The notes below the pieces were generated by a model. It saw only the letters and a program-made list of their open reading frames with translations. It searched no databases and was not told the DNA's origin. Positions 1-64,000 of a stretch of 64,000 nt of DNA are shown in pieces. Made by a program: the position numbers and the translations under genes. Within the stretch, counting starts at the first letter, position 1. Each line of letters begins with the position of its first letter. The DNA is from Sphaerolaimus hirsutus (lineage: Eukaryota > Nematoda > Chromadorea > Monhysterida > Sphaerolaimidae): NCBI GenBank assembly GCA_964036195.1, contig OZ038457.1, forward strand, positions 19,805,147 to 19,869,146, in the 5' to 3' direction.

Positions 1-159
1 ACACTAATTGTCTGGTAAGTCGATAACGGTTTTGTCTTTAACATTTTTAGTCTTAAGTCGATAACAAAGTTTTAGTCGATCATTAAAAAAAATATGTAGT
101 AAAAACTTGAGTAAATTATTCGCGTCATCGCTTATATTTATCAGCGCAGCCGCAGCACA

Positions 160-396
160 ATGAAACACCCCCCAAACCTATTCAGTTTCGACGGCACAGC
201 GTGGACTCTGCTGCCGAATGGACTGGTGCGCGCCGTCAAGGGTGGCCCAATTGTCGTCTTACGGGACACACTGTACTTCTTGCCGAGCTCGGATAATGTG
301 ATACAAAAGCTGGTGAATGAAAGCAGCAATGAGTGGGAGATAACTACGGACTTACTCGCTAGCGCAGCGACCTATTCGAGGGCGATTGAAGTGTGA
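160..396 (+). CDS. Unrecognised 78-aa ORF, duplicated at 43545-43778
   Basis: ATG to TGA, 78 codons, with balanced protein-like composition (FDGTAWTLLPNGLVRAV near the start, NESSNEWEITTDLL near the end). I recognise no family and see no signal peptide or membrane segment. The second copy keeps the frame from PPNLF to the stop but differs by a one-base indel near the start, so its reading opens from a different upstream codon, and it has several amino-acid replacements. It could be a small gene, the last exon of a + strand gene, or a remnant carried by the duplication. A run of ATCGAT repeats follows the stop. Confidence 0.35.
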   Translation: MKHPPNLFSFDGTAWTLLPNGLVRAVKGGPIVVLRDTLYFLPSSDNVIQKLVNESSNEWEITTDLLASAATYSRAIEV

Positions 397-777
397 CGCT
401 GTTGCGTAAGGGTTTATACTAGACGATGATATCACATTGATTTCCTGTTTTTACAATATTTCGATATCGATATCGATATCGATTCGATATTTACCTAATG
501 TGAAAAATGTTTGATAATTGACTAGATACGTGCCAACTGGTTCGTACTAAATATAAGTTGTAGTATAAATATATTTGTTGAAGAACCGGTTAGATCTTTT
601 TTGAACAGTGTACCTACCTTTGTAGGCAGCTTTCATCTTATCGTAGAGAATTCCAGCCAACTTGCTTGACGATCTGCGAGCATCAGCGCGCTCAAACAAC
701 AGCTTCAAGCCTGTGTCGTACCGTATTAGTTCGAATACCGCCATCGATGAGATATATTATAATATATTTGTGATAGT

Positions 778-1492
778 ATTATGTACCTTATTTGCTCGAA
801 TAATTCCCCTAGGGAATAATTATATCGCTAGACTTTTTAGAGGGGGAAATTATTCGAGGGGAAATTAGTCAAGGGCGGGAATTATTAACGTATCAAAAAT
901 TCAAAATCGAACATTTCTATCAAGTCATTCCATAAAACATGCTTTATTCACAGAATAAGACACCATTTATGTTCGAATTGCATTAAAAACATGATCATAT
1001 ATTTACCTTTGGAGGGGGCAATTTTTCAAGGGGGCAGGGCCGTATCCAGGGGGGGCGGGGGGGCTGCAGCCCCCCTTCCCGGGGTGAGACCAGAAAGTGA
1101 CCGGAAAATGCGACTTTTTCGACGTCAGCGTAAAAATTTTTCACATTAGCATTTTTCACCAGACAAGGTATTATCATCAGCTCCATTATGCTCCATGTGG
1201 CCGCAAATCGTTACAAAAAAACTCAATGTTGTGCTTTTTGCTGTTTTTGTATGTATATTTACATACATATACAGCGTTCCATGGCGCTGGCGCCATGGCG
1301 TGGCGCCTACACTCGGAAGCTAAAATATTAGGGGGCGGGGCTGGCCCCCCCCCCGTTCGCCGGCCTCCGTAAACAAGCAGCCCCCCCGCTCAAAAATCCT
1401 GGATACGTCCCTGCAAGGGGGGTATTTTGTCCCCATCCGTCTAACAGAGGAAATTTTTTCAGGAGAAATTTTTTTCAAAATACGGTAAATAC
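778..1492. mobile_element. Degenerate CCGTATTTGCTCG-type element containing a hAT-like insertion
   Basis: The left end reads TTATTTGCTCGAATAATTCCCC and the region carries GGGG-rich strings typical of the CCGTATTT family seen elsewhere in the window. The partner at 44159-44475 has a clearer right end (CAAGCAAATACGG). It lies in the intron between the two duplicated RLR exons. Confidence 0.5.
1035..1413. mobile_element. hAT-like MITE (CAGGGACGTATCCAGG family) with 8-bp TSD
   Basis: Starts CAGGGCCGTATCCAGG and ends with CCTGGATACGTCCCTG, flanked on both sides by CAAGGGGG (1027-1034 and 1414-1421). The homologous spot in the other duplicate (near 44390) is empty, which dates this insertion after the duplication. 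The interior has G/C runs and palindromic GGCGCCATGGCG words but no transposase ORF. Confidence 0.85.
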
Positions 1493-1823
1493 ATATAAAC
1501 AGTGATCACAAAATATCTCAACAGTGTTCATCAACGTTTACGTGCATATGAATAGTGATATTCTAATAATCCAACCGTGCCTATAAATACTCACCAATAA
1601 AAGCGGGCAAGTGGGCCATCAAATCAAGCGCCAATGCGCACAGACGCAAAAAGTTGAGCGCAATTTTCAACTCTAGACAAATATCCGACACATTGTGAGA
1701 AGTTATTTGATTTCCATTGTCGGACGGGCGCGAATTTGGCATTTTCGGCAGCACATCCCTCAGCAGCGAGGACAAACCAAGAAATGTAGCGCTGCGAGAA
1801 ATGACCGAAATCGAATGTGTAAA

Positions 1824-4419
1824 ATGACCGACCTGCTGGGCGGCGGGGGCGCCTCCCTAGCGGACGAGCTGGCCGGCCTGACTGCCGAGCCGCGCGGCAA
1901 CCAGCAGAGCGCCATGCAGCGCGGCGGCAGCGGCGCTGGGGCCTATGGATTGGGACTGGGCACGCCCGAGTATGCGGCTACGGATGATAATGATGAGGGG
2001 GTTGCTTGAGCACCGACTAGCTAGTTGACATGGCAAATTTTTGACAACTGAATGCCAACTAACGTCAACTGAACAACAAAAAATTCTTTTACAGCATCAC
2101 ACTTTACAGAAACAACGAAAATTTAGTGTTACTATATAAAATTAACAATGCTCTAAGTTGACATGAATTCAGTTGACATCCAGCTACTGGGGGCCCATTG
2201 GGACCAGATTCAATTGTATCCTTTGGCGCCATAGAGCCCCACTTTCTAAATGGATCTGATGGAATCCAGGACCTCCAAAATGTCCAATGTCATGCAAAGT
2301 ATCAGAAGTCATGCAAAATGTTAAATTTTCATTGACTCTTATTTTATTGGTGCTTGGGAATTTTGCATTTGTCACTTTGTCTGACATTGGACATTAGACA
2401 GGGTCTGGGGTGGCCTCGGTCCCTGCTGTCACCGTTCAGTAACACAGTTTTTCGAGTCTGAGTTTCCCTTCGCAGTTCGTGGGCGACACGGACCCGGACC
2501 GCATATTCAAGGTGGTCTTCGTGGGCGATTCGGGCGTGGGCAAGACCTGCTTCTTGCATAGATTCTGCCACAACACGTTCAAACCCACATTCAGTGCGAC
2601 CATCGGCGTCGACTTCACGGTGAAAAGCATCAGGGTGGGTGATAGGGTGGTCGCGCTGCAACTGTGGGACACTGCGGGACAGGAAAGGTGCGCGAGGGGT
2701 TGGGATGCCATTCATAGATTCTGTAAAATGTGATGCAGTGTCAAAAGTCATGTAAAATGCCCTGGGGGCACTCCCAGACGCTGTAAAAAGTCCTGTAAGA
2801 TGTCAAATGTGATGCAGTGTCAAAAGTCATGTAAAATGCCCTGGGGGCACTCCCAGACGCTGTAAAAAGTCCTGTAAGATGGCAAATGTGATGCAAAGTG
2901 TCAAAAGTCATGTAAAATGCCCTGCAAAATGGCAAACACGTTTACAATACATTTTACATGACTACTGACACAATGCATGACTTTTGACAGTGTTCGAGAG
3001 TGCTCCCGGGTGGATCTAAATATTTGCCTGTAGCCCTAGTTGAACACAAAAACGCGGCGCCAGGTTCCGGAGCATCACCAAGCAGTACTTCCGCAAGGCC
3101 GACGGCGTGGTGCTCATGTACGACGTCACCTCCGAGCTGTCGTTCATCAACGTGCGCAACTGGATGAACAATGTCATGGTTAGTGGCGCCCCAGATATTG
3201 ACAACATTGTCCACTGGTGTTGGAAGATGTCCACCAGTGCGGGTGGACAATCCCCAAAATGCACCTTCAAATGAAAAGCGCCCCTACCGCAAATCCTTGA
3301 ATAAGACCCCCCTCGAATAACTCCCCCTGTTGGGAAGGTGTAAGGAAAAAACTCCCCCTTGAATAATTTCCCCCTCCTGAATATCTCCCCATGTGTATGA
3401 AAAGAATACAATACAAAATAACTCCCCCCCAACAACAGGAGGGCGTCGAGTCGGGCTGCGTGCTGTGCCTGGTGGGCAACAAGGTGGACATCCTGGAGGG
3501 CGGCGCCACGCCCGGCGACAGCTGCACCAGGGCGGTGACCAGCGACGACGGGTCCAAGCTGGCCGACAGCTACGGCTGCCTGTTCTTCGAGACGAGCGCG
3601 TGCAGCGGACACGGCGTGCCAGAGTGCATGCGAGCCATGGCCGTGTGAGTGCGAGACGGCGGTTCGATTGTGACGGGGGGGGGGTACTACCAGACACTGT
3701 GAATGTCAAATGTCATGCAAAGTGTGATCATCATGTAAAATTCCCTGCAAAATGTAAAATGTCATGCAAAGTGTCAAATGTCATGCAAAGTGTGATAATC
3801 ATGTAAAATTCCCTGCAAAATGTAAAATGGCATGCAAAGTGTCAAAAGTCATGCAAAGTGTGATAATCATGTAAAATTCCCTGCAAAATGTAAAATGTCA
3901 TGCAAAGTGTCAAATGTCATGCAAAGTGTGATAATCATGTAAAATTCCCTGCAAAATGTAAAATGGCATGCAAAGTGTCAAAAGTCATGCAAAGTGTGAT
4001 AATCATGTAAAATTCCCTGCAAAATGTAAAATGTCATGCAAAGTGTCAAAAGTCATGCAAAGTGTGATAATGATGTAAATTCCCTGCAAAATGTAAAATG
4101 TCATGCAAAGTGTCAAAAGTCATGTAAAATTTCCTATAAAATGTAAAATGTCATGCTAAGTGACATTTTACAGGGCATTTTACATGAATTGAGACCTGAA
4201 TTGTCAATTCACAAATATTAAGTTTACTTTACGGACAACTTGACAAGATGCAGAATTGTGACATTTTACATCCATTTCCATGACATGGCGCCTCTTTTAC
4301 TGTGTTTAATTGCGGCTCTATCCCAACGCAGGCACATACAAGAACGCGAGGACGAACATCTAGAAGAGGCGCTCAAGCTCGATTTAGCCCCGCAAAAGAA
4401 GAAAGGATGTTGCAAATGA
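1824..4419 (+). CDS. CRACR2A/Rab46-like large Rab GTPase (C-terminal part)
   Basis: Exons 1824-2000, 2476-2687, 3064-3178, 3439-3644 and 4332-4419 join in frame into 265 codons plus stop. The Rab core is complete: P-loop GDSGVGKT (about residues 76-83), switch I TIGVDF, W-DTAGQE (123-129), NKVD (182-185) and ETSA (219-222). The protein ends [11 protein letters not shown], a lysine stretch plus double cysteine fitting geranylgeranylation. Sequence around the core ([25 protein letters not shown]) is closest to the Rab domains of CRACR2A, RASEF and Rab44, which normally follow EF-hands and a coiled coil. Those are not visible; the Gly/Ala-rich exon at 1824 abuts a duplication breakpoint, so upstream exons may lie further left or be lost. 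The start at 1824 is the first Met of that exon (an alternative ATG is at 1815) and is uncertain. Confidence 0.85.
2001..2475 (+). repeat. Intron 1 of the Rab gene: GTTGAC-type TIR element plus introner remnant
   Basis: The first part (about 2010-2200) runs from CTAGCTAGTTGACATGG to GTTGACATCCAGC...GGGCCCATTG, an element with TAGTTGACA ends also seen at 18117, 55124 and 61406. The second part holds AATGTCATGCAAAG-type words and GACAGGGTCTGGGG, typical of the hairpin introner family, just before the acceptor at 2475. Confidence 0.5.
2688..3063 (+). repeat. Intron 2 of the Rab gene: duplicated introner-family hairpin sequence
   Basis: Contains two direct copies (about 2745-2815 and 2826-2895) of a unit with TCATGTAAAATGCCCTGGGG and CACTCCCAGACGCTG, that is, the ends of the introner-like family, followed by an inverted stretch and AGAGTGCTCCCGGG. 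The donor (AAAG/GTGCGC) and acceptor (GCCAG) are conventional. Confidence 0.6.
3700..4190. repeat. Tandem array of introner-family words in Rab intron 4
   Basis: About seven imperfect copies of a 60-65 bp unit with AAAATGTCATGCAAAGTGTC and GATAATCATGTAAAATTCCC, followed by an inverted part ending GGGCATTTTACATG. The words are those of the hairpin introns at 17465-21179, so this looks like an introner that expanded in tandem. The right part of the intron (to 4331) shows nothing further. Confidence 0.7.
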
Positions 4420-4505
4420 AAAAAATGTTTGAACATTTCTGGCAGTGATGACTGATGGCACGAGCTTTCTGTGCAATGAAACACAGAAAGCGAGAAATAT
4501 ATTTA

Positions 4506-4599
4506 CCGTATTTCCTCAAAACATCCCCCCTCGTTTAACCCCCCTCAAATTCTCAGTCTGAAACAATCACCCCCTGGGGGGTATTTCGGGGAAATACGG
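4506..4599. mobile_element. Short CCGTATTTCCTC element, 94 bp
   Basis: Begins CCGTATTTCCTCAAAACATC and ends GGTATTTCGGGGAAATACGG. The left flank is TA but the right flank is TG, so one target-site base has decayed. It lies just downstream of the Rab gene stop codon, in the 3' flank. Confidence 0.6.
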
Positions 4600-4883
4600 T
4601 GCGTTTTACTCCGGTTTGTACAGGACCATACATTTTTATGACTTGTGATTCATTAGAATCAATGGGTGAAAGCCTCGAGAATGTCTTCCTCTAAACAAAA
4701 AATGCTATTTCAACAATCAATAAATAATGAACAACAAAAACGCTTAAGTCCATAATGGGTTTTAACGCAGCAGATCAGAAACCATTCATTGTGTTAGCAA
4801 CAGAATGTCAACCATGTTCGGTTTGTTTCCACAAGCGAACCTGCAGTGCGGCAATTAAATTGAGTCGATTTAAGAAAAGAATT

Positions 4884-5072
4884 TTAAAAACAAACAACAG
4901 ACTTGCACTGTTTGCTGGGCCCAAAAAGCGCGCCAACATGCTCTGAATGCCCACTAGATTCAGCCGTGGCAAAGTCACAGGCCAGAGCAAAACACTCATC
5001 CAGAGAAAGACCGCTGCGAGCCTGGGAAAATACATCGGAAAGTAAAATTTGCATGATGGTGGAGAGTTCCAT
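4884..5072 (-). CDS. Possible exon, unrecognised
   Basis: A minus-strand frame starting MELSTIMQILLSDVF and continuing SLDECFALACDFATAE has protein-like composition, but no AG acceptor lies directly upstream and a stop precedes the Met by a few codons. It could be a true first exon or a decayed exon of the gene at 5536-7958. Its upstream side is occupied by the inverted-repeat element at 5098-5329. Confidence 0.3.
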   Translation of the reverse strand: MELSTIMQILLSDVFSQARSGLSLDECFALACDFATAESSGHSEHVGALFGPSKQCKSVVCF

Positions 5073-5097
5073 AACCAGAGCGATTTACCAACCAAAG

Positions 5098-5329
5098 TGC
5101 TGACATGTAGAAACAAGATGGGAACAACGTGGAAACAATGCCTTGTTTCCACGTTGTTTCGATGTGTCATTAAGTTGTTTCGACGCTGGGTTTGTGCGCG
5201 TCACAATTGCAACGCACATTAACAAGCGCTGAGATGATGTTGTCCCTACACTGCCAATTTTGTCAACACGTTGTTTCCACGTATAGTGTCTATGTTGTCC
5301 CCATTTCGTTTCTACATGTCAGCACGTTG
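5098..5329. mobile_element. Inverted-repeat element, ends TGCTGACATGTAGAAAC
   Basis: The left end GTGCTGACATGTAGAAACAA is mirrored by TTTCTACATGTCAGCAC at the right. An internal GGAAACAA / TTGTTTCC symmetry suggests a foldback element. No coding capacity. It lies between two minus-strand exon-like segments. Confidence 0.6.
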
Positions 5330-5535
5330 ATGAATCGCTGTGAACTAGATGATTAATGACGCATTTATAGAGTTTTTCGTCAGACAATTTGATGGGGAGT
5401 TATTCAAGAGACGTATTTTTTGTGAAGTGTTTAAAATACACCAAAATAACACTGTAGCTCAACCCATAAGTGAAACCTAATCAACTATATAAGTAACACA
5501 ATCTAGCGCTAATCAATTGCCCAAAATATACCAAC

Positions 5536-7958
5536 CTTGATTGGCTTGTCCAGAACACTTTCTACTTCTGGCAACAAGCCAGCCATCAGCGCCAACGTGC
5601 GCAGCGCGCCCACACCGACCGTCCGAATACCGTTGTCATCGACACACAGCGGGCCGCCTGAAGATTCGACTTTGTTGTTATACTCAGCGGACCACATAAG
5701 GTATGCGCAGAATTCTACCATAATTTTATGAATAAAATCTTGTGAAAAATTTCGTAATTAATTATTCCATTGTAGAAACGAAATATTATGATAAAAAACC
5801 TGTGTGATTTTGGTTCATTATTCAGATGGGTTATTAAGTGACCATGCTGCGACCATGTCCGCCGAGTATACCAGTGATTTCGTAGAAAGTGAATAAAATG
5901 AAGGCATGCATACATCAGTCAAACATGTAAAATATAGCCATTATGTCAAATATGCTCCTGCCTCCAATTGCGATGCGACCATCCAGAGTGCTTTTTCACA
6001 CTTTAGATTATGTGGAATAATGCCAAAGTGCTTTTTACCATTGAAAAAATTGCAAAGTAACAACCGAATTCCTACCAAAAAATTTGCCTTTGAGTTTACC
6101 CATAAATTGAAAAAAGTGGCATCCCTACGTGCTCCTACACTCGGCGGACATCACATTTTGCATGGAAACCTGCCACAACCCATGTTAAAAATGAACCAAA
6201 AATTATACAGTTTTTTCATCATAATGTGCCTACACACACACACACACACTAGTTTTCACCGTGACTTCGTGTGAAAACTGAAATTTTTTCAAATGCAAAT
6301 TAATGAATTCGGTTGAATGATTTTATAGTAATTAAATTTGAATTTAAATAAAAGTTAAAGTTTGAAAATTTGAAAACTAAAACACATATAGCATACGATA
6401 AGAGTAGGCTGAATGTCGCCATGTCGCCATTTCAGTTTTCACACGTGTCACGGTGAAAACTAGTGTGTGTGGGGCCATTATTTCGTTTTTACTATGGACT
6501 AATTAATTACGAAATTTATCACAAGATTTTATTCATTAAATTATGGCAGGATTCTGTGCAAAGAATGCGCTCCCCTCTCTATACATGGATTCAACCTTTA
6601 CGGTGTGCCTTCACCTAAATTTAGCACCTGACTTTTTGTAAGTCGGCCAACTCACCCCTGTTGAAAATAACATCAATTTGGAGAGCCACGTCGTTAGCGC
6701 AATCTTTGAAGGTAGCCAAAGCGTCGCAGAGAACACGAGCGTCTGCATCAAAGAAAATTCATATTTACCGTATTTCCTCGAAATACCCCCCCTCAAGATG
6801 GCCACTATGAATTTATAACCCCCCCCCCCAATTGAGTGTCAAGGAACGTAAACGACAAAAGCAACGGTGTGTGATCCGGGCAATGCAGAACAGACGTTAA
6901 CCACAATGACTGTGTCGCGTTAGAACCTGTTTTATACCATCTACATTTACTTATGTCAGTCTATAGACTCTTATACATGCTTATTGTTGCATTTTTCGAC
7001 GCTGCGTACGTACAAACAACAAATTAATACTACGAGTTCAAAAAATTTCTGGCGAAATAATAAGCCCCCCTCGAAATATTTACCCCCCTCAAAATTCTCA
7101 CTCTGAAACAACCACCCCCGGGGGTATTTCTAGGAAATACGGTACATTGAACTGCGCTCTCAGCATTAAAAAAATCCGACGAAAACACCCAACCTCCCAT
7201 TGAGCTATGGGTGTAGCTGCGCACTCGCAAACGACCGCCCAAGCGATCCTTCAAAACGGCCAAAAATGCGGGCAGCCACGCGGCAGACTTGTCGCTGTCG
7301 CCGCGGAGGCCGATTGTGATCGTTTTCGGGTGAGACGATTTTGTCTGGGTGGGCTGAGTTTAGGTTTCGGTTTTTGCCGTCAATATTTGAAGTATCTACT
7401 GGTAAAAGTCGATAAGTCCAAAAAATCGATTTCGAGAAAATGCCATTTTGTTTGATTTCCAATCATCAGCAGTGATGAATGTCGAATGGGCGCGCTCGCT
7501 GACCATCGTAAACTTCCAAATCTTGATTATAAAGTGTCAAATTAGTTGAAAATGTGTGGGACCAATTCAAGATGACGTGTCCGTGCTCAACTTAATTTTC
7601 GAGTTAAAGACTTTTAAAAGTGGAGCCTCGTTTGCGGTATTTAGTTATAGTGGCGCGCACAACGGCGACAATATTTCAAACACACCAGCGCTTTGAATCC
7701 GCCAGTATGAAACACCTCACACGGCACAACCTGCCCCTCAATAGGAACGGGACAATAAACATTCCTATGTCCATTTCCGGCGGCACCCCTTTGAAGTTTA
7801 TTCAGACGCGCAGTCATAGACCTGACCGCGCTGAGGGCGGCGTCCAAATCGTGAGTGGGATAGGGATCGGACGATTGTTGTCCACACTCAAGTTCGGGGT
7901 TCGTATTGTTCGTTGTTGCAGGAACGCTGGTTTTGGTAGTGACGCAGTTGGAAGGCAC
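5536..7958 (-). CDS. Four in-frame exons of an unrecognised helical protein (partial)
   Basis: Minus-strand exons 7958-7716, 7344-7194, 6742-6656 and 5714-5536 have good AG/GT sites and matching phases (0, 1, 1, 0), giving about 220 residues open at both ends. The first is polar (Thr/Asn/Gln-rich) then helical (DLDAALSAVRSMTARL). The second and third hold amphipathic segments (AAWLPAFLAVLKDRL, ARVLCDALATF), and the last has VDDNGIRTVGVGALRTLALM. I see no catalytic motif and do not recognise the family; an armadillo/HEAT-like helical repeat is conceivable. The 5714 acceptor and first codons lie in the end of a short inverted-repeat element (5679-5870), so that boundary may be recent. CCGTATTT elements sit in the introns. 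Upstream and downstream exons were not found. Confidence 0.6.
5679..5870. mobile_element. Short TIR element, ends TATACTC(A/G)GCGGA, overlapping an exon start
   Basis: TATACTCAGCGGA at the left is mirrored by TCCGCCGAGTATA at the right. Related ends occur at 44820 (TATACTCGGCGAACC) and 47115 (CCGCCCAGTATA), with related interiors at 6480-6545 and 57290-57380. On the minus strand its left end provides the acceptor and first codons of exon 5714-5536. Confidence 0.65.
6226..6475. mobile_element. TIR element, ends ACACACTAGTTTTCACCGTGAC
   Basis: The left end is a CA run followed by CTAGTTTTCACCGTGACTTC; the right end is GTCACGGTGAAAACTAGTGTGTG. The same ends bracket 50494-54391, where other elements have inserted. 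No ORF. Confidence 0.7.
6768..7142. mobile_element. TA-flanked CCGTATTTCCTCG element
   Basis: Starts CCGTATTTCCTCGAAATAC after TA and ends GGAAATACGG before TA, which fits Tc1/mariner-type TA duplication. The interior has C/G runs and an unrelated middle. It sits in the intron between exons 7344-7194 and 6742-6656 of the minus-strand gene. Confidence 0.75.
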
Positions 7959-8040
7959 CTGAAAAGTGGTGAGAATGGATAGCGAGTATTACACCAGGGT
8001 CCGGTTCTTTTTCCTTCGAGACAAGTCACAAAATTACATA

Positions 8041-8674
8041 CCGTATTTCCTCGAAATACCCCCAGGGGGTTAAATTTGTCAGAGTGGAAATTTTGAGGGG
8101 GGGGGGAATTTCGAGGGGGGGGGTATTTTTTCGTCAGAAATTTTCGGAAAATTCATAGTAAAGAAAAGAACACGTTTTACACACCCAAAACCAGTAATAA
8201 ACGTGTTTAAATAGGATACCTATATTGGACACGTAACCATACATCGCTACAACGGGGCCGGGTCGGTGCACAAGTAAACCCGGTGCCCAAGTAGGGCCGG
8301 TGCACAAGTTGTAATACCCGGTGCCCAAGTACGTAGGCCCGGTGCCCAAGTAAAGTGCCCGTACTTGGGCACCGGGCCGGGCATTTACTTCGGGTCTACT
8401 TGGGCACCGGTATTATAACTTGTGTACCGGCCCTACTTGGGCACCGGTTTTACTTGTGCACCGGTCTGGCGCCGCTACAACAACTAGTGTATATCTATAG
8501 CTGCGATGCAAAATAGCAGTAATAAATACATCATGTAGCTTGGATACATGATGTACCTTATTCCAGACGGGGGTATTTCGAGAGGGGGGTTTATTTTTTC
8601 CCCAGCTCAAAAACACCTGGGGTATTTCGAGGAGGGGGTTAATTCAAGGGGGGGGGTATTTCGAGGAAATACGG
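8041..8674. mobile_element. TA-flanked CCGTATTTCCTCG element with CCGGTGCCCAAGTA repeats
   Basis: Ends CCGTATTTCCTCGAAATACC and GAGGAAATACGG with TA on each side. The centre (8244-8470) is an array of CCGGTGCCCAAGTA / CCGGTGCACAAGT words in both orientations. Loose relatives of that array lie at 12935, 37240 and 38330. Confidence 0.75.
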
Positions 8675-9051
8675 TAATTTTAAAAGGACACAAGCTTGAA
8701 CTTCAGCTCGAAAAGTTTCACCCTCGAGAAGTTCGAAGAGCTAAGTCTCAAACTGATACCAGGTCGCTTTTGTTCAATATCGTGCGGCTACGCGACATCG
8801 CTGATTGATTTATCGATTGGTTCAAATACTGCTCGATCTGTCCATTCACACCCCTTTCAGGTCTTTTATGCCGTGTATGTAAATATGTACACATGCACAG
8901 GGACGTATCCAGGATTTTTGAGCGGGGGGGGTATGCTTGTTTACGGAGCCCGGCGAGGGGGGGGGCTCAGCCCGCCCCCCTAAAATTTTAGCTACATAGT
9001 GGCGTAATGGCGCCATGGCGCTGGCGCCATTAGTAGGCGCCACGCCATGGC

Positions 9052-10328
9052 TAGGGTTGGGACGATATACCGTATTTCCTCGAAATACCCCCCGGGGGGT
9101 GATTGTTTCATAGTGGTCCCGAGAGGGGGGGGGTTAAACGAGGGGGGGGGTATTTCGAGGGGGGGGGGTTATTGTTTCACAAGAAAATTTTTGAAAACCA
9201 AGTACGAAATTGTCGTCTGAAACGTACGCAGACGTCGAAAAATGCAACAAAAACCGCCATTTATAAGGTTCTGTAGACTAATTTTAGTATGTAGATGGTA
9301 TGTACACTGTTCTAACGTGACACCGACATTGTTTTAACGTGTGTTCTGCAGTACACTGAACACAAACTACAGTTATTGTCATGTACGTTCCCTTTACACT
9401 CAATTTGGGGGGGGGGGGTATTTCGAGGGGGGGGGTGATTGTTTCATAGTGGTCTCGAGAGGGGGGGGGTCAAACGAGGGGGGGGGTATTTCAAGGGGGG
9501 GGGTATTTCGAGGAAATACGGTATCATATAGAATATCGAATATCGGATATCGAATATCGGATATCGACCAGTTTTTCATATGGAATATCGATATCGAAAA
9601 TTTTGGAAAAATATCGAATATCGATATCGAATATCGACCATTTTTTCGATATTTTTCGATATTCCGGTATTCTTTTTGAGGCATTTGTGATCCCATAAAA
9701 AATGGCTGAAGCCAACAAAAAGTGGATGCTGCAGCCAAACACGTATGCTTATGAATGCACAAAGTAATATATCATATATAAATGCCATGTTATTTTCACA
9801 TTGAGCTATCAAAAGTAGGATATCAAGGGTAATGTATACACATCCTTACAAAATATATGATATTAACACAGCAAACTGCATCACAAGGAAACCGTTTCAC
9901 CGAACCTTTGCATGGCAGCATGGCTCAAAAATTTGGCTGTTTATTTTAAAATACCAACCTTTTAAAAATGTAAAAAGCCAGCCATCCCTAGTCACAAGTA
10001 TGAACTGAAGTGTTTGCTTAATAATTTTTCACCTTACATAATTTGATTCATCCTGTTTTTATTTCATTACCCCATTTCAACTGTTTTGAGCCTCATTCAA
10101 AAATATTATCAAACATGTTTGTGTCCAAATGGAAATACAATATGCCCCGCTGTACTAAAATATCGAAATATCGAAAATATCGAAATATCGATATCGGATA
10201 TCGAGCATATTTTCATATCGAATATCGATATCGAATATCGAGGGTCCATATCGTATCGATATCGAATATCGACTTTCAGAAAAAAATATCGAATATCGAT
10301 ATCGAAAAGTCATATCGTCCCAACCCTA
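9052..10328. mobile_element. hAT-like element with ATATCGA-repeat body, TSD GCCATGGC
   Basis: Ends TAGGGTTGGGACGATAT and ATATCGTCCCAACCCTA, with GCCATGGC on both sides. Next to both ends the interior is made of ATATCGA/TATCGAT words; the middle is unique A/T-rich sequence shared with 62941-63741. No transposase. Confidence 0.9.
9070..9521. mobile_element. TA-flanked CCGTATTTCCTCG element, innermost of three
   Basis: CCGTATTTCCTCGAAATACC to GAGGAAATACGG with TA at both sides, inserted into the first bases of the ATATCGA element. Comparison with the uninterrupted relative (right end of 62941-63741, reversed) restores the junction exactly after removing the element plus one TA. Confidence 0.85.
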
Positions 10329-10611
10329 GCCATGGCGCCATTGGCGTTGGCGTCAGCGCCATGGAATGCTGTATATGTATGTAAATATACATACAAAACA
10401 GCAAAAAAACACAACATTTTTAATGATTTGCGGCCACATGAAGCAAATCTGATGATAATACCTTATATCTGGTGAAGAATGCGCGCTTGCGCGCAAAATT
10501 TTGTACGCTGACGTTGAAAAAGTCGCATTTTCTGGTCTCGCCCCGGGAGGGGGGGGGGGGCTGCAGCCCCCCCCCGCCTCCCATGGATACGGCCCTGCAC
10601 ATGCATGTAAG

Positions 10612-11030
10612 TTTTCTTAGGCCCCTTTTACACCTTTTTTCTGTGACGACTCCGACAACATGAAAAAGTTCATAAACCAAGTATAAAGTCCCATATTCAT
10701 TAGAAAACATGGCCAAGTATGCTTATCACCTAGGCGTATATGCATGCCAAATTGCAGATAAATCGTGCTTGTCTTTCAAGAGTTATAGACGTTTGAAGTT
10801 TTTTGCCATTGTCGCCATCTGTCGGGCTCCGACAATGGCACATTTTCTTCAAACGTCTATAACTCTTGAACGACAAGCACGATTTATCTGCTATTTGGAA
10901 TGCGTATACGCCTAGGTGGTAAGCATACTTGGCCATTTTATCCAATGAATATGGAACTTTTTACTTGACTATTTAACTTTTTCATGTCGTCACAGAAAAA
11001 AGGTGTAAAAGGGGTCTTATGTGCCTTCAC
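10612..11030. repeat. Large foldback (arms about 185 bp)
   Basis: The left arm (AGTTTTCTTAGGCCCC..., ATGGCCAAGTATGCTTATCA) is repeated inverted on the right (TAAGCATACTTGGCCAT, GTCGTCACAGAAAAAAGGTG). The centre near 10800-10850 carries GCCATTGTC / GACAATGGC. It lies just beyond the 3' end of the RLR gene. Confidence 0.8.
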
Positions 11031-11049
11031 ATCGCACATGCATTGAATT

Positions 11050-11400
11050 TGAACAAATCGGTAATGCGATGAGAGATGTCGCGTAGCCGCAGGATATTGA
11101 ACAAGTGCTATCAGGTCCAGGTACTGAAACTGCGCCCAGGTAAACCGACCAAAGGACCATTTGTCACGAGCGCACCACATGCATGCAGACTTTTCATGGG
11201 ATACACCCCGGGCACAGTGGGACTCAGATCGGCCGGCGGGTGCGCCAAAGGCTTCAGGGGGTACATTCTCTCGCAAATGGAACCTATGCTGCGAAAACTG
11301 GGTTGCGACAGGCAGATATGTTACAAATTGGCGACTCGTTGGTCATACATTTTACGGAAAGGCAAGGGGTTGTCAGGAACTTGAATTTTGAATTCAAGAA
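11050..11400. other. Unresolved exon-like stretch
   Basis: A segment at about 11070-11110 (minus) encodes LFNILRLRDIS-like sequence, and a related segment lies inverted at 8745-8800 on the + strand. Both have weak flanking splice signals. It may hold exons of the minus-strand gene at 5536-7958 or be a decayed duplicate. I cannot assign it. Confidence 0.25.
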
Positions 11401-11747
11401 ACGCTAGAAAAATCGACGTTAAGATGTATGTTTGTTGATATGGCAAGGCAACTTTTTGATTTCATAAAGACGCTCACAAACAAAAAAAGTTAAATGACCA
11501 GTAGCGGAATGAGAACACAAAAAAGCTAACAAACGAAAAAGTGCATTACACTTGAATAATACACTACTGATAAGAACCACAAGGTAAAATAAGTGACATT
11601 TGGAATTTTCAAAGCACCAAAGGGGTATTCAGACCGGCGCCAAATAAAGTTTGGCAAATGCAGAAACAGAAATGAGATTCCACCATGCGAAACAGGACAA
11701 ATTATTAGCACATGATACCCATATTTGCACCACATCAAATTTTCACA

Positions 11748-14700
11748 TTACTCATCTGCATCGCGGTCGATCTCAAATTCGACCTTTTTGTAATCGTCCA
11801 CAGCGATTTGCTCCTCTTTGACTTTCTCGGCCTTTTTACGGGCATCTTCGTTTCGGGCCTGAGTGAAAGCTCTATAATGTAAAATGAGTTGAAAAAATGT
11901 TCTGAATAGAAAAATGCTTAATTATTCCTCAAAAATGAAATTTATAGGTATTTAGATACTTAAATACTTATAAGAGCTTCGGTTAACCGATAGTTTTAGT
12001 TAATCGACGGTGAACTTTGCGCGAACCACCTTCAAAAAAGTGTAAAAACACTTTTAAAAAATGACCCGAAAAACATCTCAAACAAGAATGTAGGTAAGTA
12101 CTGATAAATACCAACTGACCTGCATCCTAGCGTCCTTTATCAGACGGTCACATTTTTTCAGCACATCAGTCAACTCATCAAACTCATCATCATCATCACT
12201 TTCACTATCACCTTCACTGTGTTTTGAATCAATTTTCAGGGTTCGTTCACGCAGAGCCATCATGAAGTCCGACATCAGAATCTGATCAGGGGGGGGGGGT
12301 TGTAAACAATCGACCAGAATATATTTTGGTGCTAAATTCGACCATGTAGCTGACCCTCTCGTCGGTGGTGATCTCGTCCACGTAGAAGTGCAGCCCGGTG
12401 ATGGTGCGCCACGATTTTACACGGCCGTGCACCCGCTCGCCACCGTCGGGTAGGAGCTGTTAGGACACGAATAATATGTAGATTTATTTATGTCTAATTG
12501 TTGGCTCACTGCCAATGTGAGAATAAGCAACGCGTACATTCATGCGAGAATACACACAATACACAAGCGATAAATGGTTGGTGATGAGTGAAGTTGAATG
12601 ACAAGTGGGAAATCATATGAAAAGCAAACTTACATTTGAGTGACATGTAAATTTAAAGGCTGGATACTAGTCCTTTACTCACCAATTTCTATTTGCTGAA
12701 CTGACCCCAAAAACACCATCCACAAAACCACCTTCTCACCTGCACCAACACGATCGAGTCCACAGCCACAGTTGGCAGGTAGACAGTGGGCCCGAGTCTG
12801 ACCAGTCTGCCCCAGGGCAGGCCGCACTTTGCGTCGGCGCAGCGGATCGAACCGGCCATGGATACTCCGTCCATGTCGTCCTCGTAGGTGGGCAGTCTGG
12901 GTGGGGGTGCCCATTTGCTATGGGGCGGCCCTGTACCGGTGCACATGTAAACCCGGTGCATATGTAGGCCTATTTTCCCATCACACTGATATTTTAAAGG
13001 TAAATCGGTAAATGGAGACACCCCAACGGCACATAGCTCAACACGGAGCTTCCAGGCACCTACCTCAACTTGCCAGCATTTTCGGCGGGAACTGCCTTGG
13101 CACGTAGCCAAATTTCGGGCGCGATGCATGCGTAGTGGGAGCCGGCAACTCGACGCACCTCAGTTGACGAGCAGACGACCCGTTTGCACTGGGCGCACTC
13201 CAGACGGTAGCTGAGTTTGGATTATTTTTGAGGGTGATTTATTATGCTACTGATACATTTGACGTGAAACATCTTGATTCTTGACCCAACTTCCAGTCTC
13301 TCCCAAGATGGTTACCGCTGTATTACAGTGGGTGACTGAGTCAAAGAGAGGGCTTATCAATTTTGAGTTGCCAGGCACGGCAAATGCGTGGTTTGCATTG
13401 GCGGTGGAGTGAAAAGAGAGATATTATGTAAATATTATATTCATAAAATTTATTTGAATATTGGCATGGATTTCATCCATGTATACTGTTCGGACAAAAC
13501 GCTATACAACGAATTATACCATATTTTAATAAGATCAAATTAAAAATTTTGCACCTAATTTACCAAAAGTGGGAGCAATGTGATGTGATGTGATGTGATG
13601 TTAAAAAATTCAATGTATGTTCGTTAATTCAGATGGAATATGGTAGATTAAATTGTAGGTTGTACCGTCAGTACAATACCGCTGATAATACCAAATAATA
13701 ATAAAATAATCAATTTCCCGGCAAAACATGAAGCCACGCGGCGCTGGCGTACTTCGTGCGCGTCGCGCGGCACCGCAGCCAGGCAACAAGTACTGGTATT
13801 CTATCAGTTACAAATATGTCAATAAATCGGTAGATGCATTAGCCCGCTATTCTTAAAAGGCGTATCCGCAAAACAAAGTGAATTCAAAATAGTCGCAAAA
13901 TAGTCGCCGCGAAACGCACGTGTTATTTGCGAGAGTGCGTCGTTTATGTTCCGCCTGTTCAGTCAGAATCTGTTCGGCACGCCGGGCCTCGTCGACACGT
14001 TTTCGCACCTGTAATGAGCGCCCCAGTTTTTTAGGCTATGACTCCTGGGGCCACATTTATTTAGAAGACACAGGAGCAGGGGTAGGAAAGGGGACGGGTT
14101 GGGGGGGGGGGTTACACCCCCAAACCGCCCAGCTATCTATCTATCCCGGAGGCAAATTTTTCCGCTACTATCCCCCTAGGGTTGGCAAGCGATTTTTTTT
14201 AAGCGATTTTTTTTTTAAATTCGATTAAAAAAAAAAATCGCAGCACCCATACCGATTTAAAAAAAAAATCGCTGGCTAAAAATTTTGGTACTCAAGCACT
14301 AGGTAAAATGCAAAAATTTTGCGCGCAAGCGCGCACTTTCATGCAAACAATCCATCAGTTACTTTTTTCATTGCTTTTACAACCAATTTGGGGGTGTAGT
14401 ACGCATTTATGTGTGCTTTTAAGCGTGTAAGGTAGGCTGTAAATCATTTTAGGAAGTATTCATAGTTATGGTTTGTGTTGTCACATCAAACATTTATGCA
14501 AATGCATCCATGTTCACTTCCAATATGATTTATAGTTTGTTCTGAGCAAGAACATGCTATTTCTGCAAACAAAATTGCAAATGGTCGATGAAATGTGATT
14601 CACGTCACAAATATAACAATTGAATTACTTTTACACTTAAAAATAACTGACTTTCAAGCTTTTCCAAACCTCTACAGTACTTATATTAGCACAGAAAGCA

Positions 14701-17700
14701 TAAGTGTGCACTCTCTATCAATTTTTATGGCTTTTATCACCCCCAGAGGCGATTTTAGGCAGAAATGGGGCTAATTTTGACCCCAGCGATTTTTATTAAA
14801 AAAATCGATTTTTTATTTCTAAATCGGGGTCGTTAAAAAAATCGATTTTTTTCCAACCCTATATCCCCCAAACCCCTCCCTCCAAATCGCCCAGCAATCT
14901 ACCTATCCGAAGTGATTTCTGAGAAAATTTTACTCCTATTGTTGCTCAAAATCGCTCATTTTCGTACCTTTCTGGTCAGGCGACACAGTCAGGTAATTTT
15001 GGCAATTTTGTGGAAGCAAATCGGCCACCCCTCTTTTTCAATCTTTACTCAATTCAAATAGTTGATGATGAAAGTGTAGTTAGATGCATGACATCAAGTG
15101 ACTGGTTTAATACTGTATAACAAATCCCCTATAACTATCAGTCATGTGTTCAATATTTAACTCATTTTTGTCAACTAAAACTATAGTTGACAATGAAAAA
15201 CGGAAAATTTTCGGTCAACTAGTGTGTGAAGGTTGAATATGCCATTCCAAGCTATCAAAACACCATATTGTTACTAGCAAGGACGTAGCCAGGGGGGGCG
15301 GGGGGGGGGCGGCCGCCCCCCCCTTCCCGGGCCGGACCAAAAAATGTGCCAGAAATGGCACTTTCAGACGACGATTTTGTCGACAGTTTGTAAAATTTTT
15401 GCGCGCAAGCGCGCATTCTCCCTTCACAACATATCTTTTTGGCTGACCAGTCTCCGCGGCCTAAAAGCCAGTGAAAATGGACTCAATTTCTGACCATGTC
15501 GCTGTATATGCCTGTAAATTACAGACGTATACTGCTGTTTTGGCGCCAATGCCAACGCCAGTGGTGCCATGGCGTGGCGCATACGAATGGCGCCATTCCC
15601 CTACAACAGGGGTAAAATTTTAGGGTGTGGGGGGCGCCGCCCCCTCCGTTCGCCGGGCTCCGTATACAATCCGCCCCCGCTCAAAAATCCTGGCTACGTC
15701 CCTGGTTCTAGGGATGGCCAAAAAACGTTTTTTAACGACCCTGTTTGTTTTTTTAAAAACAACGTTTTTTTAAATTTCAAACGGTTTTTTTTAAAAGCGC
15801 CCTGGTTATGGGTCAACATATACAGGTATATCAAACAATTGCCAGTACTTTGTGATGTAATATATAGCAACAGAATGGCTGTGCAGCCATGGGATAGCAT
15901 TATAATGGTGATTTCTGTCAAAAATATCCATTTTTTATTGATTTGTTACGTATATCACCTTTTGTCGAAACGTCATGACTTCAAGTCAAGTTTTGCATGG
16001 AATAGCACTTATATAAGCTTATATTTATTAGTAGGCTATTCCGTTGACAGTGATGGATCACATTGTAGAAGTACAGGGGTGGGCATCTTCAGTTACCGCT
16101 GGGAAAATGCGATAGATTGAGCTACGGTTGAGCTATCAGAATGAAATTTTAACACAATGGAGTAGACTCCATAGGACACCTATTCTGAAGTTTGCAACCC
16201 AAACGGCCACATTTTGGGTGAGTTGTGGAACACACGGTTTTTAGTGTAATTTTGTGACTTGGCGTCACCCATAGGATAAATCGAGGGTGGCATTTGAGGG
16301 GGGGGTCATCGGTCGTTGGTGTCGTCCCATTCTGTCGTACATCGGCCGATTTTGATGCCCTTTGAGTATGTTGTGGTCGCGCCTACTACCAAATTCTTTT
16401 TTTACTCGAATAGTCCCCCAGTCCCGAGATAAGGGGGGTGAAGTCACAAAATTACACTAAAAACTGTGTGTTCCACAACTCCTCCAAACTGTGGCCGTTT
16501 GGGTTGCAAACTTCAGCATAGGTGTCCTATGGAGTCTACTCTATTGTGTTAAAATTTCATTGTGATAGCTCAACTGTAGCTCAAGCTATCGCGTTTTTCC
16601 AGCGGTAACTGAAGATGCCCACCCCTGTATGTGGGAGCACATTGGCTGGATATTATATGCTACACTAACATATCACGGCTTATTATTACACAATAGCAAG
16701 AACAAATGGAAGCTTTCACACTAAAAATGCCTCAAAACCAATGAAAACAATCACCAATGGTAAAGTGTATGTGCAATTGCGCGCTTGCGCGCAAAAAATT
16801 GCAAAATACCTAGTACATAGTACACATTTTTTGGCTTTGAAAAAACAACGGTTTCGATGCCTCTGTTTTTAAAAAAACAACGTTTTTATAATAAAAAAAC
16901 GGTTAAAAAAACACACCGGTCATCCCTAATTGTTACATATACACCAAGGTGATTTTACTTACATGTGAAATTGTGGGCTTTCAGCACTATGCGCACAAAT
17001 GCAGATTTTCTTTAAAGCTAGACATGCTTATTATTTCATGCTTAGAAATTAGTGCCAATATATCATCACAAGACACATTGAAGGAGCAAGCACGTCATTT
17101 AATTGTTATTTTATCCAGTATATATTAATCAATATTTAGCATTAAGTATTTTCGAGAACAACGCAGGCTTCGTGCCATTACACGAATACACAAACCAAAC
17201 ACACTTATCTGAATATTACGAAGCGCTGTAAATATCTTACTCATTTGAGCTAAAATACCTATTACATCTATATTCATTTACCTGTACATTTATGCAAAAT
17301 GAAGACCAAAATCCGATCCAAAAGTACACTCATAATCTGTCAAAACTACTTCTAAAATGGGAAACGTCTGCAAGAAAAAGCCAAAAAACGACGTTATCGA
17401 GCCGGAGCCAAACAAGGATGCAAACATCCCCGAAATTCGCATAGATTCTCCAGTGTCCGACCAGGTGCCAGTCCCAGACCCTGTCAAATGACCTGTAAAA
17501 TGTCAAATCTCATGCTCAAAAGTCATGGAAAATGCCCTGCAAGTGGCAACCGAATTGTCATTTTGCAGGACATTTTCCATGACTTTTGACACCTTGCATG
17601 ACATTTGACATTTTACAGGGCATTTTACAGGGTCTGAGACTGCCCCCAGGGGGATGTTCCTTCAGGTAAGGTACCCGAAAACTCGACCTAGAAAAAGTGA

Positions 17701-20700
17701 CCTTTTTATTCAAAATCCCATTAAATAATCATCTTGTCCTTACATTACACACTCTGTCGCCCTGTCCTTACATTACACTGTCTCATAAATGTAACTGTCG
17801 TATGTTCGATTGATTTTTGCTTCTGTTTGTGTTTTGAGGATATCCATGACTCGCGTAGCCACCCGTGGTATTGTTGATGAACTGAAATGAATCTTCACCG
17901 CGCAGAAAACCCGGAAGAAAACGATTTAGAATTACCAAGAGGAGAGGATTCAAAAGGGAGCGACAGTGAAGACAACCTAAAAAATAACGACGACAACTAT
18001 GGTAAGATCCCAACGTGTCTAAATAACTACCTATAAACATAGGAACAACACACTTTGTAACGTGCACTGCCAAGTAACTTGTAACTGTAAGATAAACTTT
18101 AAACAGTTCACTGGAATGGGCCCACACAAACTACATTGTTGACACTAAAATTTGTGTCAACTAAATTTAACTGAGTTTAGATAAATTATGTGATTTGAAC
18201 TTTCTAAGTTATAGTCTATAGAGTGTAGTAAATTTTATATCGTGACACTTAATTTTAACTGTTTCTGTTAAATGAGATGCTTTTAATATTTTTTTGTGTT
18301 ATTTAGTTGACATTCAGTTGACACGAACTTTCGATGTCAACTAGTATGTGCGGGCGGGCCCAATGTGCCTGCGTGCGATTATCGCCCATACAATTTAAAA
18401 ACAGCAAGTCCTCCCGTAGACCGACCACAATCACCACCAAAAACAGATGATGACGAAAATAGTTTTGACGAAAACGATGAGCCCCAAATGGGACATTCCG
18501 AACATGAAAATGAAAGGAGTCCGATACCCCAGGTGCCAATCCCAGACCCTGCAAAAAGCGGTGTAAAATGTCAAATGTCATGCAAAGTGTCAAAAGTAAT
18601 AGAAAATGCCCCGCAAAATGGCAACAACCGATTTGCCATTTTGCAGGGCATTTTCCATCACTTTTGACACTTTGTATGACATTTGACAATTTACACGGCT
18701 TTTTACAAGGTCTGGGAGTGCCCCCAGGCTACCTACAGACCTGCCGACAAACCCGACAAGCCTAGGAGAGTCTCTGCACGTGCGTTTGTGAAAAATTGGT
18801 TTGAAAGTGTATGTCATTTGCATCAGAAGTCTAGAAGGGGGGGGGGGTCAACCCCACAAAGGCTTCGTCGGGTGATATTCCCCTTTTGAGTTTAACACCT
18901 TGAAAAGTCTATTATATTCATGACCCCGCGAACCCCGACCCAAATTTGTTTGCAGTTAGTTACCTATCTGTCTGAAGGAGTGATTTTCCTATCTAAATAT
19001 CTGAACGCCATTGACTCTAAATTTACAAGATCCCTGATTTGCATGATAATAACTTAGATTTACATTCAATTTAAGTCGTACAGGGCCTGAATTTGTAGAA
19101 AGGTAACAACATATTTATCTCATTTTCACAGGAGGTCAGATCAGTATGATCCGGCTAAGTTCTTTTCTTATGCAAGCTTACAAAACGCTTCCATGTGCCC
19201 ATTTGCTGTAGTTTACCTAAACTAGCTTCCCATCCGAGTTCATTACTGTTTCCTGTCCGTTTTGTGTTTCCAATGCAATGTAATCAGTGGAACCAGTGCA
19301 CATTGTATACAACAATAAAAACCTTGTTTGCATTACACCTGGGGGCGATTTATGCGCTGCATTTAAGGTGCCCCCAGACAGGTTTAGTCTGCCTAAGTTC
19401 TGGTGTAGTCAGGGAATAATTGAAATAACTCTGGGAGTTGATCAAGTATACATCAAGCCACATAGCCCAGGAAACAGTGTCCAATAAAGGGACTAGGATG
19501 GATGAAAGCACTCAGCTCAGCACTTTTCACCTTTGCCGCCTGCTTAAAAACAGCTAAATATCAAGCAATCGAATATTCAACCACCAAAGTCTTAGCACAC
19601 CATCCAAACATCGCAGAGGAGCTATGGATGTACGACCAAAGTCCGTCAGAAGAGAGCGGCGGGGAAATGCCGCCGCAGCCGGTACATTTGTCGCCGGGCA
19701 GACCGCCCCCGCCGAAAACCTACACCAGGTGTCACTCCTAGAGCCTGTCAAATGCCCTGTAAAATGTCAAGTGTCATGCAAAGTTGTCAAAAAGTCATGT
19801 AGAATGCCCCCTGCAAAATAGCAAACATTCGTTGCCATTTCCCAGGTAATTTTACATGACTTGAGACACTTTACATGACATTTGACATTTTACAGGGCAT
19901 TTTACAGTTTCTGGGAGTGTCCCTCCCCAGCAGCGAGGATGAAAATAAGGACGCCCCCTTGAATCCCATGAAGGTTGGCAACATCGTGAAGTACAACTTG
20001 TTGGACAAATATGACGTGTTCGCCAATATGAGACCGGAGAATGTGAGTTACATTTGTGTATCCAATGCATGGCTTGGTAGCATGCAGAATATCCTTATGT
20101 ATGCTTAGTTGTCCAGAGGGATAGCAAAATCATGGGTTTCAGACTGACTCGAAAAGCATTTTTGTTGTTTGTTTTTTTGTTGCGCGAAAAGCCGGCAATT
20201 TCTAATACAAATTTTAAAAACATTGGCGGTTGTTTTCAGTGGTTTTGCAGCATTTTTGTGTCCCAATTCTACATATAAGAAAATGCATGATCATTCCGAC
20301 AGGTTTCTGAAACATCAAAGTATGAAATATCACTCTAAATTCAACTTCTTTTCTCAGTTTGTTTAAGCAATTCCCTCGTCGAAGTCGAGAAGGTTCAACC
20401 AAATACGAAAATAACATAAAAATGGACTTTTTAACAAAAAGCTTGCTTTTTACCAACTTTTCGCCCATATTAGAAACAGCATTTTTCCATCCCTAGATGT
20501 CCAGAGAACATTATTTCTCTCCGTTTTTCTCATTTTCCCGAATTCTGTTCCATTTATATCAATTGTTTACAACCCAAAAAGAAAGACCGCAAGAACTGGC
20601 GCAAGGCAATGAAACACCTGAAAAATCTAGACAAACACGAAATTTCACAACCAGAGGAAAATAAGGAGGTCCCGTTAAATCCCATGAAGACTGGCAATAT

Positions 20701-23700
20701 AGTGAAGTACAGCCTCTTGGACAAATATAATATTTTCGGCAATATGAAACCTGATAATGTGAGTTTTGCTAATGTGCTTTGTTTGGCTTATAAATATCCT
20801 TTACGTTGTCTATTTGTCCAAATGACTTTTTTCTATTTTTTTCTCACTTTCCTGAATTTTAATTTTTTTATTTGGTTCAATGTTTGCAACCCGAAAAGCG
20901 AGGTCGCCAGAGGTGGCGCTGGGCTATGAAACAGCTGAAAAAGCGACAACGCACTTTACAACCAGTTAAAATGCGGGTTGAAAGTGACTTCATAAAGCAC
21001 AGAATGTTGGCTTCAGTAGGCGTCCAGGTGCCAGTCCCAGACCCTGTAAAATGCCCTGTAAAATGTCAAATGTCATACAATGTGTCAAAAGTCATGGAAA
21101 ATGCCCTTCAAAATGGCAACCGACACTTTGTAAATATGACATTTTACATTTTACAGGGTTTGGGACTGCCTCCCCCCAGGGTACGAAAAGCAATGTGAGT
21201 GGCGGCGGGATTCGTTTTCGGGGTTTAAGGTGCAAACACACACATTTTTCAGGCTTGTTCCGGGTGTAGAAAGGTTAGGCAAAAAAAATGCAGAATCTAG
21301 GTGAAAATAGCTAAAAAATAATATATTAGCAGATAGCTGGCCGATATGAGTAGCAGTATCATAGATAAATAGATAGGTATCTGAGCCGCCCCCGGGATAA
21401 ATAAATAGATAACTGGATTGTTTTGGGGAACCACAACTACCCCTTTAGACCCCTTTATCATGTATTTTTCTCACACTGGCATGATAAGAATAATTTGTAA
21501 TGAAGCACAGCGGGATTGAGACCAGTTTGCGCAATTTTTATGTACATGGTCGGGCTGAAAAGTCCCCGGGCAGTGCTCGGCATTCGCGCTGGGGGTAAGC
21601 TACGGTTTTAAAATTTTAACACGTTAATATATCAGGTGTTTTGAGTTTTCACCCAAAATTTCACCCCTCTAGCTCCACCCAATGCGGAACTGTGGGGGCA
21701 GGGGTATCTTGAATTTTGACCATCCGAGTGGTTGGATAGATAGCAAATCGCTCCTCTGGAGGGATAGATAGCTGAAAAATTTTCTGGGGGGGGGTTGGGG
21801 GGGGGTTTGGGGGGGGGTTGTGGTGGTTCGATATATAGGCTTTTTCGGGGCATAGAAGGAAGAAAAGGGAGAAAAATCGCTAAAAGTAGGTGTAAAATAG
21901 CTCAAAATGGGTATACAAGAGCATATAGTACTTAAAATAGCTGAAAATAGGCAGTTAGACGCATGAACCAGTGATTTTGGAGGTGAAAATCTATATATAG
22001 GTATGAAAAACAGCGATTTTCAGCCAAAATTGGGGTATAGTTTCTGAAAAATCGCTCCAGATAGGTAGATAGCTGGGCGATTTGGGGGGGGGGGTTTAGG
22101 GGGTAGTAGCCCAAAATTTTGCCTCCGGGATAGATAGATAGCTGAGCGGCCTCCGGGATAGATAGATAGCTGGGCGGTTTGGGGGGGGGTAACCCCCCCC
22201 CAACCCCCCCCATTCGAGACCCCTGTGTGGGGGTTACAATTTCGGTCATTTTGTACTGATGTACAAATGGTGCTCTAGCTCAACGCTGCTTTAAGTTGTG
22301 ATCATGAAACTTTGGCTAGTGTAAGCCACCAGTGTTGGCAATGTGCCAGCACTTACCAACATTAGCTATGATATCATAAGCCTGGTCCATATTGTCATTA
22401 CTCTCACTACTCTCACTACCAAATTCATCATTCTGCGTCTATGGTTGGTCAATAATACAGGTTAATACAGGATGCATTTTACATGCACACTGCTGTTGAA
22501 CACAGATAATGTGTCCACTACAGATTAGTAATGAAACAAAAATGAAATTTAATTGACATAATAATTTACTGCACATTTCAAAACAACATTAAAATCACTG
22601 CAATACAACATGATCTCAGATGATAACCAAAAACATCCATCACAGTTCCCACGTTTCTTGCACATCACCCTGATCTGCATATTAATTTTACCTTAATAGC
22701 AATGATGTTGATGAAAGTGTTGAATAGTATCAGCACATTGCCAACACTGGTGGCTTACACTAGCCAAAGTTTCATTATCACAACTTTAAGCAGCGTTGAG
22801 CTAGAGCACCATTTGTACATCAGTACAAAATGACCGAAATTGTAACCCCCACAGTTCCGCAGTGGGTGGAGCTAGAGGGGTGAAATTTTTGGTGAAAACT
22901 CAAAACACCTGATATATTAACGTGTTAAAATTTTACAACCGTAGCTTACCCCTAGCGCGAATGGCGAGCACTGCCCGGGGACTTTTCAGCCCGACCATGT
23001 AAATACAATCGCTATACAAAGTAAACGCAAACGTACGCAAATCCCACTGACAAAACTACATTTTGTTGTCGTTCTTTTTCATGCACCATTTTTTTCTAAA
23101 CACACCACATATCCAATCATTTGATCATGTAACCTAACCAATTAATGTGTGCAATGCACCCTGACTATTTACACATTTTAACACAAAACAACGTTTTCAC
23201 AATTTTCCGAACACACCATCCCTAATCAAATCAAAACTACGCACAGCGATGGCGTAAAGCACTGAAACTATGGAAAGCAAAACGTCATGAGTTCGAAAAC
23301 TCGAGCCAGCCAGAAACAGACCCGAGCCCACTGAATACCATGAAAACGGGTAATATTGTCAAATATGCCATGCTGGATAAATACAGCGTGTTCAATAAAA
23401 TGCAACCCGACAATGTTGGCTTAATTAAAGACCTTTCTTGAGTCATTTCAACAATCGATGCTAAATTTTCACGGCGCGGCGCAGAAATGGCGCAAGGTAT
23501 TCAAACTGTGGAAGGCAAAGCGGCACGAGTTGGAGGCGGAGTCAGAGTGGGTGGACGAAAACGCGCAGTGGAAGCATAACAAAGGTATGTATCTTGGCAC
23601 AAAGCCAAGTCAAAATTACCACGCACACCATAAATCAAAATTACATTCGATTTTCATGTGCATAACCACACATAACAGAAAACGGGCCCCGACTGAAAAC

Positions 23701-26700
23701 CCTATTTACCGGCGCTATATTTTCGAGCGTAGTGGCCAACAATGCCAAAACACATTCCATTGTAGGCAAAAATGGCAACGACACGGAAACGACCAGCTTG
23801 TCGAACGTGATTCCAAATGATCCCAAACACAGAGGTTAGATAATCGACAATGTCGTCGATTACGGTATATACTCGGCGGAACCCAGAGCATGCGTCCAAA
23901 ATTACTTATGTCTTAGACGATAACGAGCAACCAAGTTACTTATGCACGCACTTTCACAAAAAGAGAAAATATTATCAAAAAGGCGGTGACCAAAGTTTTT
24001 CCAGAAACGTTTTCCTTATTTAATATAAACAATTCTTATTTTATTAACGATGACGTCATGATGGAGTGTTTCCTTCAGAAAAATGCATAGCATGCGGTCT
24101 GCCTGATTCCTACCCCCAACTTCCCCACATCATTCCAACAAACCCAGACTCCACTCTCCGCGACACGGAGACGCAAACGGAAAAACGCGGCAAGAAACTG
24201 CGCCGCCGCAGGGCGCGAGCCACTCAAACAAAAGTCAAGAACAGCGGCAGCGTGGGCGTCATTGGAAGCTCGACGCGCATTCCAAAGAGCCCAGCCCCAG
24301 GCCCTGGCCAGGGTTTGACCCCCGATTCTGCCCTAGAAGGACACAAATCGAGGAAAAAAGGCGAAAAGGGGTCGCAGGGCTCGTCGCCGCGGCAGCGCAA
24401 GTCTAGGAGCAGGGATTCACGCAGGACGATTAGCACGCCCGCCGCGCCCAGGGGTTCGTTTCAGACATCTTCATCAAAAACTCACACAGTTTTCAAGTCC
24501 ACTGACGTCCACTGAATTTTTAAGTCCGCATTAGAATGAAATCTGAGTGCAAAAAATTATGTAAAAGTTCTCTCCTGTAAAATGAATTCACGCCTAACGT
24601 CGTCAATTTTAGAAACATTGCATATGTGAGTAACGTTTGGCAGGCTGCCACCATAAACTGACGCGTCCACTAGGGTTCAAACGGGATTGACTTTTCGGGA
24701 TCGGGATCGGGATTCACTTTTTGAGATTTCGGGATCGGGATCGGGATTGGGGTTTCGGGATCGGGATCGGGATTGGTATTTTGAGATTTCGGGATCGGGA
24801 TCGGGATTGGCCGGGATTGGGGTCACGGGATCGGGATCGGGATTGGCATTTTTTCGGGATCGGGATTGGGGTCTAGGGATAGAGATTTTTGTCACTGTTC
24901 TGGCATTCACAGTTGTTCATCAAGGTCTCAACACACTGTTGGATGCCAGAAAAGTGACATAAAATGGACGCTGGGGGTTTGCGTTCACATTTTTGCACGC
25001 AAAAATGTCATTTTTTCACTGTTTATAATTTTCACTATTTTTTCCGGGATCGGGATCCCGGACTTGGGAGATTCTCGGGATCGGAATCGGGATTTGAAAG
25101 TTTTCGGGATCGGGATCGGGATTGGTATTTTTGGATTTCGGGATCGGGATCGGGATTGGGGTTTCGGGATCGGGATCGGGACTGCTAAATCCCGGAATTT
25201 CACGGGATCCGGGATCGGGATCCCGTTTGAACCCTAGCGTCCACAGTATCAAGTGACCAGAATATATACAAAACACACCACCAATACATACACCCTTTTT
25301 CCGGTAGATCGCTCCATGAGTAGAAGTGTCAGCCGCGATGACAGAAAACCTCCCAGGAAATCACCAGAATCCGTAAGTTTCTCAAAAACATTGAACAAGT
25401 CACAGTACCCTAAAAATTCACCCTTTTCAATCACAAAAGCGACGCAAAAGTCCCAAAAAGACGCCAAAAAGGGTCCGAAAACCGCCGGCGACACCAGTGG
25501 AAAGTAGCACGAGCACAGACGAGATGGAATATGAAGAACACGCGCCGAAAAGAAAGGGCGGAAATAAGCCGAAAATTTTGAGGCCCGACAAACGGCCGGC
25601 CTACAAAAAAAGATTTGACCCGGCAAATGCGCAAACTGTCGGGACCGATTTTGGAATTTGGCAGTTTTATATACCATATTTATATCGTGAAAGTGATTTA
25701 GGAAAGATATTGACTTTTTTGCAGGTGCGAGCACCGTGGCAGCCGTGATCGCGTGCAATTGTGAATATATGTGATCAATATATTTTTACATCTGAGCGCA
25801 AAGATTCTTATACGGGAGAGTTTTATGAAATATATGTAAATATTTAATTGTTATTTTCGGAAACTACTGGTGCAGTGCGTTTTCTAGCCAAATGCTGGGG
25901 GAAAATAAATGAGTATATGAAATATGAAAATACTTATTAAAAACCCATAAACGTCGAGCAGACCGAGAATTGGCCAGCCAAAACGTCGTTATTTTCAATA
26001 CCTCCCAAATAAAAAAATCAGGTTTAAAAACAATCCCCCTAAACCCAACACACCTCATTCTGCATCCAAGTTTGTCCCATGGGCACGATCCTCGCGTGGA
26101 TTATGCTCCTGAGCAGGAGCTGTTTGTGCATGTTGCCCAACTCGCGGTCGGCCAGCGTGCCCGGCAGCGCCACCAGCACGCAGCGCGAGTCGTGCGCGCG
26201 CGCCCGCCCTTGAGGTGGAGATTGGCTTGTAGGGTGTTGCGGGTATAATCATGAGAGGTAGAAGTTAAAAAAATAGTTTTTGAATATCTTTTTTTCCAAA
26301 GAAAGTTATTTTTGGTGGGGTAAAATTCTTCCCGTTCGATTCGGAATATTCGATTTGTTGGACCATTTTGAATACGTTTTGATGTGGTTTGAAATTTTGT
26401 TGCCGCGCAAAATTTTCACCTTTCTTTTTCGACCTGCAAATCACCATATCAAATTGAGAATTTCTATTGTGTTGGCATTAAACATGCATTTCCAAACAAA
26501 ACCATGCTTTAAATTAAAAAAAATTATTTTTCCATTTATGATAACAAAATAATTTCATTATATTAAATTTTTTCAAATTTATGTTTTTCCCATTGTATGA
26601 ATCCAAATGCCAACAGCAACTATGGCAAAAATAGCAGCACGAGCGGCTTACCTTGTCTCTGGGTCCTAGCAATTTCATTCGAGACCACATTGTACACCAC

Positions 26701-29700
26701 GATGAGGCTGCACTGGGGAATGTCGAGGCCCTCCTCAGCCACCGAAGTAGCCACCAGAATCTTGGCTTGACCTCGCCTGAACATGGCCAAATTCCGCAGC
26801 ATGGCGCTCGTGTTTGCGCTGGGGGCGGAGTCTAGCGTCGTCGACGTCGATCGGGTACCTTGGTTTAGAATGTAAATAAGTAAAAGCACGGCAAAAGAGA
26901 GGTGGCAAACGGTACGGTAAGTATTTTGCGGTAAACGGAAAATACATGTTCAATTTTGAGGCAAACGTTACGCCACAGTAAATTTCTACAATTGCGGTAA
27001 ACGGTACGGTAAATTGTCCCATTTTGCGGTACGGTAAGTGCGGTAAATTCTGCCACAATTAGGGTTCAAACGGGATCCCGATCCCGATCCCGGATCCCGT
27101 GAAATTCCGGGATTTTGTAGTCCTGATCCCGAAAATTTTCAAATCCCGATCCCGAGAAACTCCCAAGCCCGGGATCCCGATCCCGGAAAAATTAGTGAAA
27201 TTATAAAAAGTGAAAAAATGACGTTTTTGCATGCAAAAATGTGAACGAAAACCCCCCCAGTGTCCATTTTATACCACTTTTCTGGCATCCAACAGTGTTT
27301 TGAGACCTTGATGAAGAACTGTGGATGCCAGAACATTGGCCAAAATCTCTATCCCAAGACCCCAATCCCGATCCCGAAAAAATGCCAATCCCGATCCCGT
27401 GACCCCAATCCCGGCCAATCCCGATCCCGATCCCGAAATCTCGAAAAACCAATCCCGATCCCGATCCCGAAAAGTCAATCCCGTTTGAAGCCTAGCCACC
27501 ATACACATTCTATTTTAGATGGGGCACCTTCTCATCTAATTCAAGGTCAGGGATACAAAACGTCATACAAAGGGATCTGTCAAAACGCACTAATCAACGG
27601 CACGGCAGCAATCCCATCGACGGCCGGACCCTCTGGCATCCCTTCCATCCCAAAACTGACGTCGTTCAAATACTCAGCGAGCAATTTCACCATCTGTCTG
27701 GTCCTGGCGAACACGATCACTCTGGGGGCAGTCCTAGACTCTGTAAAATGCCCTGTAAAATGTCAAATGTCATGCAAAGTGCCAAAAGTCATATAAAATG
27801 CCCTGGCAAATGGCAAACGTACGCTTGCCATTTTCCAGAGCATTTTACCTAGGGTTCAAACGATATATCGTATCGAATATCGACCATTTTTTAATATCGA
27901 ATATTGATATCGAAAATTTTGAAAAAATATCAAATATCGATACCGAAAATTTTGAAAAAATATCGAATATCGACCATTTTTTGGATATATCGAACCTGTA
28001 TTGTGTCCCTAATTAAAGTTACTATTTTCATTTTGAGATATTTGTGATTGATCTGATTTACTTATAGTATTTTATTTGATGAGTAAAAGTACAATATTTA
28101 TAATGTCATTTTTGTTGGAGTGCTAAATTTGAAGCCTGAAAATACTGATATGCAATTTTTTGCCACATGCATAGGGCAATTTGGTTATAAGTATGCAATA
28201 TAATATCTACCAATTGTTGTTTCCTGATACACTTTGGTTCATCATGTTTTTCTTCCATTTTCTACTTTTGACTAATGTAAACCTTTTTAAAATCACTTGT
28301 ACCATTCACATTTCAGCAAAGAGATGATTTGCAACCACATGAAAATGAAGGGTGTGCTTCTAAAAGTACCGATCTACAAAAAATTTTGAGATAATCGCGA
28401 TTAAAAGTTTGGAGCATGCAATACCCATACATGGGTATTGGGTATGGGAATTTTGGGTAAGGGTATTTCGGCCATATTGTTGGGTATCCACATGCATGGG
28501 TTCATTGATTTTACACATCACACTAGCTATATAAAATTTAGGGAATTGTATTTTTGTAGTACAGTACATTTTAAAGGAACAAATTGGTAATAGCGTGTAG
28601 ATCGGTATTTTTTAAAGCACAAAATCAGAAAGCTGTAGATAGGTACTTTTACCCATAATAAAAAAGCACAAAATGAGTTTTTGCGCAACCGGACACCGAT
28701 CTGACATCGGTACTTTTAGAAGCACATAAAATAATGTGCAGATCAGTACATTTAAAAGAACAATTTTGAAAAAAGTGTGTAGATCGGTACTTTTAAAGAC
28801 ACAAAAGCTGAAAAAGCTTGTAGATTGGTACTTTTAAAATTTCAAAAACTGTATTTTGCGATTGTTTTGCTTTTTTCGACCCCATATCTCAAAATTTTCG
28901 ACCCCAATTTCGCACCCCCCACATATTATATATATTTTTGAAGCGCAATTTTATGGGGACCCCAAAAATGGGCCTAACTCAAATTTGAAAAATTTGTAGA
29001 TCGGTACTTTTAGAAGCACACCCTTCAAATACAATATGCCGCTTGAAATATGCCTTGCTATACCAAAAGCAAATTGCAATATCGAATATCGAAAATATCG
29101 AATATCGACCATTTTTCAATATCGAATATCGAATATCGAATCGAGGTTCCATATCGTATCGATATCGAATATCGAGTTTCAGAAAAGTATATCGAATATC
29201 GATATCGAAAAGTCATATCGTTCGAACCCTAATTTTACCTGACTTTTGACACTTTGCATGATAAATATTTGCCATTTTACAGGGCATTTTACGGGGTCTA
29301 GGATTGGAACCTGGATTCGGGCTTCTCGACGAAATGGGCGCGCAAAATGTGCACGAGCTTGTCGCACAGCTCGGTGCGCAGCATCAGGGCCGACCGGTCG
29401 GCGTTCAAATTGCTGGCCAGGAGAAACGTGTCTGGGGGTGGCGGGGGGGGGGGGGCTATTTAGCTAGGTGCTTGTTGAGTGGATTTGCAATCAGGTTTCA
29501 AATCGGATCCCGATCCCGAATTCCGATTATTTTCGGGATTTTGCGGTCCCAATCCCGATCCCGAAACCTCCAGTCCCGATCACGATCCCGTTTGAACCCT
29601 ACTTGCAATGACCATTCTCTTCTAATTTTCCATAAGGTGCCAGTGATTGGCTGTTTTTCACTGGAAATTGAATATGTAGCGCAATAAATGCTGAGTTCAT

Positions 29701-32700
29701 TTCCATATCGTAAAACAGTTCATGTCACATCGATATTTGAAATATCTCATTATTAAAAGTTTCCTACAGCCGTCGCGAATTCATATGCCGAACCAAACGA
29801 ACCCAACAAAGTTGGTTTCATTTGTAATTACGCTTTTTATTTGTTATATTTTAATGTGCCTTGCGCTTATGACTCCTGGTTGCTAACGTCATGTGCGAAC
29901 AAGCGCATACACATCTCACAATGGTGAATCCCAAACATTTTGAATAAAATTTCAAATGGAATTTGAAATTGGGCTGGAAACCAGTTGCCATTTGGTGTCG
30001 ATGTCAACTAGTGTGTGTGTAGGCATTGAAAAGTGCAGCCAAACAAGAGCGGGTCGATGGGTCAACTCAAAACAAATATCGAATCATGAAAGTCCATATC
30101 ATATTACGCTGAGAGCGGCCCTTCACTTGATTTGACCATATGAGCAGGCTATAATGAAACTTGCCTAGCCTTGCATTGAATGAAAAAGTATCCTAGCAAC
30201 AAATAACTGAAATATTTCATGGCATTTGGAGTCCACACAATGAAAACGATAGTTGCAATCCCGCCATCACTAGTCCATAAAGTGTTTGTTTCCTCAACAA
30301 TAATGCAACTTTCACTTCTGGCGATATTTACGGTAACTCTGAACATCAACAAATGTATTTCATACGAATGCAGTAACTGTGAGGGAGTATACAGGTACGC
30401 GCGACGCAAAGCAAGCAATATTGGGGGGGGGGGGATTGCATTCGCAGGCTGGCAAACGGGGGGGCGGCGCCCCCCCTAACAATTTGCCACTACAAGAGAG
30501 GAATGGAGTTATGGCGCAGGCGCCATTTCTAGGCGCCACGCCATGGCGTGATTGGCGCTGGTGCTATTTGTAGGCGTCGCGCCATGGAGTCATAGAAGGG
30601 GTCTCGCCTATTCTGCATTTTGGCCTATTCCGCATTCTAGCTCATCCCGCACATTATGCTACCCATCTCGCATTTTGGCCTATCCCGCATCTTGCCGGTG
30701 TAATGGGCGTGATAGGCAGTGTGCGTGATGGATTTGTGTGCGGGATGGTCCAAAATGCGGGATGGGTCAGTGATCACACATTGCGTTTTAACACCCCCCC
30801 CCCCGCCCCCTTCTTTCAATTGATCAGTGCCAACCGCACACTGCCCACACAATAATCACTTAATTGCGCAACACCCAATTAAGTATTTGGCAACTGGGGG
30901 GGGGCAATTGACATGTGCAGCATGTGATTTGCACGTGCAGCGCACATGGGGAATTCCATTCCAAAAGTACACAAGCGCTGAAACATCTAGTTAGGCGTGG
31001 ATTCGACATTCACGTATAGTTTTGCCCATTTAAGAATTCCTGGTCGGAAAGTTGGAATTTAAAAAATCTCCAAAAAAAACAAAAAATACAAAAAGTTTCA
31101 TTTCCAAACGTACACACGTGAATTTCCAAATCTATTTTGCACTATAAATATATCAAATACATGTGTATATATTGATCTGAAAATTTAGGTACTTGGTTTA
31201 TGCCTACGTTGCACCATTAAGAAGTTATTTAACTTTTAATTCTGAATGTTCAGATTTGTTCCCAATTTTAGGTGTATTCTAAAATATACCAGTCCATAAC
31301 TCCCTAAATAATTGCCGGCCAAAAGAATTTGTAGATACATTCATTCAATCCACTATCCACAAGTTTTCAATTCCAGTTGTTCAATTTCAATTCCGGGGGG
31401 GCGATTTTAAGCAGTGTCATTTTGGCAGTAAAACAAAGGGCAAACATTGTTACTCGTCATTTCCATTGTTATATGCCCTTTGAGTTTGCCGCGCCATGAT
31501 GCTCATGAAAATCTCTGGCTCATTCCGCATGTGCGGCTCCCATATGTCTGGACGCAGTTGGTGCGGGGGAGGGGGTGTTAAAACGCAATGTGTGATCACT
31601 GATCCCTCCCGCATTTCGGACCATCCCGCACACAAATCCATCACGCAATTTGTTCCTTTAAAATGTACTGTACTACAAAAATACATTTTACTAAATTTTA
31701 TATAGCTAGTGTTATGTGTATAATCAATGATTATACCCATGCATGTGGATACCCAACAATATGGCCGAAATACCCATACCCAAAATTCCCATACCCAATA
31801 CCCATGTATGGGTATTGCATACTCCAAACTTTCAATTGCAATTATCTCAAAATCGATTTTTTGTAGATCGGTACTTTTAGAAGCACACCCTTCATATAGT
31901 CATTTGTAGAGGTATATGTACTCCTCAGACGTATAGACGAGTACCTAATAGAAATGGGGAAGTGGTGAAATGCGCGCTTGCGCCCAAAACTTTTGCAAAC
32001 AACCCACAATCAAATCAGTGCCAAAAGTAGCTTTAAAATGGCTAACAATAGGTCTATAACCATGTATAAATATAGCGGGAAAGCGCGATTTTGAAGGTGA
32101 AAAAGTATAAAAAGTTGCGAAAATTAGTGATTTTGAGGGAAAAATCGGGCAAAATTTCTCAAAAACCACTCCAGATAGATAGATAGCTGAGCGATTTGGG
32201 GGGGGGGGGGTCTTTGGGGGCAGTAGCCAAAACTTTTACCTCGGGATAGATAGATAGCTGAGCGGCCTCCGGGATAGATAGATAGCTGGCCGATTTGGGG
32301 GGCAGCCCCCCCTAGGAGACCCCTGACCACACAACAACCAGCCTACCGCAGGTCATACGCAGTGGGTGGCTGGTGTTTCTCCCTACACAACGACACCCTG
32401 TCTCGCTTCGATGATGCACTCAGCCACAGGCCAAAATGCATGGCACAGCAACATTACCTGGCTTCATTACCCGATTTGCACTCTCGCATCACACTGGCCA
32501 ATGCACTGCAGGTCAGTGGAATTTTTATGGCAATGTGATTAGAGTTCAAACGGGATCCCGATCCCGAATACCGAGAAATTTCGGGATTTTGTGATCCCGA
32601 TCCCGATCCCGAAACCTCAATCCCGATCCCGAAATCTCAAAAAAAAGAAACCCGAATCCCGAAACTTTTGAAATCGCAATCCCGATCCCGATAATTTTCA

Positions 32701-35700
32701 CTGAATCCCGATCCCGAAAAATTTGCCGACTTTTTAAAATAACATTTTTGCACTAGGTAAGCAATGTGACCAATAACCTCCAATGTCCAATTTATTTATG
32801 CCACTTTTCTGGCATCCGTGCATGTTTTAGACCCATTTTTGCAGTAAATCAGAGAAAATCCTGTAATATGATAACTTTTTCAAAGATCCCAATCCCGATC
32901 CCGAAAAAATGCCAATCCCGATCCCGAAGTCAGTCCCGTTTGAGAATCCTACATGTGATAAGCAAGGACGTATCCAGGGGGGGGGCGGGTGTTGCAAAAT
33001 GTGTTGCATTTTTCCATCGCGCTGTATCATACACTGAACGGCGTGTTTGTCGCCCTATATTTATGTATATTTACTTACATATAAGCGATTTTTGTCGCCA
33101 ATGGCGCCATTCCGCCCACCATGTACGTTAAATCTTAAAGGCGGGGCTGAGCCAGGAATCTATTAGCAGGGGGGGGGGGGCTGCCCCCACCAAATCCGCC
33201 AGGTATCCATCTATCCGGGAGGCCGCTCAGCTATCTATCTATCTATCCTGAGGCAAAGATTTTGGCCTCTACCCCCTGAGCCCACCCCCCCAAATCGCTC
33301 AGCTACCTTCCTACCTGGAGCGATTTTTGAGAAATTTTGCCCCAATTTTCGCTCAAAATTTTCATACGATTTTATAGTTTTTCACCTTCAGAAGCACAGA
33401 TTTCGCATATACACATGTTTATATACATATTTTTAGCCTATTTTGGCTACTTTTAACCTGTTTTTAGTGATTATTCCCCTTTCTGCTTTCTATACATTGA
33501 AAGAGCCTATATATTTGGGGGTGCACTGATACGCACATCTGCCTGATACGCACATTTTCCCGTTTTTTTCACTTGACACTTTTTCAAGTTATTTTCAGAT
33601 ATGAGTAAAGTGAAAAACGCTGCGCAATGACATTAGTGAACTTTTTTCACTTCACTCATATCTGAAAATCACTTGAAAATGTGTCAAGTTAAAAACAGTG
33701 AAAAATGGCTATTTTTCACTGTTTTTCTTCACTTGACACATTTTCAAGTGATTTTCAGATATGAGTGAAGTGAAAAAGTTCACTAATGTCATTGCGCAGC
33801 TTTTTTTCACTTTACTCATATCTGAAAATCACTTGAAAAAGTGTCAAGTGAAAAAAACGGGAAAATGTGCGTATCAGGCAGATGTGCGTATCAGGCCTGC
33901 CCCATATATTTTGCCCCCGCAAGCCCCCCTCCAGGAAACTTCCAGCTATCTATCCCAATGGAAGAGCGATTTGCGATCTATCCAGCCCCCGCGAGTGCCA
34001 AAATCTTGGAGACCCCTGGGCTGAGCCACCCTTCGTTCACCGGGCTCTGTAAACAAGCAACCCACCCACTCAAAAATCCTGGATATGTCCCGGCTGATAA
34101 GAAATTGAAATGTGTTGATAGCATAAAGCGCCACAGCTGGACAACAGAGGTGCGAGAATAGCCCTAGCAAAGGTTGATGATGACCAGTGGGCATGGCTGC
34201 CAGATTCAGACAACTATGGTACTTTCAATGAAGGTGGTCACACAGTGTTCGGTATCAATTACACGGTGATATCAAACAGCTCATCGGATACTAGTGCAGC
34301 GCTGACAACAAATGGTCAACTGATTGCAGTCAGTACGGATGCTCTTTTGCCAGCTATATATCAGACTAGTGAGTCAAAACTTGGTTAAATCAAAATTTAA
34401 ATGATATTGAACTCAATTACCCATTTGAAGGGCTATTCCGAGTGAAAGAAACTTGCGCACAAAACACAAGAGCAGTGGATAAGCTGGAACATTCTTACCA
34501 AGCTTATGATATTGACCAGTGCCAGAGGTATTGTTACAGGTCACCATTCTGTAGTGGATACATGTTCAGACAACCACAACAGTTCTGTCAGCTGCATTTT
34601 GCTTACAGGTAACTACCGTATTTGCTTGAATCATCCCCCTGGGGGATTATTATTTCGTCAGACTTTTTTGAGGGGGGAACTAATCGAGGGGGGAATTATT
34701 CGAGGAAGGAAATTATTATTACGTCAACAATTTCAACAATGTTTCTATCAACTCATTTGATGAAATATGCTTTTATTCACACAAAAACGTGCCATTTTTG
34801 TTCAAATTGGGGACAATAAATTGAGCAAATCTCTTAAGGGGGGATTATTCGAGGGGAGGAATCATTATTTCCTCACTCGTCTTACAGGGGGGGATTATTC
34901 GAGGGGGGGAATTATTCAAGGGGGAACTATTCAAGCAAATACGGTAAGTCATTAAATTTGTATTTTTTAAATATTTAAGCTTGGATTGGGGGGGGTGAAA
35001 GTTCAGTGGGTAGTAGCCAAACTTTTCACCAACAGATAGATAGATAGCTGAATTGTGTGTGAAATAGATAGATAGCTAGGCGTTTGGGGAGTAACAACCC
35101 CAACCCATTTGGCTACCCCTAAACATGTATCAAAATATTTGCAGCCCGCTGTCAACCACAACAAAAGTAGAGACTGGTTCAACGTTTTGCCGTTATGATC
35201 AGAGCATGCTAGGTCAGGTGTCACTGGATGTCCTTTTCATTTCCAGTCACATCCGTAACCATTAAGTAAAGCCTTAAAATGTAAAACTGCAGGCTGCAGC
35301 CAACTCAACAGTTCCATGCACGTAGCTCAATACTCAAAAGGATCAAATAGACAAAGTGTAATGTCAGGCAGTCTAGCCAAGTTCACATGTACCAGCCATA
35401 ACAACGCAGCCCTGGTGTCAATCCCAGACCTTGTAAAATTCCCTGTAAAATGTCAAATCTCATGCAATATGTCAAAAGTCATGGAAAATGCCCTGCAAAA
35501 TGTCAACTCGCTGCCATTTTGCAGGGCATTCTCCATGACTTTTGACACTTTGCATGACATTTGACATTTTACAGCGTCTGGGACTGCCCCCTGAGCGGCT
35601 ACAGGACCAGTGGTATACTCGCATGCAATCAGGGTTCATGGGTTGGCGAGCAGTGCCAATTGTGGGTAGGGTGTCAAACAAAACAGCGGCCAGAAATCGG

Positions 35701-38700
35701 AAATGGAATTTTTTTTGCACTTTCTTGAAATCGGAATAGGGAGAATGAAGTGTTCGAAAACAGGAAAACAGAAGGCCAAGGACGTATCCAGGGGGGGCGG
35801 GGGGGGGGGGGGGGGCTGCAGCCCGGGGTGAGACCTAAAAATCACGGTAAAATGCGACTTTCACTACCATTTTGCAAGGTGCAATACAAAAAATTTTGCG
35901 CGCAAGCGCGCATTGTTCTAAATAGCATAAGGAATATTACCATTTTGACCCCTGTTGCCGCATTTCCTTTGAAATTTGCGCAACGGTGTGTTTATCGCTG
36001 TATTTGTGTGTATATTTACATACCTATACAGCGTTTATGGCGCTGGCGCCAACGCCAATGGCGCCATGGCGTGGCGTCTACTAATGGACTGAGCCCCCCC
36101 CCCCCGTTCGCCGGGTTCCGTAAACAAGCAGCCCCCCCCGCTCCAAAATCCTGGATACGTCCCTGCGGAAGGCAATATTTCCAAAGGCATTTGCACACAT
36201 GAATTACAATAAAGTGGAGAACTTAGAAGACAAATGGCAAATGACTATAAAATGTAATATGTGAAAAGAAAAAAGTAAAGATGAATCCAGATATTCCATG
36301 GATTCAGAAACGCATGTGGAAAGCCGAAAATTTGACACCCTAATTGCAGCGGAATAGTAAGTTGACTATGGATTCAATACTTTTGTTTAATTTTCCATTT
36401 CTTTAAATGGAACAGTAGTTGGCCAGTCTTTTAGGGATCGAAAGATAGCGGGAAATCGCGTAAAAGTCCATAAAACATACAGAGGTGTGGATATTTCAAC
36501 CAACGCAAGGAGGCTGGCAAGAATGGGGTCCGGATATACCACCCAGGAAAGTTGAATCGGATATATTTGATGCGCTTTCGTTACCCCTTTTCGAGGCGTA
36601 TTGTCCAATTGTGGAAATGATAGATTACATGGTCTACTTCGTATTGCGTAAGTTCAAAAATGGCCCCACGCACACTATAGTTCACAACGGGCACTTCCAC
36701 TTTCCACACTGATAAATCATTTCAAACATATTTGAGTTTACCAAAATGATAAATTTTATATCTCCATCAACAGTAGTTGATGGACTCCACTATCGTAAAC
36801 AAAATTATCAGCTTCGGCAATTTTCATTGTCAAATAGTGGTGGAATGGCGCCATGACGCCAATGGCACCCTTTTCTTTGGTGCCATCTGGCATCTGGCGC
36901 CATTGTGCCATTTTCTCTGGCGCTAATATTTGAATGGCAACATAGCGCCATTTTTCCTGACACTTTTCCATCACTATTGTCAACTAGTGTGCGTACAGAT
37001 TTTCTTCCAGTCTGCGAGTACGCAACCAATCTTGAGCGTACTGCGCAGCGTCAATTGGCAGGGTGTGGTCAGCCAACCCGGCCACTTACGAACTCACTGA
37101 GAAAACACCACTCGATCCAATGGCAGAAAATGTCCGCCGCGGCGGCGCGGCATTTGAAGGTCTGATTGTGATGTGCGGTGGAGGGTACGATACTGGTCCG
37201 TCTGATAAATGCCACAGGTGACAAATCAATGGCGAGAACTCGGTGCGCATGTAAACCCGGTGCACATCCAGGATTTTTGAGCGGGGGTGCTGTTTGTTTA
37301 CTGAGCCCGGGGGGGGGGGGGGCTCAGCCCCTTTAACTTTTCATCCACATGGTGATGGAATGGCATAATAGCGCTGGTGTCATTGTAGGGTTCAAACGAT
37401 ATATCGTATCGAATATCGAATATCGGATATCGACCATTTTTTAATATCGAATATCGATATCGAAAATTTTGAAAAAATATCGAATATCGATATCGAAAAT
37501 TTTGAAAAAATATCGAATATCGATATCGACCATTTTTTCGATATATCGAACCTGTATTGTGTCCCCAAATTTACTTTTCATTTTTATTTTGAGATGTTTA
37601 TGGTTGATCTGATGTGCTTATAGTATTGTATTTGATGAGTAAAAGTACAGTATTTATAATGTCATTGTTGTTGGAGTGCTAAATTTGAAGCCAGAAAACG
37701 CTGATATACTTTTTTGCAACATGCCCTTAAGCAATTAGGTTAGGCTGAACTGTAATATCTACAAATTGTTATTTGTCTGATACACTTTGATTCATCATGT
37801 TTTTCTTCTATTTTCTACCATTGAGTGATGTAAAGCTTGTTAAAATCACTTGCACCATTCAAATTTCAGTAAAGAGATGATTAAACATGTGTGCAACCAC
37901 ATGAAAATACAATATGCCACTTGAAATATGCCTTGCTATACCAAAAGCATATCGCAATATCGAATATCGAAAATATCGAAATATCGAATATCGACCATTT
38001 TTCAATATCGAATATCGAATATCGATATCGAGGTTCCATATCGTATCGATATCGAATATCGAGTTTCAGAAAAAAATATCGAATATCGAATATCGATATC
38101 GAAAATTTTGAAAAAATATCGAATATCAAATATCGATATCGAAAAGTCATATCGTTTGAACCCTATGTCATTGGCATTGGCGCCAAAAATCACTGATATT
38201 TTTGTAAATATTTACACAAACATATAACGCGACGGGCATGCCATTCGGGTTATTTTGAACAAAATTGACAGTATGAGGACCGATTTACTTAATAAATATC
38301 AGTGTGATGGAAAAATGTGGAAACTTTGGCCTACATGTGCACTGGGTTTACATGCGCATTGGCACAGACCCCAACTTTTGACACAAAAGCAGCTGTCTCC
38401 AAAGTCAAAGGGGGGTTGGCTGGGGGGGGGGGCTGCCCGTTTCGCTGGCTGCCCCATTTGCGGTCAGGTTTTTCAAAGTTATTCTGTGTTTAAAAATAAC
38501 CTACGTTTTCAGGATAAATACCGCATTTCTTTGAATTAACTACACCCTTGAATTAACCCTCTCTTGTTAACTTGTTAATTAACAACTTTTAACACAATAA
38601 AGCAACAATACAAATCCCTTTGTGTTCACTCGCCATGCAGATTGACAAGGTACATCTACATGACCAGTGGGTAGAAATACATGACTGGCTGGTCTACATG

Positions 38701-41700
38701 ACCAGCGGGTAGAAATACATGACTGGCTGGTCTACATGACCAGCAGGTAGAAATACATGACTGGCTGGTCTACATGACCAGCGGTTAGAAATACATGACT
38801 GGCCGGTCTACATGACCAGCAGGTAAAAATACATGACTGGCTGGTCTACATGACCAGCAGGTAGAAATACATGACTGGCTGGTCTACATGACCAGCGGGT
38901 AGAAAAACATGACTGGCTGGTCTACTTGACCAGCGGGTTGACATTACTACAAGCAGTCTTCACAGTTAGCTAAACCTTTACAAAATACCTGTAGTTCAGC
39001 ATTGCATTACAATGCTTAGGTCTAGAAGGGGAGCTACCAATGATTTTTTTCACCATTTTTAAGGTGTTTGATCAAAAAAAGGAATTGTTATTATAAGTAC
39101 ATTGTAGGGATTATTATGTGTATAATAAAAATTCACGTTTTTCATATCTGTTTCTTAGAAAACGGCAAAAACATGGCCAATTCCCAGGTTCCACAACCAA
39201 AATTGTAGGCAATCACATTTAATACCCAACAAATGTGCGCATATCACGCAGTTACAATCCAAAAACTGGCGTAACTGGCACTCTTCCAAATCTGCACGAG
39301 CCACGTACTTGGCTGACACTTTGCACATTCCGAAGGCGTCTATACTACATTGGGGGTTCTACATACGATTCGACCACCTCTACAATATATCATGGCGTTA
39401 CAGGTGATGTTCGATAAAGAGGGTAGTACACTACCGTGCAGAATAGTTGAGACTTTTTGCGCTGAGTGATAAATGTTGCCAGAATTTCGAAATGGTTGAT
39501 ATGCAAAACCTTTGGATACTATACATTGGTACCCCGGAAGGTTGACTACACATGCCCAGGATGACTGCCCCTCGAGTTCAAATCTGCGTATATTCCTAGT
39601 GTACAAACATATTGACTCAGTTTGTTCATGTTTCAGAATAGTTGAGACTTTTCTTGTTTTGGGCAGTAGCCACCCAGTATCTCACTTTAAAGTTTATATA
39701 CAATTCCTATGTTCATTTTTTAACAAAATTTTCACCATGGCAACTGCTTGCCTGCATCGCTGAGCTCTGTGTGCAGCAAGAAACATTCTAAGCATGAACA
39801 GCATATGGCAATCCATATATGGAAATGTGGCATTTACTTTTTTTTGCTGCAGTTTTGCATCCATAGCCAACAACTCAAAAATGGGGGTAGGCATACTACT
39901 GAGTGGGGCTATTTGGTGTGTAAATTTAAGGTTTTGGCTTTGCTCTATTAGGGAGAAAAGTTGGCCCAACTGTGAATGAGTAATGTGCAATTATTTTGGA
40001 TGGAATGAAGATGGAAGTTTGTAAGTGCTATTACTTTTGATTGGAAAGAGATATTGAAAAAACGTTTTTGTCATATTAATTCCCTCTGTCTTAAGTATGT
40101 TATAGACTGTTCAATAACAAAATTTTCATGCTGCAAACCACAGTAAAATAAGCATAAAATATTTAGACACCATTGAAAACTTTGAAGTGCCATAACTCTT
40201 GATTGGAAAGAGATATTGAACTCATTTTTGTTTTAAATGAATCCTTGGTGTCTAAAGTATATGATAGCATGTTCAAAAAAAAATATTTTTTCATGTTCAC
40301 AAACTGGGTCAAATCGACATACGGAATTCAGACATCACTAAACTGACCACAAAAATAGAATCTGCAGGTTGTGCCGGTCATTTTAAGTGTTGAATGATTC
40401 AAATCAGCCCAGAAATAGTTGAGTTAGCAAGCTTCAAAGACACTCATCAAGATTGCCCGTTTTTGTATATTCATCGACCATCCTTTTTTAGACCCCCCTT
40501 ATCTTGGGCCTGGGGGATTATTTGAGCAAACAAAAATTTTTTCATAGTAGCCGCAGCATCAAACCCCAACATACTCAAATGGCATCAAAATTGGGCAAGG
40601 GACAATAAATTGGGAAGCAAAAGAATGCGGTGGACCCCCAGCCTACTGTTTCTCTGTGTGAAAAGTCTCAACTATTCTGCACGGTAGTGTATATATAGTA
40701 AAAATCTTTTTCAATTGGAAATTTGTTCAAATCGAATTCACAGTACTATTAGTTAACAATATAAATTTTCAAAATTGATTAATCAGTTCCAAACACATTT
40801 CAGTTTGGTGGAATGAATAATGGATTTCGCTTTTGTCAAACGTAGTTACAGACATCTTCGGTAAACTCAAATGTGTTCAAAGCTGATCTGTCAGTTTTCC
40901 AAATTTCGGTTGTAACTAGTGTAAAAAGGCATAAAAACAAACAGTTGAGCTTCAGCAACTACCGCATTTCCTCGAAATACCCCCCCCCCTCAAAATGGGC
41001 ACTATGAATTTGTTGTCCGGGAAATGCATAACAGACGTTCAAAACACTTACTGTGTTACGTTAGAACATCGTTTATACCATCTACATCCTTATATAAGGC
41101 TGTAAAAACTTATAAATGGTGGTTATTGTTGCATTTTTCACGTTTTACTCTCAAAATTTTCACTCTGAAAAATAAACCCCCGGGGGGTAATTCGAGGAAA
41201 TACGGTATTTAAGTGTAAATACAGGGTAAGATTTTGAAAACAATGTTCAGGCTTTTAAATGCCTTGATCAGTAACTGAGCCACATCGAATCTATGAATTT
41301 CGGGAATTGATTGCTATTTGTAACAACGTCCAAATAACAAATCCGTCAAATGCAGACGTGAAATCGATGGGTCCGGAAATGAGCAGTTGGAGAGATGAAC
41401 CGCCAATCAGTCACGGCAGATCGTATATTCAAAATTGCCGCGATTACCATGGAAAATTGTGTGGATGGAGCAAATGTTTTTCCCGACGTGTTTGTCGATC
41501 ACGCAATGGCGAAAATTGTCGATGATAAGGAACGTTAACAACAACAAACATACTGAATTGAACTTTACACATCTAGGACCTCCAGGGGGGTACTAGAGTT
41601 GGCACTTGATTTTCAACTGATTTTTTTAATCACAGGGTGGAAACTGATTTTAATTTAAAAAATATTTTTTAATCAAGGCGCTTAAAAAAATTGATTTTTT

Positions 41701-44700
41701 CCAACCCTAGGTGTTACACCATTCCCTCTGCTGAGATGGAAAATTTGACGCCGAACATGTCAAACCCCAATAAAAACAACCCCAAGCTTGAATCAATGTT
41801 TACTCGCTTAGCGCGAATTAATCACTCAAGGGAAAAACATTTGAACCGTCCCCCTGGTACCTCTGTGGAGGAGTAACCGACAAAACATGCGAAACGTAAT
41901 TTCAAAAAGCCAAACAAATCTTGATTGTGGCACCGGGTACAAAAGTCATGCACAGTGTGCAAAACCATTCAGGAGTAAATGCTTGAAAGATGCACAGATT
42001 TGATCTTCAACGATGAGAGCCCAAAGAGCAACCAGATTTTGTTGGGAGGCAGGGTGATGACTTTTGATCCTGTGCCGCTTGGCATGTAAAACCGTTCGGC
42101 ATGTAGACAGCGGATAAGGGGTTTCCATGGTTTTGACCATCGTGGGAGCTTGATAGATAGCAAATCTCTCCTCCGGAGAGATAGATAGCTGAAAATTATT
42201 CTGGGGTCTCGCTGGGCAAAATATTTAGCTATGATAAATATAAACTGGTGGCACATATAAATGAAAAACCTACAAAACCATATTTTAAAAACCCCACATG
42301 CAAGCTGTCAGGCTGTCATCTTGTTTGAGGGTGCCCCCAAGTATTTACTATATATACCCGAGGGGGGACCCCCTCAGGCCACCCTTGGTTTTGAAAATAA
42401 ATTTTTTTCATGTTTTTTTCTAGAAAATATAAATATAAAATCCATACAAATTTTTGCTCAGGTCAGAATTTGATTTATTTATAAAATTGGTTGGGGACTG
42501 TCTACACCACCAATTTTATTTTGACATAGGAGGTGGTAACTTCCTGCACTTTTCGACCTCCTCACAACCTTCACAAGTCCTGCACCAAAATATTGCCAAA
42601 GATCAAATGCCACTTTTGTCATGGCATTTTCACCCATGGAGCAGCCATGGGTTGCTCCTGACACTGAGCAACCTGATTCTGGGGACCATGTGCCCCATGA
42701 AACAATCGGGGCAGTTGAGCATGAAATTTCCCCAACATATGTTTTGCTCAAATCAAATTTTTTGGTTTGATCTTCAGCAAAATTTTGGTGTGAGGCTGTG
42801 TGGGTTGTGAGGGGGTTGAAAAGTTGCAGGATGTTACCTTCTCCTATGCCAAGAAAAATTAGTGGCCTAAACCATCCCCAACCAATTTTCTAAATAAATC
42901 AAATTCCATCCTGAACAAAAATTTGTATGGATTTTCCATTTATATTTTCCAGAAAAAAAACACAAAAAAAAATATTTTCAAAACCAAGGGTGGCCTGAGG
43001 GGGTGCCACCTTGGGTATATATAGTAAATACTTGGGGGCACCCTCACACAAAAGATGACAGTCTGACAGCTTGCATGTGGGGTTTTTAAAACATAGTTTC
43101 ATGAAGTTTATTGAATTTTCCATTTTCCATTCCAATTTCCACTAGTTTACACGGCAAAATTTACAAAATGGAGCCAAATTTAGCTATTTTGGGTAAAGGT
43201 TGAGAAAAACAAGTAGAGACTTTTAGCCTAGGGATAGAAAGATATTAGCCGAGCAGAGCTCCCCTGAGACCCCCGCCACGGGTCTACATGCCATGCGGGT
43301 TTACATGCCAAGCGAGCTTACGCCATTATTTTTGTTTCTGTTATCTCTGTAGGAATATTTGGTAGGTCACCATCATGTTGAAACACTAATTGTCTGGAAA
43401 GTCGATAACGTTTTTGTCTTTAACATTTTTAGTCTTTAGTCGATAACAAAGTTTTAGTCGATCATTTAAAAAAAATATGTAGTAAAAACTTAAGTAAATT
43501 TTTCGCGTCATCGCTTATATTTATCAGTGCAGCAGCAGCACAATGAAACACCCCCAAACCTATTCAGATTCGACGGAACAGCGTGGACTCTGCTGCCGAA
43601 TGGACTGGTGCGCGCCGTCCAGGGTGGCCCAATTGTCGTCTTACGGGACACACTGTACTACTTGCCGAGCGCGGTCAATGTGATACAAAAGCTGGTGAAT
43701 GAAAGCAGCAATGAGTGGGAGATAACTACGGACTTACTCGCTACGGCAGCGACCTATTCGAGGGCGATTGAAGTGTGACGCTGTTGCGTAAGTGTTTAGA
43801 CTAGGGGATGATATCACATTGATTTCATGTTTTTACAATTTTTCGATATCGATATCGATTCGATATTTACCTAATGTGAAAAATGTTTGATAGTTGACTG
43901 GATACGTGCCAACCGGTTCGTACTAAATATAAGCAATAGTATAAATATATTTGTTGACAGACCGGCTAGATTTTTTTAAACAGTGCACCTACCTTTGTAG
44001 GCAGCTTTCATCTTTTCGTACAGAATTCCAGCCAACTTGCTTGACGATCTGCGAGCATCAGCGCGCTCAAACAACAGCTTCAAGCCTGTGTCGTACCGTA
44101 ATAGTTCGAATACCTCCATCGAAGATATATATTATTATATTTGTGATATATTTATGTAGCGTATTTGCTCGTATAATTCCCCTGGGGAAAAATTATATCG
44201 CTAGACTTTTTCGAGGGGGAAATTTTTGCGAGGGGAATTGTTTAAGGGCGGGAATTATTATTTTATCAAAATTTCGAAAATTTCTATCAAGTCATTCCAT
44301 AAAACATGCTTTATTCACAGAATAAGATACCATTTATGTTCGAATTGCACAAAAAATGATCATATACCTTTGGAGAGGGGAATTATTCAACGGGGGATTT
44401 TGTCCCCATCCGTCTAACAGAGGAAATTATTTCAGGAGAAAATGTTTTCAAGGGGGATTATACAAGCAAATACGGTACACATAAACAGTGATCACAAAAT
44501 ATCTCAACAGTGTTCATAAACGTTTACGTGCATATGAATAGTGATATTCTAATAATCCAACCGTGCATATAAATACTCACCAATGAAAGCGGGCAGGTGG
44601 GCCATCAAATCAAGCGCCAATGCGCACAGACGCAAAAAGTTGAGCGCAATTTTCAACTCTAGACAAATATCCGACACATTGTGAGAAGTTATTTGATTTC

Positions 44701-47700
44701 CATTGTCGGACGGGCGCGTATTTGGCATTTTCGGCAGCACATCCCTCAGCAGCGAGGACAACCAAGAAATGTAGCGCTGAGTGAAATGACCGAGATCGAG
44801 TCATCGGACATAAATATTTACTATACTCGGCGAACCGCAAAGTATGCGCTAGGGTTGGCACTTTATTTTTTTAAACTAATTCTGATTTTTTTTTATAAAT
44901 CAAAGGGTGGAAACTGATTTGAATTTTGAAAAATCAAAAGGCAAAATTTATGGTAGACTTGCACTAGGTATTTTGCATTTTTTTTGCACGCAAGCGCGCA
45001 ATTTCTCATACATATTACCATTTGTGGTGTTTTCATGGGTTTTGGGGGATTTTTAGTGTAAAATCTTCCATTTATTCATGTTACCATGTAATAATAAGCC
45101 GTGATTTGCTAGTGTAGTATTTAATATCAAACCAATGTGCTCCCACATACTTCTACAGTGTGTAACATCACTGTCAATGTATTAGCCTTCTCTTACAACC
45201 TTATTTAAGCACTATTCCATGCTGAACTTCACTTGAAGTCACGAACATTCGACAAAAGGCGATATGCATAATAAGTCAAGGTAAAATGGATATTTTTGAA
45301 AGAAATCGCTACTTATAATGCTATTCCATGACTCCACAGTCATAATATGACCACAATAGACATAACAATACATTGTCTGACACTAAACATGCACATATTT
45401 TTTCTCTATACCCCCATTTTGGGCGATTTTAAAGTAAAGTCAGCAGACGTATTGCCCTACAAACATTTGCGTCAATCTCTCCAGTGGAGAGTGCATGACG
45501 GCATTGGCGCACCGCACACTTAAAATTTTCAAGTGCAGTTCAAACGTTTTTGAGTTCCACCAAGGCGGAACTCCAAGTGCAGTTCAACGATTTTTTAAAG
45601 GATTTTTAGGGCATTTTTGGACATTCAAACGGAGTCCGGACGAATTCGTACACTTTTCACGTATTGGCGTGTCATAACATTTCCACGCAGCAAGTTTCAA
45701 AATGATTGGGACACTTTCAATTCCGCCCTTGACTTTCAATTCCACCCATTAGAGAAGGTTGTTGTGAGAAACACATCTCACTTATCTTGCCAAATATATT
45801 TGTGAAAAAATTTTTATAGTTAGATCTAGGCTTTGTCTTCAAAAATGAATAGATAAATTTTTTAGTAATATCAACTTGTTTAAAAGATATTGAAGTTCAC
45901 CGTGTGGCATATTTGTGTAAACCGAAACTGAATTCCACCCTCTAGAAAGTGTCCCAATGTTTTCTTGCCTAGATGGTGCACCGCACACTCAAAAGAGTGC
46001 GGACGTTGTTCAAACGCTTTGCGCTTACCGCCTTTTCTGAATTAATTCGGCCCATGCACAATTCCGCCATGAGTAAAAAAAGTGCGGACGTTGTTCAAAC
46101 GCATTGCGCTTTCCGCCTTTTCTGAATTAATTCCGCCGGTGACCAATTCGAGGCAATTCCGCCGTCGAAAAAGTGTTCGAACGTTTCATGTGCGGAATTG
46201 AAATCGAGGGCGGTTCGGACGTTTTTGAATTCCACCCCCGATTTTAATTCCGCCCTTGAAAAAGTGTTCGAACTGCAACTGAAAATTTGAGTGTGCCGTG
46301 CAACATTATGTATTGTGATGCAATATTTTAACGATTGGAATAGATCGGGTCACGTATGAAAACTTGGCCCTTATCCCAGTTACCAGTCGCGTATTATACA
46401 AATGAGAGTGAAAACTGAAAATTAGCTAAAAACCGTTAAAATTTGCTTCGCTTTGCCAATTTCCACCTTCATAATCGCTATTTTTGTTTATATACATGGT
46501 TATATAGCTATTGTGAGCCTATTTTATTCATATTAATAGCAGATTTCGAAAGTTTGGCCGGCTGCCAAGTTCTCTTTTGTTGGAACGAAGCCAACGAATG
46601 GAAAATAAAATAAAAAATAAAACGGTAGTTTGAACGGTAAAACGGTAGTTTGAACAGTCAAATTCTTTACGAGCAACGTTGAAAATGTAGATAACTAGGG
46701 CGTGGCACGCGCGGACGCAGCGAAACGTCCATTTTTCTTTTAATATGATTTTCTTTTTCAATTTCTAGCGTCCGCGTGGGACACAAGTTTCGTTGTTCGC
46801 TCTATTCACGAGTGAATTCTAACTCTCCGATTTTGTAGGGTGAAATGTCCGCCGACTTTATATATCTGATTTTAATTTTAAAAAATCAATTTTTTTAAAT
46901 TGATTTTTTTTTATCAAGGCGTTTAAAAAAATTGGGTTTTTTCCAACCCTAGTATGCGCAGAATCCTACCATTATTTCATGAATCCAGGTTGTGATAAAT
47001 TTCGTAATTAATCATTCCATAGTAAAAACGAAATATGTAAAATGATGGAAAACTGCAAATTTTTGGTTCATTATTCAGATGGGCTATGGTAGGTTTCCAT
47101 ACTAAGTGTGATGTCCGCCCAGTATAGTAAAAACAGCAAAGCGAAAACAAACATCACTATGCCGCCTGGCTGGCATTTTGCCAACCACGTTGCACGTTTG
47201 TTCACCATCTTTTTCAGCGAGCAGTTGAACCAAATTAGGCCGGATAAAGTCTTCCAGCTGAGCCATAAAAGACTCCGTTTGCGTGTAGATCGGCGTGCGC
47301 TTGTAGTCGCCGCTGCGACACACTGGCATTTCTGTGTGTAGCGACAAAAATAAGCCTCGAAATACCCCCAGTGGGTTTATTATTTCGCCAGCAAATTGTG
47401 AGGAGAGGGATAATTCGAGGGTTCTGTTAAAATGACATTGTATGTAACATTCCCTTTACGCTCAAACGGGGTGGGCGTATTTCAACGGGGGTCTATTATA
47501 TCTCCAGTTCGCTCAGACCTGGGGGTATTTCGGGGGGGTAATTCAGGGAAATACGGTAGTCACGCCCATGCCGAAAATGTCCAGTTTTGGAAATTAGCCA
47601 ACCGTCGACTATGTCGGTGCAGAATTGTCGAAGACTGTCGATCTCGTTCTGCACGACGCACAGGCGGCTGGCGCGCAGACGGGCGCACATGGACAGCACG

Positions 47701-50700
47701 TGGTTCAGCGCGGCCTGAGTGTGGCGAATTGAAAAATTAAAAACTATTAATGTCGATTAATGGTAGTTTTCAGCTCGGGCAAACGCAAAAAGTCAACTCG
47801 TAATTTCGTATTTACGCTTCTCTCCACTTGGAACGTAGCCAATAGGTGCTGTAAGTATTTAAAATGGCCAACCTCGGGCACATTCGAATTATCGGTACCC
47901 AAGCTGGCAGTCATGGCGACCACCTGTGGTAACGCGCATTTGTCCCTGTTCAGATCACAGTAACGGCCGTAGTGCCGCATCAAATCTACACATGGGGAAA
48001 TGGATGGTTTGAATCGAAGTGAGAGGATTGGATTGACAATTTTTGGAGGGTAATAATGACCCCACGCGCACTAGTTTACGGTTGAAATTTCGGTAACTGA
48101 TAAATCAGCTTGCGATGCATTTGAGTTTACCGGAAATAAGAGTCCGTAAACTGTTGTCGACGGAGATCGAATGTAACTCATTCCGGTACGCTCGAATGTG
48201 TTAAAAACTACATCAGTTTCCAAAATTTGGGCCGTAAACAAGGTAGTCTAAATGGCCACATTGAATCTAACAGAGCCACAACAAACCGACTGTGATAGGG
48301 GTGCGCCTTATTTGTGTGATGACATTCATCCACTATGAGCATGGTGATGTCGTCCCATTTGAGCGGGTCGGTCACGCTGTACTCCAGCAGGTTGCTGCGA
48401 AAAAATTCACATAATTTTGAAATGTATTGCTTAAAAGTTGTGTATAGAAAGAATGAATAAATTCAAGAGCAAGAATGGGAAAATTCGCGAAAAAATAGCC
48501 ATCGACATTCATCAATTGCTGTGCGATGACTGATACATCCGCAATTGAGCAAATAGCTCCTAAAAGACAGTATTTACAGCGAAATGTGGTGCAATGTGTC
48601 AAAAGCTGTGTAATTAAAATAGTACCATGCAAAATACCTGCGTATAGTAAAATATAATAAAAATTTATACTTCACACTACCTGCGTATAGTAAAATATTC
48701 TAAAAAATTTACACTATTTTTGAAACTTTAAATGACTTTTGACACTGTATAAAATTTGACACTTTACATGACATTTCACACAGTCTCAGTGCCCGAAAGA
48801 AGAACGCCACAGTGCACTCACAAAACAGCCTGCGCAGTGGCAACAGTAACGTGGCTGCCCAACACTGCGTGCAGTCTGCTCACGCTCGGCTGCAACAGGT
48901 GCAAGTTGCACACGGAAATAACGCGCCCGCAGTCCGACTTGTTCACCGAGTTGAGCACGCGCTTCAGTTCCAAAGCTTGTTGCTGGGCTAGGGGAACGGT
49001 GGGCACGATGAACAGCGCCTGAAAAAGCACGGTGACTTGTGGATGGCAGCGATTGAGTAAGCTATAGGCGACATTTTGACGACAAAGGTGGAGTGACACT
49101 AGGGTTCAAACGGGACTGCGGTCCCGGTACCCGGTTCGGCAAAAAGTCGGGACTGGGGTGGTCCCGGTCCCGACACCCCAGTCCCAATCCCGGTCCCGAC
49201 ACCTCAGTTCCTGGTCCCGGTCCCGGTCCCAACCACCCAGTCCCGGTCCCGGTCCCGGTCCCGACCACCCAGTCCCGGTCCCGGTTCTGACATTGAAAAA
49301 TTTCTGGTCCCGGTCCCGAAAACTGGTCCCATTTGAACCCTAAGTGACACCAGAATGGGTGGAAAATGAATAGAACTTCAGAAAATATTGACATCACAGT
49401 GCAGCCAAAATGACGCAACTCACACAGGGTACTAGAGACAAATGACGCAATCAAATACACCAAAATGGTGCAAGTAAAGCTCAAACCATGATGTAAGCTA
49501 TAAAATTTTGATTAATTCCCCCACCCTTCAGCTTATATCCTAGCGGAGGACTTCAGCTAACACAAAAAATCTTTGCTGAATCTTTGACCCACTATCTGAC
49601 CTAATTGTAATAAAATTACAGCGATAAACATCTTAAATACTTTGAAATCGATAAGCGTGCTAGAAAATGACTCTGAAGCTAAACTGACAACATGAACTAT
49701 ACCAAAATTCAACAAACCCTAGCAAATCCATCCTTGTCCACCAACATCTCATGCAAATGTTTAGCAAAAACTACAGCAGCCACCAAAGTTTTTCCACATC
49801 CGGTCGGTGCCAAAATGACAGAATTTTCGCCAGCCATTGGCGCTTCTGCCAATTCAACTTGATACGGTCGCATTGATTTTATCAATGGAATTGCATTGGA
49901 TGTTTGTGAAGGATTGTAATCAGCTGTAATTTGGTGGGAAGTGTGTGTAGGGTAGCAGAATTTATAGTACTGTTTAGGGGTTGGAGCTTTCACCGTTTTA
50001 AAAGGCGAGACCGGAAACCGATTTTTAATGACAGCTGAAATTTTTATGAAGTATTTATATAGCATCACAAAGCACTGCCATTTGGCTGTACTTGTCGATT
50101 CATCACCATATTTGGGAGCTTGTAAAAACGTTTTTTTTATCCATAGGGTTGAATTTATCTACTTACTTGCTGAAAAATGAATGCTGATGAAAACTTACTA
50201 CGTACGGTGGGTTTTTAAAGGATTTTAAAGATTTACCGTACGGTATATCAACATCGGTATATCGGTGGATTAATAAATGAACAACAGTCGAAAAACTTAC
50301 TGTTTAATTTATCGATGTATTGCTGTCGAGAAGTTGTTTTCGCCAAGCCGAGGTTCCGTCGCTTTGCGTGCGATAGAATGCCGGCCAAATTATTTTTGTC
50401 CACATTATTGTTCGTTATACACAAATTCTTTCCTACGGCATCTCCTGCAAGATGTATTTAGGGGTGGTGTATTGTTTGAACTTAAAGAGAATGGTCCTAC
50501 ACACACTAGTTTTCACCGTGACCTATGTGAAAACTGAAATGGCGGCATGACGACATCCAGCCTAGGGTTCAAACGGGATTGACTTTTCGGGATCGGGATC
50601 GGGATTGTTTTTTTGAGATTTCGGGATCGGGATCGGGATTGGCCGGGATTGGGGTCACGGGATCGGGATCGGGATTGGCATTTTTTCGGGATCGGGATTG

Positions 50701-53700
50701 GGGTCTTGGGATAGAGATTTTCGCCAATGTTTTGGCATCCACAGTTGTTCATAAAGGTCTAAAAACACTGTTGGATGCCAGAAACGTGGCATAAAATGAA
50801 CGCTGGGGGTTTGCGTTCACATTTTTGCATGCAAAAACGTTGTTTTTTCACTTTTGATAATTTCCACTAATTTTTCCGGGATCGGGATCCCGGACTTTGG
50901 GGCTGCGCACACTGAAACCGAATATTTCGGCATACACACGATTACATCTGCCGAATCCCAACAAAAAAATTGCTGTTCAGACAGTTTTAGACCAGCATTT
51001 TGGGGTCCAGACATTCAGCATCCATATGAATTCGGACAAATTCGGATGGATTTAGATCATTTTCCAGCATTTTTGGTCATATGCTGAATTCAACATTTCA
51101 GCATCTTGTGAGAAAATTGTATCCGGTCACTTTCATTTCAGCAAACCAGTTCAGCATTTGGCAGAAAATCTACTGCTGTAAAATGATCCAGATATCATCC
51201 AGTTTTTCATACATCTTCATGAAACATTTTTTATGAACATGTATGAACATGATCTTCAAAAATGAAGAACGGTAAAATTTTTTAAAAAACAGCTCATTCT
51301 TGAGATATTGTAGTTCAGCATTTTCCAAAAGTGTGTAAACAGAAAAACATTCGAACCATTTGGGAATTTAGGTTACAATTTTAGGCTGGGTGTCCGCCAA
51401 TAGTTTGGTTAGTTTCTTAGTGGCTGTAATTTCCAAACAGCATATTTCCACAAATTCTTAACTGATTTTGATGGTTCAGCACTTAAAATGATCAGAATTT
51501 TGTGGCGATCACTATAATGAAACGATTTGAATGATGACAAATGATAGTTCTGATATTTCATATGCCACAATACTAGGGTTGGGAGGATATGTCATATTGA
51601 ACATCGATATCAAAAATTTTGAAAAAATATCGAATATCAACCTTGTTTTTGACATTATGAAAGCACATTGGCGGGAAATTATATATTTACTACACTAACA
51701 CATTTTATCTCATTATCACATAGCGTAGCCATCATAAATGGAAGCTTTGACAATTAAAATGCGATAAAACCAATGTCGATTTGTAAATATGTAATAGGGT
51801 TGGGAACCTGACCCAACCCGAACCTGATACCCACACACTTTTTGGGACCAAAACCCGATACGCAAACTTGACTCTACTACCCGAACCCGATACCCGACTT
51901 CAATACCTGAACCCGCACTCAATACCATAAAATGCCAAAAATTTCCCACAGTTCTATCTTTTCACTATTTTTGGGGGCCTCAGCCACCATGTTGTAATGG
52001 TATCCCCCTACAAATGGAGCTATGTTTTATGTCACAAACCATGGTAATGCTTCTTTCTTGAGCAAGATGATCCTTTTTGGAAAAACTGCTGCATTTACAC
52101 ATGTGTCATTGCACCAAGTTATGCACCTTGTGATAGATACACTACACCATGCTGTATTTTTGTTGTTCAATCCAATACCAGATGATTTTATTACCTGATA
52201 CCCAACAATTCTATTACCCAATACCTAGGGTGTCAAATTTCCATTTTCTGTTTCCATGTTCCTAAGGCAAATTTTTTCCGTTTTCCAGCTGCTGAAATTT
52301 TTTTCCGTTTTCCATTCTGTTTTTTTTCTCACTTTTTTCCATTTCCGTTTTTCCCGCTCATTTTCCGTTTTCCAGCTAAATTTTCAGTTTTTCCGCCTTT
52401 TTTCCATTTTCCGGCTCAATTTCCAGTTTTTCCACTTTTTTCCGTTTTCTGCCTCAATTTTCTGTTTTTACGCCTCATTTTATCTTTTTTGGCTCAACTT
52501 TCTGTTTTCTGTTCCAGCCAAACTGGGAAAAAATTCATGCAGATTGTCAATTATGTAAAAAAAAAATTTGTTCCCAGCAAAATTTCAGCAAATTTTTTCC
52601 ACTTCGAGCAAAATTTCAGCAAATTTTATCTGTTTTCTGGCAAAATTTTCAGCAAATTTGTCCGTTTCCATGCAAATTTCATTTTTCCGTTTCCGTTTTT
52701 CTGGCCCCTTTTTCCATTTTCCGGCCACTCAAAAAATTTTTTCCGTTTCCGCTTTCCGCCAAGTGCAATTTTTTTCCGTTTTCCGTACTGTTTTCCAGCC
52801 GCTTAAATTTTTATTCCATTTCCGTTTTTACGAAGAAAAAAAATTTTTGACACCCTACCGATACCCGACATTTTGACCTGAAAACCCAACCCGATACCTG
52901 ACCTCAATAACTGAACCTGAATACGATACCCGCAAATTTTTTGGAACCGAAACCCTATACCTGACCCAAAATTTTTTTGGACCCAATACCCGAAGTAGGG
53001 ATGGAAAAAAACGGGATTTTTTCCAACGACCCCATTTTTTAAAAAAAGTCCCAGATATGGTTATCGGTCCCCATATACAGGTACATTAGACAACTGGCAG
53101 TACTTTGTGATGTTATATGTAGCCATAGAATGACTGTGGAGCCATGGGATAGCATTATAAGTTGTTATTTATGTCAAAAATATCAATTTTGTGTTGACTT
53201 CTTACGTATATCACCTTTTGTCAAACATGTGATTTCAAGTGAAGTTTGGCATGGAATAGTGCTTAAATAAGGTTATAAGAGCAGGCAAATACATTGGCAC
53301 TTTTTTAAAATAAATGTCAGCCTAAAATTTTTGTACTAAGCACTAGGTATTTTGCATTTTTTTGTGCGCAAGCGCGCAATTTCACATACATATTACCATT
53401 GCTGGTGGTTTCCATTGCTTTTGAGGCATTTTTAGTGTAAAAGCTTCCATTTGTTCATTTCCATATGTTTCTTGTCCTTTTGTTTTATGTAAATTTACAT
53501 ACATACACAGTAGTTGTCAGTGCCAGCGCCAACACCAATGGGCGCCATAGCGTGGCGCCTATGAATGGCGCCAGTGCCATGATGCCATTCCATCACCATT
53601 AAGGTAAAATTTTAGGGAGGCGAGGGGCTCAGCCCCGCCCACTCGCTGGGTTCCGTAAACAAGCAGCCCCCCACCCCGCTCAAAAATCCTGGATATGTCC

Positions 53701-55112
53701 CAACTGATATGCTCAACTTCACTTATTATGTGTATTGGAGCATACAAAATATTTGAGCTATCATGTGTAATCATTCTGATCATCACTACATCAAGTTTAA
53801 CCATCAAAATCGGCTGAGAATTCATGGAAATATGCGGTTCCGAAGGTTTTGTTCAGCGCTTGTTAAACTTCGCAATTCAGCATTTGAGATTTTATTTGAT
53901 GCCAAATGTTTCAGCGTTAAAAAAGTGTATGGACGTTGTCGCACGCTGAATTAACAAACAGCCCAATTTTCAGGAGTCCGGACGATTTTGATTCAGCAAG
54001 CTTTTTTTCTATTCGGCATTTAATTCGGCATTTGTCAAAAACGTGCGTATGCCGAAATATTCGGTTTCAGTGTGCGTGACCCCTTTGGAGTTTCTCGGGA
54101 TCGGGATTTGAAAAGTTTCGGGATCGGAATCGGGACTGCTAAATCCCGGAACTTAACGGGATCCGGGATCGGGATCGGGATCCCGTTTGAACCCTAATCC
54201 AGCCTACTCTTTTTGTATGCTATATGTGTTTTAGTTTTCAAATTTTTTAATTTTAACTTTCATTTATTTAAATTCCAATCAAAATTAAATAAAATCATTC
54301 AACCGTGTTCATTTATTTATTTATTTATTTGAATTTGAAATAATTTCAGTTTTCACACGAAGTCACGGTGAAAACTAGTGTGTGTAGGCACAATACCGTA
54401 TTTACTCGAATCATCCCCTCGCCTTGAATAATTCCACCGTTATTGTGAGGAGAAACTAATCCCCCTTTTGTAATAATAATTTTGTGTCAAAATTGAACAA
54501 AAATAGCACGCTTTTTAGTAAATAAAACATCTGACGAAACTTAATTCCCTGGGGGAAATATTCTAGTAATGCAGGGTATTTATTTTAACACCCGGCACAT
54601 TTTTTAACCCACTATAGTCTTGCTCAAATCGACCCGCGTGAAGAACGTCACTAATGACCACAGCGGTGCAAGAATCCTCCATGAAACTCTTGGCAACGTG
54701 CCAATACGTTGGCGCATCCCGCTGGAACGGCAGCAACGTGAAAGTGCAGGCGAATAGAAAATATAGCATCATCTCAGGGCAGTCGCTTTCTGAAACGTAA
54801 ATAGTTATATCATATTCAGGAAAGAGAATTTGTGATAGGCATACAACGCAAAAACAAACTATCAGAATTCTCCTCCAAGAACTTTTCGCACAAATCGACA
54901 ATACACGCCATCTGATTTGATCCCGTGCGCAATTGCTTCAGCACATTCTTGTATTTTTTGTCTCCAGTGACGACACAGAGTAGACCAATTTTCGACACCA
55001 ATTCAGATACACGGTGAACGGCAGCTGCACCATTCGGGCGATTACGGTAGGCGCATTTCGATGCAGAAATAATTGAACCCGCATCTGTAAGAAGGACATT
55101 GGGGGGAATCAT
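11748..55112 (-). CDS. RIG-I-like receptor (RLR) RNA helicase, 20 exons
   Basis: Exons on the minus strand: 55112-54860, 54789-54613, 49923-49718, 49018-48822, 48394-48291, 47985-47828, 47714-47603, 47331-47189, 44776-44581, 44085-43993, 29431-29311, 27721-27591, 26858-26652, 26208-26054, 14008-13920, 13210-13064, 12896-12740, 12456-12343, 12281-12120, 11858-11748. All phases match and the total is 3033 bases (1010 aa). Helicase motifs: APTGCGKT (182-189), DECH (300-303), TAS (338-340), VIVFARTRQ (588-596), ATSVAEEGLDIPQC (667-680), QRQGRARA (697-704). Hel2i helices (RYISWLSSL...) span about 451-550. The C-terminal RNA-binding domain has CAQC and C849/C854 with PWG. As in RIG-I/MDA5/LGP2, this predicts a cytosolic double-stranded RNA sensor. 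The 143-residue N-terminal region is helical; a CARD-type fold is only inferred. An acidic/basic tail follows the C-terminal domain. The first exon could instead start at an acceptor at 55084 with further exons upstream. Confidence 0.9.
14090..14950. repeat. TATCTATC / C-run dispersed repeat
   Basis: AAACCGCCCAGCTATCTATC, CCGGAGGCAAATTTT and CCAAATCGCCCAGC words form a family also at 21590-22220, 32150-32330, 33160-34010, 35000-35110, 42140-42210 and 43230. It surrounds the hAT-like element at 14177. No coding content. Confidence 0.6.
14177..14861. mobile_element. hAT-like element with AAAAAATCG body, TSD TATCCCCC
   Basis: Ends TAGGGTTGGCAAGCGATT and ATCGATTTTTTTCCAACCCTA; TATCCCCC flanks both sides. 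Near each end the body is built of A-runs plus ATCG words. It is inserted in a TATCTATC/C-run repeat. Confidence 0.85.
15278..15704. mobile_element. hAT-like MITE (CAAGGACGTAGCCAGG variant)
   Basis: Starts CAAGGACGTAGCCAGG and ends CCTGGCTACGTCCCTG, with the GCGCGCAAGCGCGC and GGCGTGGCGC words of the family. The flanks GTTACTAG and GTTCTAGG are only a partial duplication, probably decayed. Confidence 0.7.
15713..16927. mobile_element. TAGGGATGGCC element with AACGTTTTT ends, carrying a foldback (16073-16628)
   Basis: Left TAGGGATGGCCAAAAAACG and right CACCGGTCATCCCTA, with AAAAACGTTTTT words inside each end; no target duplication was found. A second foldback inside it has arms TACAGGGGTGGGCATCTTCA / TGAAGATGCCCACCCCTGTA. 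A relative of the outer element lies near 52998-53400. Confidence 0.65.
17357..25748 (+). CDS. Unrecognised modular, N-acylated protein with duplicated exons, nested in an RLR intron
   Basis: Exons 17357-17464, 17650-17665, 17906-18001, 18405-18532, 18728-18808, [link unresolved], about 19597-19728, 19931-20042, 20582-20758, 20899-21027, 21180-21194, 23247-23414, 23485-23584, 23679-23834, 24079-24453, 25308-25372, 25440-25748. Phases match except for the unresolved link. The protein starts MGNVCKKKPK: Gly2 with Cys5 and lysines fits N-myristoylation plus palmitoylation and membrane anchoring. An acidic Ser/Asp/Glu region follows. The core repeats a unit: (R/K)WRKAxKxxK, then PLNxMKTGNIVKY, then LLDKYxxFxxMxPDN, in exons at 19931, 20582, 23247 and partly 20899 and 23485. 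The C-terminal third is basic and Ser/Arg-rich. It is transcribed opposite to the RLR gene that surrounds it. I know no family with this module; an adaptor or scaffold is only a guess. The last intron/stop choice is uncertain. Confidence 0.75.
17465..17649 (+). repeat. Introner-like hairpin intron (185 bp)
   Basis: The intron starts GTGCCAGTCCCAGACCCTG and ends TCTGAGACTGCCCCCAG. Between lie inverted arms (AAAATGTCAAATCTCATG... / ...TTGCATGACATTTGACATTTT), so the RNA would fold into one long hairpin with both splice sites at its base. The exon before it and the intron end both finish in CCAG. Confidence 0.85.
18117..18362. mobile_element. TIR element, ends GGGCCCACACA...CTAGTTGACA
   Basis: ATGGGCCCACACAAACTACA at the left and GTCAACTAGTATGTGCGGGC at the right, with TTAGTTGACATTCAGTTGAC inside the right end. 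It lies in the intron between exons 17906-18001 and 18405-18532. Relatives: 2010-2200, 55124-55371, 61406-61650. Confidence 0.7.
18533..18727 (+). repeat. Introner-like hairpin intron (195 bp)
   Basis: Starts GTGCCAATCCCAGACCCTG, ends GGTCTGGGAGTGCCCCCAG. The arms (TGTCATGCAAAGTGTCAAAA / TTTTGACACTTTGTATGACA) are nearly perfect around a centre near 18625. The preceding exon ends CCCCAG, as does the intron. Confidence 0.88.
19729..19930 (+). repeat. Introner-like hairpin intron (202 bp)
   Basis: Starts GTGTCACTCCTAGAGCCTG, ends TTCTGGGAGTGTCCCTCCCCAG. Inverted arms carry TCATGCAAAG and ACATGACATTTGACATTTTA. This is a phase 2 intron, so the family is not tied to one reading phase. Confidence 0.82.
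21028..21179 (+). repeat. Introner-like hairpin intron (152 bp), followed by a 15-base exon
   Basis: Starts GTGCCAGTCCCAGACCCTG and ends GTTTGGGACTGCCTCCCCCCAG; the right arm is shorter than in its siblings. The next exon (21180-21194) is only five codons (GTKSN) with donor GTGAGT. Confidence 0.82.
21543..23003. mobile_element. Large inverted-repeat element with nested inverted repeat
   Basis: Left TACATGGTCGGGCTGAAAAG, right CTTTTCAGCCCGACCATGTA, with arms of at least 150 bp. Inside, 22215-22860 is another inverted repeat (GTTACAATTTCGGTCATTTT / AAAATGACCGAAATTGTAAC). Between them lie TATCTATC/G-run sequences. The whole fills an intron of the modular gene. Confidence 0.8.
24671..25236. mobile_element. 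hAT-like element with GGGATC body, TSD GCGTCCAC
   Basis: TAGGGTTCAAACGGGATTG to GATCCCGTTTGAACCCTA, with GCGTCCAC on both sides. The interior near the ends is almost only GGGATCGGGATC-type repeats, with a unique middle shared with 27060-27495 and 50563. It lies in an intron of the modular gene. Confidence 0.92.
25749..26053. other. 3' flank of the modular gene, facing RLR exon 14
   Basis: A/T-rich sequence with an AATAAA at about 25904, a plausible polyadenylation signal for the + strand gene. The + strand gene ends about 300 bases from RLR exon 14 (26208-26054), which is on the other strand. Nothing else seen. Confidence 0.4.
27060..27495. mobile_element. hAT-like element with GGGATC/GATCCC body
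   Basis: TAGGGTTCAAACGGGATCC to TCCCGTTTGAAGCCTA; flanks GCCACAAT and GCCACCAT differ by one base. In inverted orientation relative to 24671-25236 and sharing its middle (AACAGTGTTTTGAGACC). It lies in the intron between RLR exons 12 and 13. Confidence 0.85.
27722..29310 (-). repeat. Introner-like intron of the RLR gene, split by a hAT-like insertion
   Basis: On the minus strand the intron starts GTTCCAATCCTAGACCCCG and ends GAGTCTAGGACTGCCCCCAG, the signature of the introner family. The exon before ends in TCCAG. The two arms now lie at about 29232-29310 and 27722-27849, separated by the element 27850-29231; removing that element and one 8-bp duplication restores a hairpin of about 200 bp. 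Confidence 0.85.
27850..29231. mobile_element. hAT-like element with ATATCGA body, TSD ATTTTACC
   Basis: TAGGGTTCAAACGATATATC to ATATCGTTCGAACCCTA, with ATTTTACC on each side inside the introner. A further inverted-repeat element (about 28348-29017, ends GAAGGGTGTGCTTCTAAAAG) is nested in it; parts of that recur inverted at 31640-31900. Confidence 0.9.
29432..32340. other. Repeat-filled part of a 14.6 kb RLR intron
   Basis: Holds GATCCCG sequence (29490-29600), a CTAGTGTGTG end (30010), G-run/GGCGCCATGGCG sequence (30420-30600), inverted CATCCCGCA-type repeats (30600-30830 against 31490-31650), the 28.4 kb repeat inverted (31640-31900) and a TATCTATC block (32150-32330). I found no convincing exon. 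Confidence 0.5.
32352..37159 (+). CDS. C-type lectin-like / PAN / sushi exons (partial), nested in an RLR intron
   Basis: Exons 32352-32511, 34150-34368, 34431-34608, 35145-35212, 35293-35416, 35596-35665, then 36483-36647 and 37011-37159. From 34150 to 35665 all phases match. The first looks like the start of a C-type lectin-like domain (GWCFSLHNDTLSRF, LASLPDLHSRITLANAL). 34150 continues it (DDDQWAWLPDSD). 34431 is PAN/apple-like (QCQRYCYRSPFCSGYM...FCQL). 35293 plus 35596 form a sushi/CCP repeat (C...SLAKFTC / SGILACNQGSWVGEQC). 36483/37011 end in FVLLCEY, typical of a lectin-domain C-terminus. This suggests a secreted or cell-surface recognition protein. The start, the links at 32511-34150 and 35665-36483 and the end are unresolved. 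It may join the kelch exons at 39252-41876. Confidence 0.6.
32540..32951. mobile_element. hAT-like element with GATCCCG body
   Basis: TAGAGTTCAAACGGGATCC to TCCCGTTTGAGAATCCTA with flanks AATGTGAT and CATGTGAT (one mismatch). It lies shortly after exon 32352-32511 and is followed 11 bases later by the CAAGGACG element. Confidence 0.82.
32963..34092. mobile_element. hAT-like MITE (CAAGGACGTATCCAGG) with inserted palindrome
   Basis: CAAGGACGTATCCAGGGGG to CCTGGATATGTCCCG, flanks GTGATAAG and CTGATAAG. It contains a TATCTATC block and the large palindrome at 33528-33894. Confidence 0.7.
33528..33894. repeat. Large near-perfect palindrome built of smaller palindromes
   Basis: TGATACGCACATCTGCCTGA at the left is mirrored by TCAGGCAGATGTGCGTATCA at the right. 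Inside each arm TCACTTGACAC...TTTTCAAGTGATTTTCAGATATGAGTAAAG-type words repeat inverted again, giving an approximately four-fold symmetric structure centred near 33711. Confidence 0.85.
34616..34944. mobile_element. TA-flanked CCGTATTTGCTTGAATC element beside a 5' splice site
   Basis: CCGTATTTGCTTGAATCATC to TTCAAGCAAATACGG with TA on both sides. It is inserted within the first bases of the intron after exon 34431-34608 (exon end ACAG, donor GTAACTA, then the element). Confidence 0.8.
35417..35595 (+). repeat. Introner-like hairpin intron in the sushi domain (179 bp)
   Basis: Starts GTCAATCCCAGACCTTG and ends GTCTGGGACTGCCCCCTGAG. Strong inverted arms (ATGTCAAAAGTCATGGAAAA / CTCCATGACTTTTGACACTT). 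Here the flanking string is CCCTG on both sides rather than CCAG, which suggests a short target duplication. It splits the sushi repeat in phase 2. Confidence 0.85.
35777..36165. mobile_element. hAT-like MITE (CAAGGACGTATCCAGG)
   Basis: CAAGGACGTATCCAGGGG to CCTGGATACGTCCCTG; flanks CAGAAGGC and CGGAAGGC differ by one base. The interior has GCGCGCAAGCGCGC and GGCGCCATGGCG words. Confidence 0.85.
37386..38165. mobile_element. hAT-like element with ATATCGA body, TSD TGTCATTG
   Basis: TAGGGTTCAAACGATATATC to CATATCGTTTGAACCCTA, with TGTCATTG on both sides. Close relative of 27850-29231, without its nested insert. Confidence 0.92.
38655..38945. repeat. 38-bp minisatellite, about 7-8 copies
   Basis: Tandem unit TCTACATGACCAGCGGGTAG + AAATACATGACTGGCTGG with a few substitutions between copies. 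Within the unit CATGACCAGC and CATGACTGGC form an imperfect internal repeat. Confidence 0.92.
39252..41876 (+). CDS. Kelch-repeat protein, C-terminal exons, nested in an RLR intron
   Basis: Exons 39252-39403, 41272-41458 and 41711-41876 join in frame (phases 2, 1, 2) to a TAA. The first has a kelch blade (PNLHEPRTWLTLCTFRRRLY then YIGGSTYDST). The second continues with HRIYEFRELIAICNN and MSSWRDEPPISHGRSYI, again kelch-like spacing of W, PPI and GRS. The last exon is a polar tail (NKNNPKLESMFTRLARI...GTSVEE). The final acceptor is formed by the end of a transposon-like element (41594-41709) plus the first base of its flank. Upstream exons are not identified; the lectin/sushi exons at 32352-37159 are on the same strand and could belong to the same gene. 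Confidence 0.55.
39428..40690. mobile_element. Long TIR element, ends ACACTACCGTGCAGAATAG
   Basis: ACACTACCGTGCAGAATAGT at the left and ACTATTCTGCACGGTAGTGT at the right, about 1.26 kb apart, inside a kelch-gene intron. The interior carries two direct copies of a segment with TGATTGGAAAGAGATATTGA. No long ORF. Confidence 0.7.
40962..41205. mobile_element. TA-flanked CCGCATTTCCTCG element
   Basis: CCGCATTTCCTCGAAATACC to TTCGAGGAAATACGG with TA on each side. Its middle resembles 6840-7000 (TTAGAAC...TTTATACCATCTACAT). Confidence 0.75.
41594..41709. mobile_element. Short hAT-like element supplying a 3' splice site
   Basis: TAGAGTTGGCACTTGATTTT to ATTTTTTCCAACCCTA; flanks GGGGGTAC and GGTGTTAC match at six of eight bases. 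Related to 14177-14861 and 44850-46951. Its T-rich end followed by the flanking G makes ...TTTTTTCCAACCCTAG, used as the acceptor of the last kelch exon. Confidence 0.7.
42250..43130. mobile_element. Long foldback element (arms of about 230 bp)
   Basis: CACATGCAAGCTGTCAGGCT / AGACTGTCAGCTTGCATGTG and GGGTGCCCCCAAGTATTTAC / GTAAATACTTGGGGGCACCC are mirrored about a centre near 42690. The inner region (AGGTCGAAAAG / TTTTCAACC) continues the symmetry imperfectly. No coding signal. Confidence 0.8.
43381..44790. repeat. Segmental duplication, right copy (partner 1-1810)
   Basis: Contains RLR exons 9 and 10 in their functional place, plus the short + strand ORF. Lacks the hAT-like insertion present at 1035-1413. 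Confidence 0.85.
43545..43778 (+). CDS. Second copy of the unrecognised short ORF
   Basis: Reads PPNLFRFDGTAWTLLPNG at the start and ATAATYSRAIEV at the end. Compared with 160-396, one C fewer near the start shifts the original ATG out of frame, while the body stays open with replacements K/Q, F/Y and SD/AV. It lies in the intron between RLR exons 10 and 11 on the opposite strand. Status as a gene is doubtful. Confidence 0.3.
   Translation, partial: ETPPNLFRFDGTAWTLLPNGLVRAVQGGPIVVLRDTLYYLPSAVNVIQKLVNESSNEWEITTDLLATAATYSRAIEV
44850..46951. mobile_element. hAT-like element (TAGGGTTGGCAC), TSD GTATGCGC, with nested inserts
   Basis: TAGGGTTGGCACTTTATTTT to GGGTTTTTTCCAACCCTA, with GTATGCGC on both sides. 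It interrupts a TATACTCGGCG-type element (about 44820-47120). Inside is a further inverted-repeat element (about 45500-46305) with ends GCGCACCGCACACT... / ...AGTGTGCCGTGC. All lies in the intron between RLR exons 8 and 9. Confidence 0.85.
48050..48260. mobile_element. TIR element, ends CCCACGCGCACTAGTTTACGG
   Basis: GACCCCACGCGCACTAGTTTAC at the left; a decayed mirror (GTAAACAAGGTAGTCTAAATGG) at the right. Similar ends occur near 36660 (CCCCACGCACACTATAGTTC). In the intron between RLR exons 5 and 6. Confidence 0.45.
49100..49342. mobile_element. hAT-like element with GGTCCCG body, TSD AGTGACAC
   Basis: TAGGGTTCAAACGGGACTG to TGGTCCCATTTGAACCCTA with AGTGACAC on both sides. Nearly the whole 243 bp is GGTCCCGGTCCCG-type sequence, making it the purest example of a satellite-bodied element in the window. 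Confidence 0.92.
50563..54196. mobile_element. hAT-like element with GGGATC body, TSD ATCCAGCC, carrying further nested elements
   Basis: TAGGGTTCAAACGGGATTG to GATCCCGTTTGAACCCTA with ATCCAGCC on both sides. Inside, a foldback with ends GCACACTGAAACCGAATATT / AATATTCGGTTTCAGTGTGC (50904-54068) carries several other elements including 52226-52857. Confidence 0.9.
52226..52857. mobile_element. hAT-like element with TTTTCCGTTTTCC body
   Basis: TAGGGTGTCAAATTTCC to AAATTTTTGACACCCTA; flanks CCAATACC and CCGATACC (one mismatch). The body is an almost uninterrupted pyrimidine-rich array of TTTTCCG/TTTTCCA. It sits inside a CCCGATACC-repeat element. Confidence 0.85.
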
Positions 55113-55123
55113 GGCTTATTGGG

Positions 55124-55371
55124 CCCACACACACTAGTTGACATAAAAATTCGTGTCAACTAAATTCAAATTTTCTTTCGGTTAATGACGTCATTTCAAA
55201 TATCCTATGTATGTGATAGAGCAGACATAGTTAATTTTATATCATGACACTTGATTTTCATTGTTTCTGTTAAGTGTGATGCTTTTAATTTTTGTTTCGT
55301 GTTATTTAGTTGACACTCATCTGCAATGTCAACTATCAAATTCCTTGTGATGGGGGCCCATAAAAGTTTAT
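55124..55371. mobile_element. TIR element, ends TGGGCCCACACACACTAGTTGACA
   Basis: TTGGGCCCACACACACTAG at the left; GTTGACACTCATCTGCAATG ... GGGGGCCCATA at the right. It lies 12 bases upstream of the candidate RLR start codon, so it could carry promoter or 5' splice signals for that gene. Confidence 0.7.
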
Positions 55372-55509
55372 TTAAACCCTAGATGGCAGAAAGGAAGCTG
55401 CGACATAAAAATGGAACAAATCTCAGATAGGACTCAAGCTTGAAATTTCCAGTCCCGATCACGGCAAACGAAACACTTTCCCCCAACTTCAATCCCGACA
55501 TCCCTTAAA

Positions 55510-55686
55510 ACGGTGCCCACGTGTAAACACGCCCCAAGCCCTGTAAAGTGCCAATGTATGCAAAATGTGAATCAAAAAAGTCAAAATCAAAACGTCAATA
55601 AGATATTAGAATTTTGTATGACAATTGACACTTACCCAGTTATGACATTTGACACCTTCCAGGGCTAGGGGCTGCTCCCAGCACAC
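55510..55686 (+). repeat. Introner-family element upstream of a + strand ORF
   Basis: GTGCCCACGTGTAAACACGC...CCAAGCCCTG at the left and CCAGGGCTAGGGGCTGCTCCCAG at the right; arms carry decayed CAAAATGTGAATC and ATTTGACAC words. The orientation would place an exon start at 55687. Boundaries are weaker than in the other copies and the phase of a preceding exon is not resolved. Confidence 0.5.
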
Positions 55687-55728
55687 AATAAACACATATA
55701 TTACACCCCCAAACCGACCAACACGCCC

Positions 55729-55893
55729 ATGGAGAACCTCGTGTCCGATCACACCAGCATATTTGATCACGAGCCGCCGCGATATGACCGGCGGGACGAT
55801 TTCATCATTATCTTCGAAGCCGCACGAATCATCACCAGACTGGACAGAGTGCAGCCGCGTCGATATATGACTCAAGGTGCCCATGCCGTTTAG
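55729..55893 (+). CDS. Possible terminal exon, unrecognised
   Basis: A + strand frame beginning MENLVSDHTSIFDHEPPRY and continuing DDFIIIFEAARIITRLD to a TAG; it is also open upstream to the introner acceptor at 55686. Charged and aliphatic, with no family recognised. A minus-strand frame is open in the same place, so the strand is not certain; the introner orientation favours +. Confidence 0.35.
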   Translation: MENLVSDHTSIFDHEPPRYDRRDDFIIIFEAARIITRLDRVQPRRYMTQGAHAV

Positions 55894-56528
55894 GTATGCT
55901 CCAAATAATCGACCGAAAGAATCTAGGTGGGATTTGAAACTGTCGTTGATTGGTGTAAATAGATTATGTAGGTAGATATTTATGTTGAAGTAGATGAACA
56001 AACTGGACGCACTTCGATACCGACGAGAAAAATGACGGAGGAAAACTGGACACACAATACTCCAGGGGTCTCCAGTAGCAAACGCAAAGTATCTCAATTT
56101 GTGACAAACCCTCTTATGACTCAATTAATACATAACAGTCGAATCGGAATTAGGCCTACTATAGATTTACCCCCCCCCCCGACCTAATTCCTACTAGAAA
56201 ACTAGTTCGATTCTGCATCTAGAAGCTTTATTTTTGGCGTCCCTACGCCTTGAAAATCCTATACACCAAAACCTCAAAAAAAAACCGTCAAATTTATTTT
56301 CGGCTATCTAAATGCGAAGCCCCGTCAAGGTCCAAACCATGCAGACCCCTGCCGCACCCCACAAAGCCCCCCAAAACACACATTATAACCACCTGAATTC
56401 ATTTATTTTCGACATAACGCAAACATAACAATATGGAAAATACTCAGCCTCTGTAACGAGCAACAGAAAAACAACCGAAATTGCAGCCCATCGAAATTCA
56501 AATCTCTCTACGAAAATCAGGACCAAAA

Positions 56529-57942
56529 TCACTTAGTGACAACCGCCTGCGACTGGGGCGCTTGCGTGGTGCGCTTGCGCGATTTTGCTACAGTGCCCTC
56601 GCGGAACCCGTTCCTGGTGGTGGGAAAAACGTGAAAATGAGAGTTTACTTTCATGTTTTGGTGCAGTCTTTTGATACATCCTTCACGGAGAAAACAACAA
56701 CAAATAAAAATGCAAGATCGAACCGAAAAATTGAATATCGAAAAAAAAGTATCTGTGTTGATCGGCTCTGACATTGCTGGAACACCCACAAATAGTTCAA
56801 TTTTACTATACAAACCAACTATAGTTTGGTGTTCCCATACCAACTATACAAACCAATCAACAAACCCATCCACAACGAACCTAAAACGCCTGTTGACCAG
56901 CTTGATGTGGCGCATGCGGCCGGTGCCGGTGGTGCGGCGCCTGATCGACTTGGCGCCCCAGTTATATTTTCTCTTGCGCTTGTCCGGGTAGCCGCACGAG
57001 CTGCACCGCGATTTCTGCGCGCACATTTTTGGGGATCCAAATTGAATAGCTGCACTGAGACTTGAGCGAGTTTGTGTGGCCAGAAAAAAAATCAAAAACT
57101 TGCTGTTTTTGTGTTGGTGTTTTTTTACAGACAAGGTTTCAATCTGTTTTGACAATCTCGACAATTTTTGAGAATACCTAAGCTAGAACGCGACAATGGC
57201 CACCGTGCGAAAAATTGCGTTAGTATACTCACCGGACATCACCGAGAGCATGAAAATTAACAAACCTATGTAAATAATGAACCAAAATCATAGTTTATAG
57301 CACAAAGTTTCGTATCAAAACTAATTACGAAATTTATCACAAGATTTTATTCGTTACATTATGGTGGGATTAAACCCGCCATAACGAATTAAAATTTTTT
57401 CCAGTGTCAACACTTTGAAGTATCAAAATTTATGTAACTTTTATGGCACTTTCAATGCATTCAACCTCTTATAAAAAATTTCCCCCTATCCTTCATTTGA
57501 AGGGCGATACAAGGCACATAAAAATAGAATTTTGTTGTTTGTACTGAAATTTATACCCGGAACCTGACACAAAAATTTTTTGTGCCTATTTTTGTGAAAA
57601 TATCATTCCAATGTAAATTGAACAGGTGTCATAAACGAATTCACCGTCAAAGTTAAAATTGCTAACGAGATTTTCACAAACGTTACATATCTGTTACAAA
57701 ACGTTAAATAACTAGAAAGTACACACTACCAGCCACCGAAAAACTCGTGAACTCCGCGCAACCTCACCTGAATATGATACGACGACCGGCCGCACCTGCG
57801 GCACAGCGTGTGTGTTTTATTGTGCCGCTTACCAAACGAAGTCGTACCTTTCGTCTGCGATTAAAAAAACGTGATGTGTAGTTATTGGCGCATTTACCGG
57901 CGCATTGGCCGGAAGAGACTTGAATAGTGGAAAACCAACCAT
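56529..57942 (-). CDS. RPL37: 60S ribosomal protein L37 (eL37)
   Basis: Minus-strand exons 57942-57940 (only the ATG), 57854-57768, 57014-56881 and 56613-56529 join to 102 codons plus stop. The protein begins [20 protein letters not shown] and includes [19 protein letters not shown] and [18 protein letters not shown], the standard eukaryotic L37 sequence with a four-cysteine zinc site (C-R-R-C ... C-S-S-C). The length fits the family. Splitting the gene right after the start codon is common in ribosomal protein genes. The tail (AVAKS-like basic part, then [11 protein letters not shown]) is lineage-specific. It lies between the RLR 5' region and the divergent + strand gene at 58516. Confidence 0.97.
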
Positions 57943-58515
57943 CTTGAAGGACCTTCGAAACGCAACAACGAGAAAAATTTATCGATAGGTAATCGTACCT
58001 GTTTCCGGTAAATGGATGTAAAAGAACAGGTTTACGGTATAATATATAATATAAATCTGGAAAATATGGGCTAAAAGCGTGAACTATGCGGTAAGAAAGA
58101 TGTCGTTTCTAAAGAATATGTGATTCTTAAGTATTGATTGTATTTTTCCAACTTTAAAATCATAACATGATTATAATAGCAGTGCTTCAAATAAACCGTA
58201 ATGTGAATAATAAAAGATTTGGAACAAAAGGTGACACAACCTACGAATTTTCTTTTCTGATAAAAACACAGACTGGGCATTTTGCCATATCGGGAAAAGG
58301 GCTCTGGACCAAATTCGATCAACAATCAATTCCCCAATGCACCCGACCGATATAACGTTCAAATTATTTGGCCCGAAACGCAGCTTGAACGGCACATGCG
58401 TCTCGCATGAAATAGCTGGTCAAAATCCATGTAAATCTGCACTGATATGAGACTTTCGGCGCTCGCACGACGCTGGAATGTCATCTAAATTGATCTCACC
58501 AACAAACTATCTTGT
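57943..58515. promoter_or_regulatory. Intergenic region between RPL37 and a divergent + strand gene
   Basis: About 570 bases separate the RPL37 start from the next + strand ATG. A TTTCTCGTTGTTGCGTTTCG-like pyrimidine-rich stretch (minus strand) just upstream of the RPL37 ATG may be a TOP-type leader, but I cannot place the transcription start. A/T-rich otherwise; no repeat recognised. Confidence 0.35.
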
Positions 58516-61500
58516 ATGGAGTCCATTTTCGAGGAGATAAATCAAGATTATGGACTTCCCAATGTGGAGTGCGTTCAAATTTGCCATTCATGTCTGTGAT
58601 TTAGAATTGATTTGATTAAATACTTTTGCCTGATTTCAGGCTGGGTCGCGGCGCCAAGCGCAACAGTACGCCCGCCCCGCCCAGTGTTAGTTGCTTTGAT
58701 CACATTTACATGCATTCTATTGGCTGGATGTTTTATTCAAGTGTGAAATTTGTTCGATTCTGATCGCAGGTGAAGTCAAGCAGTTCACCAGGGGAGAGCG
58801 GCACCACTGGCGCCCTTTCTGCGTCGCGTTGTCAAAGTTCCGGTTGGTTGTGTTTTGCTTCACGGTTGAGGACTTTCTAGACCTTGTAAAATGTCATGCA
58901 AAGCGCCAGAACTCATGTAAAATGCACTGTAAGTGCCAAATTTTCTTACTTACTTTTCAACAGGATATTTGACAATTTTCATGATGTTTTACGTGTCTTT
59001 TTATACTTTGCATAACATTTAGCAGTTTACAGGGTCTGGGAATGGCCTTTGGGAGACTGCTTCACTATTTTTTGCATTGATCTGGAAAACTGAATGGATT
59101 TTGTACATCTTTGTTCAGTATCGATTTGATTGAATATATATTTTTTACAGCCGAGCGCGATCTCATCGACTACAGCCCATCAACGTCTGGCGAAAATGAC
59201 TCTGAGGTAACTGTTGTTTATACCGTTGATTCATGGTATTATACTCAAATTCAAAGGATAAAATTATCATGAAAAAGTGTGTGATTGATCTACTGTGTGT
59301 CGTGTCGTCATTAGCATTGAAAAAATCATCAATTTTTGAAAAATATAATTAAATATAATCTCGAAAATCTCTCTGATAAATAAATATAATAAAATCTCTC
59401 TCAAAAACCCTGGAAAAAATACAAGAAAATATAAATATCAGAATTTGAGAGATTTTCTGATATTTTCAAAAATATCAGAAAATATCTCAAAAAGAAAATA
59501 TAATCAAACCTCTCTGGAAAATCGTGGAATAAATATAAATCTGAGATTTTTTAAATATAAATCTGAGATTTTTTAAATATAAATCTCCCAGATATTTTTC
59601 AATTTTTCAATGTCGTCATTCACGTTTTTCCCTTCTGAATGCTGGAAATATCTTGCCTTGAGGATGGGCAAAACACATGAACATGGATTCCCGGTCTACA
59701 AATGCAAAACTCTCCACGCAGCCGCGGCGCGGGCGCACCAGTGGAGCGGTGGGGGCGATCAGCGTGCGCATGCGCGGCGGCGACAAGATGCACGGCACCG
59801 TTGGCTCGGCGCCAATCAACCTGCCCAATGCGCAGTTCATGGACGCGCAGCCGGTTCGTATGGGCGGATCTTTGTTCATGGTTGTTTGGTGGTCAAACAT
59901 CGATGTCATTCCTTAGCTGCTCAGTTGGGCTCAACGACAATATTTTTGAAGCTACTTTTCTGTTTTCCAGTATGCTCCAACCGTACCACCCCCTCAAGTG
60001 CACCCAAAAATTTAGACCTATCTATAATTTTTTAGCGATTTATTGTTACCAATTTCTCACGATCGCAGGTGCGCTCCAAATTCGGACGCGGCCCCAAAGG
60101 CGACGTCATTCTGGAGGAGAACACCCAGACGCTGCTGTGCAGCAAGACCAAACAGTGGCTCACAGTGTCCGTACGACCCAAGTTTCGCTGGCATAATGAG
60201 TGCATATTTTCGGTTAGTGGTAGTATTGTGATATTGTAGTCCTGATTGCTTACTATGGTTCAAACGGGATCCTGATCCCGAATCCCTGTAAGTTTCAGGA
60301 ATCAGTCGATCCCGAAAATTTTCAAATCCCGTTAAAATTTCAACAATCCCGACTCGGAAAATTTTTCCAGTAAATACGACTTTTCGGGCTGAGAAATGTG
60401 AATGGAAACATACAGTGTGTATTTCAAGGACGTATCCAGGGGGGGCGGGGGGCTGCAGCCCCCCCCCCGCTCCCGGGGTGAGACCTAAAAAATCCCGGGA
60501 AAAGCAACTTTTCCTATACATTTTTCATGGTCGGTGCAAAAAAATTCGCGCGCTGGCGCGCGACCTCCCCTCCAACACAATTGTCATCGGATCGGTCCCC
60601 GGTGACACAAATCCATGAAATTGTGTGCCCTCCGCTGTGTATGAGCGTGTATTTCATACATATACAGCGATTTCTGGCGCTGGCGCCAGTGCCAATGGTG
60701 CCATGGCGTGGCGCCTATAAATGGTGCCAGCGCCATGGCGCCATTCCGTCACTATGTAGGCGAAATTTCAAGGGGGGGGGGGCTGAGCCCCCCCCCCCCG
60801 TTCGCCGGGCTCCGTAAACAAGCAGCCCCCCCCCCGCTCGAAAATCCTGGATACGTCCCTGGTGTATTTTATGCCATTTCTCTCGCGTTGAAGTGTGTTT
60901 TTAGATTTTTTTTGTGGAAAAATATAGGAAAACCCTGGACACCCAAGCAACCCCATAAGTTTGTTCAAAATCCCGATTCTGAGGCCCTAATCCCTATTCC
61001 GTTAGAATTGAACCCTGTCGCTTCCTCATATCATCCAAATTAACCAAAACGCAACGACACCTTCCAGCTCGATGCCTTCTACCAGGGTCGTTCAACTACT
61101 CCACCAGAATTCTATTCACTTACATCGCAAGGTGTCACTTTGCTCAAAGTGCTCGCTACGCAACCATCCACAAAAAGTGACTCGTCGAATTGCAATAATT
61201 TGTCCGGTGGTAGAATTGTAGCCAGTAGAGGAAAGGGTGCCGTTACTGGTCGTGGTCAGTTTGTGGCTGTTGGATCAGTGCCAAATGGGGGTTCCATGGT
61301 GCTCGCGCCAGCTGCTGATGTGGAAGGTTGGTCGTTTTTGTTGTGCACTTTGACTTCGGCGTGAAAATTTAGCTTCTCTTAGATAATAAATATAATCAAT
61401 CATATCAGTCGATATTTACTGCACGCAACATTGGCGCCACACGCTGGATGTCAACTGAAACTGAATACCCAATGTCATTTCAACTTTCCTATCTGATGAG

Positions 61501-62925
61501 TATACCTAGTTAACTTTACATCATGCCACTTACTTTTCATGGTTTGTGTTTTAAATTCAAGTTTGATGCTTTAAATTTTTTTGTCATATTTAGTTGACGT
61601 TGAGTTGACACGAATTTGCGATGTCAACTCGCGTGTGTGGACCCATTTTCCTGTACCACTAATTGGGTTTACTCCTCGCAGCTTCTCAAACCAAAAAGCG
61701 CAAGCCCACAGAAAGCGTGGAATATATCAATCCGACGACTAAAAAGAATGACTTGGGTTTCCATATAGCCGCGCGACCGCTGAAAGTGCGCACGGTCAGA
61801 GACCCGGATACTGGCATCGTGAAAAGGTATATTTTTAGAAGTATTAGGTTGTCAACTAAGTAACATTGATTTTTTGCGATCACACATACGCAAAAAATTA
61901 AGGTTACTTAGTTGACAACCTAATATGTCGACTAGTCGCTTTGAATGCGCTGCACGAGTAGGTTTTCGTACCAGTGCTAGGGCGTAGACGATTGAATAAC
62001 GACAATTTTTTCATATTGAATATCTATATAAAAATTGTAGAAAATATAGCGTATCGACTTTTTCATATCATGTATGTTTATTGACATCTTCTCCCATTGA
62101 AAATCGAGGTTTCATATCGATATCTGATATCGAGTTTCAAAAAAATATCGACATCGACAGTCATATCACCGAATCGTCCCAGCCCAACCACATAAATGAG
62201 CGATAGGCCACAAATTAATACAATTTCACCGGTGTATTTATATTACCCAAATATCGACAACATTGCAAATTATCCAGGTATCCAATAAACTGCGCTCCAT
62301 CAGCATCGTGTAACTCTGCTGCAAAGGGAAATCCGCGCTCAAACAACGGCGGTGTCAGGCAAAAACGGGCACCCAGAGGGAGGAAACGACCGGTCGGTCG
62401 AGATGATAGTGCGCCTGTGTTGACCCCTTGGTGAGTGGGTGATGATTTTGGGTCAAAAGTGGGGGGGGGGGGTGTTTTTAGTAACAGTTTAGTGGGTTTT
62501 TTAAAGTTTTCTAAAATAAATATATTTTTAACAGCTATATATTTAGATGTGGGTATGGTGTTCGAATTTTTTTCTTGATTTAAACGTTGTTTTTTAAACC
62601 ATGTAATAATCCCTAATCACTTTCAGCGTGCCACACGCATCCACCAGTGCCCAAAGTTCCATCTCAATGCCTACTCTCACAAATAGTGGTCAAGTTCCTA
62701 TGTCAATGCCAGCGCATGGCGCTGGCAACCAGAATGGCCCTGTAACAGCAATTATGATCAATGGAAGCATGTTTACGCTGCCAGCTGGCGCCCAGGTTGT
62801 TGTGGTGAATCCAGGATCTCAAGACGCGGCACAAGGCCAGATGGTTATTCAAGGGGGCGGGGCTCCGCCCACTGAGTCGGCCAGTGCGCAGCAACGATTG
62901 GAAGCCGGACTGATGGAGTTGAATG
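58516..62925 (+). CDS. Unrecognised basic, low-complexity protein, ten exons, continues past the right edge
   Basis: Exons 58516-58568, 58640-58685, 58770-58842, 59151-59206, 59722-59853, 60069-60212, 61068-61326, 61682-61826, 62278-62430, 62627-62925, all phases consistent, about 450 residues so far. Starts MESIFEEINQDYGLPNVELG. Then come Ser/Pro/Gly-rich linkers; a conserved-looking core over the 59722-61068 exons (RMRGGDKMHGTVGSAPINLP, SKFGRGPKGDVILEENTQTL, WLTVSVRPKFRWHNECIF); basic patches (TKKRKPTES, RAPRGRKRPVGR) that could be nuclear localisation signals; and a Gly/Ala/Gln/Val-rich stretch (MFTLPAGAQVVVVNPGSQ). I do not recognise a domain. A nuclear chromatin- or transcription-related role is only suggested by composition. 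The last exon ends in phase 1 at GTGGGT. Confidence 0.75.
58843..59150 (+). repeat. Intron containing a decayed introner-family hairpin
   Basis: TCTAGACCTTGTAAAATGTC...GTTTACAGGGTCTGGGAATG (about 58880-59050) has the family's words, but the splice sites lie 40 bases to the left and 100 to the right. This is either an old introner whose boundaries moved or an element inserted in an existing intron. Confidence 0.6.
60425..60861. mobile_element. hAT-like MITE (CAAGGACGTATCCAGG), TSD GTGTATTT
   Basis: CAAGGACGTATCCAGGGGG to CCTGGATACGTCCCTG with GTGTATTT exactly on both sides. It is inserted in a decayed GGGATC element (about 60256-61017) in the intron before exon 61068. Confidence 0.92.
61406..61650. 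mobile_element. TIR element of the GTTGACA family
   Basis: GGATGTCAACTGAAACTG near the left; TTAGTTGACGTTGAGTTGAC and ATGTCAACTCGCGTGTGTGG at the right. Similar interior to 18117 and 55124 (ATCATGCCACTTACTTTTCA). In the intron between exons 61068-61326 and 61682-61826. Confidence 0.6.
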
Positions 62926-62940
62926 GTGGGTGGTTGCGAT

Positions 62941-63741
62941 TAGGGTTGGGACGATATGACTTTTCGATATAGATATTCGATATTCGATATTTTTTTCTGA
63001 AAGTCGATATTCGATATCGATACGATATGGACCCTCGATATTCGATATCGATACTCGATATGAAAATATGCTCGATATTCGATATCGATATTTTCGATAT
63101 TTCGATATTTTAGTACAGCGGGGCATATTGTATTTCCATTTGGACACAAACATAGTTGATAATCTTTTTAAATGAGGCTCACAACAGTTGAAGTGAGGTA
63201 ATGAAATAAAAACAGGATGAATCAAATTATATAAGGTGAACAATTATTAAGCAAACACTTCAGGTCATACTTGTGACTAGGGGTGGCGGGCTTTTTACAT
63301 TTTTAAAAGGTTGGTATTTTAAAATAAACGGTCAAATTTTTGAGCCATGCTGCCCTGCAAAGGTTTGGTGAAATGGTTTCCTTGTGATGCAGTTTGCTGT
63401 GTTAATATCATATATTTTGTAAGAATGTGTATACATTACCCTTGATATCCTACTTTTGATAGTTCAATGTGAAAATAACATGGCATTTATATATGATATA
63501 TTACTTTGTGCATTCATAAACATATGTGTTTGGCTGCAGCATCCACTTTTTGTTGGCTTCAGCCATTTTTTATGGGATCACAAATACCTCAAAAAGAATA
63601 CCAGAATATCGAAAAATATCGAAAAAATGGTCGATATTCGATATCGATATTCGATATTTTTTCAAAATTTTCGATATCGATATTCGATATGAAAAAATGG
63701 TCGATATCCGATATTCGATACGATATATCATCCCAACCCTA
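62941..63741. mobile_element. hAT-like element with ATATCGA body, TSD GTTGCGAT
   Basis: TAGGGTTGGGACGATATG to ATATCATCCCAACCCTA with GTTGCGAT on both sides. The middle is the same as in 9052-10328 but inverted and without the nested TA element, which makes it a useful empty-site control. Confidence 0.92.
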
Positions 63742-64000
63742 GTTGCGATAGGGTATTTTTAAAACTGTAAATTAAAAAACCTGAAGGAAACCGATATTTT
63801 TTACACGAAGGGTAAAGTATCCTGTAGACATGCACTAGGTATTTTACATTTTTGCACGCAAACGCGCAATTTCACTTGCAGATTGACAGTGAGGGTTGTT
63901 TTCATTGCTTTTGTTGTCCGTCTGATCCCATTAGTCCTGTCATATGACCACAATAGACATAACAATACATGTGACACTTAACGTACACATAAATTTGTTC
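63742..64000. other. Right edge, intron sequence
   Basis: Intron of the + strand gene. A segment with CACTAGGTATTTTACATTTT and GCACGCAAACGCGC matches parts of repeats at 16770, 44960 and 53340, so another element begins here and runs out of the window. Confidence 0.5.

Follow-up and report, generated by a model that had tools for sequence, protein, structure and literature searches.

Six predicted introns in the window (the whole 64-kb stretch of DNA that was analyzed) are whole copies of one element, 152-202 nt long; one copy reaches 1,589 nt. At least three genes carry them, on both strands and in phases 0 and 2, as the first-pass annotation had described, and the six introns that it had proposed were all recovered in place by a profile alignment covering every one of them. 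Pairwise identity among the copies is 78-88%, and GT-AG borders fit all six. The features of the family are collected in Table 1.

Table 1. Copies of the element and related features in the 64-kb window.
Feature	Position	Strand	Description
Element copy 1	17465..17649	+	Whole intron, 185 nt, phase 0
Element copy 2	18533..18727	+	Whole intron, 195 nt, phase 0, same gene as copy 1
Element copy 3	19729..19930	+	Whole intron, 202 nt, phase 2
Element copy 4	21028..21179	+	Whole intron, 152 nt, internally shortened, phase 0
Element copy 5	35415..35593	+	Whole intron, 179 nt; CCCTG at both edges; GT-AG as 35417-35595 (phase 2)
Element copy 6	27722..29310	-	Whole intron, 1,589 nt including nested transposon, phase 2, RLR/Dicer-related helicase gene
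Nested hAT-like element	27850..29231	-	1,382 bp, inside copy 6
Related copy	2841..3006	-	Opposite orientation, inside an intron of the RASEF-like gene, not a whole intron
Family arm sequence, expanded in tandem	3680..4253		After a RASEF-like exon, apparently in a later intron
Degenerate copy	2269..2416		Directly upstream of a RASEF-like exon; E 3.5e-17
Degenerate copy	58884..59047		Within an apparent larger intron (by eye); E 2.8e-19
Family fragment	48723..48794		E 2.8e-9; weak match 48582-48638 (E 0.042) counted with it
Weak family fragment	55536..55679		E 1.3e-10

Copy 1 is preceded by an open 36-codon exon starting at the ATG at 17357, and exons 17357-17464, 17650-17665, 17906-18001, 18405-18532 and 18728-18808 form one 143-codon frame that runs through copies 1 and 2, with GT-AG borders at all four introns. 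If copy 2 is retained, an in-frame stop arises at codon index 44. The 143-aa peptide had no match in Pfam. At the tandem exons between 19.7 and 21.2 kb, the exon downstream of copy 3 differs from its tandem paralogue 20657-20758 with dN 0.15 and dS 0.60 over 34 codons, and removal of copy 4 yields the exon end AAT/GTGAGT in phase 0, as in the tandem paralogues whose ends lie at 20042 and 20758. A comparison of 20582 with 20899 (16 codons) gave dN 0.34 and dS 0.32, so that coding constraint is without support there. The tandem exon 20580-20759, which carries CCAG near the corresponding place without an element, was considered as an empty site and set aside because its upstream homology is too weak for that call.

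The exons on either side of copy 5 read as the two halves of a sushi/CCP-like sequence, a likeness seen by eye only, and this identity of the gene at 35.3-35.7 kb was without support in Pfam or PDB. With copy 6 removed, the helicase gene reads KPESR/VIVF, and alignments to Dicer-related helicase and LGP2 span this joint (best E-values: Dicer-related helicase 8.7e-17, LGP2 1.4e-14, MDA5 5.2e-11, RIG-I 2.6e-9). We infer splicing of the six elements from the reading frame, which is kept in all six cases once the element is removed, and from protein homology across one joint only, that of the helicase copy (29310-27722). Retention of the element would lead to an in-frame stop in five cases and to a frame shift in the remaining one.

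A profile of 195 model positions was built from the six copies and searched across the 64-kb window. The matches at 17465-17649, 18533-18727, 19729-19923, 21028-21173 and 35415-35593, all with E 8e-40 or better, begin at the start of the model and reach position 192-195 of 195; copy 6 was matched in two pieces (29310-29232 and 27850-27722). In total, 12 family loci were detected, half of which are whole introns; the other six are partial or degenerate, and some of them lie within larger introns. When the flanking 12 nt on either side were compared by eye, only the terminal CCAG or CCCTG was held in common, and similarity stopped at the exon edges. The copies are thus similar introns in non-homologous genes, with a likeness that reaches both splice boundaries, as is characteristic of introners.

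The element begins with GTGCCAGTCCCAGACC... and ends with ...GGTCTGGGACTGCCCC, and CCAG or CCTG stands directly before it in all six copies. The same CCAG closes both the preceding exon and the intron in five of the six, and CCCTG is common to both in the sixth, as had been noted before. The latter intron was correctly placed at 35417-35595 as a GT-AG intron, although the element itself is better written as 35415-35593; the frame is kept either way. While the CAG...CAG flanking five copies could be a matter of splice-site consensus and not of target duplication, the direct repeat CTG...CTG at 35415, found in one copy, is not accounted for by that consensus. A short target duplication is probable, namely of 3 bp (CWG) upon insertion at C-CWG. 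The inverted arms that had been described between the ends are present, but they make up nearly the whole element: the consensus folds as one foldback stem of 87 base pairs (-160.8 kcal/mol). The termini are asymmetric, since the 5' end reads GTGC where the 3' arm predicts GGGG.

Like a MITE, the element has inverted terminal repeats and, at 152-202 nt without the nested element, is too short to encode a transposase. No longer element sharing these ends was seen within the 64-kb window. Exact-pattern searches of IMG/VR and GTDB genomes gave 0 matches for the element and 0 for the nested hAT-like repeat, and blastn of copy 2 against phages gave no match; as these collections are not meant to hold animal genomes, the misses mean little.

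Taken together, we consider the family to be a non-autonomous DNA transposon (a foldback MITE) working as an introner, with a probability of roughly 0.82. The introner-like character proposed by the first-pass annotation is borne out by complete copies that coincide with complete introns in separate genes and on either strand, by imperfect terminal inverted repeats and by the probable short target duplication. Judged from the sequence, insertion of the mobile element into genes probably gave rise to new introns. A transposase acting in trans would recognize the element ends, insert the element at C-CWG and duplicate CWG. At a CAG target, the upstream CAG copy would become the exon end (CAG/GT) and the downstream copy the acceptor (CCCCCAG/), and the donor GT would come from the element itself, as the opening dinucleotide of a 5' end that reads GTGC in place of the expected GGGG. 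Since the donor GT would lie in the asymmetric 5' end, only a single orientation would be spliceable. Exon insertions in this orientation would be removed scarlessly and hence tolerated, and copies in the opposite orientation would survive only within introns or between genes. At the CTG target (35415), both splice sites probably shift by 2 nt, the donor to the second GT of GTGT and the acceptor to the AG of the next exon.

The copies between 17 and 21 kb share a mean identity of 0.836 (six pairs), compared with 0.838 for copies in different genes (nine pairs). Local duplication, by which one introner would have been multiplied along with the tandem exons at 19.7-21.2 kb, was rejected: these copies do not exceed copies across genes in similarity, and accordingly look like separate insertions. 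Recent activity, which had also been suggested, is not borne out by the pairwise identities, which correspond to about 16% divergence, nor by copy 6, which has since been hit by the hAT-like element. On either side of the latter, at 27842-27849 and 29232-29239, stands the 8-bp target duplication ATTTTACC.

The RASEF-like gene (large Rab; Ras domain E 7e-53, exons joined by eye) holds the copy at 2841-3006, which scores 120.9 bits antisense versus 116.0 sense, so that it is called antisense by a margin of 4.9 bits and on the strength of its 3' end. No clean target duplication was seen at this copy, and partial family copies from 2708 adjoin it. We also considered symmetric copies with GGGGGC at both ends (2761, 2840); when scored in both orientations, they look more like antisense copies viewed from the 3' end, and no symmetric form of the element is thus known. 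An antisense copy in the RASEF-like intron is predicted by DNA transposition. A route through RNA, in which intron copies are reverse-spliced and then reverse-transcribed, has been proposed for fungal introner-like elements and would here make the inverted repeat a secondary acquisition. It would fit element boundaries that coincide exactly with splice boundaries and exon ends that match intron ends; however, the terminal inverted repeats, the CTG...CTG at one copy and this antisense copy favor DNA transposition, and we regard the RNA route as very improbable.

Family loci inside larger introns indicate that the element does enter existing introns. This agrees with another scenario, in which the introns are old, a MITE was inserted into each, and the original intron sequence was lost or converted until the element was left. 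It would nevertheless require that no original sequence persisted at either end in any of the six introns, which moreover are all in the spliceable orientation and in a CCWG context, and it seems improbable to us. In favor of the introner reading, exact introns at 6 of 12 loci are unlikely if exons make up 10% of the sequence (P 5e-4; 0.019 at 20%), both fractions being assumed and the estimate resting on 12 loci in one 64-kb window.

Introners have been reported in Symbiodinium, Micromonas, Aureococcus and other lineages (Gozashti et al., 2022; PMC9860276). This survey reported them in only two animal groups, with animals and land plants together providing 835 of the 3,325 genomes. The survey's introners resemble the present family in that many similar introns occur in unrelated genes; some families have terminal inverted repeats and short target duplications (3-9 bp), and one splice site can lie in the element while the other is recruited from the target duplication, as proposed here. 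The Chrysochromulina introner, as depicted in Fig. 2C of that survey, likewise has its own 5' site and a co-opted 3' site, but a 4-bp target duplication and no terminal inverted repeat. A RASEF-like large Rab and an RLR/Dicer-related helicase among the genes make an animal host likely here. Compared by description, the present element differs from the survey's introners in its apparently animal host, its near-full-length foldback and its inferred target CCWG. A MITE-like element of clam haemoglobin genes, described in PMC4732748, is similar to the present one in its 210-bp length, inverted ends, palindromic center and presence in invertebrate introns; those elements, however, lie within ordinary introns and promoters, with no target duplication identified there, whereas the present element is the whole intron.

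Transposon-made introns are already known, though rarely reported in animals, and the present family would be a further member. The origin of introns is an old question, to which intron-making transposons offer a directly testable answer. Such a family, represented by six whole introns within 64 kb of an apparently animal genome and having defined ends, a probable target and a single spliceable orientation, would make a tractable animal case for testing gain, splicing and target choice. More tentatively, and at somewhat less than even odds, a foldback transposon may have become specialized as an introner in an animal lineage: its 5' terminus would have diverged from the terminal inverted repeat, it would yield a scarless intron at CCAG in one orientation, it would account for hundreds or more introns genome-wide, and the new introns would serve as landing sites for other transposons. 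If so, a further animal lineage with transposon-made introns would be added.

The earlier proposal that the RNA folds the splice sites together holds in part. Fold z-scores of the five uninterrupted copies (copies 1-5) were -16.4, -19.3, -15.9, -9.1 and -17.9, and for each of them 0 of 200 shuffles folded as well as the native sequence, which excludes chance for the fold. The terminal GT and AG are unpaired, however: in the five folded copies the first 2-4 nt (holding GT) and the last 6-11 nt (holding AG) remain single-stranded. Among one-sided stem changes on the sense strand of the six copies, G-U (13) and A-C (16) were about equally frequent (p 0.71), with 25 further changes belonging to neither type, so that nothing shows that an RNA fold is maintained for splicing. 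Hairpin-assisted splicing is possible. A stronger version, which would add to the introner reading, takes the hairpin as a device kept by selection, whose stem joins weak splice sites and hides inner AGs. It would suit a stem that spans nearly the whole intron yet leaves the terminal dinucleotides free, a donor (GTGCCA) that deviates from GTRAGT, and an excess of both-sided stem changes (9 observed versus 2.9 expected in six copies, 7 of the 9 Watson-Crick). This excess is equally explicable by subfamilies or by exchange between the arms, the balance of G-U and A-C speaks against selection on the RNA, and candidate branch points (yUnAy) 22-26 nt upstream of the acceptor provide a match at the usual distance without the fold; we therefore find this version unlikely. 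No Rfam family was matched at gathering score.

Comparable folds are known elsewhere. In the introner elements of the dinoflagellate Amoebophrya (PMC7789003), inverted repeats pair the intron ends into a hairpin as here, and direct repeats of 3-5 nt overlap the exon/intron boundaries, similar to the present family; these elements were defined among non-canonical introns with varied motifs, whereas ours form one family in which GT-AG fits all six copies. The nonconventional introns of euglenids (PMC4770533) share with the present fold an RNA secondary structure that joins the intron ends, but have variable non-canonical borders in place of the GT-AG borders and single repeat family seen here. 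Other foldbacks occur in the window at 10654-10991, 33526-33894, 16072-16629 and 8264-8463, with ends that are not GT...AG.

All six introns that the first-pass annotation had assigned to one introner-like hairpin family were recovered as proposed. The profile derived from these introns is 195 positions long and aligns from its first position to positions 192-195 with the five uninterrupted copies (E 8e-40 or better); the remaining copy (29310-27722) appears as two profile matches split by an insertion. Identity between copies is 78-88% (n = 15 pairs). For the 193-nt majority consensus, the predicted fold (-160.8 kcal/mol) is one stem closed by a small loop, with 87 pairs as counted on the alignment. 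Each of the five uninterrupted copies, that is, all except 29310-27722, was compared with 200 dinucleotide shuffles; the fold z-scores were -16.4, -19.3, -15.9, -9.1 and -17.9, and in no case did a shuffle fold as well as the native copy.

Splicing of the six element introns is predicted from their host reading frames. Judged by sequence, 29310-27722 is the strongest intron case of the six. Its excision gives the frame ...HFVEKPESR|VIVFARTRQ..., and the peptide across this joint plus one further exon matches a Dicer-related helicase (8.7e-17) and LGP2 (1.4e-14), with MDA5 at 5.2e-11 and RIG-I at 2.6e-9 at best; the two helicase exons by themselves reach only E 0.04. The joint is crossed gap-free in the alignments to the Dicer-related helicase and LGP2, while those to MDA5 and SrmB carry one additional residue next to it. 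Exons of RLR/Dicer-related helicase type, putatively of one gene (minus strand, 49709-50158 and 26620-29440; DEAD 5e-6, Helicase_C 4e-14), apparently extend across more than 20 kb.

Exons 17357-17464, 17650-17665, 17906-18001, 18405-18532 and 18728-18808 can be read as a single 143-codon frame from an ATG, with four GT-AG introns of which two are element copies (17465 and 18533). The predicted product of these five exons begins MGNVC and has no Pfam match. The region 19621-21194, containing two of the six introners, holds exons in tandem repeat (ENKDAPLNPMKVGNIVKY / ENKEVPLNPMKTGNIVKY) with nothing in Pfam above the curated cut-off. The exon downstream of the 19729 copy has a constrained tandem paralogue (34 codons compared, dN 0.15, dS 0.60). 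Excising the 21028 copy puts the exon end AAT|GTGAGT in the phase shared with its two tandem paralogues; in the 5' part of this exon dN is about equal to dS (16-codon comparison). At 35415 the frame is kept under either boundary reading, and a sushi-like identity of the gene, seen by eye, found no support in Pfam or PDB. Retention would introduce an in-frame stop in five introns and a frame shift in the remaining one (21028).

The shared exon and intron ends previously noted as a possible target duplication were borne out: the introns end in CCCAG (5/6) or CCCTG (1/6), and the exons in ACCAG, CCCAG, ACCAG, TCCAG, CCCTG and TCCAG. The element begins with GTGC, GTGT or GTTC followed by CA(G/A/C)TCC, and the reverse complement of the consensus 3' arm reads GGGG then CAGTCC. 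Because the arms are then equally long with CWG (CAG or CTG) duplicated, we prefer a putative duplication of 3 bp, although the run of C leaves 4 or 5 possible. CAG at both edges is also expected from splicing preference; the CTG pair at 35415, where a 2-nt shift restores GT-AG, is the sole edge pair without a splicing explanation.

Taken together, we consider it likely (probability about 0.82) that the family is a non-autonomous DNA transposon acting as an introner. Insertion at C-CAG would let the target provide the exon end and the acceptor, the donor would come from the element's own 5' terminus, and one orientation alone would be spliceable. The branch-point pattern is yUnAy, and a match occurs in all six introns with its A 22-26 nt upstream of the acceptor. 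Mean likeness is 0.836 among the 17-21 kb copies (6 pairs) versus 0.838 between copies of different genes (9 pairs); the neighbours are thus no closer, which argues for separate insertions.

An RNA fold joining the splice sites had also been suggested. The fold itself is real, but in the folded copies the terminal 2-4 nt (5' end) and 6-11 nt (3' end) are unpaired. Selection on a sense RNA stem should yield more G-U than A-C one-sided changes, and no G-U excess was found (13 vs 16, p 0.71; 459 pair cells in six copies, 63 gapped cells excluded), with 25 further one-sided changes in neither class. Two-sided changes numbered 9 against 2.9 expected, 7 of them Watson-Crick, an excess that fits selection, subfamilies or arm exchange equally well. 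Hairpin-assisted splicing is a possible addition to the introner reading rather than its explanation.

Profile matching in the window gave 60 raw matches up to E 10 and, with neighbours merged, 12 loci at E < 0.05, six of them whole introns. The probability of at least 6 of 12 loci lying in exons is 5e-4 or 0.019 for assumed exon fractions of 10% and 20%, respectively. Three further loci adjoin exons of a gene resembling RASEF: with the exons joined by eye, its Ras domain scores E 7e-53, and the best PDB match is RASEF (1.4e-49). The copy at 2841-3006 retains a clear 3' end and scores higher antisense to its gene (120.9 vs 116.0 bits).

Family loci and other repeats in the window
Feature	Position	Strand	Remark
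Introner	17465-17649	+	
Introner	18533-18727	+	
Introner	19729-19930	+	
Introner	21028-21179	+	
Introner	35415-35593	+	intron 35417-35595
Introner	29310-27722	-	
Family locus	2269-2416		adjoins RASEF-like exon
Family cluster	2708-3006		adjoins RASEF-like exon
Family array	3680-4253		adjoins RASEF-like exon; overlapping tandem array 3636-4152 has a 68-nt period in sequence akin to the introner arm
Family locus	58884-59047		within apparent other intron
Family fragment	48723-48794		
Family fragment	55536-55679		
hAT-like	27850-29231		nested in helicase introner
hAT-like	37386-38165		
hAT-like	9052-10328		
hAT-like	62941-63741		
hAT-like	24671-25236		
hAT-like	49100-49342		
Other foldback	16072-16629		
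Other foldback	10654-10991		
Other foldback	33526-33894		
Other foldback	8264-8463		
Duplicate (D9, D11)	169-1775		
Duplicate (D9, D11)	43551-44761		
Tandem array	38617-38982		38-nt period

Introners as such are already known; unusual here are the foldback over almost the full length and the asymmetric termini. The host of the present family is probably an animal, as suggested by the RASEF-like and RLR/Dicer-related genes, which are of types characteristic of animals. Tunicates are reportedly the second animal group with introners in a 2022 survey. That survey names copepods and places introners in two animal groups only, describes introners with terminal inverted repeats and 3-9 bp target-site duplications, some of which bring one of the two splice sites and co-opt the second, and reports homology as absent except among recently diverged congeneric species (PMC9860276). 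In Amoebophrya, introners that form hairpins and have direct repeats have been reported (PMC7789003). A literature search whose coverage did not extend to key introner papers found no prior report of this foldback family.

The recent activity proposed earlier fared less well, since about 16% pairwise divergence and the hAT-like element nested in 29310-27722 (1,382 bp, perfect 8-bp duplication) speak against a very recent burst. The family may be active at other places in the genome.

The six hAT-like elements have ends TAGGGTT...AACCCTA, paired by eye, and perfect 8-bp target duplications (ATTTTACC, TGTCATTG, GCCATGGC, GTTGCGAT, GCGTCCAC, AGTGACAC). The other foldback elements measure 200-558 bp. 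The duplicates, 95-98% identical and about 43 kb apart, carry a related open frame (MKHPPNLF...) that matches no Pfam family.
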